Positions 1-37,527 of a stretch of 37,527 nucleotides of DNA are shown here, in pieces; the stretch's first letter is position 1, and the number at the start of each line of letters is the position of its first letter. This stretch comes from Candidatus Aerophobota bacterium. GTDB lineage: Bacteria; Aerophobota; Aerophobia; Aerophobales; JAGGXI01. A program made the position numbers and the translations under genes. The notes under the pieces are model-generated. The model was given only the letters and a program-made list of their open reading frames with translations, had not been told where the DNA came from and searched no databases. The stretch covers positions 1 to 37,527 of the forward strand of contig JAGGXI010000056.1 of assembly GCA_021163155.1 (NCBI GenBank), in the 5' to 3' direction.

Positions 1-105
1 CCTTTTCTGGAAATATAAATAGGCATTTTTTAAGTCTATAACATCATCATTTATTTTTGCCCCTATTTTAGTAGCATCTTTATATTTGAAAGTGATTAAA
101 TGCAT
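1..105 (-). CDS. Fumarylacetoacetate hydrolase family protein, N-terminus only
   Basis: The first 35 codons of a gene that runs off the left edge of the window. The start ATG (103-105) is preceded by AGAGGAG at a normal distance. The peptide begins MHLITFKY and continues with a short beta-hairpin containing IGAKINDDVIDL. This is the usual N-terminal layout of FAH-family hydrolases and decarboxylases, in which a small beta domain precedes the metal-binding catalytic domain. The catalytic part lies outside the window, so the substrate cannot be judged. The family call rests on this short stretch alone. Confidence 0.6.
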   Translation of the reverse strand, partial: MHLITFKYKDATKIGAKINDDVIDLKNAYLYFQKR

Positions 106-125
106 TATATCTCCTCTAAATTATT

Positions 126-346
126 TGGGGTTAGGTCTTGCAATCATGCAATTTTATCTTTCTGCTCGTTTTATAAAGCCCTACTGATTGTAAAAATAGT
201 GGACCCTTAATTATTGCTGAGTTATTTGCTTCATGGTATAACCCGCATTGTTCTTCACAATTAATAAGTCTTTTTATTCCATTTTGGATTTTTGGTTTTA
301 AAACATGTTATGCCAAATAAATGTTATATTGCAAGACCTGACCCCA
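126..346. repeat. MITE-like element, copy 1
   Basis: A 221-bp non-coding element bounded by 17-bp terminal inverted repeats, 126-142 and 330-346, with one mismatch (TGGGGTTAGGTCTTGCA against the complement of TGCAAGACCTGACCCCA). A second copy in the same orientation lies at 17644-17922 with matching ends and a related but length-variable interior. No transposase is encoded. The GACCTGACCCC end motif is one I associate with RAYT/Y1-type non-autonomous repeats (recall, not searched). It fills the gap between the FAH gene and the DprA-like gene; the open frame that crosses it is chance. Confidence 0.75.
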
Positions 347-382
347 TTTCTCACTTTCTCACCTTTCTCCAAAGCATCAAAG

Positions 383-423
383 CAGATACGCTCGGTTAGG
401 CGACGTGCTGCCTTTACTGAAAT
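383..423 (-). repeat. Left arm of inverted repeat framing the PsyrTA-like pair
   Basis: Read on the minus strand this 41-bp segment matches 3933-3972 read on the plus strand: ATTTCAG, then (G)GCAGCA, TCGCCTAAC and CGAGCGTATCTG, separated by short indels and two mismatches. The arm overlaps the last two codons and the stop of the DprA-like gene. The opposite arm stops 14 bp short of the RecQ-like start codon, so the repeat encloses exactly the two-gene unit. It contains GTTAGGC, the complement of GCCTAAC in the other arm. Confidence 0.7.
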
Positions 424-1352
424 TCGAATAATGTCTTCTGCTCCGATCTCTCATTATAGTCTCTCAAGGATTTTACCACATTCCCAGAGTCATTAACAGC
501 TATGGCGCCTCTAGCTATTAATTCGTTATTGGCACATTTCTCTTTAGGTGTTGCTTTCCGAACAAAAATTTTTCTTCCTTTTCTAAGACCGTCGATAGCT
601 CCATTCCAGGTGCCACCCTTGTTGCCCGATTCCGCCACATATATCTCTCTCGCCAGACCGTAGATATAAGCATTCCTTCCCATTGCCAAACCGGCCGACC
701 ATCCAGCTTTAGGGGGATAAGCGCTGACCACAAGGACCCGACCATCAATGATATGCTGATGTAGATTTTTGAACCCACTTTTGAAGGTCAGGATACCTTG
801 AGGGAGAACAACAATACCTTTGCCGTCATTCTCAATCGCCGTTTTCAGTGCAATTCTATCTACCCCTTTGGCATATCCGCTTACGATAACCCTACGCTCC
901 AAAGTCCACTTTTTGACTACTCGCTTAGTAAATTCGACCCCTTCGTCACTTACATTTCTTGAGCCGACAATTGCTACTATATCTTCAAAAAACAATTGAG
1001 TGTTTCCCTTAACATAAAGCAGAGTTGGGGAGTATTTCATTCTTAGATTGTTTTTCAATGTTACTGGGTATCCAGGAGAATCAAATGGAATCAGTTCAAA
1101 GCCCTGCGAAAGGAGTTCTTCCACCAAAATTGAATTATCAGTTAAATTCTCTTTTGCTTGCACGATGGCTTTTGCCTCTTTCTCCGAAAGATGAAACTTT
1201 CCCTGGAAAATAGAGGTATCAGAAGAAAAGAATTCAGCAAGAGAAACCCCGAGGCGGTCAATAAGGCCAAAAATAAGGTGATTTACCCTCTCCACTCTCC
1301 AATTTGGGAGGTGGGCTAAGGTTATCCAATAAGAATAATCATTTATCTCCAT
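414..1352 (-). CDS. DprA-like antitoxin of a PsyrTA/RqlHI pair
   Basis: 312 residues with a DprA/Smf Rossmann domain at about residues 80-265. Visible motifs are VAIVGSR (126-132), VSGYAKGVDRIA (157-168), VLPQGI (182-187) and MGRNAYIYGLA (224-234). Classical DprA loads RecA onto single-stranded DNA during transformation. Here the gene starts 4 bp after the stop of a RecQ-type helicase with a phosphoribosyltransferase domain. That arrangement is described for PsyrTA and RqlHI, in which the DprA-like protein restrains the toxic helicase. An antitoxin or immunity role is therefore more likely than transformation. The N-terminal 80 residues are a helical region of unclear function, and the C-terminal tail is charged. 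Translation is probably coupled to the upstream gene. No other competence gene lies nearby. Confidence 0.8.
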   Translation of the reverse strand: MEINDYSYWITLAHLPNWRVERVNHLIFGLIDRLGVSLAEFFSSDTSIFQGKFHLSEKEAKAIVQAKENLTDNSILVEELLSQGFELIPFDSPGYPVTLKNNLRMKYSPTLLYVKGNTQLFFEDIVAIVGSRNVSDEGVEFTKRVVKKWTLERRVIVSGYAKGVDRIALKTAIENDGKGIVVLPQGILTFKSGFKNLHQHIIDGRVLVVSAYPPKAGWSAGLAMGRNAYIYGLAREIYVAESGNKGGTWNGAIDGLRKGRKIFVRKATPKEKCANNELIARGAIAVNDSGNVVKSLRDYNERSEQKTLFEFQ

Positions 1353-1356
1353 ATTT

Positions 1357-3918
1357 TTATTTCTCCAATCGGCTTATAACCTCAACAATTTCTTCACCAA
1401 ACTTTTTAATCGTCTTTTCCCCTAATCCCTTTATGTCCAGAAGATCACAAAGAGAGGAAGGTTTTGCTCGGGTAATATTTTCTAAGGTTGCATTGGGCAA
1501 AACGCAGTAAGCGGGCAAACCACTTTCTTTGGCCTTTTGAAGACGCCATTTTTTTAATGCCTGGTAAATTTGTTCTTCATCTTCAAAGTAGGTATCTTTT
1601 TTCAGAGATCCTTGCGGCACATTCACCATTATTTCAGTGCCCATAAGTTTCCTCAACCGTGAACGAATACTTCCTTCTTTCCTTTGGAAGTAATTCGCTA
1701 ATTCAGCAATACTTTCTCCTTGACGAAACCCTCTGACTAATAGCTCATCGTCCTCTTTTGTCCACTTTTCGTAAGCTTTTGGATATGATTTGCGGACTTC
1801 GGCAAAAGGTTTCCTCTTCGTTGTTTCCTCTGCTGCTTTTCTTGAATGTAGTTGAACATCTTTTCCAGAGATAATGTCCCCGCCGATTGTTTTGGCTATT
1901 ACCAGCGGAGCAATTTTATTTACTCCCAGTTTGGTCATTAAACTTCCAATTTCCCTAATCGTCGCTTTGCTATCACATATATCATCAATCAGCAGGATAT
2001 TTTTGCCAGCAATCTCGCCAGGATTAGTGTAACTAAATGCATCTTTCACATTATCCCTTTTCAATATGGAATTTTGAAACACCTTTTGAGGTTTAGTATT
2101 TCGTATCTTTATTAATCCGTGAGAAATGGGTATCTTTAAGGCTGCAGATGCTTTTTTAGCAAAATTCTTGACCAAATCGCCGGATTCCGTTGACGGCACA
2201 TAGATGATTAAGTCAAACTTCTTACCCTTGAAGTAACTCTGATAAGCTTTCAAGGCCCCCTTCAAAAGGAAATCTGGGAAATCATCACCGCTTTCGTATT
2301 TGCATCGGTGAATGGTAGAGCCCACACTGGAGAAGCCATAATATGAGAATGCCACCCCGTTGACTAACTTACTCTTACGTTCCAGGAGAGATTTTCCCTG
2401 CTGCGACTCGGGAACCAATTCAATCTCTGGGAAATAATTGTTTCTAAAGTTGCTCACCCTTTGTTGCCAGTAAGCGGTGGTAGTATAGTTCAGTTTTTTC
2501 CCCCGGCAATTATCACATTTATGGCAATTATCTGCCTTTTTATCCTCCAGGTAATCACAAAGATAAAACATTCTGCATTTATCCATTTCAGCGTACTCAA
2601 TCATTTTCTCCAGCTCTCTTAGTTTGAATTCCCTGAGTCTTTCAAAAACCCTGTTGTCAAAAGGAAAGGCGTTGAATTGATATTCGTACCTTTTAGAGCG
2701 GCCATCAAGGAATTTTTTCACCAAACCCTGGTCGATCAGATCCGCCACTATCACCTCTATTCTGGTTCGGGAGAGATTCGTCTTTCTCATCAAATCCCAT
2801 TTACCTAAAGACTTGTTCTTTAACTCTCCAATAACTCGCTGGTAATGCTTGAGGGGAGGGCGACTATTCTCAATAAAGTGCTCTGGTAATTCTCTATCTT
2901 CAGGATTGTATAAAAGGATGATTGGGGTTCCCCTCCCATCTCTCCCACCTCTTCCAATCTCCTGATAGTAGTGGATTGGAGACTCAGGGATCTGGGTATG
3001 AATGATGAATCGAAGGTCTGGCTTATCAATACCCATACCCAAGGCATTCGTAGCGACAACACATTTCCAGCGGTTATTAAGCAAGCCTTCTTCGATGTAT
3101 CTCCTCGTTTCCGGATTGAATCCAGCATTATAATTTATGGCATCAATGCCTTGACAACGCAGAAAGTTTGAATATACCTCGGTATTAACCCTTGTGCCTG
3201 TATAGATAATCCCTGTTCCCTCCATTTTAGGTATATATTGAGCCAGGAAGGCTAGCTTATCATCCTCTGAGGAAACCCGCACCACATTCAACCTAAAGTT
3301 TTCTCGCAATAGATTACCACGAAGGTATTTTACATTCCCTCCCATTTGCTGCATGATGTCCTGAGCTGCGCTTTCTGTAGCTGTCGCTGTTGTAGCTAAG
3401 ACGGGAAAGTTGGGGGGCAATAATTTCACCAGGTCAATAATTTTTCTAAATGCTGGGCGGAAGTCGTGTCCCCAAACAGAAATACAATGTGCCTCATCAA
3501 TCACTATCATCGAAAGTTTTATCTCCCTCACAGATTCCAGCCACTCCGGACTTTCCTGTCTTTCCGGAGCAATATACAAAATCTTAATCCTGTTTTGTTC
3601 TGCTTGCTTTAGAATTGCCTTGTTTTCTTCCTTTGTCTGTTCGCTATTGATGCACTCGGTCGAGATTCCCAGGGACTTTAACTGCTTAACTTGGTCACGC
3701 ATTAGGGCAATGAGGGGAGAGAATATTACCGTCGTTCCATCAAATAGAGTTGCCGGAAATTGATAACAAAGCGACTTTCCAAAACCGGTTCTTTGTATCA
3801 GCAGAATTCTCTGTCCCTTAAGAAGACTCTCAATCGTTTCCCATTGTTCATCATAGAAATGATTTAACTTGAAGTAATGCCGTAATAAATCTTCAGCTTG
3901 ATTTCGCTTTAAGACCAT
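1357..3918 (-). CDS. RecQ-like helicase with phosphoribosyltransferase domain (PsyrT/RqlH-like toxin)
   Basis: 853 residues. The helicase core shows a Walker A variant TGFGKS (44-49), DEAH (141-144), motif III LATTATAT (174-181) and the RecQ motif VI IGRGGRDG (321-328). A four-cysteine zinc site follows (C448, C454, C465/C468, C471). Next comes a type I phosphoribosyltransferase-like domain at about 560-690 with the PRPP-loop sequence ILLIDDICDSKAT (641-653). Then there is a Myb-like helix-turn-helix at about 717-758 and an HRDC-like helix-hairpin-helix C-terminus (about 780-853). Housekeeping RecQ proteins lack the PRTase domain; its presence together with the adjacent DprA-like gene matches PsyrTA/RqlHI toxin-antitoxin and anti-phage loci. 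GGGAG lies 6 nt before the start codon. Helicase motifs look intact. The toxic activity is inferred from the family. Confidence 0.85.
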   Translation of the reverse strand: MVLKRNQAEDLLRHYFKLNHFYDEQWETIESLLKGQRILLIQRTGFGKSLCYQFPATLFDGTTVIFSPLIALMRDQVKQLKSLGISTECINSEQTKEENKAILKQAEQNRIKILYIAPERQESPEWLESVREIKLSMIVIDEAHCISVWGHDFRPAFRKIIDLVKLLPPNFPVLATTATATESAAQDIMQQMGGNVKYLRGNLLRENFRLNVVRVSSEDDKLAFLAQYIPKMEGTGIIYTGTRVNTEVYSNFLRCQGIDAINYNAGFNPETRRYIEEGLLNNRWKCVVATNALGMGIDKPDLRFIIHTQIPESPIHYYQEIGRGGRDGRGTPIILLYNPEDRELPEHFIENSRPPLKHYQRVIGELKNKSLGKWDLMRKTNLSRTRIEVIVADLIDQGLVKKFLDGRSKRYEYQFNAFPFDNRVFERLREFKLRELEKMIEYAEMDKCRMFYLCDYLEDKKADNCHKCDNCRGKKLNYTTTAYWQQRVSNFRNNYFPEIELVPESQQGKSLLERKSKLVNGVAFSYYGFSSVGSTIHRCKYESGDDFPDFLLKGALKAYQSYFKGKKFDLIIYVPSTESGDLVKNFAKKASAALKIPISHGLIKIRNTKPQKVFQNSILKRDNVKDAFSYTNPGEIAGKNILLIDDICDSKATIREIGSLMTKLGVNKIAPLVIAKTIGGDIISGKDVQLHSRKAAEETTKRKPFAEVRKSYPKAYEKWTKEDDELLVRGFRQGESIAELANYFQRKEGSIRSRLRKLMGTEIMVNVPQGSLKKDTYFEDEEQIYQALKKWRLQKAKESGLPAYCVLPNATLENITRAKPSSLCDLLDIKGLGEKTIKKFGEEIVEVISRLEK

Positions 3919-3932
3919 TAGATTCTCCCACC

Positions 3933-3972
3933 ATTTCAGGCAGCATTTCGCCTAACGTTTCGAGCGTATCTG
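3933..3972 (+). repeat. Right arm of inverted repeat framing the PsyrTA-like pair
   Basis: A 40-bp partner of the arm at 383-423, in inverted orientation. The shared blocks are ATTTCAG, GCAGCA, TCGCCTAAC and CGAGCGTATCTG. This copy carries an extra GTTT between the last two blocks. It lies immediately upstream of the RecQ-like gene and runs into the hairpin-rich stretch that follows. Confidence 0.7.
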
Positions 3973-4061
3973 AAGTTCCCCGAAGGGGAATTTGGGCGAG
4001 CGGTAGCGAGCCACATATCCACCTGTTAAGTGACCCCGATAGGGGCAAGGTGCGAAGCACC
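3950..4061 (+). repeat. attC-like imperfect palindrome with three hairpins
   Basis: GCCTAAC at 3950-3956 (RYYYAAC) and GTTAAGT at 4025-4031 (GTTRRRY) sit 82 bp apart end to end, like the outer boxes of integron attC sites. An inner GTATCTG/CACATATC pair can partly fold. Small hairpins lie within and beside it: TTCCCC-GAA-GGGGAA (3976-3990), CCCC-GATA-GGGG (4034-4045) and GGTGC-GAA-GCACC (4049-4061). No integron integrase is in the window, so attC identity is unproven; this may instead be one end of a palindromic mobile repeat. The block separates the RecQ-like gene from the 402-residue gene and may also act on transcription between them. Confidence 0.4.
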
Positions 4062-4089
4062 GCAGAGTCGTGGGCGAGGTGTATTATAT

Positions 4090-5298
4090 TCATTTTAAGC
4101 CTCCTCTACATATTCCCTTACTAATACCTTTTTTAATAATACAACCTTCTTCTTCACATTTAGCAATATAACCACAGCTTAATAAGGCTACGGGGCAATA
4201 TTTATCTTTTGTTGGAATACAAATAGACTCAACGCCGTTTTTCCCGAAAAGACAGACATTGCATAATTTTTTATTGCACATTCTAGGCACAAAATCAAAA
4301 GTAATGTCAAATTGCTCTGGGTAAAAATCTTTAACGTCTTTATCACTTTTCAACTGATTATAAATTTCTCTAATGATTTTTGGCATGTTCCAAGTTTTTG
4401 GGATACTGTTAAGATCTAATACATCTGCAAATAAGTTATTTCTAAATAAAGGGCTGTTATTCCAGACATCACCGGGTAATTCTATTTGATTCATGGGTAA
4501 CTCATCCCATATTTTGATTAGTTCTTTTGCATCGGGATTATTATTAGATACTATTTCTTTTATGGCATTGTTAAATATCTCATGATATAATCCTTTTTTA
4601 TAATCTCTAACACAGCACCATAATCTCTTTTTTCCCGCCGTAGAGGTCTTTTTGAATTCTTTGAGATCTTTCTCAAATTCATTATTATTTTTTAGAATGT
4701 CTATGACTTTACTAGGATTTGCCTTCTTTCCATCAGGCTGATAGGTTAATAAGTGTAAAGCACATGCTACTCTTATAAGAAGGTCATCTTTTCCTTCGAA
4801 CCTTTGAATAAAATGCAAAATGAAGGCGACGATGTTTCGTTTATATTTTTTCCCATTTATGGTTATTTCGTACTTATCCAAAATTTCTAAAGTTTGGAGT
4901 ATGTTTTGATAATCATCGGTTACATATCTGGATGCAAAAGTAATATTGTTACTTTTAGATTTAAACCTAAATCGTTCTTTACTTTTCATATCTTCATATT
5001 TCTCATAATGTTCTTTAAGAATCTCTTCTGGAGATCTGTTGTTACTCCTTGAATACTCATATACTAGCTCAGAAAAGACATATCCCCCTTTGTCCCAAAC
5101 AATTTCAAATGGCATTCGTCTATCTGTAATATAACAAATCCAATGTGTAAGGATCTTTTCATAATTCGTTAAATCATCTCTGAAGAAGTTTACAAAGTTA
5201 TAGTTGTCTTCTGTATTCCATCTCCGTGCATCCAACCAAGAAATTGTCTTGAAAATTCTAATAAGCAAATCTTTGTTTTTTATTTTTACTTTACTCAT
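4090..5298 (-). CDS. Unrecognised 402-residue protein with nine-cysteine C-terminus
   Basis: I do not recognise the family. The first 330 residues look mostly helical and charged (about residue 50: DDLTNYEKILTHWICYITDR) with no nucleotide-binding loop or nuclease motif that I can see. The last 66 residues are cysteine-rich: C341, C346, C349, C360, C368, C375, C381, C386 and C397, including CNKKLCNVC. That suggests a metal or iron-sulfur site. The ATG has GAAAGG almost abutting it, so initiation is unusual or leaderless; an inverted repeat 35 bp upstream may be an operator. It sits between the PsyrTA-like pair and the HicBA/ATPase operon, inside the defence island, and a defence role is an inference from position only. 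Not a member of either flanking operon. Confidence 0.75.
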   Translation of the reverse strand: MSKVKIKNKDLLIRIFKTISWLDARRWNTEDNYNFVNFFRDDLTNYEKILTHWICYITDRRMPFEIVWDKGGYVFSELVYEYSRSNNRSPEEILKEHYEKYEDMKSKERFRFKSKSNNITFASRYVTDDYQNILQTLEILDKYEITINGKKYKRNIVAFILHFIQRFEGKDDLLIRVACALHLLTYQPDGKKANPSKVIDILKNNNEFEKDLKEFKKTSTAGKKRLWCCVRDYKKGLYHEIFNNAIKEIVSNNNPDAKELIKIWDELPMNQIELPGDVWNNSPLFRNNLFADVLDLNSIPKTWNMPKIIREIYNQLKSDKDVKDFYPEQFDITFDFVPRMCNKKLCNVCLFGKNGVESICIPTKDKYCPVALLSCGYIAKCEEEGCIIKKGISKGICRGGLK

Positions 5299-5332
5299 CC
5301 TTTCACCCCGCCCACGATTTCACTTAATCATT

Positions 5333-5357
5333 TATATACGATATGGTGTCGTATATA
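5333..5357. promoter_or_regulatory. Inverted repeat, candidate operator
   Basis: Perfect 9-bp arms TATATACGA and TCGTATATA are separated by 7 bp, 35 bp upstream of the 402-residue gene. The position suits a repressor site over its promoter. It lies between that gene and the IS3 remnant. No binding protein can be named. Confidence 0.4.
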
Positions 5358-5362
5358 CCACC

Positions 5363-5467
5363 CTATGGATGATGTTTATCTTCCATTGAAGTCTTCTCTT
5401 TCCTGATAGCTTCGAGGGATACTTTCGCCTTAAAGACTGGTGGATATTTTTTTCGGATATTTCCCAT
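5363..5467 (-). pseudogene. IS3-family OrfA transposase, N-terminal remnant
   Basis: A 34-codon frame beginning MGNIRKKYPPVFKAKVSLEA and ending in TAG. The ATG is preceded by AGGAGG at 7 nt. FKAKVSLEAIRKEKT is the typical start of IS3-family OrfA (helix-turn-helix) proteins, which are normally about 90-100 residues. After KEKT the sequence leaves the family pattern, so the element has been cut here and OrfB is missing. The stop lies close to the inverted repeat in front of the 402-residue gene, which marks the deletion junction. Confidence 0.7.
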
Positions 5468-5530
5468 AGTGAACCTCCTATTTTTATTTTACCTGTAACT
5501 TAATGCACTGTCCAGTTTTGGGGGGGCACT
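5363..5530 (-). mobile_element. IS3-family insertion sequence, left-over end
   Basis: The OrfA remnant is preceded on the minus strand by AGTGCCCCCCCAAAACTGGA and CAGTGCA (5504-5530), which resembles IS3-family terminal repeats of the TGTCCAGTTTTGGGGG type. This end abuts the stop codon of the hicA pseudogene at 5529-5531, showing that the element landed directly at the end of hicA. The other end and most of the transposase are gone. Confidence 0.6.
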
Positions 5531-5764
5531 ATACTTTCTCATAGATTTTAAGAAACTCGTCCCTCGGTACCCCAGCTTGTCTGCAAATAACCCTTAGGGT
5601 AGAACCTTTTATTTTCTCATGATTTGGTATAGTTAAAGGTATTTTACTGCCATCAGGATTTTCTCTAATCATTGAAATGTGATTCCCCATCCTTATAATT
5701 TTAAATTCCAGTTTTTCAAAAGTTTTATGACTTTACGTTTTGGTGCATCTCCTGGAAATTTCAT
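5529..5764 (-). pseudogene. hicA: HicA-like toxin, broken by a single-base frameshift
   Basis: From the ATG at 5764 the frame reads MKFPGDAPKRKVIKLLKN and then hits a stop. One base out of phase, from about 5715, it continues EFKIIRMGNHISMIRENPDG and ends RDEFLKIYEKV before TAG at 5529-5531. Together these reproduce a full HicA double-stranded-RNA-binding-fold RNase of about 77 residues, including the catalytic His in GNHISMI. Restoring one A in the AAAAACTGG run would mend it. The ATG overlaps the hicB stop as TGATG, a usual coupling. If this is not an assembly error the toxin is inactive. Confidence 0.8.
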
Positions 5765-5979
5765 CACACTGCTACTTCCGCAATAAAAGTCTCTATAATC
5801 TTCTCTGTTTCAAAAACCTCTTTTCCAAAGGTTTCTATGCGAAATTTGATAGCAGATTTTACATCTGTGAGCGCTTCCTCATAGGTATCACCTTCTCCAA
5901 CCACTACGCCTTTTAATCCAAGAGGATATGCTATGTATCCCTCTGGATGTTTTTCAACTATTATTTTTATTTGCCTCAT
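5764..5979 (-). CDS. hicB: HicB-family antitoxin
   Basis: 71 residues with the HicB RNase-H-like fold pattern: MRQIKIIVEKHPEGYIAYPLG, then the GEGDTYEEALTDVKSAIKF helix. It is a short form without a clear C-terminal DNA-binding domain. AGAGGA precedes the start codon. It lies 18 bp after the DUF499 ATPase gene on the same strand and probably shares its transcript. Its partner hicA overlaps its stop and is frameshifted, so the antitoxin may now be an orphan. HicB normally binds and neutralises the HicA mRNA interferase. Confidence 0.85.
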   Translation of the reverse strand: MRQIKIIVEKHPEGYIAYPLGLKGVVVGEGDTYEEALTDVKSAIKFRIETFGKEVFETEKIIETFIAEVAV

Positions 5980-5997
5980 CTCTTTCCTCTTATTTTA

Positions 5998-8541
5998 TTA
6001 CTCTTCCTTCAATTCAATTCCCAGTTGTCGGAAGGTCTCCATTATTTTATCCTCGTAATCCTGCTCAGAGATAGCCCCATCCTTAGCAATAAGTTCTATC
6101 TCTAATGTTTCAAATTTACTTTGCAATAGGTTCATTGCTCCCATAATGCTGGCAACTTTTCCCTTTGGCACTTGAAATTTTAGTTGTATTTTATTTTTGG
6201 TTTTTACAGTTCTTATTTTTTCTTCACCCTTTTCTCCGCCTTTTTTCTCGCCAACTTTAGGTGAAACTCCTGGTTCTGGCCCTGGATATTTGGGTTCCTT
6301 TTCCTCTTTTTCCTTTTGTTCCTGAGATATTTTTTCACTAATAATAATCTCATTGCCAGAGAAGGCAACAGAGGGCTGTTCCTTAAAATAACGATAGATT
6401 GGTTCATTCTCTTTAATTTCACCCAATCCAAAAAGCCCTACATCAACACCTTCTATAATTGCCTGTTCTACAACTTCCCTATTTATTACTCTTGTCTCTC
6501 CAGGGGTTGTAAGGAAAGATTGATATAGCTGTTCTGTTGAAATATAATCTCTATTAACAAAATATCTTTCTTTAATAACTAAAGGAGCAATTTTTTCCAG
6601 TATTTCCCCATCAGAACGCAGTTTCTCGTAAATTTCCTTATCAAGTTCCTTTTCCTCACCATAGGTAGGTATTCCTAAATCAATAGATTTTAATCCATCT
6701 TTACTGGGGATAGCAAGCATTCTATATAATCTTCTTAAAAATTCTTTTAATTCTGATTCTACTTTTTTTAACTGCTTCTTAACCTCTTTTTTTTGCTCAT
6801 CAGAAAGTCTGAGATTTATATCTTTTCCAATATACTCATAGGCAATTTTTTGTTTTAATATATTAGCAAAAGAAATTCTTTCAGATTCCAGTGGGTAGAG
6901 AAAAAATAAGGTATTTCTGCAAACTCGGGGTGTTTTCCCTTTAGTCTTTAAAATGTTATTCATTAGTCCTTTATTTTCTTTTTTTAAAATTATTAGTTTA
7001 AGATTCTTAGAATCAGGAATATTTCCTGGATTTTCCTCCCAGATAAAAACTTTTAATTTATCACCTTTAATGCTCTTTTTTAAAAGTTCCTGCTCCAGGC
7101 TAACAAGCTCATCTTCCTTAACATTTTCCATCTTGGTTAGCAGGATACGGTTTAAATTTGGCTGATTGCTAAAAAAGTATTTATCATCAATGTTTTGTAG
7201 ATAAAATAATTTACTTCTTAATTGCTCAGCAGCTTCTGCCACAACTCCTGCAGGGTTTCCCATGGTAGTAGCAGAACGTTTAATTTCATTCATTGCTATT
7301 CCGCGTTCCTGGCCCCCAGAAAAAGAATAAAGGAATATAGTAATAGTAGCACGAGTGCCCAGATTTAGTCCTTGATAGGCTCTACCCAGTGATGCATCTA
7401 CTTTTTTAGAATTAGCATTTACACCTGTAATATCAATATCTATAATACCATTATATTCTTGCCCAATATGCTTTATGAGCTCCTGCCTTATCTCTTGATT
7501 GGCAAGATTAAAATCTGCCAGACTAATATAGTCTTTATTGGTTCTTATTAAGGAATGTACAATCAGAGAGAGGAGCCTTAGAACTCCGCGGGTTCTCTGA
7601 AAAGTTGGGAAACTTCCCCACCGCTGATATAACACATCTATTACTTCAGGCATAAAAGGATAGGAATCAAAAAATCTATCTCTATATTTACTTGCGTCTA
7701 ATTCCAGAGGAAGTATTCCCTCTTTTTCTGCATAATCCATAAATTTTTCAACAGTCTCTTTTGCATCATTCTCATTGAGACTGCTAAAAAGCCTTCTTTT
7801 AATAATTTTGCTAATCTCTCTTTCCTGAACCGGAGTATAAATTTTTTCTACTCTACCAGCTACTTTTTGTAACTGTTGATAGAGTCTTTCTGCGCTTTCA
7901 TCATAATGTTCAGTAATGCTTGAAGGTAAAGTTACTACTACACAAACTTTTTTTAGTGTGCCTGCTACCTCCATAAGTTCCTTCATAAAAGCAATGGTTT
8001 GAGCAGCTAAATTGTTTTCCCCTACCTTAACACCTGCTGCTCTGGTTACATACTCTAAAACCTCATCCATTAAAATAAGAACAGGCTGATTTTCAAAAAG
8101 TAGTTTTCTAATAGATTCTCTGCCCGGTGCTACTTTTCCAGAGAGCCTTTCAATTTTTCCAGTTAATTGTTTTTCTAAAACTTCCCATAATGTATCTTCT
8201 TTATTTAGCACCGTGCCAACTAAAACTACTTTTTTAACCTTCCATTCTAAAGATTTGTGATACATAGCAATTAAGGCATGGGTTTTTCCTCCACCAAAAG
8301 GAGTTTGAAGTTGGATAACCGGGTCACCCCCCTCTCCCTTTAAACGTTTTCCCACAATAGAAAGCAGGTTCTTAAGTCCTTCTGTGAGATAGGTTTTTCT
8401 AAAAAAAGTATCTCTATCCTTATACTCATCAGGTCCTCTATTTTGATAGACCTCCCATAGATCAGCAGCAAAAATATCCATAGTGAGTCTACCTTCCAAA
8501 ATATCCTTATGAGATATAGCAATTGTATGAAAAGCTTTCAT
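5998..8541 (-). CDS. DUF499-family AAA+ ATPase of a helicase-methylase-ATPase defence operon
   Basis: 847 residues. Walker A is PFGGGKTH (81-88) and Walker B VLILMDE (154-160), both at the N-terminus, in the arrangement of DUF499 proteins annotated as anti-phage associated. A long middle region follows and then an acidic/basic low-complexity linker at about 740-785, rich in KEEKE and GEKKGGEKGEE. The last 60 residues form a small alpha/beta domain. The start codon overlaps the stop of the methyltransferase gene by 4 bp (ATGA), so translation is coupled. With DUF1156 methylase and DUF3883 helicase it makes a three-protein set comparable to the Hma-type systems known to me. ATP-driven assembly or DNA translocation is the likely job, but the biochemistry is not established here. 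Confidence 0.85.
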   Translation of the reverse strand: MKAFHTIAISHKDILEGRLTMDIFAADLWEVYQNRGPDEYKDRDTFFRKTYLTEGLKNLLSIVGKRLKGEGGDPVIQLQTPFGGGKTHALIAMYHKSLEWKVKKVVLVGTVLNKEDTLWEVLEKQLTGKIERLSGKVAPGRESIRKLLFENQPVLILMDEVLEYVTRAAGVKVGENNLAAQTIAFMKELMEVAGTLKKVCVVVTLPSSITEHYDESAERLYQQLQKVAGRVEKIYTPVQEREISKIIKRRLFSSLNENDAKETVEKFMDYAEKEGILPLELDASKYRDRFFDSYPFMPEVIDVLYQRWGSFPTFQRTRGVLRLLSLIVHSLIRTNKDYISLADFNLANQEIRQELIKHIGQEYNGIIDIDITGVNANSKKVDASLGRAYQGLNLGTRATITIFLYSFSGGQERGIAMNEIKRSATTMGNPAGVVAEAAEQLRSKLFYLQNIDDKYFFSNQPNLNRILLTKMENVKEDELVSLEQELLKKSIKGDKLKVFIWEENPGNIPDSKNLKLIILKKENKGLMNNILKTKGKTPRVCRNTLFFLYPLESERISFANILKQKIAYEYIGKDINLRLSDEQKKEVKKQLKKVESELKEFLRRLYRMLAIPSKDGLKSIDLGIPTYGEEKELDKEIYEKLRSDGEILEKIAPLVIKERYFVNRDYISTEQLYQSFLTTPGETRVINREVVEQAIIEGVDVGLFGLGEIKENEPIYRYFKEQPSVAFSGNEIIISEKISQEQKEKEEKEPKYPGPEPGVSPKVGEKKGGEKGEEKIRTVKTKNKIQLKFQVPKGKVASIMGAMNLLQSKFETLEIELIAKDGAISEQDYEDKIMETFRQLGIELKEE

Positions 8542-11249
8542 TTAAATAACCTCCCCTGGATTGTTTCTTCCTTTATTTCCTCTCTAAGACGGACTCTTCC
8601 GGCTAAGAATCCATCAAGGAGTTTTTTCTCTTTACTTTCAATAGATAATGTTTCAGATATTGCCTGGGCAACCCGATAAAATGCCTCTTTTTTTCCATAA
8701 CCTGATTCTTTAAGCAAATTTATCATTTCATCACGCTTGCTCTTTTCCCAGAGCAAGAGAGTTTTGTGTAAAACATCTATAAGCTCTGCTGAATTTTTTA
8801 AATCCTCAAGCTTTCTCTCCTGTGGTCCTAAAACTTTAATAAATTCTCTTTCTTTCTTAATAAATCCTTTTCTGTTCCACTCTTTTGCAATGTCAATGCT
8901 TAAACTTGCGGCAAGTTTGCGCGCCTCATCAAATTGCACCTTTGCCCCACCATAGTTCCAGCGATAAAGAACATAAAAACGGGTTAAATCAGAGATTTCA
9001 CCAGAAAAACCATTATGTAGTATCTGGTGAACTGCATAATCTGTGGCAATTTTTCGCACATCTAAAAGTAACCTATTAGCACGAACAATATTTCCTTCAT
9101 AGTCCATTACTTTTTCATATTTACCAAAAACTTCAATAGCAGAGCCAATTGCGGCAATGAAAAAGTCTGCTCCACCAATACCTTCCTCCCAGAGCCGGCG
9201 AAGTTTATCATTCATATGTTTTTTTAACTGTTCTTTTACCTCGTTATAAAAACCCGTAGGCTGACGCTTCATTTTACGGGCAACTATGTAGATGGAGGAG
9301 GCTAAGGATGCTGTTTCCTTAGCATTTAACCTTGCACCCATCTCAGTATTTAAAGGCCAGGCACCACTCATAATTAAGTTAGAATCAAGTAAAGAGTTAA
9401 TCAGTGTTTCCCAACCCCCAGTTGATTTATGAGCATAAACAATTGTTACAATACCATTTGGCTTTAAAATGCGGTAAATTTCCCGAAATGATTTTTTAAG
9501 ATTATCTTCAAAAAACTCTTTTGCATTTTCTTTTCCACCTTGTCTTATGGGGTTAGCAACAATTTCATTGGATTTAGGAACTAAAGGAGTAGAAAAAAGT
9601 TCTGGATACAAATTTCCAATAGTTCTTTTAAGCCAAACATAAAAAAAATCTGAAAGCTCAGCATAGTTAATATTATCATAATATGGTGGGTCAGTAAAAA
9701 CAGCATCAAAGAAGTTGTCAGGATAGGAAAGAGAGGTAGCAGAAGATTGGGTGATGGTGGAGGGGAGATTGTAAGTTTGGGAAATGTGTTTAATAACTCT
9801 TAAGATCCATTCTGATGCCGAATTCCAATCTGCATTTCCGCCAAATGTGTTTACTTCAGCGTAATCCCAACTCATAGCTAATGCTTGCCTTCCCATCCCA
9901 GGATTTACAAGTTCTCTTGTGTTATGCCAATAACCAAGGGTTGTTAAATATATTGCTATCCTATCCATCCCCAGCCCCAAATAACTCACCACTGCCCTAG
10001 CATACTCCTTTTCATATCCTTGCTCTAACATCTTTTCATAAGCTTTTCTTACCTTTTCCACAAAGGTAATCAAGGCTAATTTTTGTCTGGAGTTAAACAA
10101 ATCTCCCCATTTCGTAAAACCATATCCCCTACCTGCCACAGTAGTTGGATCTTTTGCATTCATTGCCTCATCCGGCACCGGATCCATACCCCATTCCAAC
10201 ATTAGCTTCTCTCTTTTTCCCTTTAAATATTCCTCTGCTTTCTTGAAAATATCCATATCCTTTTCTGTAGCAATTCTATAAAATTTTCCTCTTCTTTTTG
10301 AGTTATGTAAAACAACAGCTATCATTCTCTGTCCTGCTTTTCCTTCCTGAAAAAGTTTTCTCGTAGTTTTGGCATCTATAACTGAGCCACAGATTGGGCA
10401 GGTGATAATTGCCCTTGATATTGTGCCATTAGGAGGGTTAAAATTCTCTGGCATTTTCTCATAGCCATCACCTACTATTTTAAATTTTACTTCTTTATTT
10501 TCAATGTAAGGGAAAAGAGCAACTCTTTTCTTATCTTTTTTTGCAAGCCAGAACTGACGCATTAAAGGAATTTTTGCCCCACAGGAAGGGTTCTGGCAGG
10601 GAATTGTTCTTGCCCAGATATAACCAACAGGAATTGAACCATTTTCCTCAGGATAAAATTCCCCAATTTCTTTCTTTGCTTCCTTTAAAACCCAGTTGCC
10701 CCATTTTTTCACATCTTCAAGGAGTTTATTTTTGACTTTAACTTTTTCTTTATGTTCTTTACCAAATTCCTCAAATTCTTTCTCAACTTCACCGGGTTTT
10801 CCATATTTTTGTGGATATTCAAGGGTGCACTTTAAAATTAAAATGGCAACAGGATTATAATCATTAGCATAAACATCACATCCCAGCCTTAATGCTTCAA
10901 GTGGGATAGTACCACCTCCGGCAAAGGGGTCAAGCACTTTGGGAGGCTTTCCTCCATTTGCCTTTAAAATATCCTCTCTTGCCTGCTTTATCATTTGTTG
11001 ATTTAATGAATTTTCCCATTTTGAGAAATTAATTATAAACTGTCTTTTTCTATTCCATTCATCTATATCTTTTGGTGGAGGAATGAGGGCAGCATAATTG
11101 GTAGCTCTTGATGAGGCAAGAGGGCGTCTTGCCCACCAGATATGAAGTGTAGAGATGTGTCCGTGACGAATATTCTTTTCCTTAGCAGATTCAATACTTA
11201 CCTCTTTTACTGGAAATGTTTCTTCTATAAAGCGTTTGTTATTATTCAT
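8538..11249 (-). CDS. DUF1156 DNA methyltransferase (adenine- or cytosine-N type)
   Basis: 903 residues. The N-terminal DUF1156 segment contains HISTLHIWWARRPLASSRAT (31-50). The SAM-binding motif is DPFAGGG (107-113) and the catalytic motif DPPYYDN (520-526), so the order is alpha-like with a very large insert between the motifs. The insert carries a split zinc-ribbon-like set of cysteines, C218/C223 and C284/C287. DPPY points to exocyclic amino methylation of adenine or cytosine. It overlaps both neighbours by 4 bp. In DUF499/DUF1156 loci the methylase is thought to mark self DNA. No restriction endonuclease is separate; the DUF3883 nuclease-like end of the helicase could supply cleavage (inference). 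Confidence 0.88.
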   Translation of the reverse strand: MNNNKRFIEETFPVKEVSIESAKEKNIRHGHISTLHIWWARRPLASSRATNYAALIPPPKDIDEWNRKRQFIINFSKWENSLNQQMIKQAREDILKANGGKPPKVLDPFAGGGTIPLEALRLGCDVYANDYNPVAILILKCTLEYPQKYGKPGEVEKEFEEFGKEHKEKVKVKNKLLEDVKKWGNWVLKEAKKEIGEFYPEENGSIPVGYIWARTIPCQNPSCGAKIPLMRQFWLAKKDKKRVALFPYIENKEVKFKIVGDGYEKMPENFNPPNGTISRAIITCPICGSVIDAKTTRKLFQEGKAGQRMIAVVLHNSKRRGKFYRIATEKDMDIFKKAEEYLKGKREKLMLEWGMDPVPDEAMNAKDPTTVAGRGYGFTKWGDLFNSRQKLALITFVEKVRKAYEKMLEQGYEKEYARAVVSYLGLGMDRIAIYLTTLGYWHNTRELVNPGMGRQALAMSWDYAEVNTFGGNADWNSASEWILRVIKHISQTYNLPSTITQSSATSLSYPDNFFDAVFTDPPYYDNINYAELSDFFYVWLKRTIGNLYPELFSTPLVPKSNEIVANPIRQGGKENAKEFFEDNLKKSFREIYRILKPNGIVTIVYAHKSTGGWETLINSLLDSNLIMSGAWPLNTEMGARLNAKETASLASSIYIVARKMKRQPTGFYNEVKEQLKKHMNDKLRRLWEEGIGGADFFIAAIGSAIEVFGKYEKVMDYEGNIVRANRLLLDVRKIATDYAVHQILHNGFSGEISDLTRFYVLYRWNYGGAKVQFDEARKLAASLSIDIAKEWNRKGFIKKEREFIKVLGPQERKLEDLKNSAELIDVLHKTLLLWEKSKRDEMINLLKESGYGKKEAFYRVAQAISETLSIESKEKKLLDGFLAGRVRLREEIKEETIQGRLFK

Positions 11250-14200
11250 AATTTTATTTCTCCTTTTTCTTTTAGCTCCTCAAATGGGATAACATATCTC
11301 ACCACTTCTACTTTTTCTTCTGGTTTTAACTCTTTTGCCGGGTTCTGAATTATATAAAGCCCGGGATTCTTAGTAGCATTCATTATAGCGTAAAGATAAT
11401 ACTCATCTTTAAATCTTGTAGCTTTAAACCATTCGTTTTTAGTTAATGCTACGGCCCCTTTTTCTTTTCTTGCCTTAACTTCAATATAGCGCATATTGCC
11501 ATTTTTATCTTTTGAGCGAATATCAAATCCAAGATTTTCTGAAGATACATCCTCAGGTGCTCTTCCCTTTTTCCTCTCGTATTCCATCACAATTTGCATA
11601 CCAATTTGCTCTATCTCTTTATCACTTTGCATTGCTTTATCTATGGTATCCTTTGGTTTTACTTTAATAATACCAATAAAATGAGGCATACTCATAGTAA
11701 GGCTTTTTTCCTTATTAATCTTTTCTTTTAACTCGTTTAATGCCTTTTCATACTCTTTTTTTCTCTCTTCTTTGTTTCTTATGGCAAGGTTAACATTTTC
11801 ACCTTGTTCTTTACGGGCATATAGCGAGATTAAATCACCATCAAGTTTTAAAATAAGATGCTCCAGCGACTTTATGCCATACTTCTCTTTAATCTTTGCC
11901 TGTCTATGGCGCTCCTCCAAAGTTTCCCCTTTATACTTTTCAATCTCTTGGATAACAAATTTAACTGTTTTATTCTTAAGAGATTCTATATCAACAGTAG
12001 AATTATCTAAATGGTGCTCTTCTTCAAGGTCCCAAATAATGGCAGGGGGAATTGGTCTCACTTTCTCCTCATTTACATAAAAACTGAAAAGCCTTTTGCC
12101 AGCTACATTACCTGTTCCATCCTTAATCTCTCCCTCATAAAAAAGAATGTATCCATTCATTTTTCCATCAGGATCTGTGAAGGTAGCCCCGTTAATTAAA
12201 GAATCTGATAAGTTAGTCTTTATCCAGACCATTACAGCTTCAAAGAGAGGATGACCAAAAGAGATAAACTCTACATCAGGATTTTTAAAGGCAATTTCTT
12301 TATCAAAAGTTACTTTAGGATATCTTCTTATTAGCTGTCCATAGGATCTTTTAAATTTATCATCTTGAGCGATTTTTCTTAACTCATAAGGAACAGAATC
12401 TATAGCTAAAAATCCGTCTTTAAGATTATGAAATTTGCCACCTATTTTAATAAAAGCCTTCTTAAAAAAGTTTTCTGTATATTCAGGAATAAGACGATGC
12501 TCTCGTGCCTGTTGTGCCATCTCTTTTATACGGGTGTAATCAATATAGCGTGTAGCAAGACTTTCTCCTAAATTTTCTTTAATCCTGGCAATATAGCTCT
12601 CATCTACTTTAGGTTCTACATCTTTTAGTATCTCATCAATATTTCTGGCATTAGCAGCAGCTTCCAATAAAAGTTGTGAGAGATTTTTATCATAAAGCAC
12701 CTCACCCAGACAATCAAATACTTTATCCGTTCCCAATGCTTTTTTAATTTCTTCCAGTTTGTCAAATAGTCTTTTTAAAACTTTTCCTTCCCTGGTGTCC
12801 TCTGCTACAAGATTAAAAATATAAACCTCTCTCTGTTGACCATAACGATGAATCCTTCCCATTCTTTGCTCAAGTCTATTAGGATTCCAGGGTATATCAT
12901 AATTTATCATCAGATGGCAAAACTGAAGGTTTATACCCTCTCCTGCTGCCTCTGTAGCTACTAAGATTTGAGTTTCATTTTTAAATATTTTCTCTGCATT
13001 TATCCTATCCTCCAGTTTCATCCCGCCATGGATAACATTAACTGTATAGCCCTGCCCTTTAATTTTTCTCTTAAGATATTCCAGAGTATCTCGTGACTCA
13101 GTAAAAATAATAATCTTTTTATCTTTTTGCTCTGTATATTTTTGCTCTAATTCTTTCAGTGATTTTTTAAGTTCTCTTAATTTAATTTCTTCCTCTTTTT
13201 GAATTATATCTTTAGCACGATTAATAAGAATACCTATAATCTTAATTTCTTTTTCCAGTTCCTCTCTATTTTCAGCAACACTCAAGGTTTCCCACATCTC
13301 TTCTTCTTCCCATCTTTCCTTTTCACTTAAATCTTCAACAACATCAAAATCAAAAGTATATTCCCTGGATTTATCTTTTTCTTGCACCCCTTTTAATAAA
13401 TTCTCCAGTTTATTTTTTCTTCTTTTTAATGATTCAAGCAAGGCATAAGTGCTTGATGCTAAACGGCGCTGCAAAATTACTAAAGCAAAGGCAACATTCC
13501 TCCTTTTATCTTTTGTTAAAGCTTTATTATACTGTGTATTAACATATCTGGATAATTCATTGTAAAGGTTCTTTTCATCAGGAGAATCTGCACCCAGATT
13601 AAAAGTTTTAGTTATTACATGTCGGGGTAAGAAAAGAAGTTTCCCCTCAAAATCTTTTAAATCTTCTTTAATGCGTCTTATAAATAAAGGATTATCTTTG
13701 TTTTTAATAGATTCTTGAACCATAGCGGTTGTAGCAAAAAAACCTGGTTCAAGAAGGTCCAAGAAAAGTCTAAAGTTTTCAGGGTCTCCCTTATGAGGTG
13801 TTGCCGTTAAAAACAATAAATGGTCTGTTTTTCTTGAAAGTATCTCTCCCAATCTGTAGCGAATTGTCTTTTCTACCTTGTTACCATAGCGATAAGCACT
13901 CATCTTATGTGCTTCATCAACAATGATAAGGTCAAAGTGAGCAGCAGAAATGGAGGGAAGAACATTATCTTTTTTAATAAAATCAATTGAGGTAATTATC
14001 TGGTTTTCTCTTAACCATATATTCTCTCCGTAAAGAGCATTTAAGAGTCCTCTATCAATCTGGAGGAATTTCTCTTCAAATTTTTCAGCTAATTCTCTTC
14101 TCCATTGATCTTTAAGATGTCCAGGAGTTACTATTAAAACTCTTTTTATAAGATTGCGAAGCTTTAACTCTTTAATGATAAGCCCAGCCATAATTGTTTT

Positions 14201-14602
14201 TCCTGCTCCTGGGTCATCAGCTATTAAAAAACGAATTCTTGGAAGTTTTAATACATACCCGTAAACAGCTTCAATTTGATGAGGCAGAGGGTCTATTTTT
14301 GATGTGTTCATTGCTAAAAGAGGGTCATATAAAGATGCAAAACGGTAACGAGTTGCCTCAAGAGCTAAAAAAACTTTTCCCGGGTCCTCTGAGCAAATAA
14401 TTTCTGTTCCAATTACAGAAATCTTTGAAAACTCCTCTCGAGAGATAAGCTGGTCAATATGAGAATAGGAAATTGTAGTAACACCAACAATGTGAATATA
14501 TCCTCCAGTTTCCTCAATAAGCTTAATTTCAACGGGTTCTGGCCAATTTAATCCTTTAATAATATTCCCTTGCTTAATATTTTTCATTTCATCTCGTTTC
14601 AT
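11246..14602 (-). CDS. SNF2-like helicase with C-terminal DUF3883 domain
   Basis: 1118 residues. Walker A DDPGAGKT (129-136), DEAH (229-232), TATPH (266-270) and the C-terminal helicase lobe with IIIFTESRDT, VATEAAGEGINLQF and RMGRIHRYGQ show a complete superfamily 2 motor. Acidic and lysine-rich coiled coil lies between the lobes. The last ~120 residues contain LGFDIRSKDKNGNMRYIEVK, matching DUF3883. The GFD...IEVKAR spacing recalls PD-(D/E)xK nucleases, so a nuclease remnant or active nuclease is possible. The ATG overlaps the MNT stop by 4 bp; a second in-frame ATG lies five codons in. DISARM DrmD helicases look similar, but DrmA, DrmB and DrmC are absent here. Confidence 0.88.
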   Translation of the reverse strand: MKRDEMKNIKQGNIIKGLNWPEPVEIKLIEETGGYIHIVGVTTISYSHIDQLISREEFSKISVIGTEIICSEDPGKVFLALEATRYRFASLYDPLLAMNTSKIDPLPHQIEAVYGYVLKLPRIRFLIADDPGAGKTIMAGLIIKELKLRNLIKRVLIVTPGHLKDQWRRELAEKFEEKFLQIDRGLLNALYGENIWLRENQIITSIDFIKKDNVLPSISAAHFDLIIVDEAHKMSAYRYGNKVEKTIRYRLGEILSRKTDHLLFLTATPHKGDPENFRLFLDLLEPGFFATTAMVQESIKNKDNPLFIRRIKEDLKDFEGKLLFLPRHVITKTFNLGADSPDEKNLYNELSRYVNTQYNKALTKDKRRNVAFALVILQRRLASSTYALLESLKRRKNKLENLLKGVQEKDKSREYTFDFDVVEDLSEKERWEEEEMWETLSVAENREELEKEIKIIGILINRAKDIIQKEEEIKLRELKKSLKELEQKYTEQKDKKIIIFTESRDTLEYLKRKIKGQGYTVNVIHGGMKLEDRINAEKIFKNETQILVATEAAGEGINLQFCHLMINYDIPWNPNRLEQRMGRIHRYGQQREVYIFNLVAEDTREGKVLKRLFDKLEEIKKALGTDKVFDCLGEVLYDKNLSQLLLEAAANARNIDEILKDVEPKVDESYIARIKENLGESLATRYIDYTRIKEMAQQAREHRLIPEYTENFFKKAFIKIGGKFHNLKDGFLAIDSVPYELRKIAQDDKFKRSYGQLIRRYPKVTFDKEIAFKNPDVEFISFGHPLFEAVMVWIKTNLSDSLINGATFTDPDGKMNGYILFYEGEIKDGTGNVAGKRLFSFYVNEEKVRPIPPAIIWDLEEEHHLDNSTVDIESLKNKTVKFVIQEIEKYKGETLEERHRQAKIKEKYGIKSLEHLILKLDGDLISLYARKEQGENVNLAIRNKEERKKEYEKALNELKEKINKEKSLTMSMPHFIGIIKVKPKDTIDKAMQSDKEIEQIGMQIVMEYERKKGRAPEDVSSENLGFDIRSKDKNGNMRYIEVKARKEKGAVALTKNEWFKATRFKDEYYLYAIMNATKNPGLYIIQNPAKELKPEEKVEVVRYVIPFEELKEKGEIKL

Positions 14603-14892
14603 ATATAGGTTACCTCCTCAAGTATTACCTTCCCAATATTTGGCTTAAGAGCTCTTTTCATCACCAGGTCCACTTTTATTCCCAACAGTTCAGATAAATA
14701 GTTTTCACAATTGATGAATTTTATTAAGGTAGGTGTTTCTTTAAAATCAACCAGAATATCAATATCACTGGTTGGTTTTTGTTTATTTTCAACATAAGAG
14801 CCAAAAATGCCAATCTCTTTAATTTTATACCTTTTTTGCAATTCCGGTTTATGACTTGTTAAGATTTCCATGATTTCTTTAACTATTTTCAT
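14599..14892 (-). CDS. MNT-type minimal nucleotidyltransferase
   Basis: 97 residues with the pol-beta nucleotidyltransferase signature GIFGSYVENKQKPTSDIDIL: GS at about 30-31, then the DID metal-binding aspartates. Start preceded by GGGAGG at a normal distance. MNT proteins normally pair with a HEPN ribonuclease and silence it by AMPylation, but no HEPN gene adjoins it. Instead its stop overlaps the helicase start (ATGA), placing it as the first gene of the helicase-methylase-ATPase operon. It could be a regulatory or immunity component of that system, or a captured orphan antitoxin. Upstream of it is only the debris of an older helicase gene. Confidence 0.85.
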   Translation of the reverse strand: MKIVKEIMEILTSHKPELQKRYKIKEIGIFGSYVENKQKPTSDIDILVDFKETPTLIKFINCENYLSELLGIKVDLVMKRALKPNIGKVILEEVTYI

Positions 14893-14996
14893 TTTTTTTA
14901 CCTCCCGCTAAATATAATGATAATATAATCTCTCTTTTTCCAGAAAACTTCTGCGAATATTCAGCATAATGGCTTTATAAAAAACGTTGGGGAATA

Positions 14997-15388
14997 TTAT
15001 TTTGCACCACAGCAAGAACTTTTAATGGATTGGTCAAATCTAAATTTAACTGCTGTAATGCTCTCAGTATCTTCTTGGTTGTTTGCTTTGGGATACCATA
15101 CCATATTTGCAATTTTTTCTTTAGCTTCAGTATGAGAAAACTCTAAAGCTTGTTGTTTCTTATCCAGGGTAGATTCTAACAAATCATAAGTTTCTCTGGT
15201 TGTCCCTATGCCAATAAGAATTCTTATCTTTTCAGTTTCTTTAAGCGATTTATAAATAGCATAAAAACCGCTTGTATAAAAATAGCCTACAAGGCAATCA
15301 AAAAATTGAGAATCCTTAATAAAACTTCAAATCGTTCTTTTAGATTATGACCCGGCTGGTTTGTTATAAATGTTAAATCGCTATCCAT
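14997..15388 (-). pseudogene. N-terminal fragment of a phospholipase-D-type helicase, frameshifted and truncated
   Basis: From ATG at 15388 the frame reads MDSDLTFITNQPGHNLKERF and goes out of phase near 15320. The next frame continues DSQFFDCLVGYFYTSGF, then EKIRILIGIGTTRETYDLLE, and ends at TAA (14997). This reproduces the PLD-like N-terminal domain that precedes the SNF2 motor in one group of large bacterial helicases. One base is missing in TTATTAAGGAT (AAAG expected). The frame then ends after about 130 residues with no helicase lobes; the rest was deleted before the MNT gene. The fragment suggests that a different restriction-like locus once stood here. Confidence 0.65.
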
Positions 15389-15498
15389 TTTTCCCTCAGG
15401 TAATCTTTTTTAAACCTTTGTGAAGGTTCTATTGCTTCTTCAATATCTTTTTTGAAGTTTAGAGAATGTACTCTTTTTATAGTATCTTGATTTCTTCA
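15373..15498 (-). pseudogene. 3' fragment of an interrupted gene, part 2
   Basis: An open frame without a start codon: RNQDTIKRVHSLNFKKDIEE, then AIEPSQRFKKDYLREKWIAI and TAA. Its last codons overlap the ATG of the PLD-helicase fragment, as in coupled operon genes, so it was the gene upstream of that helicase. The peptide DTIKRVHSLN reappears at 16711-16740 as DTMKRVHSLN at the end of another fragment. I do not recognise the family. Read together the two parts give one coherent C-terminus, split by the Mre11-like module. Confidence 0.45.
15458..15487. repeat. 30-bp direct repeat, copy A
   Basis: Same orientation and 27/30 identical to 16711-16740. All three differences are T/C transitions and all fall at third codon positions of the encoded peptide xDT(I/M)KRVHSL. 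The two copies bracket the Mre11-like gene and its small overlapping neighbour, about 1.25 kb. Confidence 0.7.
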
Positions 15499-15510
15499 CT
15501 CTTTATCCCC

Positions 15511-16536
15511 TCAACAAATTTTTTCCATTGATATAAAATTTGCGTTTGTTAGCCAGTTGTATTTATCTACATCGCAGGTAACAACAATTATCTGTAAATC
15601 GTTTGCTCTTTCCTCTAAAATTCGCAGTGCACGGTGCAATCTACTTATATCTTCCGAGATAAAAGGTTGACCTTGAACCATCCAGAGAACCTGGCCTAAT
15701 CCCCAGAACTCATGTTTAGTATCTCCCCTGATGGATAGTTTACCTCCAACAAGTTCAATGACTTTTTTATCAGCATTATCGCCTTCAGCAATCCTCTCCC
15801 ACTTATCATTAATTAGTTTTTCTAACAAGTTTTGCCCCATGCTCTTCGTTCCAACAATTACTACTTTCCCACTGTTTTTCTCACCAAATTTAGTTGTCTC
15901 GGGTGTGCCTGGATAAACTACTCGGAAACCGTTATCTTTTCCTTTGTATTTAAAGAGTGAATGCCATTCACCTAATGCCAGGTAATCTAATCCAGATTTT
16001 TCTGCACGCTCTGGATCTATGAGAAAGTTAGGGTCATTTACCCATCCTGGAATTTGAAGATTTCCGTGGGCAATACCAACTGATACGTTATTATTTGTTA
16101 CTTTTATCCACTCAGTAGGGTCCCTTCTTGTCTGTTTTTGGGTAACCAGACATGGATATAAAGTAACCTTAATTCCTGAGATTTCTACTGGTTGGTTATT
16201 TTTCAATATAAAAGTGTTGCTAAGAGAGTCCCATTCCGGATTCAAATATGGGGAATCTTTTGTAAGCGGGTCATGATTACCCGGTAAAATATATACAGGC
16301 ACTGGTGCAGCCTCACCCATAATCTCTATGGCGATATTTATCAATCTTCGATCAACATCATTGTTATCAAAAAAATCTCCCGCAATAATGATAAAATCTA
16401 CATTATTATTAGCAATCTTCACAAGTTTTCTGGTAGTTTTAATTCTTACCTCTCTTGTTTTTTCTGCACTATGACCTAATTTCGTATATTTAATTCCCGG
16501 GTGCCAATCAGCTGTATGTAAAAACCTTATCACCAT
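15511..16536 (-). CDS. Mre11/SbcD-like DNA repair nuclease
   Basis: 341 residues of the calcineurin-like phosphoesterase superfamily with the Mre11/SbcD order of motifs: LHTADWH (D10, H12), AGDFFD (52-57), GNHD (86-89), then GIAHGN and LGEWHS with the remaining metal-binding histidines. Such enzymes are manganese-dependent exo/endonucleases, usually paired with an SbcC/Rad50 ATPase, but none is present. The frame ends FISMEKIC; skipping one A in the AAAAAATTTG run would continue it as FVEGIKSEEIKIL, so the C-terminus may be shortened by about a dozen residues through a frameshift. A small degraded frame overlaps its start. The gene lies between 30-bp direct repeats and may have arrived as a unit. 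Confidence 0.8.
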   Translation of the reverse strand: MVIRFLHTADWHPGIKYTKLGHSAEKTREVRIKTTRKLVKIANNNVDFIIIAGDFFDNNDVDRRLINIAIEIMGEAAPVPVYILPGNHDPLTKDSPYLNPEWDSLSNTFILKNNQPVEISGIKVTLYPCLVTQKQTRRDPTEWIKVTNNNVSVGIAHGNLQIPGWVNDPNFLIDPERAEKSGLDYLALGEWHSLFKYKGKDNGFRVVYPGTPETTKFGEKNSGKVVIVGTKSMGQNLLEKLINDKWERIAEGDNADKKVIELVGGKLSIRGDTKHEFWGLGQVLWMVQGQPFISEDISRLHRALRILEERANDLQIIVVTCDVDKYNWLTNANFISMEKIC

Positions 16537-16711
16537 CCCCTCCTACTCTTAACTTCAATTTTTCGCCAGGTTCAATAATATCAAAGAAGGTTTTATTAAC
16601 CTTTGCAGCTAATGATATAAGTTCACCTAAATCATGTGTTTTTTTAGATTCAATAATGATTTTATAATCTTATCCATTGCGATTTTCCACAATCTTTATT
16701 TCTTCCTCTAT
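16508..16711 (-). pseudogene. Small gene overlapping the Mre11-like start, interrupted by a stop
   Basis: An open frame reads EEEIKIVENRNG, then one TAA, then DYKIIIESKKTHDLGELISL and on to GGDGDKVFTYS, stopping at 16508-16510 inside the Mre11-like gene (29-nt overlap). The two sides are in the same phase, so a single base change explains the break. At about 67 residues it may be a complete small protein beginning at GTG (VEN) or the tail of a longer one. No family recognised. Overlap suggests it was co-translated with the nuclease. Confidence 0.45.
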
Positions 16712-16740
16712 TTAGAGAATGCACTCTTTTCATAGTATCC
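16711..16740. repeat. 30-bp direct repeat, copy B
   Basis: Partner of 15458-15487 (27/30 identity, same orientation). On the minus strand it encodes DTMKRVHSLN at the end of the fragment that precedes the Mre11-like module. Confidence 0.7.
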
Positions 16741-16802
16741 TAATCATATAAGAGAATATTAGTTTGAGATTTGTATGGGTATTGAGGGACTTTCCCCGAA
16801 GG
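16711..16802 (-). pseudogene. 3' fragment of an interrupted gene, part 1
   Basis: A start-less frame immediately after the PIN toxin gene reads SGKVPQYPYKSQTNILLYD, an in-frame TAG, then DTMKRVHSLN. The composition looks like genuine protein, and its end duplicates the beginning of the fragment at 15373-15498. Joined there, the pair would give one continuous C-terminal region of about 60 residues. The 5' part of the gene is missing, presumably replaced by the toxin-antitoxin pair. Confidence 0.4.
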
Positions 16803-16806
16803 AGCA

Positions 16807-17274
16807 TTATGGTGATGGTGGCAGCTTATCCGGGGTAAGAACCTTAAAGGACAGCTTTTTCTTAAAATGAACCGCATTCCAGGTCACAAAAAAATCTAAG
16901 CGCCTGCTGTATTTTTGTGCAATGTCTGCAATTAAGGCATCTCCAAAGCTTAACTTGAGTTTCATAATCTCCAGAATTTCTGCAGGGATAAAAAAAACTC
17001 TGCCATCTTTCTCTTTGGCCTTAGGGAAAAGAACTCTCACGTTAAACTGTGCTGCAAAACCAATAAAAAGTTCCTGCAATCTGTGAGGATTTAAGTTAAA
17101 GGAGAGAATACCACATATCTCCATAATGTTATATATGGTGGTCCAGCCTACAAGCTTCCCCTTTTTTATTTGTTCTAAGAAATGCCTATTCTTCGAATAT
17201 TTAGAATCTCGAGTGTAACGAAGATCAATAAGAAAAACATCTGTATCAATCAAAACCCTTAACTTTTTATTCAC
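16807..17274 (-). CDS. PIN-domain toxin (VapC-like)
   Basis: 155 residues, the usual length of PIN ribonucleases. The acidic residues of the fold are visible: VLIDTDVFLID at the N-terminus, IYNIMEICG near residue 49 with Glu, LSFGDALIADIA near 113, and FVTWNAVHFKKK near the end. PIN toxins cleave RNA with magnesium or manganese ions. The ATG overlaps the antitoxin stop by 4 bp, so the pair is coupled. Target RNA unknown. It is the last intact gene before the scar zone. Confidence 0.85.
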   Translation of the reverse strand: MNKKLRVLIDTDVFLIDLRYTRDSKYSKNRHFLEQIKKGKLVGWTTIYNIMEICGILSFNLNPHRLQELFIGFAAQFNVRVLFPKAKEKDGRVFFIPAEILEIMKLKLSFGDALIADIAQKYSRRLDFFVTWNAVHFKKKLSFKVLTPDKLPPSP

Positions 17275-17561
17275 ACCTTGCGCCTTTCTCTGGAGTAAGC
17301 AATAGCTTCCTCAACAGTAGGAAAATAAGGCTGGGTTTGCTGAAGCTCTTTTTTAATTTTTGACCAATTGACCCTTTTTTCAGGCTTTTTCCCCTCTTGT
17401 AGGGCTAAAGTAGCTTCCTTGACAGAATTTGCAGAGCTAACTAATACCTCTCCAAGAATTTCCTTGATTAAGGCACTGCGAGTTACCCCTCTCAGTTTTG
17501 CTACCCCTTCAAGTTTGTCAACCAACTCCTTGTTCATACGTACAGTTATCACCTTTTGCAA
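17271..17561 (-). CDS. Ribbon-helix-helix antitoxin of the PIN toxin
   Basis: 96 residues from a TTG start: MQKVITVRMNKELVDKLEGV, followed by the helix-turn-helix region ending at SALIKEIL, typical of RHH antitoxins. The C-terminus (KRVNWSKIKKEL, PTVEEAIAYSRERRKV) would bind the toxin. I chose TTG at 17559-17561 because AGGGGG lies 7 nt before it. The longer frame from TTG at 17609 would start beside the -10 box of the promoter at 17598-17625, giving no leader and no ribosome site. The antitoxin probably represses this promoter with its toxin partner. Confidence 0.85.
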   Translation of the reverse strand: MQKVITVRMNKELVDKLEGVAKLRGVTRSALIKEILGEVLVSSANSVKEATLALQEGKKPEKRVNWSKIKKELQQTQPYFPTVEEAIAYSRERRKV

Positions 17562-17597
17562 GAAAATTCCCCCTTCTTGTATTACTTTTGTTAGTTT

Positions 17598-17625
17598 ATT
17601 ATAATACAAAACCAGGATAAGTCAA
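17598..17625 (-). promoter_or_regulatory. Sigma70-type promoter of the RHH/PIN pair
   Basis: On the minus strand TTGACT (17620-17625), a 16-bp spacer and TATAAT (17598-17603). Transcription would begin about 30 bp before the chosen TTG start. It lies just inside the island edge, 20 bp from the second MITE-like copy. Confidence 0.7.
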
Positions 17626-17643
17626 GGAAAATCTCTACAACAA

Positions 17644-17922
17644 TGGGGTCAGATCTTGCAATCATGCAATTTTATCTTTCGACTCATTTTATAATCCTAT
17701 TAACTGCAATAATAGGCCCTAATTGCCAGGCTATTTATTTCATAGTATATCCATATATCCATATTGCGTATAAACCTTGAAAATTAATTCGTTCCTCTGC
17801 ATCCTATTCCTGGTTATTTTTTTATCTAATAACTCTGCAAGATATGGTTTTGTAACTTATCTCTAAATCTATTCATAAAATTTGCATATCAAATAAATGT
17901 TATATTGCAAGACCTGACCCCA
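17644..17922. repeat. MITE-like element, copy 2
   Basis: A 279-bp relative of 126-346 in the same orientation. Terminal repeats TGGGGTCAGATCTTGCA (17644-17660) and TGCAAGACCTGACCCCA (17906-17922) differ at one position. Both copies share the subterminal AATCATGCAATTTTATCTTTC and AAATAAATGTTATAT. The interiors are alignable only in part, so the copies are not a recent duplication. The stretch is otherwise non-coding. Confidence 0.75.
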
Positions 17923-17936
17923 TTTTACATTTTACC

Positions 17937-17965
17937 TTGACCAGTATTTCACTTCATGATATACT
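17937..17965 (+). promoter_or_regulatory. Sigma70-type promoter of the polyferredoxin gene
   Basis: TTGACC (17937-17942), 17-bp spacer, TATACT (17960-17965), giving an 80-nt leader to the start at 18051. It begins 15 bp outside the MITE-like element. Confidence 0.6.
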
Positions 17966-18050
17966 TATACTTCCTGTCTTATTTTAAGGGATAAAACAAT
18001 GAGGGAGTTTCAAGGAAAGTTTGCAATAACAAAAAAAAGGAGAATCGTAA

Positions 18051-19100
18051 ATGAGTAAAAAGAAAAAATTTATCTTTTTTATGCTTATGGGAGTATTAAT
18101 TCTTCTTTTGTTTACCACTTTTTCAACTACGGTATTTCCAGCCTCAACAGATAATTCTGGCTCAAATGTTAATGGTAGCAGTTTTGGTTATGATGATACC
18201 TTCAGCACTACCAATAGCGGTAGTTTTGGTCCTCAGGACAAATTAAATTTTTCTCCTGAGGGTAAAACCTTTACTCCTTCTACTTCGGAAGAAAGAAAAG
18301 GCAAAGAAAAATATTTTATTCACAAACAGCCACTTAAGTTGATTATGCTGTTAGCATTTATGATTGCAGGAGCAATAATGGTTATAACAACACAGTATAA
18401 ATATCGTAAGGTACTACTGGTTGCCTCCGTGGCTCTATTAGGATTTTATATGGGCGGGTTTCTCTGCCCCCTTACCGCTCTTCAAAATGTCATTATCAAG
18501 CGGCAAATAGGATATTTTGTATTTTTTTTTCTGGTACTAATTATCCCTGCTTTGCTTTTAGGAAGAATTTTCTGCGGTTATGCCTGTCCTTTTGGGGCAA
18601 TTCAGGAGCTTGTGCATGTCAAAAAAATCAGGAAAAAAATTCCTTTCTGGCTGGAGCATTATTTAGGTATGATAAAATATGGCTTACTTTTATACATAGT
18701 TGTTCATACTTTGATAAGTGGTACTCTTATATTTGATGGTTACACTCCCTTTAAAGCTCTTTTCACTTTGGGTGGAACACCCCTTGCTATCGGTATTACT
18801 GTGGTTGTAGCCATGCTTTCTGTAATAACCTACCGTCCTTTTTGTAATTATGTTTGTCCTCTGGGTGCTTTTTTAAGTATTCTTTCTCATTTGAGTTTAT
18901 TTAAACTCAAGGTGGGTTCCACCTGCATTAGTTGTGGACGCTGCCAGAAGGTTTGTCCTACAGGGGCTATACAGGGCAATAATAACGCAGAATTAAAGGT
19001 AAACTCTGGGAAATGTATACTTTGTGGCGAATGTCAAAGAAAATGTCCCAAGGAATCTATTTCAGTAAAGATTCGTCGTTACTTCTTACCAAATCAATAA
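18051..19100 (+). CDS. Membrane-bound 4Fe-4S polyferredoxin (NapH/CcoG-like)
   Basis: 349 residues. An N-terminal hydrophobic helix (about 8-31) leads into a Ser/Asn/Gly-rich extracytoplasmic stretch of about 50 residues, then four to five membrane helices. CGYACPFGA and CNYVCPLGA are the paired CxxxCP motifs of the NapH family. The C-terminus holds two classical [4Fe-4S] sites, CISCGRCQKVCP and CILCGECQRKCP. Members pass electrons across or along the membrane. No quinol oxidase, Rnf or nitrate-reductase partner is nearby, so the partner is unknown. AGGAG lies 8 nt before the ATG. It appears monocistronic. Confidence 0.88.
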   Translation: MSKKKKFIFFMLMGVLILLLFTTFSTTVFPASTDNSGSNVNGSSFGYDDTFSTTNSGSFGPQDKLNFSPEGKTFTPSTSEERKGKEKYFIHKQPLKLIMLLAFMIAGAIMVITTQYKYRKVLLVASVALLGFYMGGFLCPLTALQNVIIKRQIGYFVFFFLVLIIPALLLGRIFCGYACPFGAIQELVHVKKIRKKIPFWLEHYLGMIKYGLLLYIVVHTLISGTLIFDGYTPFKALFTLGGTPLAIGITVVVAMLSVITYRPFCNYVCPLGAFLSILSHLSLFKLKVGSTCISCGRCQKVCPTGAIQGNNNAELKVNSGKCILCGECQRKCPKESISVKIRRYFLPNQ

Positions 19101-19150
19101 AAAAGAGGACAGATTTATTTTTCCGTTTTTCTTCTCTTACCAATGTCAAA

Positions 19151-19167
19151 TGTTGAGACCTGACCCC
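19151..19167. repeat. Solitary GACCTGACCCC repeat end
   Basis: TGTTGAGACCTGACCCC matches the right-end motif of the MITE-like elements (GACCTGACCCC), preceded by the variant AATGTCAAATGTTGA. No opposite end is found within a few hundred bases, so it is a lone end or a relic. Confidence 0.45.
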
Positions 19168-19316
19168 TTTTCCTTATTAAAGTTTTTTATTGTATTACCG
19201 ATAATATATAAAAATACCTTTGTGGTTATAACCACAAGAGTTAATCGAAATTGCTCTTTAGTGCTTCATATTATGAAAGGACCCAAACCTTTAAAGATAG
19301 GGAAAACACGTTTTTT

Positions 19317-19808
19317 CTAAGTAAAGTCGCTGTTAAGCCGAGAGAACTTTGCTCTGGTGATTATCTGAATACCCTGAGATTTAAGCTCTTTTATGTAGCT
19401 TGTGACAGTTCGTCGGTTCAAAAAGAGAATATTTGCTATATCCCCGTGAGTTAATACTCCATTCTGAGCAATTGCTTCCTGGGTAATGCGCTGGATTATG
19501 TGAAACATCAGTTTTTTGAGCCCATTACGTTTTCGATACTCCACATCTCCTGGAGCATAAATAGTGAGTTTAACTGGTATGAATTGACAGTTTTGTAAGG
19601 ATTTTCCCATAGGTTCTGTTTTGGAAACTGTATAATAGATTACCCGACCTTCTTTTAGAAAATGGGAATTGTAAATTTGGATTAGGTATAGAGTATCCTG
19701 TACCAGTTTTGCGAGAGTAATAGGGGGAAATTTATAGCGATTCTTAAAAAAATTAGTTAAGGCACGGGAAATTTTTCTTTTGGTTTTCTCCTCAATGAAA
19801 TTTTCCAT
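19317..19808 (-). CDS. DUF1670-family protein, C-terminally truncated
   Basis: 163 residues from ATG at 19808, preceded by GAAGGG at 8 nt; the longer frame upstream has no ribosome site. The pattern GRVIYYTVSKTEPMGKSLQ, then a QNGVLTHGDIANILFLNRRT helix-turn-helix and SYIKELKSQGIQIITR follows DUF1670, a DNA-binding-like family of unknown role often found near mobile DNA. Full-length relatives carry roughly 80-100 more residues with a second helix-turn-helix after the R-x-G...DxGP step. Here the frame stops soon after ITRAKFSRLNSDFT, so the gene is probably a truncated relic. Confidence 0.6.
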   Translation of the reverse strand: MENFIEEKTKRKISRALTNFFKNRYKFPPITLAKLVQDTLYLIQIYNSHFLKEGRVIYYTVSKTEPMGKSLQNCQFIPVKLTIYAPGDVEYRKRNGLKKLMFHIIQRITQEAIAQNGVLTHGDIANILFLNRRTVTSYIKELKSQGIQIITRAKFSRLNSDFT

Positions 19809-20321
19809 CAATTTTTCCCTTCTTTTAATAATTGTTGATTGTGTGGCAAATAACAAATAAATCAAAAGAGAATTCTTTGAACTAATTTCAAGAAAAACCA
19901 GGAGACACCATAGATGGAAAAAAGAAGACTTTTGTGACTTTGGACAGAAAGAATTTAGTGACAAGAAAGGTTACAGGAGAATTGATTTATAAATATACTA
20001 AGGCAGAAAGATTATTTGCTCTTTCTACTGTGATGGGAGTGCAATTGTAGTGAGTCTTCCTTGTCTTATCCTAGTCAACTGACTCGCTCTTGTGCTCCTT
20101 TTAAAACCGGGTGTGCTGGTAAAGTTAAAAATGTCCCCGCTTGTAAGAGGCAACTACTTTAACTAGCACACCTGGTATAATTCTATCTATATTATATATT
20201 GATCGGAATTTGAGCAAAAAACTTTAGCTTTATTCATTTTTTACTCCACTCCGTTGATAATGTCCGGTAAAAAAATATCTCGGAGATCCTTAAATAAAAA
20301 GAGATTGTGAGGATATTTAAA
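19809..20321. other. Gene-free stretch with a fragmentary open frame
   Basis: The plus strand from about 19889 to 20050 has a start-less frame, FQEKPGDTIDGKKKTFVTLD to ERLFALSTVMGVQL, which has protein-like composition but no initiation site; I cannot identify it and suspect a mobile-element remnant. After it comes the inverted repeat at 20106-20176. The last 140 bases before the response regulator contain nothing I can name. Confidence 0.35.
20106..20176. repeat. Inverted repeat, hairpin or insertion-sequence ends
   Basis: Arms ACCGGGTGTGCT (20106-20117) and AGCACACCTGGT (20165-20176) pair at 11 of 12 positions, with additional AAAGTT/ACTTT pairing inside. The loop contains AAAATGTCCCCGC. 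Could be a strong hairpin or the joined ends of a lost insertion sequence. Confidence 0.45.
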
Positions 20322-21140
20322 GTGAGTGAACAACAAAAGAAAATCATACTGATCGTTGATGATGTTAGACTTTTTCAACTGATTATGCGACAATCTTTTA
20401 TTTCTGAAAATTATGAATTAATATTTGAAAAGACAGGAAAGGCTGCTTTAGATGTTATAATGAAAAAGAAGATAGATCTTCTTATTCTGGACTTGCACCT
20501 GCCGGATATGAACGGTATGGAGGTCTTGAAAGATATCAGGAAGATTGACCGAAAGCTTGATGGAGTCTGTGATAAGGAAACTATAGCACAATTGAAAGAT
20601 TTTCCTGTGATAATAGTAACTGCTTTTCCCACAGAACAAGCGAGAAGGGAAGCGGAAAGGTTAGGGGTGTCTGATTTCATAAACAAACCTATTAGGATAA
20701 GCCAAATTAAAGCCTTGGTTCAGAATATACTCGGAGAGGGCTACAAGCAATGCCGGAAAAAAAAGTTGATTCTCTGCATAGATAATGAAACGAGGGTACA
20801 GAAATTTTATCAAGGGGCACTTAGCAGCGAGAAGTATGATGTAATAACTGCTTCCAATGCAATTGAAGCTTTGGAGATAATAGAGTTCAGGAGCCCTGAT
20901 TTAATCATTACCGAAATAAATCTACCCGAGATGGACGGAACAGAGTTTCTTCAAATCCTAAAAGAAGCGAATAAAGATATTTCGACTATAATAGCCAGTA
21001 CTGTCAGCAAAGAGAAAGCCAAAGAGAGAACTAAAAATTTAGGAATAAAAAAATATCTATCAAAACCTCTTAATCTGGATAAATTAAAAGAAAGCGTAAG
21101 AGAGATTTTAGAATTAATCAATAACTTAAAAAATTCTTAA
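20322..21140 (+). CDS. Response regulator with two receiver domains and no output domain
   Basis: 272 residues from GTG at 20322, chosen because GAGG lies 9 nt upstream; a GTG five codons earlier has no such site. Receiver 1 has the acidic pair VDD, phospho-acceptor Asp in LLILDLHLPDMNG, Thr in VTAF and Lys in FINKPI, all intact. Receiver 2 has IDNE, then LIITEINLPEMDG, where Glu stands at the phospho-acceptor position, STVS and YLSKPL. Receiver 2 may therefore be locked or used as a docking domain. No histidine kinase is in the window. Output is probably through protein binding. Confidence 0.85.
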   Translation: MSEQQKKIILIVDDVRLFQLIMRQSFISENYELIFEKTGKAALDVIMKKKIDLLILDLHLPDMNGMEVLKDIRKIDRKLDGVCDKETIAQLKDFPVIIVTAFPTEQARREAERLGVSDFINKPIRISQIKALVQNILGEGYKQCRKKKLILCIDNETRVQKFYQGALSSEKYDVITASNAIEALEIIEFRSPDLIITEINLPEMDGTEFLQILKEANKDISTIIASTVSKEKAKERTKNLGIKKYLSKPLNLDKLKESVREILELINNLKNS

Positions 21141-21146
21141 ACCCAA

Positions 21147-21335
21147 ATTCGGTAAACTAATTTATTTGATAGCTAACTTTTGCACGAAAAAATGGTAGCC
21201 GCAAGGCTCAGAGCCTGCGTAAAACAGCGCAACCTGAAGATTGCGGCTACCACCTGCGTAAAACAGCGCAACCTGAAGGTTGCGGCTACCGTACTTTACC
21301 GCGCAGGTTCTGATAAGATGAGCTTCCTACCGAAT
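21147..21335. repeat. Palindromic repeat element with ATTCGGTA ends
   Basis: Perfect 8-bp terminal repeats ATTCGGTA (21147-21154) and TACCGAAT (21328-21335) resemble the GATTCGGCAA ends of the elements at 25883-26105 and 30868-31064. The interior is different: GGTAGCCGCAA...TTGCGGCTACC palindromes in a tandem repeat. It is non-coding; the short open frame through it is a by-product of the repeats. Confidence 0.5.
21214..21290 (+). repeat. Two tandem 39-bp REP-like units
   Basis: CCTGCGTAAAACAGCGCAAC followed by CTGAAGRTTGCGGCTACC is present twice with a 39-bp period and one A/G difference. Within each unit GCGCAACCTGAAGGTTGCGGC forms a stem with a CTGA-type loop. Two units without spacers exclude a CRISPR. 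Confidence 0.7.
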
Positions 21336-21563
21336 GATTTACTTTTCCGGTTGGAATTAAAATTAAATTACTTATCCTCCAAAATGTTTACTCGGTGATT
21401 CAACTCATCGTAAGAAGGTTTCACTTCGGAGAGAATTTCCTTTTATTACCCCTTTATTAAGATACGATTTCATAGGCAACAATTGACACTCTCCACGACC
21501 AGGAGTTGGGAGATTCTCAGTTCACCCCGTGAGATAGGTTTCTTCATCTAATGGGGGTTCACC

Positions 21564-21608
21564 GCAGCCTCATTAGAGGCTGCTCCCTGAAGGCTCTGCC
21601 CGAGCCTT
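21564..21608 (+). other. Paired hairpins in a 570-bp gene-free stretch
   Basis: GCAGCCTC-ATTA-GAGGCTGC (21564-21583) and AAGGCTC-TGCCC-GAGCCTT (21590-21608) are perfect stems in tandem; the second is followed by AAAATATAGC rather than a T run. They might be a terminator on either strand or part of a repeat or small RNA. The rest of 21336-21909 shows only a TA-rich run (21657-21671) and the promoter at 21735. Confidence 0.4.
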
Positions 21609-21734
21609 AAAATATAGCTTTCATTTTCTTATTGTTATCTTTTGAATACAGGTTTATTTATATATATATATATTCTTTTCAAAAGTTGTCAAATACACAG
21701 GTTATAGATGAGTTGGACATTGTTACCACATCGG

Positions 21735-21762
21735 TTGAAATATCCTTTAAATCAGATATAAT
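21735..21762 (+). promoter_or_regulatory. Candidate promoter of the DUF523 operon
   Basis: TTGAAA (21735-21740), 16-bp spacer, TATAAT (21757-21762), about 150 bp before the DUF523 start. Reasonable match to the sigma70 consensus. Confidence 0.45.
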
Positions 21763-21909
21763 AATAAATCAGTGAATAGTGAAAGGCCTCTAATTACACA
21801 GATTTAACAAGGATGATCTGATTTGTGTAATCTGGACTTTTATCTGGGTAATCAAAGATTTCTGGCTTTTTCAGAAATCTCATTGAAATCTTAGAAGAGG
21901 ATTTAATTT

Positions 21910-22356
21910 ATGAAGCTTGTAAGTGCTTGTCTATTAGGAATAAGATGTAATTGGGATGAAAAAGATAGATATAAAAATAAGAAAGTGATAGAACTTTTAA
22001 AAAAGGAGGTTTTAATCCCTATCTGCCCTGAACAGTTAGGGGGACTTAAAACTCCACGAATTCCTCAGGAAATTCAAAAAGGCGATGGAAATGATGTTTT
22101 AGACGGCAAAAGTAGTGTTAAAAATAAGGCTGGTGAAGATGTTACTGCAGAATTTATAAGAGGAGCAGAGGAATCATTGAAGATTGCCAAGCAATATAAC
22201 ATTAAAGAGTTTATTGGAAAATCCAAAAGTCCCTCTTGCAGTTCTAATTTAATATACAATGGAAGTTTTTCAAAAAAATTGATTAAAGGAGATGGTGTAA
22301 CTACAGCTTTATTCAAAAGAAACGGAATTAAAGTAATTAGTGAAAATGAGATATGA
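21910..22356 (+). CDS. DUF523 protein (TudS-like thiouracil desulfidase family)
   Basis: 148 residues, the full length of a single DUF523 domain. Motifs: SACLLGIRCNWD (C7, C13), ICPEQLGGLKTPR (C39) and KSKSPSCSS (C110). The family includes TudS, whose [4Fe-4S] cluster held by three cysteines removes sulfur from 2-thiouracil; the cysteines needed appear present. A role in sulfur salvage from damaged tRNA bases is possible but not shown. AGAAGAGGA precedes the ATG. It is the first gene of a likely operon with the HAD phosphatase (73 bp gap). Confidence 0.85.
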   Translation: MKLVSACLLGIRCNWDEKDRYKNKKVIELLKKEVLIPICPEQLGGLKTPRIPQEIQKGDGNDVLDGKSSVKNKAGEDVTAEFIRGAEESLKIAKQYNIKEFIGKSKSPSCSSNLIYNGSFSKKLIKGDGVTTALFKRNGIKVISENEI

Positions 22357-22429
22357 TTGAGCTGAATAAAAAATTGACAGAGAGAGCTAAATAGGGTATT
22401 ATAAATAAAAAATAGGAGCTTATTTAAAA

Positions 22430-23062
22430 ATGATTGAGGTGAAAAAGCCAGGCGCAGATAGAAGAAAGTTTAGAGGAGTCATTTTTGATTTAGATGGAGT
22501 ATTGGTAAAATCCCATCTTGATTTTAAACTTATGAGAAGGGAAATTTTTGGTTTTGATTTTAATGAACCCCTGCTTGAGAAAATAAAAAAGATAAGTAAT
22601 CCTACTAAAAAAGATCGAGCCTGGAAAATTTTAGAGAGATATGAGAGAGAAGCTGCTTTAACATCTGAACTCAATGAAGGTATTCCTTTACTTTTGGAGG
22701 TATTAAATAAGAAAAATATTAAAAGTTCTGTTGTAACCAGAAATAGCAAAGAATCCGTAGATATCACTAATGATAGATTCAAGCTAAATTTTAATTTTAT
22801 CGTTACCAGAGATGATGCTCCTCCTAAGCCAGCCAAAGAACCTGTGCTCTTATCCTGTAAGAAAATGGGACTGAAACCCAAAGATGTAATGTTTATCGGC
22901 GACTACGAGTTTGATATGGTATCAGGTAAAGGGGCAGGAACGACGACGGTTTTATTAAAAAATAGTAAACAGCCTTTTTCTCAAAATGCCGATATTATAG
23001 TGGATTCTCTTAAGGATGTTCTTAAAATAATCGATAAAAAAGAAGAAAAAAGTGAGAATTAG
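22430..23062 (+). CDS. HAD-superfamily phosphatase (phosphoglycolate phosphatase-like)
   Basis: 210 residues. Motif I VIFDLDGVL (nucleophile D20, acid D22), motif II VVTRNS, motif III Lys in PPKPAKEPV, and motif IV FIGDYEFDMVSGKGAG are all in place, with an inserted helical cap of about 65 residues, as in HAD subfamily IA. Substrate is unknown. AGGAG lies 11 nt before the ATG, a rather long spacer. The next gene's GTG start overlaps its end by 11 bp, implying coupled translation with the secreted protein. Confidence 0.85.
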   Translation: MIEVKKPGADRRKFRGVIFDLDGVLVKSHLDFKLMRREIFGFDFNEPLLEKIKKISNPTKKDRAWKILERYEREAALTSELNEGIPLLLEVLNKKNIKSSVVTRNSKESVDITNDRFKLNFNFIVTRDDAPPKPAKEPVLLSCKKMGLKPKDVMFIGDYEFDMVSGKGAGTTTVLLKNSKQPFSQNADIIVDSLKDVLKIIDKKEEKSEN

Positions 23063-24965
23063 AAATATTCTGATGTTTCTTTTTACTCTTTTTATTATAT
23101 CTGTTACCTTAAATTCTATTAGTATGTCCTCTCCTGGCGAACCTTTTATTAAGAGTTTATTAATTGTTTCTAACGTGGGAGATAGTATTCCTGACGATGA
23201 AAATAAGATAGTTAAATATAGAGATGAAGTGAATTTATTTGCTGTAATAAAGGATAAAAGAGGAAATTATTATTTGGGGGACGATAATTTTTTCCCTGAT
23301 AAAGTACGTTTAATAAGGGGAAAATTCAAAGAACTCTTAATGATAGGAGAAGGGGTTTACTCTATAGATAAGGGGACCCTTAAAAGGTGGAATAAGAAAG
23401 AATGGGGAGAGTTATCTTTCAACTGGTACAAAGTGATGCCAAAGATGGTACCTTCTCATCCCATTTCAACCTATAAATGGTATTCAAATGTTTTCACCGA
23501 ATACCCTGATGAAGGGGTATGGAGTGGATTTGATACTATAGAATACCAACAGGAGCTTTTGTCTGAGAAGGGTTGGCAAATACATCTACCAGGAGAACCA
23601 GGAACAGTTAGATTTAGAGTGGAGGTAAACTATAATGGGAGGACGGTCTCCTCACCCGGAAGGAACGACCCTTCACAACCAAGCCATATTGCTGCTCAAG
23701 ATTATGACAGGGGTATTAAACCTACAGTGCATAAAATTAGCAGACTTTCTAATCATAAAAATAGATTAATAAGATATATTGAAGCTTTTAAAGGTGTTCC
23801 CTGGTGTTGGGGGGCAGAATATAAAAAAGATGAAGAGCCCACTTCACATCAATCCGAGCTCTCTAATCCTGTCTGTATAGAATGTTCAGATTTGGTAATT
23901 GCCGCTTTAAGAGCTATGGGAAATGAAAATCTTTGCTATACCACGGCGGATGAGATAGCAAGAGGAAAGTATACTAAACCCATAGATAAGAGAGTTTTTA
24001 GGTATCTTCTTCTTGATATTTTTCATAGCTGGATTCCCAAAGGAGTAATTTTCTATAATAATGATTTTTATTTTTGTGGCAAAGGGAAAATCCAGATACG
24101 TGACCGCAATTTCAGGTTAAAAAAAGAGATTAAGAAATCTTCTTTTAATTATATAGATATCGCTATTTCTAATGATGATAGAATATATCTTATAAATGAG
24201 GTAAAAGATACGGAAAGGGAGATACAGGTTCTCGATTTTCAAGGAAATGAGAAAATGCGTTTTAATTTAAAAGTTGAGCGGAGTATAAAGTTAGGCGACC
24301 AGACTTATACTAAAGAATTTTTAGCCAGACCGGAAGGAATCACTATTTCCAAAGAAAATAATGAGATATATTTATTATCTTCTGATGAGGTGTATATTCT
24401 TGATCTAAATGGAAGATTGAAGAAGAGTTTTAAATTAAAAAACCTTTATGGTTCATTTGTTCCTACGGGATATCTTGTTGTGAGGAAAGGTTTAATTTAT
24501 ATTCCTGTTTATGATAAAAAAATCTTAGTTTATAATATGGAAGGCGAGGTAGTAAATAAAATAGTAATGGAAGATGTTGTCTTTGGACTTGATGTTTATG
24601 ATGATAGATTATGTGTAATAAATATAAGCCCTCTTCGAGTTATTCTGTATAAATTGAACGGGGAATTTTTAGAAGATTTCCGAAAAGCAATTGTTGACGA
24701 GAGTGGCGAAAGAATTACTATTCCTATTGGTGAGAAAAAAGATAATTTACATATAGGAGACCTTATTATGACTGGTGAGGAAGAGGCAGAAAACTTTAGT
24801 CATACAATGCTTCTTTATGAAGATTCTAATTTTAACGGTTTTCTGGATGGAGATGATAAAGTTATTTACGCTGGGCATAAAGGAGTTATGATTAGTCCCC
24901 TGGAAGAAAAGTTAAGAGGAAGAGATTTTACTCTTAGAAGATTTGATGGGTCTTTAATAAAATGA
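23052..24965 (+). CDS. Secreted NlpC/P60-like cysteine hydrolase interrupted by a beta-propeller-like insert
   Basis: 637 residues beginning with a signal peptide or anchor (hydrophobic about 6-25). After an N-terminal beta domain (30-200) come PWCWGAEY (250-257) and CIECSDLVIAALRAMG (275-290), matching the Cys half of NlpC/P60 domains, with C278 the likely nucleophile. Residues 331-545 form at least four NHL-like strands repeats (DDRIYLIN, NNEIYLLS, KGLIYIPV, DDRLCVIN). The matching His half follows only after them: IGDLI (568-572) and FSHTMLLYED (H584). Next is an EF-hand-like loop, DSNFNGFLDGDD (591-602). Cell-wall or amide hydrolysis is inferred; the insert is unusual. GTG start overlapping the HAD gene. 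Confidence 0.65.
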   Translation: MRIRNILMFLFTLFIISVTLNSISMSSPGEPFIKSLLIVSNVGDSIPDDENKIVKYRDEVNLFAVIKDKRGNYYLGDDNFFPDKVRLIRGKFKELLMIGEGVYSIDKGTLKRWNKKEWGELSFNWYKVMPKMVPSHPISTYKWYSNVFTEYPDEGVWSGFDTIEYQQELLSEKGWQIHLPGEPGTVRFRVEVNYNGRTVSSPGRNDPSQPSHIAAQDYDRGIKPTVHKISRLSNHKNRLIRYIEAFKGVPWCWGAEYKKDEEPTSHQSELSNPVCIECSDLVIAALRAMGNENLCYTTADEIARGKYTKPIDKRVFRYLLLDIFHSWIPKGVIFYNNDFYFCGKGKIQIRDRNFRLKKEIKKSSFNYIDIAISNDDRIYLINEVKDTEREIQVLDFQGNEKMRFNLKVERSIKLGDQTYTKEFLARPEGITISKENNEIYLLSSDEVYILDLNGRLKKSFKLKNLYGSFVPTGYLVVRKGLIYIPVYDKKILVYNMEGEVVNKIVMEDVVFGLDVYDDRLCVINISPLRVILYKLNGEFLEDFRKAIVDESGERITIPIGEKKDNLHIGDLIMTGEEEAENFSHTMLLYEDSNFNGFLDGDDKVIYAGHKGVMISPLEEKLRGRDFTLRRFDGSLIK

Positions 24966-25111
24966 GGGTATTTAAGGTTGGTTTTATTGAAGTAGCAGGT
25001 GTAGGTGCATTTTTACATAATATTTACACCGGAATTGAGAATATCCTTAAACAGATATTAAGCTCTCAAGGTATCCAGATTCCAACCTCAGATGCATTGC
25101 TTGTTGGTTGA
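24962..25111 (+). pseudogene. Fragment resembling a HepT/HEPN ribonuclease
   Basis: 49 codons starting in an ATGA overlap with the preceding stop. FLHNIYTGIENILKQIL resembles the central helix of HepT-like (DUF86-related) HEPN toxins, and IQIPTSDALL the following loop. The catalytic RxxxxH motif and both ends are missing, so it is a remnant. Its last base pairs overlap the -35 box of the gntR promoter. No MNT partner is adjacent; the nearest MNT gene is 10 kb away on the other strand. Confidence 0.4.
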
Positions 25112-25136
25112 CATTTATTTATTTTTTTTTTATAAT
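25108..25136 (+). promoter_or_regulatory. Consensus sigma70 promoter of the GntR gene
   Basis: Exact consensus TTGACA (25108-25113), 17-bp A/T-rich spacer, TATAAT (25131-25136), 34 bp before the start codon. The strongest promoter I can see in the window. Confidence 0.8.
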
Positions 25137-25170
25137 ATACATCAGGTCATCATATCTTTAGAGGAATTTT

Positions 25171-25884
25171 ATGAAACCAATCACAAAAAGCAGTTTATCT
25201 ACTGCTGTAGTTGAAAAAATTGTAGATGCAATTAAGAGGGGAAATTTTAAACCGGGGGATAAACTCCCTTCGATGTATAAACTTAGTGAAGAGTTAAAAG
25301 TAGGCCATAGTTCAATAAGGGAAGGTTTAAAACAACTACAGAGTACAGGTCTTATAGAAATTAAACAAGGAAAGGGTACTTTTATAAGTGAGAGAATAAA
25401 TATTAATTCTCTATCGAGAAATATTGGCCATTTATTAATTTTGCAAAAACCAGATATTTTTTATCTTATAGAAACCAGGATGATAATTGAGCGGGGGACT
25501 GTGAGGCTTGCTACAAAAAGAGCCTCTAAAGATGATATTAAGAAATTATCTCGAATAATTCAAAATATGGAGGCTAATCTAAATAATTTAGAAAATTTTG
25601 TTGAAGAAGATATGTCTTTTCATCTCAAAATAGCTGAGTTTTCAGAAAATCCTATACTCCCTATATTTTTTAACTCTATCCGTGGCTTATTTTTAAAAGA
25701 AGTAGAAGCAGTGGTAAGATTATCTGGAGGGCGAGAAAGAGCAATTAATTACCATAAGAAAATCTATATGGCCATAAAAGACCGTCATAGTGATAGGGCA
25801 ATAAAAGCAATGATTGACCATCTAACAGATATCGAAAAAGCAATTTCTAAATATCTTAATAAAAATCTTAAAGATAATCCCTGA
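25171..25884 (+). CDS. GntR-family regulator, FadR subfamily
   Basis: 237 residues. The N-terminal winged helix includes GNFKPGDKLPSMYKLSEELK and SSIREGLKQLQSTGLIEIKQ. The C-terminal helical FCD ligand domain (about 85-230) has DMSFHLKIAEFS, YHKKIY and MIDHL, with the Asp/His residues that often hold a metal and a carboxylate ligand. FadR-type regulators commonly control organic-acid uptake and breakdown genes beside them, here the TRAP transporter. AGAGGA precedes the ATG. The last two bases of the TGA stop are the first two bases of the repeat element that follows, so insertion may have set the C-terminus. Confidence 0.88.
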   Translation: MKPITKSSLSTAVVEKIVDAIKRGNFKPGDKLPSMYKLSEELKVGHSSIREGLKQLQSTGLIEIKQGKGTFISERININSLSRNIGHLLILQKPDIFYLIETRMIIERGTVRLATKRASKDDIKKLSRIIQNMEANLNNLENFVEEDMSFHLKIAEFSENPILPIFFNSIRGLFLKEVEAVVRLSGGRERAINYHKKIYMAIKDRHSDRAIKAMIDHLTDIEKAISKYLNKNLKDNP

Positions 25885-26105
25885 TTCGGTAATTTGAATA
25901 ATAACCATTAAGTTTATCCTGGAATGTTGTTCTGAGTCTAATCTCCATGAAAATTAAATTTTTTAAAATTTTTTAGGAGCAAAAAATATTTTTCTTTTTT
26001 GGGTAGGGGCGACTTCAGTCGCCCTTTGCAAAACAAGAGTTAGAGGTAATTGGGAGACTAAAGCCTCCCCTACTCAGCCCAATCACTCTAACAGTTTGCC
26101 GAATC
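25883..26105. repeat. Palindromic repeat element R1 with GATTCGGCAA-type ends
   Basis: 223 bp with 10-bp terminal repeats GATTCGGTAA (25883-25892) and TTGCCGAATC (26096-26105), one mismatch. The core has the hairpin GGGCGACTTCAGTCGCCC (26007-26024), a spacer TTTGCAAAACAAGAGTTAGA, and a second imperfect hairpin at 26052-26069. The first 120 bp closely match 30868-30985. No coding capacity. Confidence 0.8.
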
Positions 26106-26144
26106 TGAGGTAATGTAAATAAATAAAGAATTTTTAAGAGAACT

Positions 26145-26202
26145 GTAATATCAAATATTACGCAATCATAAAGGTGAATAGGTAGATTGTATAATGTCTA
26201 CC
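26145..26202. promoter_or_regulatory. Candidate operators and promoter upstream of dctP
   Basis: A perfect palindrome GTAATAT-CAA-ATATTAC (26145-26161) and a second one with arms GGTAGA/TCTACC (26181-26202). The second encloses TATAAT (26190-26195), a possible -10 box with only a weak -35. An operator over the -10 would suit repression by the neighbouring GntR protein; this pairing is inferred. Confidence 0.4.
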
Positions 26203-26326
26203 GCCCTACTTTGTTTAATAAAAATTAGTGGGGTACCAGAATCTATTATACACCAGGAGGTGATATATTAAACTAACCATAGGTAGTTAAAATTAAAGAA
26301 TTTAAAATTATTAAAAGGAGAATCCA

Positions 26327-27379
26327 ATGCATAAAAGTACAAAAGTAATAACTTTAATAACTTTTATTTTGTTTAGTGTAGCAAGTGTAAGTAGCATTGT
26401 TTTTACGGCAGAAACAAAACCTATAGTATTCAAATTGGGTCATTTTGAACCTCCGGATGTATACACTACCATTGAGCATCCTATGGCAGTAGTTTTTAAA
26501 TCCATTGTAGAGGCGAGAACCAATGGTCAAATTAAAGTTGAAATTTACCCCTCTTGCACACTTGGCAAGGAAAGAGAAATGATGGAGAGTACACAACTTG
26601 GGGTTATTCAAGGATGCATCATTGCTGAAGGGACAGTCCCTATTTTCTTCCCATTAATTCAAGTTTTTAGTATACCTTATCTTTTTCCCACTGAGAGTAT
26701 TGGATGGAAGGTAACAGATGGTTCTTTTGGAAAGGAGCTATTTGAAGAGATGCGACGAACCACAGGTTTACGAGTAATAGCTACTGGTCGAGGAGCATTT
26801 CGAAATTTCACTAATAGTAAACATCCTATCCATTCTCCAAAGGATATGAAAGGTTTAAAATTGAGAACAATGCAAATCCCGGCTCATATGGCTATGGTAA
26901 AAGCTTTAGGAGGAGCAGCTACGCCTATATCTTGGGCTGAAATTTATTCTGCTCTTCAAACTGGTGTTGTAGATGGACAGGAAAATCCTGTGGGAATAAT
27001 TGTTTCTGGGAGGTTATACGAGGTACAGAAATATCTTACACTTGATGGTCATGTTTATAGTACCAGTTTCTTTATGATTAACGATGAATGGTTTAAATCT
27101 TTACCAAAATCTTATCAGAAAATTATTCTGGATGCTGGAAGGGCAGCTACTGTAACTGGTAGAGGTGTTTCTCGGTTGCAAGATGCATTAGGTTTGAAGA
27201 AGTTAAAAGATGAAGGAATGGAGGTTTACTCACCTACATCTGAGGAAATGGCTGAGTTTAGAAAACGTTCTCAGGGAACAGTTATTCAATGGTTGAGAGA
27301 GAATGTTAAGGGTTCAGATAAATGGATTGATAAACTTCTTAAGGAAACAGAAGATACAGAGAAAAAGTTAGGGTGGTAA
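26327..27379 (+). CDS. dctP: TRAP transporter substrate-binding protein
   Basis: 350 residues with a signal peptide (about 1-29). The DctP fold is marked by KLGHFEPPDVYTTIEHPMAV near the N-terminus, GLKLRTMQIPAHMAMVKALG with the conserved Arg that clamps the substrate carboxylate, and DGQENPVGIIVSGRLYEVQK. The periplasmic protein hands an organic acid to the DctQM channel, driven by a sodium or proton gradient. The ligand cannot be told from sequence; context suggests an aromatic or methylated acid at most as a guess. AAGGAG lies 7 nt before the ATG. Confidence 0.9.
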   Translation: MHKSTKVITLITFILFSVASVSSIVFTAETKPIVFKLGHFEPPDVYTTIEHPMAVVFKSIVEARTNGQIKVEIYPSCTLGKEREMMESTQLGVIQGCIIAEGTVPIFFPLIQVFSIPYLFPTESIGWKVTDGSFGKELFEEMRRTTGLRVIATGRGAFRNFTNSKHPIHSPKDMKGLKLRTMQIPAHMAMVKALGGAATPISWAEIYSALQTGVVDGQENPVGIIVSGRLYEVQKYLTLDGHVYSTSFFMINDEWFKSLPKSYQKIILDAGRAATVTGRGVSRLQDALGLKKLKDEGMEVYSPTSEEMAEFRKRSQGTVIQWLRENVKGSDKWIDKLLKETEDTEKKLGW

Positions 27380-27399
27380 AAAATCGGTTAGATTACGAA

Positions 27400-27433
27400 A
27401 TAGAACTGGCGGAAAGCTTTCCGCCAGTTCTAT
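27400..27433. terminator. Perfect 34-bp palindrome after dctP
   Basis: Arms ATAGAACTGGCGGAAAG and CTTTCCGCCAGTTCTAT meet without a loop, centred on AAGCTT, 20 bp after the dctP stop. No T run follows, so it may be an RNA-stabilising or attenuating hairpin between dctP and dctQM rather than a classical terminator. Confidence 0.5.
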
Positions 27434-27474
27434 ATAACTTTATAATATATAGAGCTTATTAAAGTTCTCCACCT

Positions 27475-27548
27475 GGGTAGGGGAGGCTTTAGCCTCCCAA
27501 TAGACTCTAACTCTTGTTTTGCAAAGGGCGACTGAAGTCGCCCTACCC
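27475..27548 (-). repeat. Palindromic repeat core R2, reverse orientation
   Basis: 74 bp equal to the core of R1 read on the other strand: GGGAGGCTTTAGCCTCCC, TCTAACTCTTGTTTTGCAAA, GGGCGACTGAAGTCGCCC. The GATTCGGCAA ends are absent; instead CCAC/GTGG flanks it. Fills the dctP-dctQ gap together with the palindrome; nothing else is seen in 27380-27651. Confidence 0.75.
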
Positions 27549-27651
27549 ACAAGTGGGTTGTCTAAAATTTTGGTAGGTTGAAGTAGGTTAAAAATAGAGG
27601 GAAAGAAGTTCTTAAATCGCCTCATATATAATAAAAGCAAAGGCAGAAAAT

Positions 27652-28161
27652 GTGGATAGAATAGTCAAGTTTGTTTTAGTGATAAGTGATATTATTGATA
27701 GGATAGCAGGGTCTATATGCATATTTTTAGGTATAGGTATGACAGTTATTGTGGTAGTAAGTGTTTTTTTTCGATATGTTCTCCTCTCTCCTTTGGTTTG
27801 GGCGGAAGAAATATCAACATTTTTAATGGTATGGTTAGCTATGATGGGGGCAAGTATGGGATTAAAGAAGAATAAACACGTAGGAGTAAATTATATAGTA
27901 GAAAAACTTGTTTCTTCTAAGAGAGTGAAAAAAATAATAAGTATAATAGTTAATGTACTAATTGTAATTTTCTTAATAGTAATGCTAAAGGAAGGATATT
28001 CTCTTTCTCTATTTGCAAAAAATCAAGTATCTCCTGCTATAGGAATATCTATGTTTTGGCCTTATTTTGGGCTTTTGGTAGGAGGATTTATAATGATTGT
28101 ACAGGTGGTATGTCGAATAATAGAAGATTTTAATATGGTTGTACAGAGAAAAACTATTTGA
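27652..28161 (+). CDS. dctQ: TRAP transporter small membrane subunit
   Basis: 169 residues with four membrane helices at about 8-38, 45-65, 85-110 and 125-150. It has the DctQ features RYVLLSPLVWAEEISTFLMV and a lysine-rich loop. GTG start with AAAGG 8 nt upstream; the overlapping ATG one base earlier is out of frame and closes after four codons. DctQ joins DctM and contacts DctP. 58 bp to dctM. Confidence 0.88.
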   Translation: MDRIVKFVLVISDIIDRIAGSICIFLGIGMTVIVVVSVFFRYVLLSPLVWAEEISTFLMVWLAMMGASMGLKKNKHVGVNYIVEKLVSSKRVKKIISIIVNVLIVIFLIVMLKEGYSLSLFAKNQVSPAIGISMFWPYFGLLVGGFIMIVQVVCRIIEDFNMVVQRKTI

Positions 28162-28219
28162 GAGTATGAAAACAATTTAATTAACCAATAATAATTGTAA
28201 TTACTTAAAAAGGAAAAAA

Positions 28220-29509
28220 ATGGCATTAGTTGTTATGACAATAGTTTTTGGTTTATCTTTAATATTAGGTATGCCAATTGCTTTTTGCTTAGGATTGTCT
28301 TCATTGGCTACTTTTATATATATAGGAAATCCCCTGTTTTTAAAGATAATTCCCCAGATGATATTTCAAGGAATAAGTATGTTTTCACTTATGGCGATTC
28401 CTTTCTTTATATTAGCAGGGGAGATAATGAATAAATCGCAAATTACAGATACTATAATAAATTTCGCAAATGTTTTAGTAGGGCATATAAAGGGAGGATT
28501 AGCTCATGTAAATATAATCTCCAGTATATTTTTTGCTGGTATCACAGGAGCAGCCGTAGCGGATACAGCTGCTTTGGGTACGATATTAATACCTGCAATG
28601 GTTCATGAGGGATATGATGAGGATTTTAGTGCGGCTGTTACTGTGTCTTCTTCTGTAATAGGACCAATTATTCCACCCAGTATTGTTATGGTGATTTATG
28701 GGGTAACTATGAAAGTCTCTATCGCTGCTTTGTTTGCTTCAGGATTTGTGCCAGGTCTTCTAATCGGAATTGCATTAATGATTGTAGCTTACTTTATTTC
28801 TAAAAAAAAGGGTTACGGTTATAGAAAGAGAGCATCGTTTCGAGAAATACTATCCAAATCCAGAAAAGCATTTTGGGGTTTACTGATGCCTATTATAATT
28901 TTAGGAGGCATTCTTAGCGGTGTATTTACTCCAACAGAGGCAGCTGCTGTAGCTGTAGTTTATGGGTGTTTTGCTGGTTTCTTTATTTTCCGAACCTTAA
29001 AATTATCTGATTTCCCAGGTATGTTAAAGCGTACCGCAATTACAAGCTCTGTGGTTCTTTTGATAATAGGGAATGCTAAGATTATGGGTTGGATTTTAGC
29101 TTATGAACATATGCCTGAGATTATGGCTAATCTGTTTTTATCAATTACTAATAATCCTTATCTTATGCTTTTATTAATAAATTTACTTTTATTAATTGTA
29201 GGAATGTTTATGGAAATTTCAGCCGCTATTGTACTTTTGGCTCCTATATTAGCGCCTTTAGTTACATCTTTTGGGATTCATCCTCTTCATTTTGCTATCG
29301 TAATGTTAGTTAATTTAAATATTGGTCTTATAACTCCCCCTCTTGGACAATGTTTATTTACAGTTTGTGGTATAACTAATTTATCTATGGAGCAAGTAGT
29401 GAAGGCTACCTTGCCTTTTATTTTAGCAGAAATTGCCGTTCTCATACTAATAACGTATATTCCTGCTTTAACAGCATTTATTCCTCAACTGTTAGGTTAT
29501 TATAAATAA
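28220..29509 (+). CDS. dctM: TRAP transporter large membrane subunit
   Basis: 429 residues, the normal DctM length, with about 12 membrane segments. Characteristic stretches: LMAIPFFILAGEIMNKSQIT, GAAVADTAALGTILIPAM, IIPPSIVMVIYGV, FTPTEAAAVAVVYG, and NLNIGLITPPLGQCLF. It forms the ion-coupled elevator for the acid delivered by DctP. AAGGA precedes the ATG. Completes an intact three-gene TRAP system. Confidence 0.92.
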   Translation: MALVVMTIVFGLSLILGMPIAFCLGLSSLATFIYIGNPLFLKIIPQMIFQGISMFSLMAIPFFILAGEIMNKSQITDTIINFANVLVGHIKGGLAHVNIISSIFFAGITGAAVADTAALGTILIPAMVHEGYDEDFSAAVTVSSSVIGPIIPPSIVMVIYGVTMKVSIAALFASGFVPGLLIGIALMIVAYFISKKKGYGYRKRASFREILSKSRKAFWGLLMPIIILGGILSGVFTPTEAAAVAVVYGCFAGFFIFRTLKLSDFPGMLKRTAITSSVVLLIIGNAKIMGWILAYEHMPEIMANLFLSITNNPYLMLLLINLLLLIVGMFMEISAAIVLLAPILAPLVTSFGIHPLHFAIVMLVNLNIGLITPPLGQCLFTVCGITNLSMEQVVKATLPFILAEIAVLILITYIPALTAFIPQLLGYYK

Positions 29510-29580
29510 TAAAAGTAACTATTCCGTCTGTTCAATTATGGTAATATAAATAAACCTGGGGCTAATTGGCTGTTTAGTGT

Positions 29581-29682
29581 GTAGGGGTAAGGCTAATCGC
29601 CCTTTGCAAAACAAGAGTTAGAGGTAATTGGGAGGCTAAAGCCTCCCCTACCCCGCAGAGAGCTTTAATAGATTGTCGAATC
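29581..29682. repeat. Palindromic repeat R3
   Basis: The core at 29581-29654 matches R1 (CCCTTTGCAAAACAAGAGTT, GGGAGGCTAAAGCCTCCC), but the first hairpin is degenerate (GGTAAGGCTAATCGCC). The right end TTGTCGAATC (29673-29682) has one mismatch to TTGCCGAATC; a left end is not clear. Occupies the dctM-methyltransferase gap. Confidence 0.7.
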
Positions 29683-29746
29683 CTGGGCTAAAGTTAGTAC
29701 AGGGTGCCTGAATAGTTACTAAAAAATATATAGAGGTGTTAAAAAT

Positions 29747-30778
29747 ATGTTTAAAAAAAATTTTTCTCCGAAACGTCGATTTTTATCAGGTCTCTTTGGA
29801 GGGCGTAAAGGACTGCGTATTTCGGTAGGTAATCCCACTTCAATTGTATGTATAGAACTTATGCAAAAAACGGGCATCCATTTTCCCGAGGCTCATCTGG
29901 ATGCTAAGTTAATGGCGGAACTTGCTGCTGCTGGACATGAAATTTTAGATTATGATACTGTAATGCCAGAATTTAGTGTTCAACAGGAAGCTGCAGCACT
30001 TGGTTGTGAAGTTAACTGGGGGAATGATAATATGATGCCGGAAGCCAAAACGCATCCCGTTAAGGAACTTAAGGATATAATTATTCCTGATAATATTTTA
30101 GAAAAACCATCAATTAAAGTTGTTTTGGATGCTATTTCTATTCTTAGAAAAGAATATGGAGATCATATAGCTATTTTGGGTAAAGTAATGGGACCGTGGA
30201 CCATTTCTTATCACCTCGTTGGCACTCAGGAATTTTTGACCTGGGTTATTTTAGCACAGGATAAAATTAGACGTTTTTTAGATGTTTTAAAAGAAGTTAC
30301 CATTATTTTCGGAAAAGCTCAGATGCAGGCTGGAGCAGATGCTATTACTTTAGCTGACCATGCTACAGGAGACCTTGTAAGGCCAGAGACATATCGTGAT
30401 TTTTTGATACCTATTCACCAGGAGATTATTCGAAGAATAGGAGCTCCAATTATTTTGCACATTTGTGGAAATTGCATTGACCGTTTACGTTATTTTGTGG
30501 AAGCTGGTTTTGATGCTTATCATTTTGAATGGCAAGTTGATGCACAAAAAGCCGTTAAAATTGTAAATGGAGAAATGTCCCTTATAGGGAATATTAATAA
30601 TGCAAAGACTTTGTATAATGGTAAACCTGAAGATGTTTATGCTCAGGCTAAGTATAGCATAAAAGCAGGTGTAAACATTCTTGCCCCCGAGTGTTGCATT
30701 CCTCTGCAGACACCTTTGCGCAATCTAAAGGCCATTGTGGAAGCAGCAAAAGATGGATATCGAGAAACGGATAGATGA
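29747..30778 (+). CDS. MtaA/CmuA-type cobamide methyltransferase (uroporphyrinogen decarboxylase fold)
   Basis: 343 residues, close to MtaA in length. Zinc ligands align as H238-x-C240 in ILHICGN and C316/C317 in APECCIP, the positions known for methanogen MtaA. These enzymes move a methyl group between a corrinoid and a thiol; true uroporphyrinogen decarboxylases lack this zinc site. No corrinoid protein or B12 riboswitch is adjacent, so the methyl donor is open. GAGGTG lies 8 nt before the ATG. Its position after a TRAP transporter suggests it works on an imported compound or shares its regulation. Confidence 0.8.
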   Translation: MFKKNFSPKRRFLSGLFGGRKGLRISVGNPTSIVCIELMQKTGIHFPEAHLDAKLMAELAAAGHEILDYDTVMPEFSVQQEAAALGCEVNWGNDNMMPEAKTHPVKELKDIIIPDNILEKPSIKVVLDAISILRKEYGDHIAILGKVMGPWTISYHLVGTQEFLTWVILAQDKIRRFLDVLKEVTIIFGKAQMQAGADAITLADHATGDLVRPETYRDFLIPIHQEIIRRIGAPIILHICGNCIDRLRYFVEAGFDAYHFEWQVDAQKAVKIVNGEMSLIGNINNAKTLYNGKPEDVYAQAKYSIKAGVNILAPECCIPLQTPLRNLKAIVEAAKDGYRETDR

Positions 30779-30799
30779 GATTTTATCATTTCTCTAATT

Positions 30800-30827
30800 T
30801 TGACATCTTGCCGTAATGTGTTAAAAT
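30800..30827 (+). promoter_or_regulatory. Candidate promoter of the activase gene
   Basis: TTGACA (30800-30805), 16-bp spacer, TAAAAT (30822-30827). The palindromic element R4 then lies inside the resulting 270-nt leader. Confidence 0.5.
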
Positions 30828-30867
30828 CAAAAAATATGTTTTTAGATTTTCACCTATTTTAAACCCG

Positions 30868-31064
30868 GATTCGGCAATTTGAATAATGACTATTAAGTTT
30901 ATCCTGGAATATTGTTCTGAGTCTAATCTTAATGAAGATTAAATTTTTTAGGAGCAAAAAATATTTTTCTTTTTTGGGTAGGGGTGACTTCAGTCGCCCT
31001 TTGCATAGGGAACGGTCGCGACCGTTACCTACCCAGGCCAAGCACTCTCACAGTTTGCCGAATC
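30868..31064. repeat. Palindromic repeat element R4 with perfect GATTCGGCAA ends
   Basis: 197 bp with exact 10-bp terminal repeats (30868-30877, 31055-31064). The left 120 bp and first hairpin TGACTTCAGTCGCCC match R1. The second hairpin is replaced by an unrelated one, GGGAACGGTCGCGACCGTTACC, showing that stem sequences are exchanged between copies while the ends are kept. Confidence 0.8.
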
Positions 31065-31099
31065 TATGTTAAACCTTTTTTGGAATGGAGGATTAAGGG

Positions 31100-34000
31100 A
31101 TGAATTCAAAAAGGAAAGATAAATACTTATTAGGACTTGATTTAGGTTCTATAAGTGTGAACGCTATAATTATAGATAAAGAAGGGAAAATTGCTTATGA
31201 GGAGGGTTATACCCGACATAATGGTAAGCCCCTGGAGACAGCCTACCAAATTGTAAAAAAAATAGCTAAAATGTATTATTTTGAACATATAGGAGTTACT
31301 GGTTCCAATGGAGAGCATCTTAGTAAAGAATGGGATATTCCTTATTTAGAGGAAGTAATAGCTCAGGCTAAGGGTATTTACCATCTCCATCCTGAAGTAA
31401 AGACAGTTATAGATATAGGGGGAGGCGACGCCAAATTTATTACCCTTAATGAGAGAGGAGAAGTAAAGGATTTCGGGATGAATAGTAGTTGTGCTTCTGG
31501 AACAGGCTCTTTTTTAGACCAGCAGGCAAAAAGGTTAGGGCTGAATATAGAAAATGAATTTGCAGAAGAGGCTTTAAAATCTACCAATCCTGCTCGTATT
31601 GCTGGAAGATGTGCTGTATTTGCTAAGACAGATATGATTCATCTCCAACAAAAAGCTACTCCTAATAGGGATATAACTATGGGGTTATGTGAAGCTTTAG
31701 CCAGAAGCTATAAGAGTAGTATTGCTCGAGGGAAAAGCTTTATCTCTCCTATATCATTTCAGGGAGGGGTAGCTGCCAATAAGGCAATGGTTGTTGCTTT
31801 TAGAAAAGTTTTAAAAGGTAAAGAGATAATCGTTTCTGAACATCATTACTCTATAGGAGCTTTAGGGGCAGCACTTTTTTTAAGGGAAAATAACGAGAAG
31901 AAAAAATTTGATTTATCAAATTTAAAAAAAGAGTTTTCCTTAAGCAGAGAGAGCGAAGCTTTGCCAAAACTCTCCTTAAATTATCAAGAAGAAAAATCTT
32001 ACTTAAAAGAAAAGTTTTATGATTTTGACGGAAATGGAGAGTTGATAGATGCTTATATAGGTATAGATATAGGCTCTGTAAGCACCAATGTAGCAGTAAT
32101 CGATAAAAAGAAGCGCCTTTTAGCTAAAAGTTATCTTCCCACTGCAGGAAAACCTATTGATGCTATGCAAAAGGGGTTAAAAGAGGTTAGAGATATTGTG
32201 GAAGGAAAAGTAAGAATCAAGGGAGTGGGAACTACAGGCTCGGGTAGATATATGATCGGAGCTTTTGTAGGAGCAGATGTAATTAAAAATGAGATTACAT
32301 CTCAAGCTAAGGGAGCATTAAATGTTAACTCAAATGTAGATACAATATTTGAAATTGGAGGTCAGGATTCAAAATATATCAGTTTAAAGAATGGAGTAAT
32401 AGTTGATTTCACCATGAATAAAGCCTGTGCTGCAGGCACAGGTTCCTTTCTTGAAGAACAGGCTGAAGGATTAAAGATAAATATTAAAAGAGAATTTGAA
32501 AAGATAGCTTTTTCCAGTGATAGTCCAGCCAATTTAGGCGATAGATGCACTGTATTTATGGAGTCCTCTTTATTTGAGCATCTTCAAAGGGGAGTTCCTG
32601 TCCCCAATTTAGTAGCAGGTTTAGCTTATTCCATAGCTTATAACTATTTAAATAAGGTAGTAGAAAATAGGAGAATAGGAGAGAATATCTTTTTTCAAGG
32701 AGGAACAGCCTGTAATAAATCTGTAGTAGCTGCTTTTGAGAATATTTTAAAAAGAAAAATAACTGTTCCTCCACATAATGAGGTTTTAGGAGCAATTGGA
32801 GTAGCTATTGTGGCTATGGAAGAGAAGATTAAGAAAAGCAAATTTAAAGGGTTCAGTTTAAGTGATGTAAGTTATAGAATGGAGTCTTTCGAGTGCCAGG
32901 ATTGTCCCAACCATTGCAAAGTTAACCAGGTTTGGATTAAAGGGAAGGAGAAACCCTTAACTTATGGCGATAGATGTGGTAAATATAGTGAAAAAGAGGG
33001 AAGAGCAAAAACGAAAAGTGTGCCAAATTTATTTAAAGAAAGAGATAAATTATTATTTTATAGAAGAAAGAAAAAAGGACAAAAAGGGAAAATTGGTATA
33101 CCTCGCGCTCTTTATAATTTTGAACTCTTTCCTTTGTGGGAAAATTTCTTTACAGAATTAGGCTATGAAGTTGTTCTCTCAGACAAAACTAACGATATAA
33201 TTATAGATAGGGGAGTAGAAATAGTGGTTGGTGAACCCTGTTTTCCTATCAAAGTTGCTCATGGTCATATATTAAATCTTTTGGAGAAGAGGATAGATTA
33301 TATATTTTTGCCAAGTTTGATTGACTTAAAAAAAACTGATGAAAATCTAAAAAGAAGCTATAATTGTCCCTGGTCTCAATCTCTTCCTTATTCCGTTAAT
33401 TCAGTTATTAATAGAAAAGAGTACCCAGTTAAATTTCTTGAGCCTGAGATATCTTTAAGGGTAGGGGTAGAAAAAGCCTTAAATAAGATAGGAAAAGAGC
33501 TTGGAGAAAAACCATCTAATATTAAAAAGGCTATTGAGGTGGCTGAGGAAGCTCAATCTCAATTTTACAGGGATTTAAAAAAGAAAGGGAAAGAGGTATT
33601 AAAAAATTTAAAAGGAAAGAAAGCCTTTATTTTAGTTTCTCGACCTTATAATGGATGCGATCCGGGGTTAAATTTGGATATAGTTGAGAAGATGAGAGAT
33701 TTAGGAATGCTGGCTATTCCTATGGATTTTTTAAATTTATCTTTTTTCCCTATTTATGAAGATTATCCTAATATGTATTGGGGATATGGGCAAAGGATTA
33801 TTGCTGCAGCCAAAGCAATTAAGAGTACTAATAATCTTTATTCTATATATATTACCAATTTTGGTTGTGGGCCAGATTCTTTTATTACCAAATACTTTGA
33901 TGAAGAGATGGATAGACCCTGGTTAGAACTCCAAATAGATGAGCATAGCGCAGAGGCTGGTATCATTACTCGGTTAGAAGCTTTTCTGGATAGTATTAAA

Positions 34001-35278
34001 AACAAGAAAATCGGAAAAAAGAAAAAATTTAAAAGCCCCGAAAAATTAACTTTAAAGGACGAGCAAAGGACAATCTATATCCCTTATATGGATGACCATT
34101 CTTATGCTCTGGAAGCTGCTCTGAAGGCACTGGGCAAAAAAGCAAAAGTTATGGAGGTTAGTGACTCAGATTCTCTGCAAAGAGGACAGAGATATACCAG
34201 TGGCAAAGAATGCTATCCTTGCGTTTTAACTACAGGGGATATGCTTAAAGTGATAAGTAAGAATGGACATCACCCTGAAAATATTGCTTTTTTTATGGGA
34301 ACAGCACAAGGTCCTTGTAGGTTTGGACAATATTATGATTTTCAAAGATATCTTTTAAAAAGGCTTGGTTATTCAGATATTCCTATAATTTCTCTTGATT
34401 CAGAAAATAGCTATGGAGGCTATGGAGTAAAATTTACTAAATTAGCCTGGGAGGGCATCGCAGCTATAGATATATTAAGAAAGGTTCAAAGAATTATAAG
34501 GGCAGATGAAATAAACAGAGGAGAAACAAATAAAGTATATTTAAAGTATAGAGATAAAGTTCGCCAGATAATTAGCGAAGGAAAAAGTGTAACAAATATA
34601 ATGAAAGAGGCAGCCAAAGCTTTTGGGAAAATAGATAGAGAGAATAAAGATAAACCTGTAGTGACAATAGTAGGAGAAATATATATAAGGCATAATCCTT
34701 ATGCTAATGAGTTTCTCATAGATGAATTAGAGAAATTAGGGCTAAAGGTTGAATTAGCCTCTATGAGAGAGTGGTTTATGTATACCAATGAGGTGCATAA
34801 AATAGTTGCCTTAACTGAAGAAGGTTGGTGGGAGTTAATTAAAAATAGAGTAAGAAATCTATTTCAAAGAAAAATTGAAGAAAGACTTGATGCTCCTTTT
34901 AAATCTTTAACGAAGGGATATGAGGAACCAGATGTAAGTGAAGTCCTTACTTTAGGAGAAAAGTATGTAGATAGATCTTTAAGGGGAGAAGCTATCTTAA
35001 CCATAGGAAAAACTATACACTCCATAAAAAGGGGTAGGGATGGGGTAGTGAATGTGATGCCTTTTACCTGCATGCCGGGGAATATATCTTCCGCTGTAAT
35101 TCCTCAGATAGAGAAAGATTATCCTGATTTTCCTATTCTTAGCTTATCTTACGATGGTTCTCGTCAAGCTAATTATTTAAACAAGGTAAGGACATTTGCT
35201 TTTCAGGTGTATAGCCATCATAGAAAATCAGTAAATAGTAAGAAGAGGCTAAACCCAGGATTTCAATTACGAGAATGA
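31100..35278 (+). CDS. Giant acyl-CoA dehydratase activase (two BcrAD/BadFG domains, DUF2229, HgdB-like)
   Basis: 1392 residues. Two ASKHA ATPase domains in tandem: LGLDLGSISVNAI with SCASGTGSF and GRCAVF (C131, C171), and IGIDIGSVSTNVA (321-333) with ACAAGTGSF and DRCTVF (C443, C483). Each Cys pair is of the kind that bridges a [4Fe-4S] cluster between activase subunits. A cysteine knot CQDCPNHC (599-606), a DUF2229 region from about 660 (IGIPRALYNFE, GEPCFPIKVAHGH) and an HgdB-like C-terminal half (RPYNGCDPG, NFGCGPDSF, GKECYPC, GPCRFGQY) follow. HgdC-type activases use ATP to send single electrons to 2-hydroxyacyl-CoA dehydratases or benzoyl-CoA reductases. The role of the fused giants is unknown. 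GGAGG at 8 nt. Confidence 0.88.
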   Translation: MNSKRKDKYLLGLDLGSISVNAIIIDKEGKIAYEEGYTRHNGKPLETAYQIVKKIAKMYYFEHIGVTGSNGEHLSKEWDIPYLEEVIAQAKGIYHLHPEVKTVIDIGGGDAKFITLNERGEVKDFGMNSSCASGTGSFLDQQAKRLGLNIENEFAEEALKSTNPARIAGRCAVFAKTDMIHLQQKATPNRDITMGLCEALARSYKSSIARGKSFISPISFQGGVAANKAMVVAFRKVLKGKEIIVSEHHYSIGALGAALFLRENNEKKKFDLSNLKKEFSLSRESEALPKLSLNYQEEKSYLKEKFYDFDGNGELIDAYIGIDIGSVSTNVAVIDKKKRLLAKSYLPTAGKPIDAMQKGLKEVRDIVEGKVRIKGVGTTGSGRYMIGAFVGADVIKNEITSQAKGALNVNSNVDTIFEIGGQDSKYISLKNGVIVDFTMNKACAAGTGSFLEEQAEGLKINIKREFEKIAFSSDSPANLGDRCTVFMESSLFEHLQRGVPVPNLVAGLAYSIAYNYLNKVVENRRIGENIFFQGGTACNKSVVAAFENILKRKITVPPHNEVLGAIGVAIVAMEEKIKKSKFKGFSLSDVSYRMESFECQDCPNHCKVNQVWIKGKEKPLTYGDRCGKYSEKEGRAKTKSVPNLFKERDKLLFYRRKKKGQKGKIGIPRALYNFELFPLWENFFTELGYEVVLSDKTNDIIIDRGVEIVVGEPCFPIKVAHGHILNLLEKRIDYIFLPSLIDLKKTDENLKRSYNCPWSQSLPYSVNSVINRKEYPVKFLEPEISLRVGVEKALNKIGKELGEKPSNIKKAIEVAEEAQSQFYRDLKKKGKEVLKNLKGKKAFILVSRPYNGCDPGLNLDIVEKMRDLGMLAIPMDFLNLSFFPIYEDYPNMYWGYGQRIIAAAKAIKSTNNLYSIYITNFGCGPDSFITKYFDEEMDRPWLELQIDEHSAEAGIITRLEAFLDSIKNKKIGKKKKFKSPEKLTLKDEQRTIYIPYMDDHSYALEAALKALGKKAKVMEVSDSDSLQRGQRYTSGKECYPCVLTTGDMLKVISKNGHHPENIAFFMGTAQGPCRFGQYYDFQRYLLKRLGYSDIPIISLDSENSYGGYGVKFTKLAWEGIAAIDILRKVQRIIRADEINRGETNKVYLKYRDKVRQIISEGKSVTNIMKEAAKAFGKIDRENKDKPVVTIVGEIYIRHNPYANEFLIDELEKLGLKVELASMREWFMYTNEVHKIVALTEEGWWELIKNRVRNLFQRKIEERLDAPFKSLTKGYEEPDVSEVLTLGEKYVDRSLRGEAILTIGKTIHSIKRGRDGVVNVMPFTCMPGNISSAVIPQIEKDYPDFPILSLSYDGSRQANYLNKVRTFAFQVYSHHRKSVNSKKRLNPGFQLRE

Positions 35279-35284
35279 AAAATC

Positions 35285-36460
35285 TTACTTCAGATTCAGG
35301 TAAGATTGAACTATATCCTTAGACCATCTTCTATAATCTTTAAGATGCCAATCCTTTTTTGACCCTTCTTTTCCCATAGCTAAATCTTTAATGCCGCACC
35401 TTGCATCTGTGCAATAAAGGCAATTTCCTTTGCATTTACAGGCAGGATAAAATTTTCCTCTCTCTCTTTTGTATACAGGTATATCTATTCCTTCACAATT
35501 GTACGAGCTCATAAATTCCTTATTTAATCCTTTAATTTCCCCATTTTTAATCTCGTATTCCATACATAGGGCAAAAGTTAAATTTCTTCTCTCACAAATA
35601 TTGCGTAAAGAGTCAAATATTCTTTTTCGATAGTCTATGTTAGCATGGAGAGAAGTACCTATATTTTCTTTATAGAGTCTTTGGTGGTTCCACTTCATTC
35701 CTGTCCCAAAGTATTTTTCTAAATTAGAAAAGATACTATTCTTAATCTTAAGAGGGATGTCTAAAACACTGGCAATAATATGGGTAACTCCCTTTGACTT
35801 AGCTCTTTCTATTATTTCCGTTAAATCCTTTATCTTATCAGTAATATAAGGTAAGATTGGGTCGATACGGCAAACAGCGAAAATTCCTTTTTTAGCTAAT
35901 CTTTCAAAATTCTTAAATAAAATTTCTGTTGAAGCACCATTGGGAGAAAGGATTTTTCTTAAATTCTCATGAGGCGTAAGGATGGAGACCTGCCCAAAAG
36001 AATGTTTTTGCTCCTTCATCAGTTCTAACACTTCTTGAGGGATTTTAGCTTTGGTAATAAACTCAATGGGGATATTTTTTTCTATGAATACTTTTATTAT
36101 ATTTTCTGAAAGATGATATTTTTCATTTAACTTTTGAAAAGGGTCTGTCACCGGGCTTAAGTAGCCACAGGAAGCAACATTAATAGAATCGAGCTGTTTA
36201 GCAATACTTTTGTCAAAATCCTTTGCTACAGTGATAACGCCTTTTTCTCTAAATATCTGGAAGTATCCAGGGAAAGCAAGACTGTAGCAGAAAAAGCATC
36301 CTATTCCACATCCATTATATGGATTAATAAGCATCCTCTCAGAAGTGCATTCTCTTTTCCCTGGCCACCATCCATGAAGTTCCTTTTTTGTAGAAATGAG
36401 AATGTGCCTTTGCGGCTTATCTATAATCTTATAATCCTTTTTATTTATTCTGATTTTCAT
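35285..36460 (-). CDS. SPL-like radical SAM protein with C-terminal cysteine cluster
   Basis: 391 residues. The radical SAM cluster motif is C51-x3-C55-x2-C58 in NGCGIGCFFCY, and INPYNGC before it places the protein with spore photoproduct lyase-related radical SAM proteins (Rv2578c-type). After the barrel (about 45-300) a second cysteine group appears near the C-terminus, CKCKGNCLYCTDARC, probably an auxiliary iron-sulfur site. Substrate unknown. No clear ribosome site before the ATG; it lies 20 bp after the DUF1464 gene and may rely on coupling. It converges on the activase gene with a 6-bp gap. Confidence 0.8.
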   Translation of the reverse strand: MKIRINKKDYKIIDKPQRHILISTKKELHGWWPGKRECTSERMLINPYNGCGIGCFFCYSLAFPGYFQIFREKGVITVAKDFDKSIAKQLDSINVASCGYLSPVTDPFQKLNEKYHLSENIIKVFIEKNIPIEFITKAKIPQEVLELMKEQKHSFGQVSILTPHENLRKILSPNGASTEILFKNFERLAKKGIFAVCRIDPILPYITDKIKDLTEIIERAKSKGVTHIIASVLDIPLKIKNSIFSNLEKYFGTGMKWNHQRLYKENIGTSLHANIDYRKRIFDSLRNICERRNLTFALCMEYEIKNGEIKGLNKEFMSSYNCEGIDIPVYKRERGKFYPACKCKGNCLYCTDARCGIKDLAMGKEGSKKDWHLKDYRRWSKDIVQSYLNLK

Positions 36461-36480
36461 TATTGAGAAAGCTATATTTT

Positions 36481-37521
36481 TTATTCTTTAAAATAGATGT
36501 AATCATAAATTGTGCCTCTTGCTTCTTGAAGCTTTAAGGAATCCACAATTCCTTTATATTTGCCGCCCAACAGTCCATTTCCTATAATGCAAGAACCTTC
36601 AGCGGCCTCCTTAGCCATTTTTCCTCTTTTTCTTACTTTTCTGATAGAGCCAAATGGAGAAAGCTCCCTTTTAAGCTCTCTCGTTATCTCTGGTATTTGA
36701 GCAAGCCTGCCCGAGAGTAATATTTCTTTAGAATTTTTAGCTGAGGTATCCATTATAGCTACACTTTTTGCTACACTTTCAATTAGCATATTCCATGCCG
36801 TTAAATATTTCTTATAGTTTTTGGCTAATTTTTGGGGAGTAATCTCTTCTTCCCCAGATACGTATTTAGCCCCACCTGTAAAAATTGATGAATGAGTAAA
36901 TTTACCCAATCGTGTAGCAAGGTCTGAATCAAGAGCACCCAGACTTAAGAATCCCGGTCCTCCCGAGCTTCCCCCAATCCCATCTACAATTTTCCCTTTC
37001 TTTACTCCTATAACAGCGGTAAAAGCATATCCCATCTCTACTAAAATAAAAGATGTATCCTTATAATCTATTTTTTTTAATTCTGCCTCATCTTTCATAG
37101 CCAATGCTACAGAGCATACTTTATCGGCTGTTCCCATATCCATCTTATTTATCTTTCTGTGTAAGGGGACGGTGGGAAGATGAATAACTCCGGGAGTAAA
37201 ATAGACAGGAAGCTCTTTTTGCTTCATTAAATTGAGGAGCTCTATAATGCCCTTATTTACAGATACTCTCTTCTCTTCCGGAGGTAAGATGAGGGATATC
37301 TCTTTTTGAGTGAGGTTTTGGATAGGGGTCAGGGGAAGACCATACCCTGAAGGTCCCACGATTATATCTATTGGCTTGAGGGGTTCAATAATATTTATTA
37401 AACTCTCTGGATTTTCAGCGACCTCCATTGAGGGAATGGATAAATCCAGAATTACCTTTTCATCTTCTATTCCCATAATATCAAAGCTTTTGGTCCCAGG
37501 GTCTATACCTATAACTTTCAT
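36481..37521 (-). CDS. DUF1464 family protein, predicted acid kinase fold
   Basis: 346 residues of the ASKHA superfamily: VIGIDPGTKSFDIMGIED at the N-terminus (phosphate 1), SFILVEMGYAFTAVIGVKKG (phosphate 2) and GGSSGGPGF, and EILLSGRLAQIP in the second lobe. COG2441/DUF1464 proteins have been predicted to be butyrate-type kinases and are mainly archaeal; the bacterial occurrence hints at transfer or an unusual lineage. The ATG is 6 bp from the window edge, so upstream signals cannot be judged. Likely first gene of an operon with the radical SAM gene. Confidence 0.75.
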   Translation of the reverse strand: MKVIGIDPGTKSFDIMGIEDEKVILDLSIPSMEVAENPESLINIIEPLKPIDIIVGPSGYGLPLTPIQNLTQKEISLILPPEEKRVSVNKGIIELLNLMKQKELPVYFTPGVIHLPTVPLHRKINKMDMGTADKVCSVALAMKDEAELKKIDYKDTSFILVEMGYAFTAVIGVKKGKIVDGIGGSSGGPGFLSLGALDSDLATRLGKFTHSSIFTGGAKYVSGEEEITPQKLAKNYKKYLTAWNMLIESVAKSVAIMDTSAKNSKEILLSGRLAQIPEITRELKRELSPFGSIRKVRKRGKMAKEAAEGSCIIGNGLLGGKYKGIVDSLKLQEARGTIYDYIYFKE

Positions 37522-37527
37522 TTTTTC

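Follow-up and report, generated by a model that had tools for sequence, protein, structure and literature searches.

The window analysed here, the whole stretch of 37,527 nucleotides, comes from an incomplete 1.83-Mb assembly of 119 contigs assigned to Candidatus Aerophobota, a little-known bacterial phylum. It carries an ORF on the forward strand encoding a 637-aa protein, with the features listed in Table 1: a signal peptide or N-terminal anchor, a mostly-beta domain, and a catalytic domain of NlpC/P60 type that is interrupted by a beta-propeller. The protein is exported, as seen from its export-type N-terminus, of which residues 1-28 are variable, with a mean identity of 22% among family members.

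Table 1. Features of the 637-aa protein and their positions in the window
Feature	Residues	Position	Strand	Basis or remark
Whole ORF		23052..24965	+	637 aa, GTG start; signal peptide, N-terminal beta domain, NlpC/P60-type hydrolase with propeller insert
Predicted signal peptide / N-terminal anchor	1-28	23052..23135	+	RIRN followed by ILMFLFTLFIISVTL
N-terminal mostly-beta domain	31-225	23142..23726	+	no Pfam match; common to L081 and L093
Catalytic domain, first half	226-312	23727..23987	+	profile comparison, L081 alignment, MAFFT, model
PWCWG motif	250-254	23799..23813	+	counterpart of canonical PYxWG
C278, predicted nucleophile	278	23883..23885	+	helix start; invariant in 11 family members, L081 and 16 canonical NlpC/P60 rows
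Five-bladed NHL-like beta-propeller	313-547	23988..24692	+	both models, Foldseek; missing from L081 and L093
Blade 1	326-363	24027..24140	+	internal repeat alignment
Blade 2	365-405	24144..24266	+	internal repeat alignment
Extra beta-hairpin between blades 2 and 3	407-424	24270..24323	+	conserved, Y419 invariant
Blade 3, most NHL-like	426-464	24327..24443	+	repeat alignment; Brat match begins here
Blade 4	469-507	24456..24572	+	internal repeat alignment
Blade 5	508-546	24573..24689	+	internal repeat alignment
Catalytic domain, second half	548-637	24693..24962	+	profile comparison, L081 alignment, MAFFT, model
GD motif, beta-strand 1 of NlpC/P60 cluster	569-570	24756..24761	+	9/10 members, L081, 16/16 canonical rows
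H584, predicted catalytic His	584	24801..24803	+	MAFFT alignment, conservation
EF-hand/dockerin-like loop DSNFNGFLDGDD	591-602	24822..24857	+	DxNxNGxxDxxD ligand pattern
H609	609	24876..24878	+	invariant; 3 residues past canonical third-His column (Y606 here)
R629-R630, Arg/Lys partner of GD motif	629-630	24936..24941	+	last strand; R/K629-630 in all members

Of the 17 genomes in the window's order, 11 carry the gene (the window's own and 10 others), with the insert present in every one. The relatives in the 10 other genomes are full-length and 43-52% identical; in named records their sequences belong mainly to Candidatus Aerophobetes, and two records are labelled Clostridia. Family-derived patterns run against 85,000 genomes returned no members beyond those already known, and no relatives were found in the viral contigs, plasmids and phages searched. 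The Cys half had a mean pairwise identity of 64%, the His half one of 52% and the propeller one of 40%, and the higher conservation of the two catalytic halves was counted in favour of a split enzyme.

Searches of Pfam, NCBIfam, PADLOC and PDB sequences with the full protein or the family alignment gave no NlpC/P60 match, nor did Pfam and PDB sequence searches with a chimera from which the propeller had been excised; neither protein nor chimera reached the curated cut-off of PF00877 (NLPC_P60). A reference profile was built from 33 sequences that were PF00877 hits in other genomes, four poor rows having been dropped beforehand. Compared with this profile by HHalign, the chimera matched at 96.3% (E 1.6e-9, 105 columns), end to end, C278 aligning with the nucleophile position and H584 with that of the catalytic His. 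Among the controls, the best of 60 column shuffles reached 10% and the reversed chimera 0.35%; in score, the chimera obtained 57, versus a maximum of 22.8 for the 60 shuffled copies and 13.2 for the reversed one. The uncut family alignment matched the same profile at 45%, over 47 columns only. Unguided MAFFT alignment of the uncut proteins with 16 canonical domains left the C278 and H584 columns invariant and opened a single gap, at the propeller. DUF1287 was tried as a closer relative and rejected, being weaker (24%) in profile comparison. Judged by its sequence, the 637-aa protein is a relative within the NlpC/P60 superfamily and not a member of PF00877.

The chimera profile search gave one match outside the order, a 346-aa ORF without a propeller at locus L081 of genome G101. 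It aligned at 98.7% over 263 columns, comprising the N-terminal domain, DCADV, GDFI, QHIGALYSDENKNGVLDEDD and IIHAG, and it keeps the Cys, the His and the calcium-type loop, which there reads DENKNGVLDEDD. With L081 added, the profile led to a second relative without a propeller, L093 in genome G343 (396 aa; 95.5% over 317 columns). In L093:1232-2422 (-) the Cys and His are apparently lost, and L093 is likely a pseudoenzyme of the same family. Weak profile matches in G336, G348 and G101:C112 could not be substantiated as further relatives. Because the domain is uninterrupted in the propeller-free L081 and L093, the insertion point could be set at about residues 313 and 547, after the second helix and before the strand running into GDL. 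The initial annotation had proposed that the Cys and His halves are one catalytic domain split by a propeller, and that residues 240-310 joined to 560-637 would resemble NlpC/P60. The joined sequence was strongly positive in profile-profile comparison, plain Pfam scans of single chimeras being negative, and the single domain is borne out by the controlled profile match and the propeller-free relatives. It is thus confirmed that residues ~226-312 and ~548-631 form one NlpC/P60-type domain with the propeller inserted between them.

Without canonical rows, AlphaFold modelled the full-length protein at a mean pLDDT of 70 and pTM of 0.57, with residues 242-279 below pLDDT 50. With canonical NlpC/P60 rows in the alignment, residues 222-637 reached a mean pLDDT of 89 and pTM of 0.82, a confidence that partly depends on the hypothesis through the rows supplied and is not independent of it. 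The order of elements in this second model is that of NlpC/P60: the helix at C278, then strands 571-575, 584-590, 603-608, 611-616 and 625-631. Both halves are confident around the propeller, which loops out of the catalytic domain as had been anticipated. Helix 278-288 was present in both models, and the propeller had a pLDDT of about 85-96 in both runs. With either model the best 50 Foldseek matches were all propellers, and no structural NlpC match was among them.

NHL domains (Brat, Mei-P26) ranked first in Foldseek, with E ~1e-11, and the family profile alone matched the Brat NHL domain with E 3e-4. Five repeats of ~40 residues were alignable, 6 of the 10 pairs outscoring every one of 40 shuffled controls. 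The middle region of about 300 residues had been read in the initial annotation as a propeller of at least four NHL-like blades; the propeller and its NHL-like character stood, and the number of blades is corrected to five, as counted from the sequence repeats and the strand order. Blade sequence and fold are like those of Brat and Mei-P26, but these NHL propellers are six-bladed, whereas the one here is five-bladed and carried as an insert.

C278 lies within IECSDLVIAALRAMG and H584 within SHTMLLYED, 306 residues apart, and both positions were as first given. The Cys half had, however, been written with the motif PWCWGAEY, whose cysteine is the unconserved C252, 26 residues before C278; C252 was ruled out as the nucleophile. 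C278 and E277 are invariant in all family members (11/11), and H584 and H609 are kept in the 10 non-truncated ones. C278 aligned with canonical DCSG, and H584, at the strand 2 position, with a His, in 16 of 16 canonical rows each. As in NlpC/P60 peptidases (PF00877, MEROPS C40; YkfC, Spr), the Cys stands at a helix start after (Y/W)xxG, the GD motif is on strand 1, the His on strand 2 and an Arg on the last strand, in an equal order of elements; the GD motif is partnered by an Arg/Lys on the last strand (PMC10318531). At L005:1345-3333 (+) the GD motif is replaced by SG, and Cys and His are kept. Unlike these peptidases, the protein has a 235-residue propeller before strand 1 and lies below Pfam detection, and its third His is moved: the canonical column on strand 3 holds Y/C/F606 in the family, with the invariant H609 three residues further. 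The canonical motifs PYxWG, DCS and LPRT likewise appear as PWxWG, EC(S/A) and xYT, with W251 in place of the Tyr in all family members.

The gamma-D-Glu contacts of YkfC are made by Tyr, Trp, Asp, Ser and Ser (PMC2954226). In the family, Tyr is changed to Trp251 and Asp to Glu277, and Ser279 is Ala in half of the members. With these gamma-D-Glu-recognising positions changed, the 637-aa protein probably acts on a substrate other than the classical one, and classical gamma-D-glutamyl specificity appears unlikely for it. The EF-hand/dockerin-like loop, at first thought to lie between the Cys and His halves, comes after H584. Its residues D591, N593, N595, D599 and D602 are kept in 10/10 complete members, and it is one residue shorter in three members. 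This calcium-type loop may bind calcium.

The reading that we prefer, and consider probable, is that the gene encodes an exported NlpC/P60 (papain-like) cysteine amidase/peptidase, with its catalytic domain split by a five-bladed NHL-like propeller acting as a substrate-selecting cap. The propeller interrupts the domain between the C278 core helix and the H584 beta-sheet, and the halves would fold back into one active site with C278 as nucleophile, H584 as base and H609 as a possible third residue; in Tse1-type enzymes a Cys-His dyad suffices and the third residue is dispensable (PMC3391265). Such a site would probably be catalytically active. Both ends of the insert lie immediately ahead of the first sheet strand, so its most likely place is against the catalytic cleft, where it may serve as a cap or binding platform near the active site that binds or sizes the substrate. 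The substrate is likely a cell-envelope peptide amide, probably peptidoglycan-related and not the standard gamma-D-Glu/diamino-acid bond. PBP transpeptidase genes occur in 17/17 genomes of the order; these bacteria thus probably contain peptidoglycan, which is a plausible substrate.

Papain-like deubiquitinases (UCH, PF00443) also have a large substrate-gripping insert between core helix and beta-sheet (PMC10318531), but their fingers are a small beta-sheet and not a propeller, and these enzymes are eukaryotic and act on ubiquitin. An extra domain, the first SH3b, shapes the active site of YkfC (PMC2954226). In prolyl oligopeptidase and acylaminoacyl peptidase a propeller with hydrolase sequence on both sides hides the active site (PMC3574126); these are, however, serine alpha/beta hydrolases with just a short N-terminal hydrolase segment before the propeller. 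In Tse1-Tsi1 a propeller-like protein lies over the active site of an NlpC/P60-like amidase (PMC3391265), but the two are separate proteins and Tsi1 is a partial propeller from another family. No published case of an NlpC/P60 enzyme with an inserted propeller was found in the open-access literature searched.

The main rival to a substrate-selecting cap is a built-in inhibitor or gate, in which the propeller keeps the active site closed and is displaced by a ligand, calcium or a partner. Tsi1 reaches into the active site of Tse1 with a loop (PMC3391265). Such a role would fit the place of the insert, which directly separates the two active-site halves, as well as the conserved hairpin 407-424 and the conserved calcium-type loop adjoining the catalytic His; a substrate-binding cap accounts for the same facts, and we regard the gate as possible but doubtful. 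The PF00877 search found no gene in the 17 genomes of the order, many of them incomplete, versus 35 of 53 others searched alike. The more specific proposal of a gate or inhibitor moved by calcium or ligand, in a lineage whose searched genomes yielded no canonical NlpC/P60 gene, seems to us rather unlikely. If the propeller were a gate, propeller gating as in prolyl oligopeptidase would have arisen independently a second time, on a cysteine-hydrolase fold.

The protein could also be a catalytically dead, substrate-binding descendant of NlpC/P60 enzymes with the propeller as its binding module. It may be likened, by description, to DUF1175 (PF06672), which is described as inactive and peptidoglycan-binding (PMC10318531). 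The altered surroundings of the active site (Y to W251, D to E277, the moved third His) would agree with this, as would L093, whose apparent loss of Cys and His indicates that dead copies exist in the wider family. Unlike in L093, however, C278 (11/11), H584 (10/10) and H609 (10/10) are retained across lineages 43-52% identical, and we judge a dead enzyme unlikely.

The occurrence of propeller-free relatives with the same N-terminal domain in two other lineages indicates that the insert is a real domain-in-domain event. Just two such relatives were found, and the propeller might instead be ancestral to the family and lost in L081 and L093; but none of the canonical NlpC/P60 domains aligned carries a propeller and two separate losses could be needed, which makes this very improbable. 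That the Cys and His motifs come from separate, unrelated stretches flanking the propeller, as the lack of a significant Pfam match for either half and the poorly folded Cys half of the first AlphaFold run might suggest, is hardly credible given the controlled profile match across the join and the natural uninterrupted relatives L081 and L093.

Large domains inserted in the core of small hydrolases are rare. Here standard annotation misses the enzyme because of the split, there being no Pfam NlpC/P60 match to a protein that yet looks catalytically intact, and inventories of cell-wall hydrolases in deep bacterial lineages can therefore miss real enzymes. What the propeller does can be tested directly, since nature offers relatives that carry the insert and others that lack it.

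The genes neighbouring the family members differ among the relatives inspected, with no conserved neighbourhood hinting at a pathway. In the window, an ORF at 25171 that from reading of the sequence is a putative GntR-type regulator stands ahead of a TRAP transporter set DctP-DctQ-DctM (26327-29509, +), and a 1392-aa fusion protein encoded at 31100-35278 (+) joins DUF2229 to two BadF/BadG-type CoA-enzyme activase domains. Three adjacent genes at 5998-14602 (-) matched HmaC (E 1e-125), HmaB (8e-142) and HmaA (3e-211) in PADLOC and make up a complete-looking Hma (helicase-methylase-ATPase) anti-phage defence system.

Follow-up and report, generated by a model that had tools for sequence, protein, structure and literature searches.

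A GntR-TRAP-methyltransferase gene set next to an order-wide fused activase on an Aerophobota contig: probably two independent units

We examined a stretch of 37,527 nucleotides (here called the window), which is one whole contig (C84) of a Candidatus Aerophobota genome of 1.83 Mb (119 contigs; 93% complete). Six genes, all on the + strand and all open, are contiguous over 10.1 kb between 25171 and 35278:

25171-25884 (+): GntR/FadR-type regulator with an FCD ligand domain (PF00392/PF07729); best NCBIfam match NanR, under its cut-off
26327-27379 (+): TRAP solute-binding protein DctP (PF03480)
27652-28161 (+): TRAP small permease DctQ (PF04290)
28220-29509 (+): TRAP large permease DctM (PF06808)
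29747-30778 (+): MtaA/CmuA-family (URO-D) methyltransferase with zinc ligands H238, C240, and C316
31100-35278 (+): fused activase of 1,392 amino acids (aa) with two BadF/BcrA-type ATPase domains, an HgdB-like DUF2229 module, and a second HgdA/B-like module

The first-pass annotation, which had listed six co-oriented genes here, was correct in this inventory and in calling the TRAP transporter complete, as DctP, DctQ, and DctM were all above their Pfam cut-offs. The Pfam scan took in 21 of the 24 window ORFs of at least 90 aa that were kept by the ORF caller. Downstream of the activase are two genes on the - strand, encoding a radical SAM protein and then a DUF1464 protein, and no acyl-CoA pathway genes were found by Pfam among the six-gene stretch and these two genes. 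The whole genome contains three full-length DctM copies, the window's among them, and one fragment. Relatives of the window DctP in the PDB do not settle its ligand: most are TRAP binders of a generic kind, and the matches also include binders of sialic acid and of isethionate.

The five gaps between the six genes range from 58 to 442 bp. A dispersed repeat occupies part of this space, so the length of a gap is a poor guide to operon structure. The following noncoding features were noted in and before the gaps:

25108-25136 (+): promoter-like TTGACA-17-TATAAT, 12/12, 35 bases before the GntR start; 0.01 expected per shuffle of the region
30800-30827 (+): promoter-like TTGACA-16-TAAAAT with TG, 11/12, 273 bases before the activase start; weak evidence
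25995-26095 (+): copy of the dispersed palindromic repeat
27473-27552 (-): second copy of the repeat
about 29590-29650 and 30970-31000: pieces of the repeat, read by eye

Two promoter-like sites of at least 11/12 were found in the region, and 17 of 200 shuffles gave as many; promoter-like sites overall were no more frequent than in shuffles (35 versus 38.8), and weight was given to the two best alone. A search between the MtaA-like gene and the activase gave no terminator-like site, so read-through into the activase is possible. As a candidate for a shared operator, we considered the 7-3-7 palindrome at 26145-26161, a perfect one upstream of dctP, and rejected it: there was no second good copy, and matches at up to 3 mismatches numbered 6 against 4.85 expected. 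Scanning with the FadR-like motif TNGTN3ACNA gave no match in the gaps of this gene set.

The MtaA-like protein scored 275 bits against TIGR01463 (curated cut-off, 235.4) and is a member of the MtaA/CmuA family. It fell below the cut-offs of the MtaA equivalog (NF040654; 287.8 versus 400 bits) and the MtbA equivalog (211 versus 600 bits). Its best match of solved structure was the methylcobalamin:CoM methyltransferase 4ay7 (E value, 1.4e-61), and H238, C240, and C316 align with the HxC and C of that enzyme, which agrees with the earlier description of an MtaA-like protein with intact zinc ligands. Thus, it resembles the soluble CoM methyltransferases MtaA and MtbA (4ay7) and the MtaA-like proteins (Mlps) in its URO-D family, its identical zinc ligands, and its score above the MtaA/CmuA subfamily cut-off but, unlike MtaA and MtbA, is below both equivalog cut-offs, is encoded behind a TRAP importer, and has no adjoining corrinoid protein. 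The His-Cys-Cys ligands were present in all 86 aligned rows, including both paralogues on contig C25. In its results, PMC10418091 argues that His-Cys-Cys URO-D methyltransferases use S or Se, while the enzymes acting on O have carboxylates or losses, with a cysteine replaced. Compared with these enzymes, the zinc site of the window protein points to S or Se chemistry over O for its putative function, and a methylthio- or sulphonio-type acid would be favored for the TRAP-fed system.

To place the methyltransferase among its relatives, we scanned one genome per species (84,980 species) using a query alignment of four proteins. Of at least 344 loci, the best 80 were retained; the scan picks up only proteins with two peptide patterns. 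Partners were counted by tblastn (E ≤ 1e-5), and it is important to note that contig ends truncate many of the loci. Among these best 80 of at least 344 loci, a B12-binding corrinoid protein was found in 43, RACo in 27, 2-hydroxyacid dehydrogenase in 23, Pterin_bind in 22, DctM in 7, a GntR/FCD regulator in 6, HpcH in 5, and RraA in 1, and the activase was found in none. The 46 loci flanked by 4 kb or more on each side, again among the best 80 of at least 344, gave 28 with a corrinoid protein, 6 with DctM, and 0 with the activase.

A tree of the MtaA-like proteins placed the window, one same-order genome (G005), and 18 of these loci in one group, separated at 100/99 from the remaining 64 rows; with two paralogous outgroup rows included, the group has 22 rows. 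Within this clade, 15 of the 18 loci (among the best 80 of at least 344) had a corrinoid protein, and the three with no match lie on contigs of 3.8 to 10 kb. The window and G005 are exceptions in the clade, with no adjoining corrinoid gene; by BLAST, none was found in 18 kb around the G005 orthologue. TRAP genes were present in 7 of the 18 loci (L085, L088, L090, L098, L100, L105, and L107). Each of these loci has a corrinoid protein too, and in L098, L100, L105, and L107 a GntR/FCD gene is also present; gene sets resembling that of the window are thus found in some distant bacteria. For L085, Pfam confirmed two further URO-D proteins, B12-binding, Pterin_bind, and RACo.

We compared this TRAP association with a background of DctM counts in 79 of the 80 genomes (L161 was left out), with a threshold of E ≤ 1e-3 for 34 genomes and of E ≤ 1e-40 for the remaining 45, a mixture of thresholds that can slightly lower the TRAP expectation. 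Seven loci held DctM versus 1.97 expected (p ∼0.002), and six had a same-strand DctM no more than 3 kb away versus 0.38 expected (p ∼5e-7); these values treat the loci as independent and are too small because the loci represent about four lineages. For the window itself, a same-strand DctM at up to 3 kb would arise by chance with a probability of 0.007, a value computed after the fact from the 4 DctM matches in its genome. The remaining 73 of the best 80 of at least 344 loci gave no DctM, which limits the transporter link to one clade. Moreover, the window DctP, DctM, and GntR were only 24 to 29% identical to those tested from TRAP-bearing loci, which argues that the pairing was not inherited as a single cassette. 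The window DctP was 37% identical to the DctP beside a corrinoid protein on C25 of the same genome and 36% identical to that of G011. The GntR-TRAP-MtaA part of the proposed four-part set therefore stands in part, above background but within one MtaA clade. It is likely that these MtaA-like proteins, seen mostly in MAGs, go together with corrinoid proteins, activators, and folate-type methyltransferases and, in one clade, with TRAP and FadR as well. It is plausible that the GntR, TRAP, and methyltransferase genes form an uptake-plus-methyl-transfer unit.

In type, this cluster is a variant of corrinoid methyltransferase clusters that are already known. The Type 1 mlp gene clusters, as described by Kountz and Balskus (PMC10418091), share with it a His-Cys-Cys MtaA-like protein and, in many loci of relatives, a corrinoid protein and RACo. 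The window differs from them in having one Mlp with no nearby corrinoid or Ram protein, and the Pterin_bind gene in 22 of the best 80 of at least 344 loci is of the folate-methyltransferase type that the definition given there excludes. The contig carries one URO-D gene and zero matches to corrinoid proteins, RACo, or PF00809, and it ends 6.7 kb past the MtaA-like gene; the criteria of PMC10418091 ask that folate methyltransferases be absent within 20 kb. We found no paper joining MtaA, a corrinoid protein, and a TRAP transporter in our literature search, nor a described precedent for the cluster type; the match for uroporphyrinogen decarboxylase, TRAP transporter, and corrinoid concerns, in the portion of text retrieved, dehalogenase clusters.

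The first-pass annotation had stated that no corrinoid protein is present. A six-frame search of the genome showed that this is true of the window and its contig but not of the genome, where 9 B12-binding_2 matches are spread over eight other contigs; 8 of the 9 are nearly complete, and some lie at contig ends. Corrinoid proteins are found, for example, on C25, C39, C48, C58, C114, and C115. Contig C25 carries DctP-DctQ-corrinoid-URO-D-URO-D, the one RACo of the genome is on C109, and C69 has a Pterin_bind protein directly 3' of MTHFR. These corrinoid proteins, the RACo, and the folate-type methyltransferase are possible partners in trans. Elsewhere in the genome, three MttB homologues (two cut by contig ends) and two MtmB homologues lie beside corrinoid genes. 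In methanogens, MtbA and MtaA act as general second methyltransferases, and the window enzyme, as a member of the MtaA/CmuA family, might serve the MttB/MtmB-type systems in the same way, its place behind the TRAP operon being accidental. The distance between the TRAP proteins of its relatives and those of the window would fit such a role, but no MttB or MtmB homologue was found by tblastn in the best 80 of at least 344 MtaA-type loci, TRAP is enriched near the MtaA-like clade, and a close orthologue occurs in just 1 of 16 same-order genomes (G005, 76% identity; the next best in the order is 28%). We therefore regard this general role as unlikely, though worth keeping in mind.

The activase is a different kind of protein. 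Pfam gave two BcrAD_BadFG stretches, DUF2229, and a further C-terminal part, and the ATPase domains match 4eht, 1hux, and 7yyl_E. Activators of 2-hydroxyacyl-CoA dehydratase systems carry paired Fe-S cysteines, and the fusion has one pair per ATPase domain (C131/C171 and C443/C483). These cysteines, and in the rest of the chain C714, C756, C923 and C1038, C1073, C1324, do not vary among 8 aligned proteins. In a structure model of residues 636 to 1392 (mean pLDDT, 70.8; pTM, 0.70; from 8 sequences), the first 334 residues (∼636 to 969) match the (R)-2-hydroxyisocaproyl-CoA dehydratase HadBC, the benzoyl-CoA reductases BzdNO and 3-methylbenzoyl-CoA reductase, and the double-cubane protein with Z scores of 11.2 to 14.5 (next row, 8.7) over 261 to 274 residues at 9 to 16% identity. 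The label HgdB-like given earlier is thus supported by fold, although Pfam gave no PF06050 (HgdB-type) match in the fusion at E ≤ 0.001.

Parts of the fusion are separate adjacent genes in G061 and, within the order, in G007. In this split form, an activase of 309 to 321 aa matches both ATPase halves, a protein of 315 to 317 aa matches the DUF2229 module, and a protein of 354 to 361 aa aligns with residues 992 to 1352-1378, with a second match, at 22%, to ∼677 to 966. Based on these split genes, the fusion is best read as activator, activator, HgdB-like, and HgdA/B-like modules on one chain. The window has no separate dehydratase subunits, as had been noted, but the fusion seems to hold two dehydratase-like modules, so separate subunits need not be missing. 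The ATPase domains and the fold of the DUF2229 module are shared with the activators and components of 2-hydroxyacyl-CoA dehydratases, with benzoyl-CoA reductases, and with DCCP:DCCP-R; the fusion differs from all of these in being a single 1,392-aa chain with two ATPase and two dehydratase-like modules.

An activase match was found in all but one (G009) of 16 same-order genomes. The fused form was present at 65 to 75% identity in 14 of the 16 (three cut by contig ends), and G007 has the split form at 44%. An activator/dehydratase-like machine has thus been combined in one chain and retained throughout an order. We mapped 14 activase loci from the order; two break off within the activase gene toward its 3' end, and three show no upstream neighbor. 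A 137-aa gene, which we read as flavodoxin-like from its sequence (Pfam gave no match), was present in 11 of the 14 loci and a TPR gene in 9, usually in the order activase and then these. The window has neither neighbor beside its activase, and a search of the rest of its genome, run with no positive control, gave no match to the flavodoxin-like partner.

The MtaA-like gene was found in none of the 14 same-order activase loci by BLASTP against the window's proteins, a search that distant URO-D types could escape. A TRAP set was found near the activase in one of the 14 (G011), made up of other proteins, and distant TRAP types could likewise escape BLASTP. The first-pass annotation had proposed a single putative regulon in which organic-acid uptake, methyl transfer by cobamide, and one-electron activation of CoA esters would serve one undescribed pathway, for example for an acid that is methylated or hydroxylated. 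It had named, as evidence against this, a separation of the MtaA-like and activase genes from the transporter in the majority of relatives, and for the activase such a separation is what the loci show. The co-orientation and contiguity of the six genes, the possible read-through, and the G011 locus speak for it, but the activase is order-wide while the MtaA-like gene is not, neither was found in the other's loci (0 of the best 80 of at least 344, and 0 of 14), and a promoter-like site, itself weak, precedes the activase. We consider such a regulon very improbable, and the activase most likely does not belong to the GntR-TRAP-MtaA unit. In this way, an association that is likely real can be told apart from an adjacency that misleads.

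The flanks of the two parts suggest how they came together. Two genomes of one genus, G004 and G013, carry homologues (51 to 52%) of the window's 637-aa gene at 23052-24965 some ∼3 kb upstream of their activase genes, and three other genes stand there in place of GntR-TRAP-MtaA. In G005, the MtaA-like gene adjoins DUF488, beyond which lies a homologue (69% identity) of the radical SAM gene downstream in the window, and no activase was found within 4.8 kb on the radical SAM side or 12 kb on the other side. Because the flanks of the window are as in G004/G013 and as in G005, two older neighborhoods appear to meet in it, a junction suggested by few genomes.

Taken together, we think it probable that the interval consists of two independent units, a GntR-TRAP-MtaA methyl-transfer system and the order-wide activase. 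In the first unit (25171-30778), the FadR-type regulator and TRAP importer would provide regulated uptake of an organic acid anion. The MtaA-like zinc enzyme would move a methyl group between a heteroatom of the substrate (S or Se being favored by His-Cys-Cys) and a corrinoid protein supplied in trans, from which the methyl would pass to tetrahydrofolate, with a RACo-type activator keeping the corrinoid reduced. The second unit (31100-35278) would be an ATP-driven electron-transfer protein, with its two activase domains and two 2-hydroxyacyl-CoA-dehydratase-like modules, that came to adjoin the first by rearrangement. The absence of a corrinoid protein from the window and from the 18 kb around the G005 orthologue counts against this two-unit reading, as do the other TRAP set near the activase in G011, the low identity of the window's DctP, DctM, and GntR to those tested from TRAP-bearing loci, the small number of lineages behind the TRAP statistic, and the possible read-through into the activase.

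The same first unit, in a reading that overlaps with the two-unit reading, could work on oxygen, in the catabolism of O-methylated or hydroxylated sugar acids with 2-hydroxyacid dehydrogenase and aldolases acting downstream. FadR and TRAP families frequently serve sugar acids. In place of TRAP, the G005 orthologue has ABC permease genes near it, along with genes for RraA, 2-hydroxyacid dehydrogenase, and HpcH aldolase. These neighbors, together with the dehydrogenase in 23, HpcH in 5, and RraA in 1 of the best 80 of at least 344 loci, resemble hydroxy- or sugar-acid catabolism. However, the His-Cys-Cys ligands found in 86 of 86 rows are tied to S/Se enzymes in the results of PMC10418091, and we find oxygen chemistry rather doubtful.

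Under the two-unit reading, TRAP-fed, corrinoid-dependent demethylation of an acid becomes directly testable. We know of no methylmercaptopropionate or DMSP demethylase genes from anaerobic bacteria. As a tentative proposal, a cluster of FadR, TRAP, MtaA-like, URO-D, corrinoid, folate-type methyltransferase, and RACo genes might import and S-demethylate methylthio or sulphonio acids (e.g., methylmercaptopropionate or DMSP), and the window would then be a pared-down version with its corrinoid partners in trans. The full set (FadR, TRAP, MtaA-like, further URO-D proteins, corrinoid, folate-type methyltransferase, and RACo) is held by L098, a Desulfobacterales MAG, and parts of it are found in L085, L088, L090, L100, L105, and L107.

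Gaps between the six plus-strand genes at 25171-35278 are partly occupied by a palindromic repeat of ~100 bp, with copies at 25995-26095 and 27473-27552. This repeat is dispersed genome-wide: of 98 candidate places, 40 were scored and all 40 matched, with 82 to 94% identity when the query itself was left out.

We compared the surroundings of the MtaA-like gene with those in G005, the same-order genome with its closest orthologue.

Window 35285-36460: radical SAM gene after the activase
L067 (G005) 3216-4403: its 69% homologue

The homologue adjoins the MtaA-like gene of G005 with the same relative orientation as in the window, but the interval between the two genes holds DUF488 in G005 and the activase in the window. 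A 212- to 226-aa protein is often encoded upstream of the MtaA-like gene (29 of the 80 best among at least 344 MtaA-type loci), as it also is at loci L068 and L069. It occurs in Poribacteria, Latescibacterota, SAR202, and others, and the two members tested had no Pfam match.

At L199 and L200, the fused activase is found in split form, as adjacent separate genes for an activase, an HgdB-like protein, and a second dehydratase-like protein. Immediately 3' of the fused activase, 11 same-order activase loci carry a gene for a 137-aa flavodoxin-like protein, a candidate electron donor; a search without positive control found no match to it in the window's genome.

L070 8738-9151: flavodoxin-like gene (example)

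Two loci encode homologues of MtmB (monomethylamine methyltransferase), each adjoining a corrinoid protein; their reading frames (456 and 464 aa, respectively) contain no in-frame stop.

L179 1244-2614: MtmB homologue
L182 4271-5665: MtmB homologue

The window's genome holds a second TRAP/methyltransferase locus, comprising DctP, DctQ, a corrinoid protein, and two consecutive URO-D proteins; DctM was not found among the ORFs called there.

L082 (contig C25) 9436-14658: second locus

Elsewhere in the window, three consecutive genes look like a phage-defence type cluster.

5998-14602 (minus strand): DUF499, DUF1156 methylase, helicase with NOV_C domain
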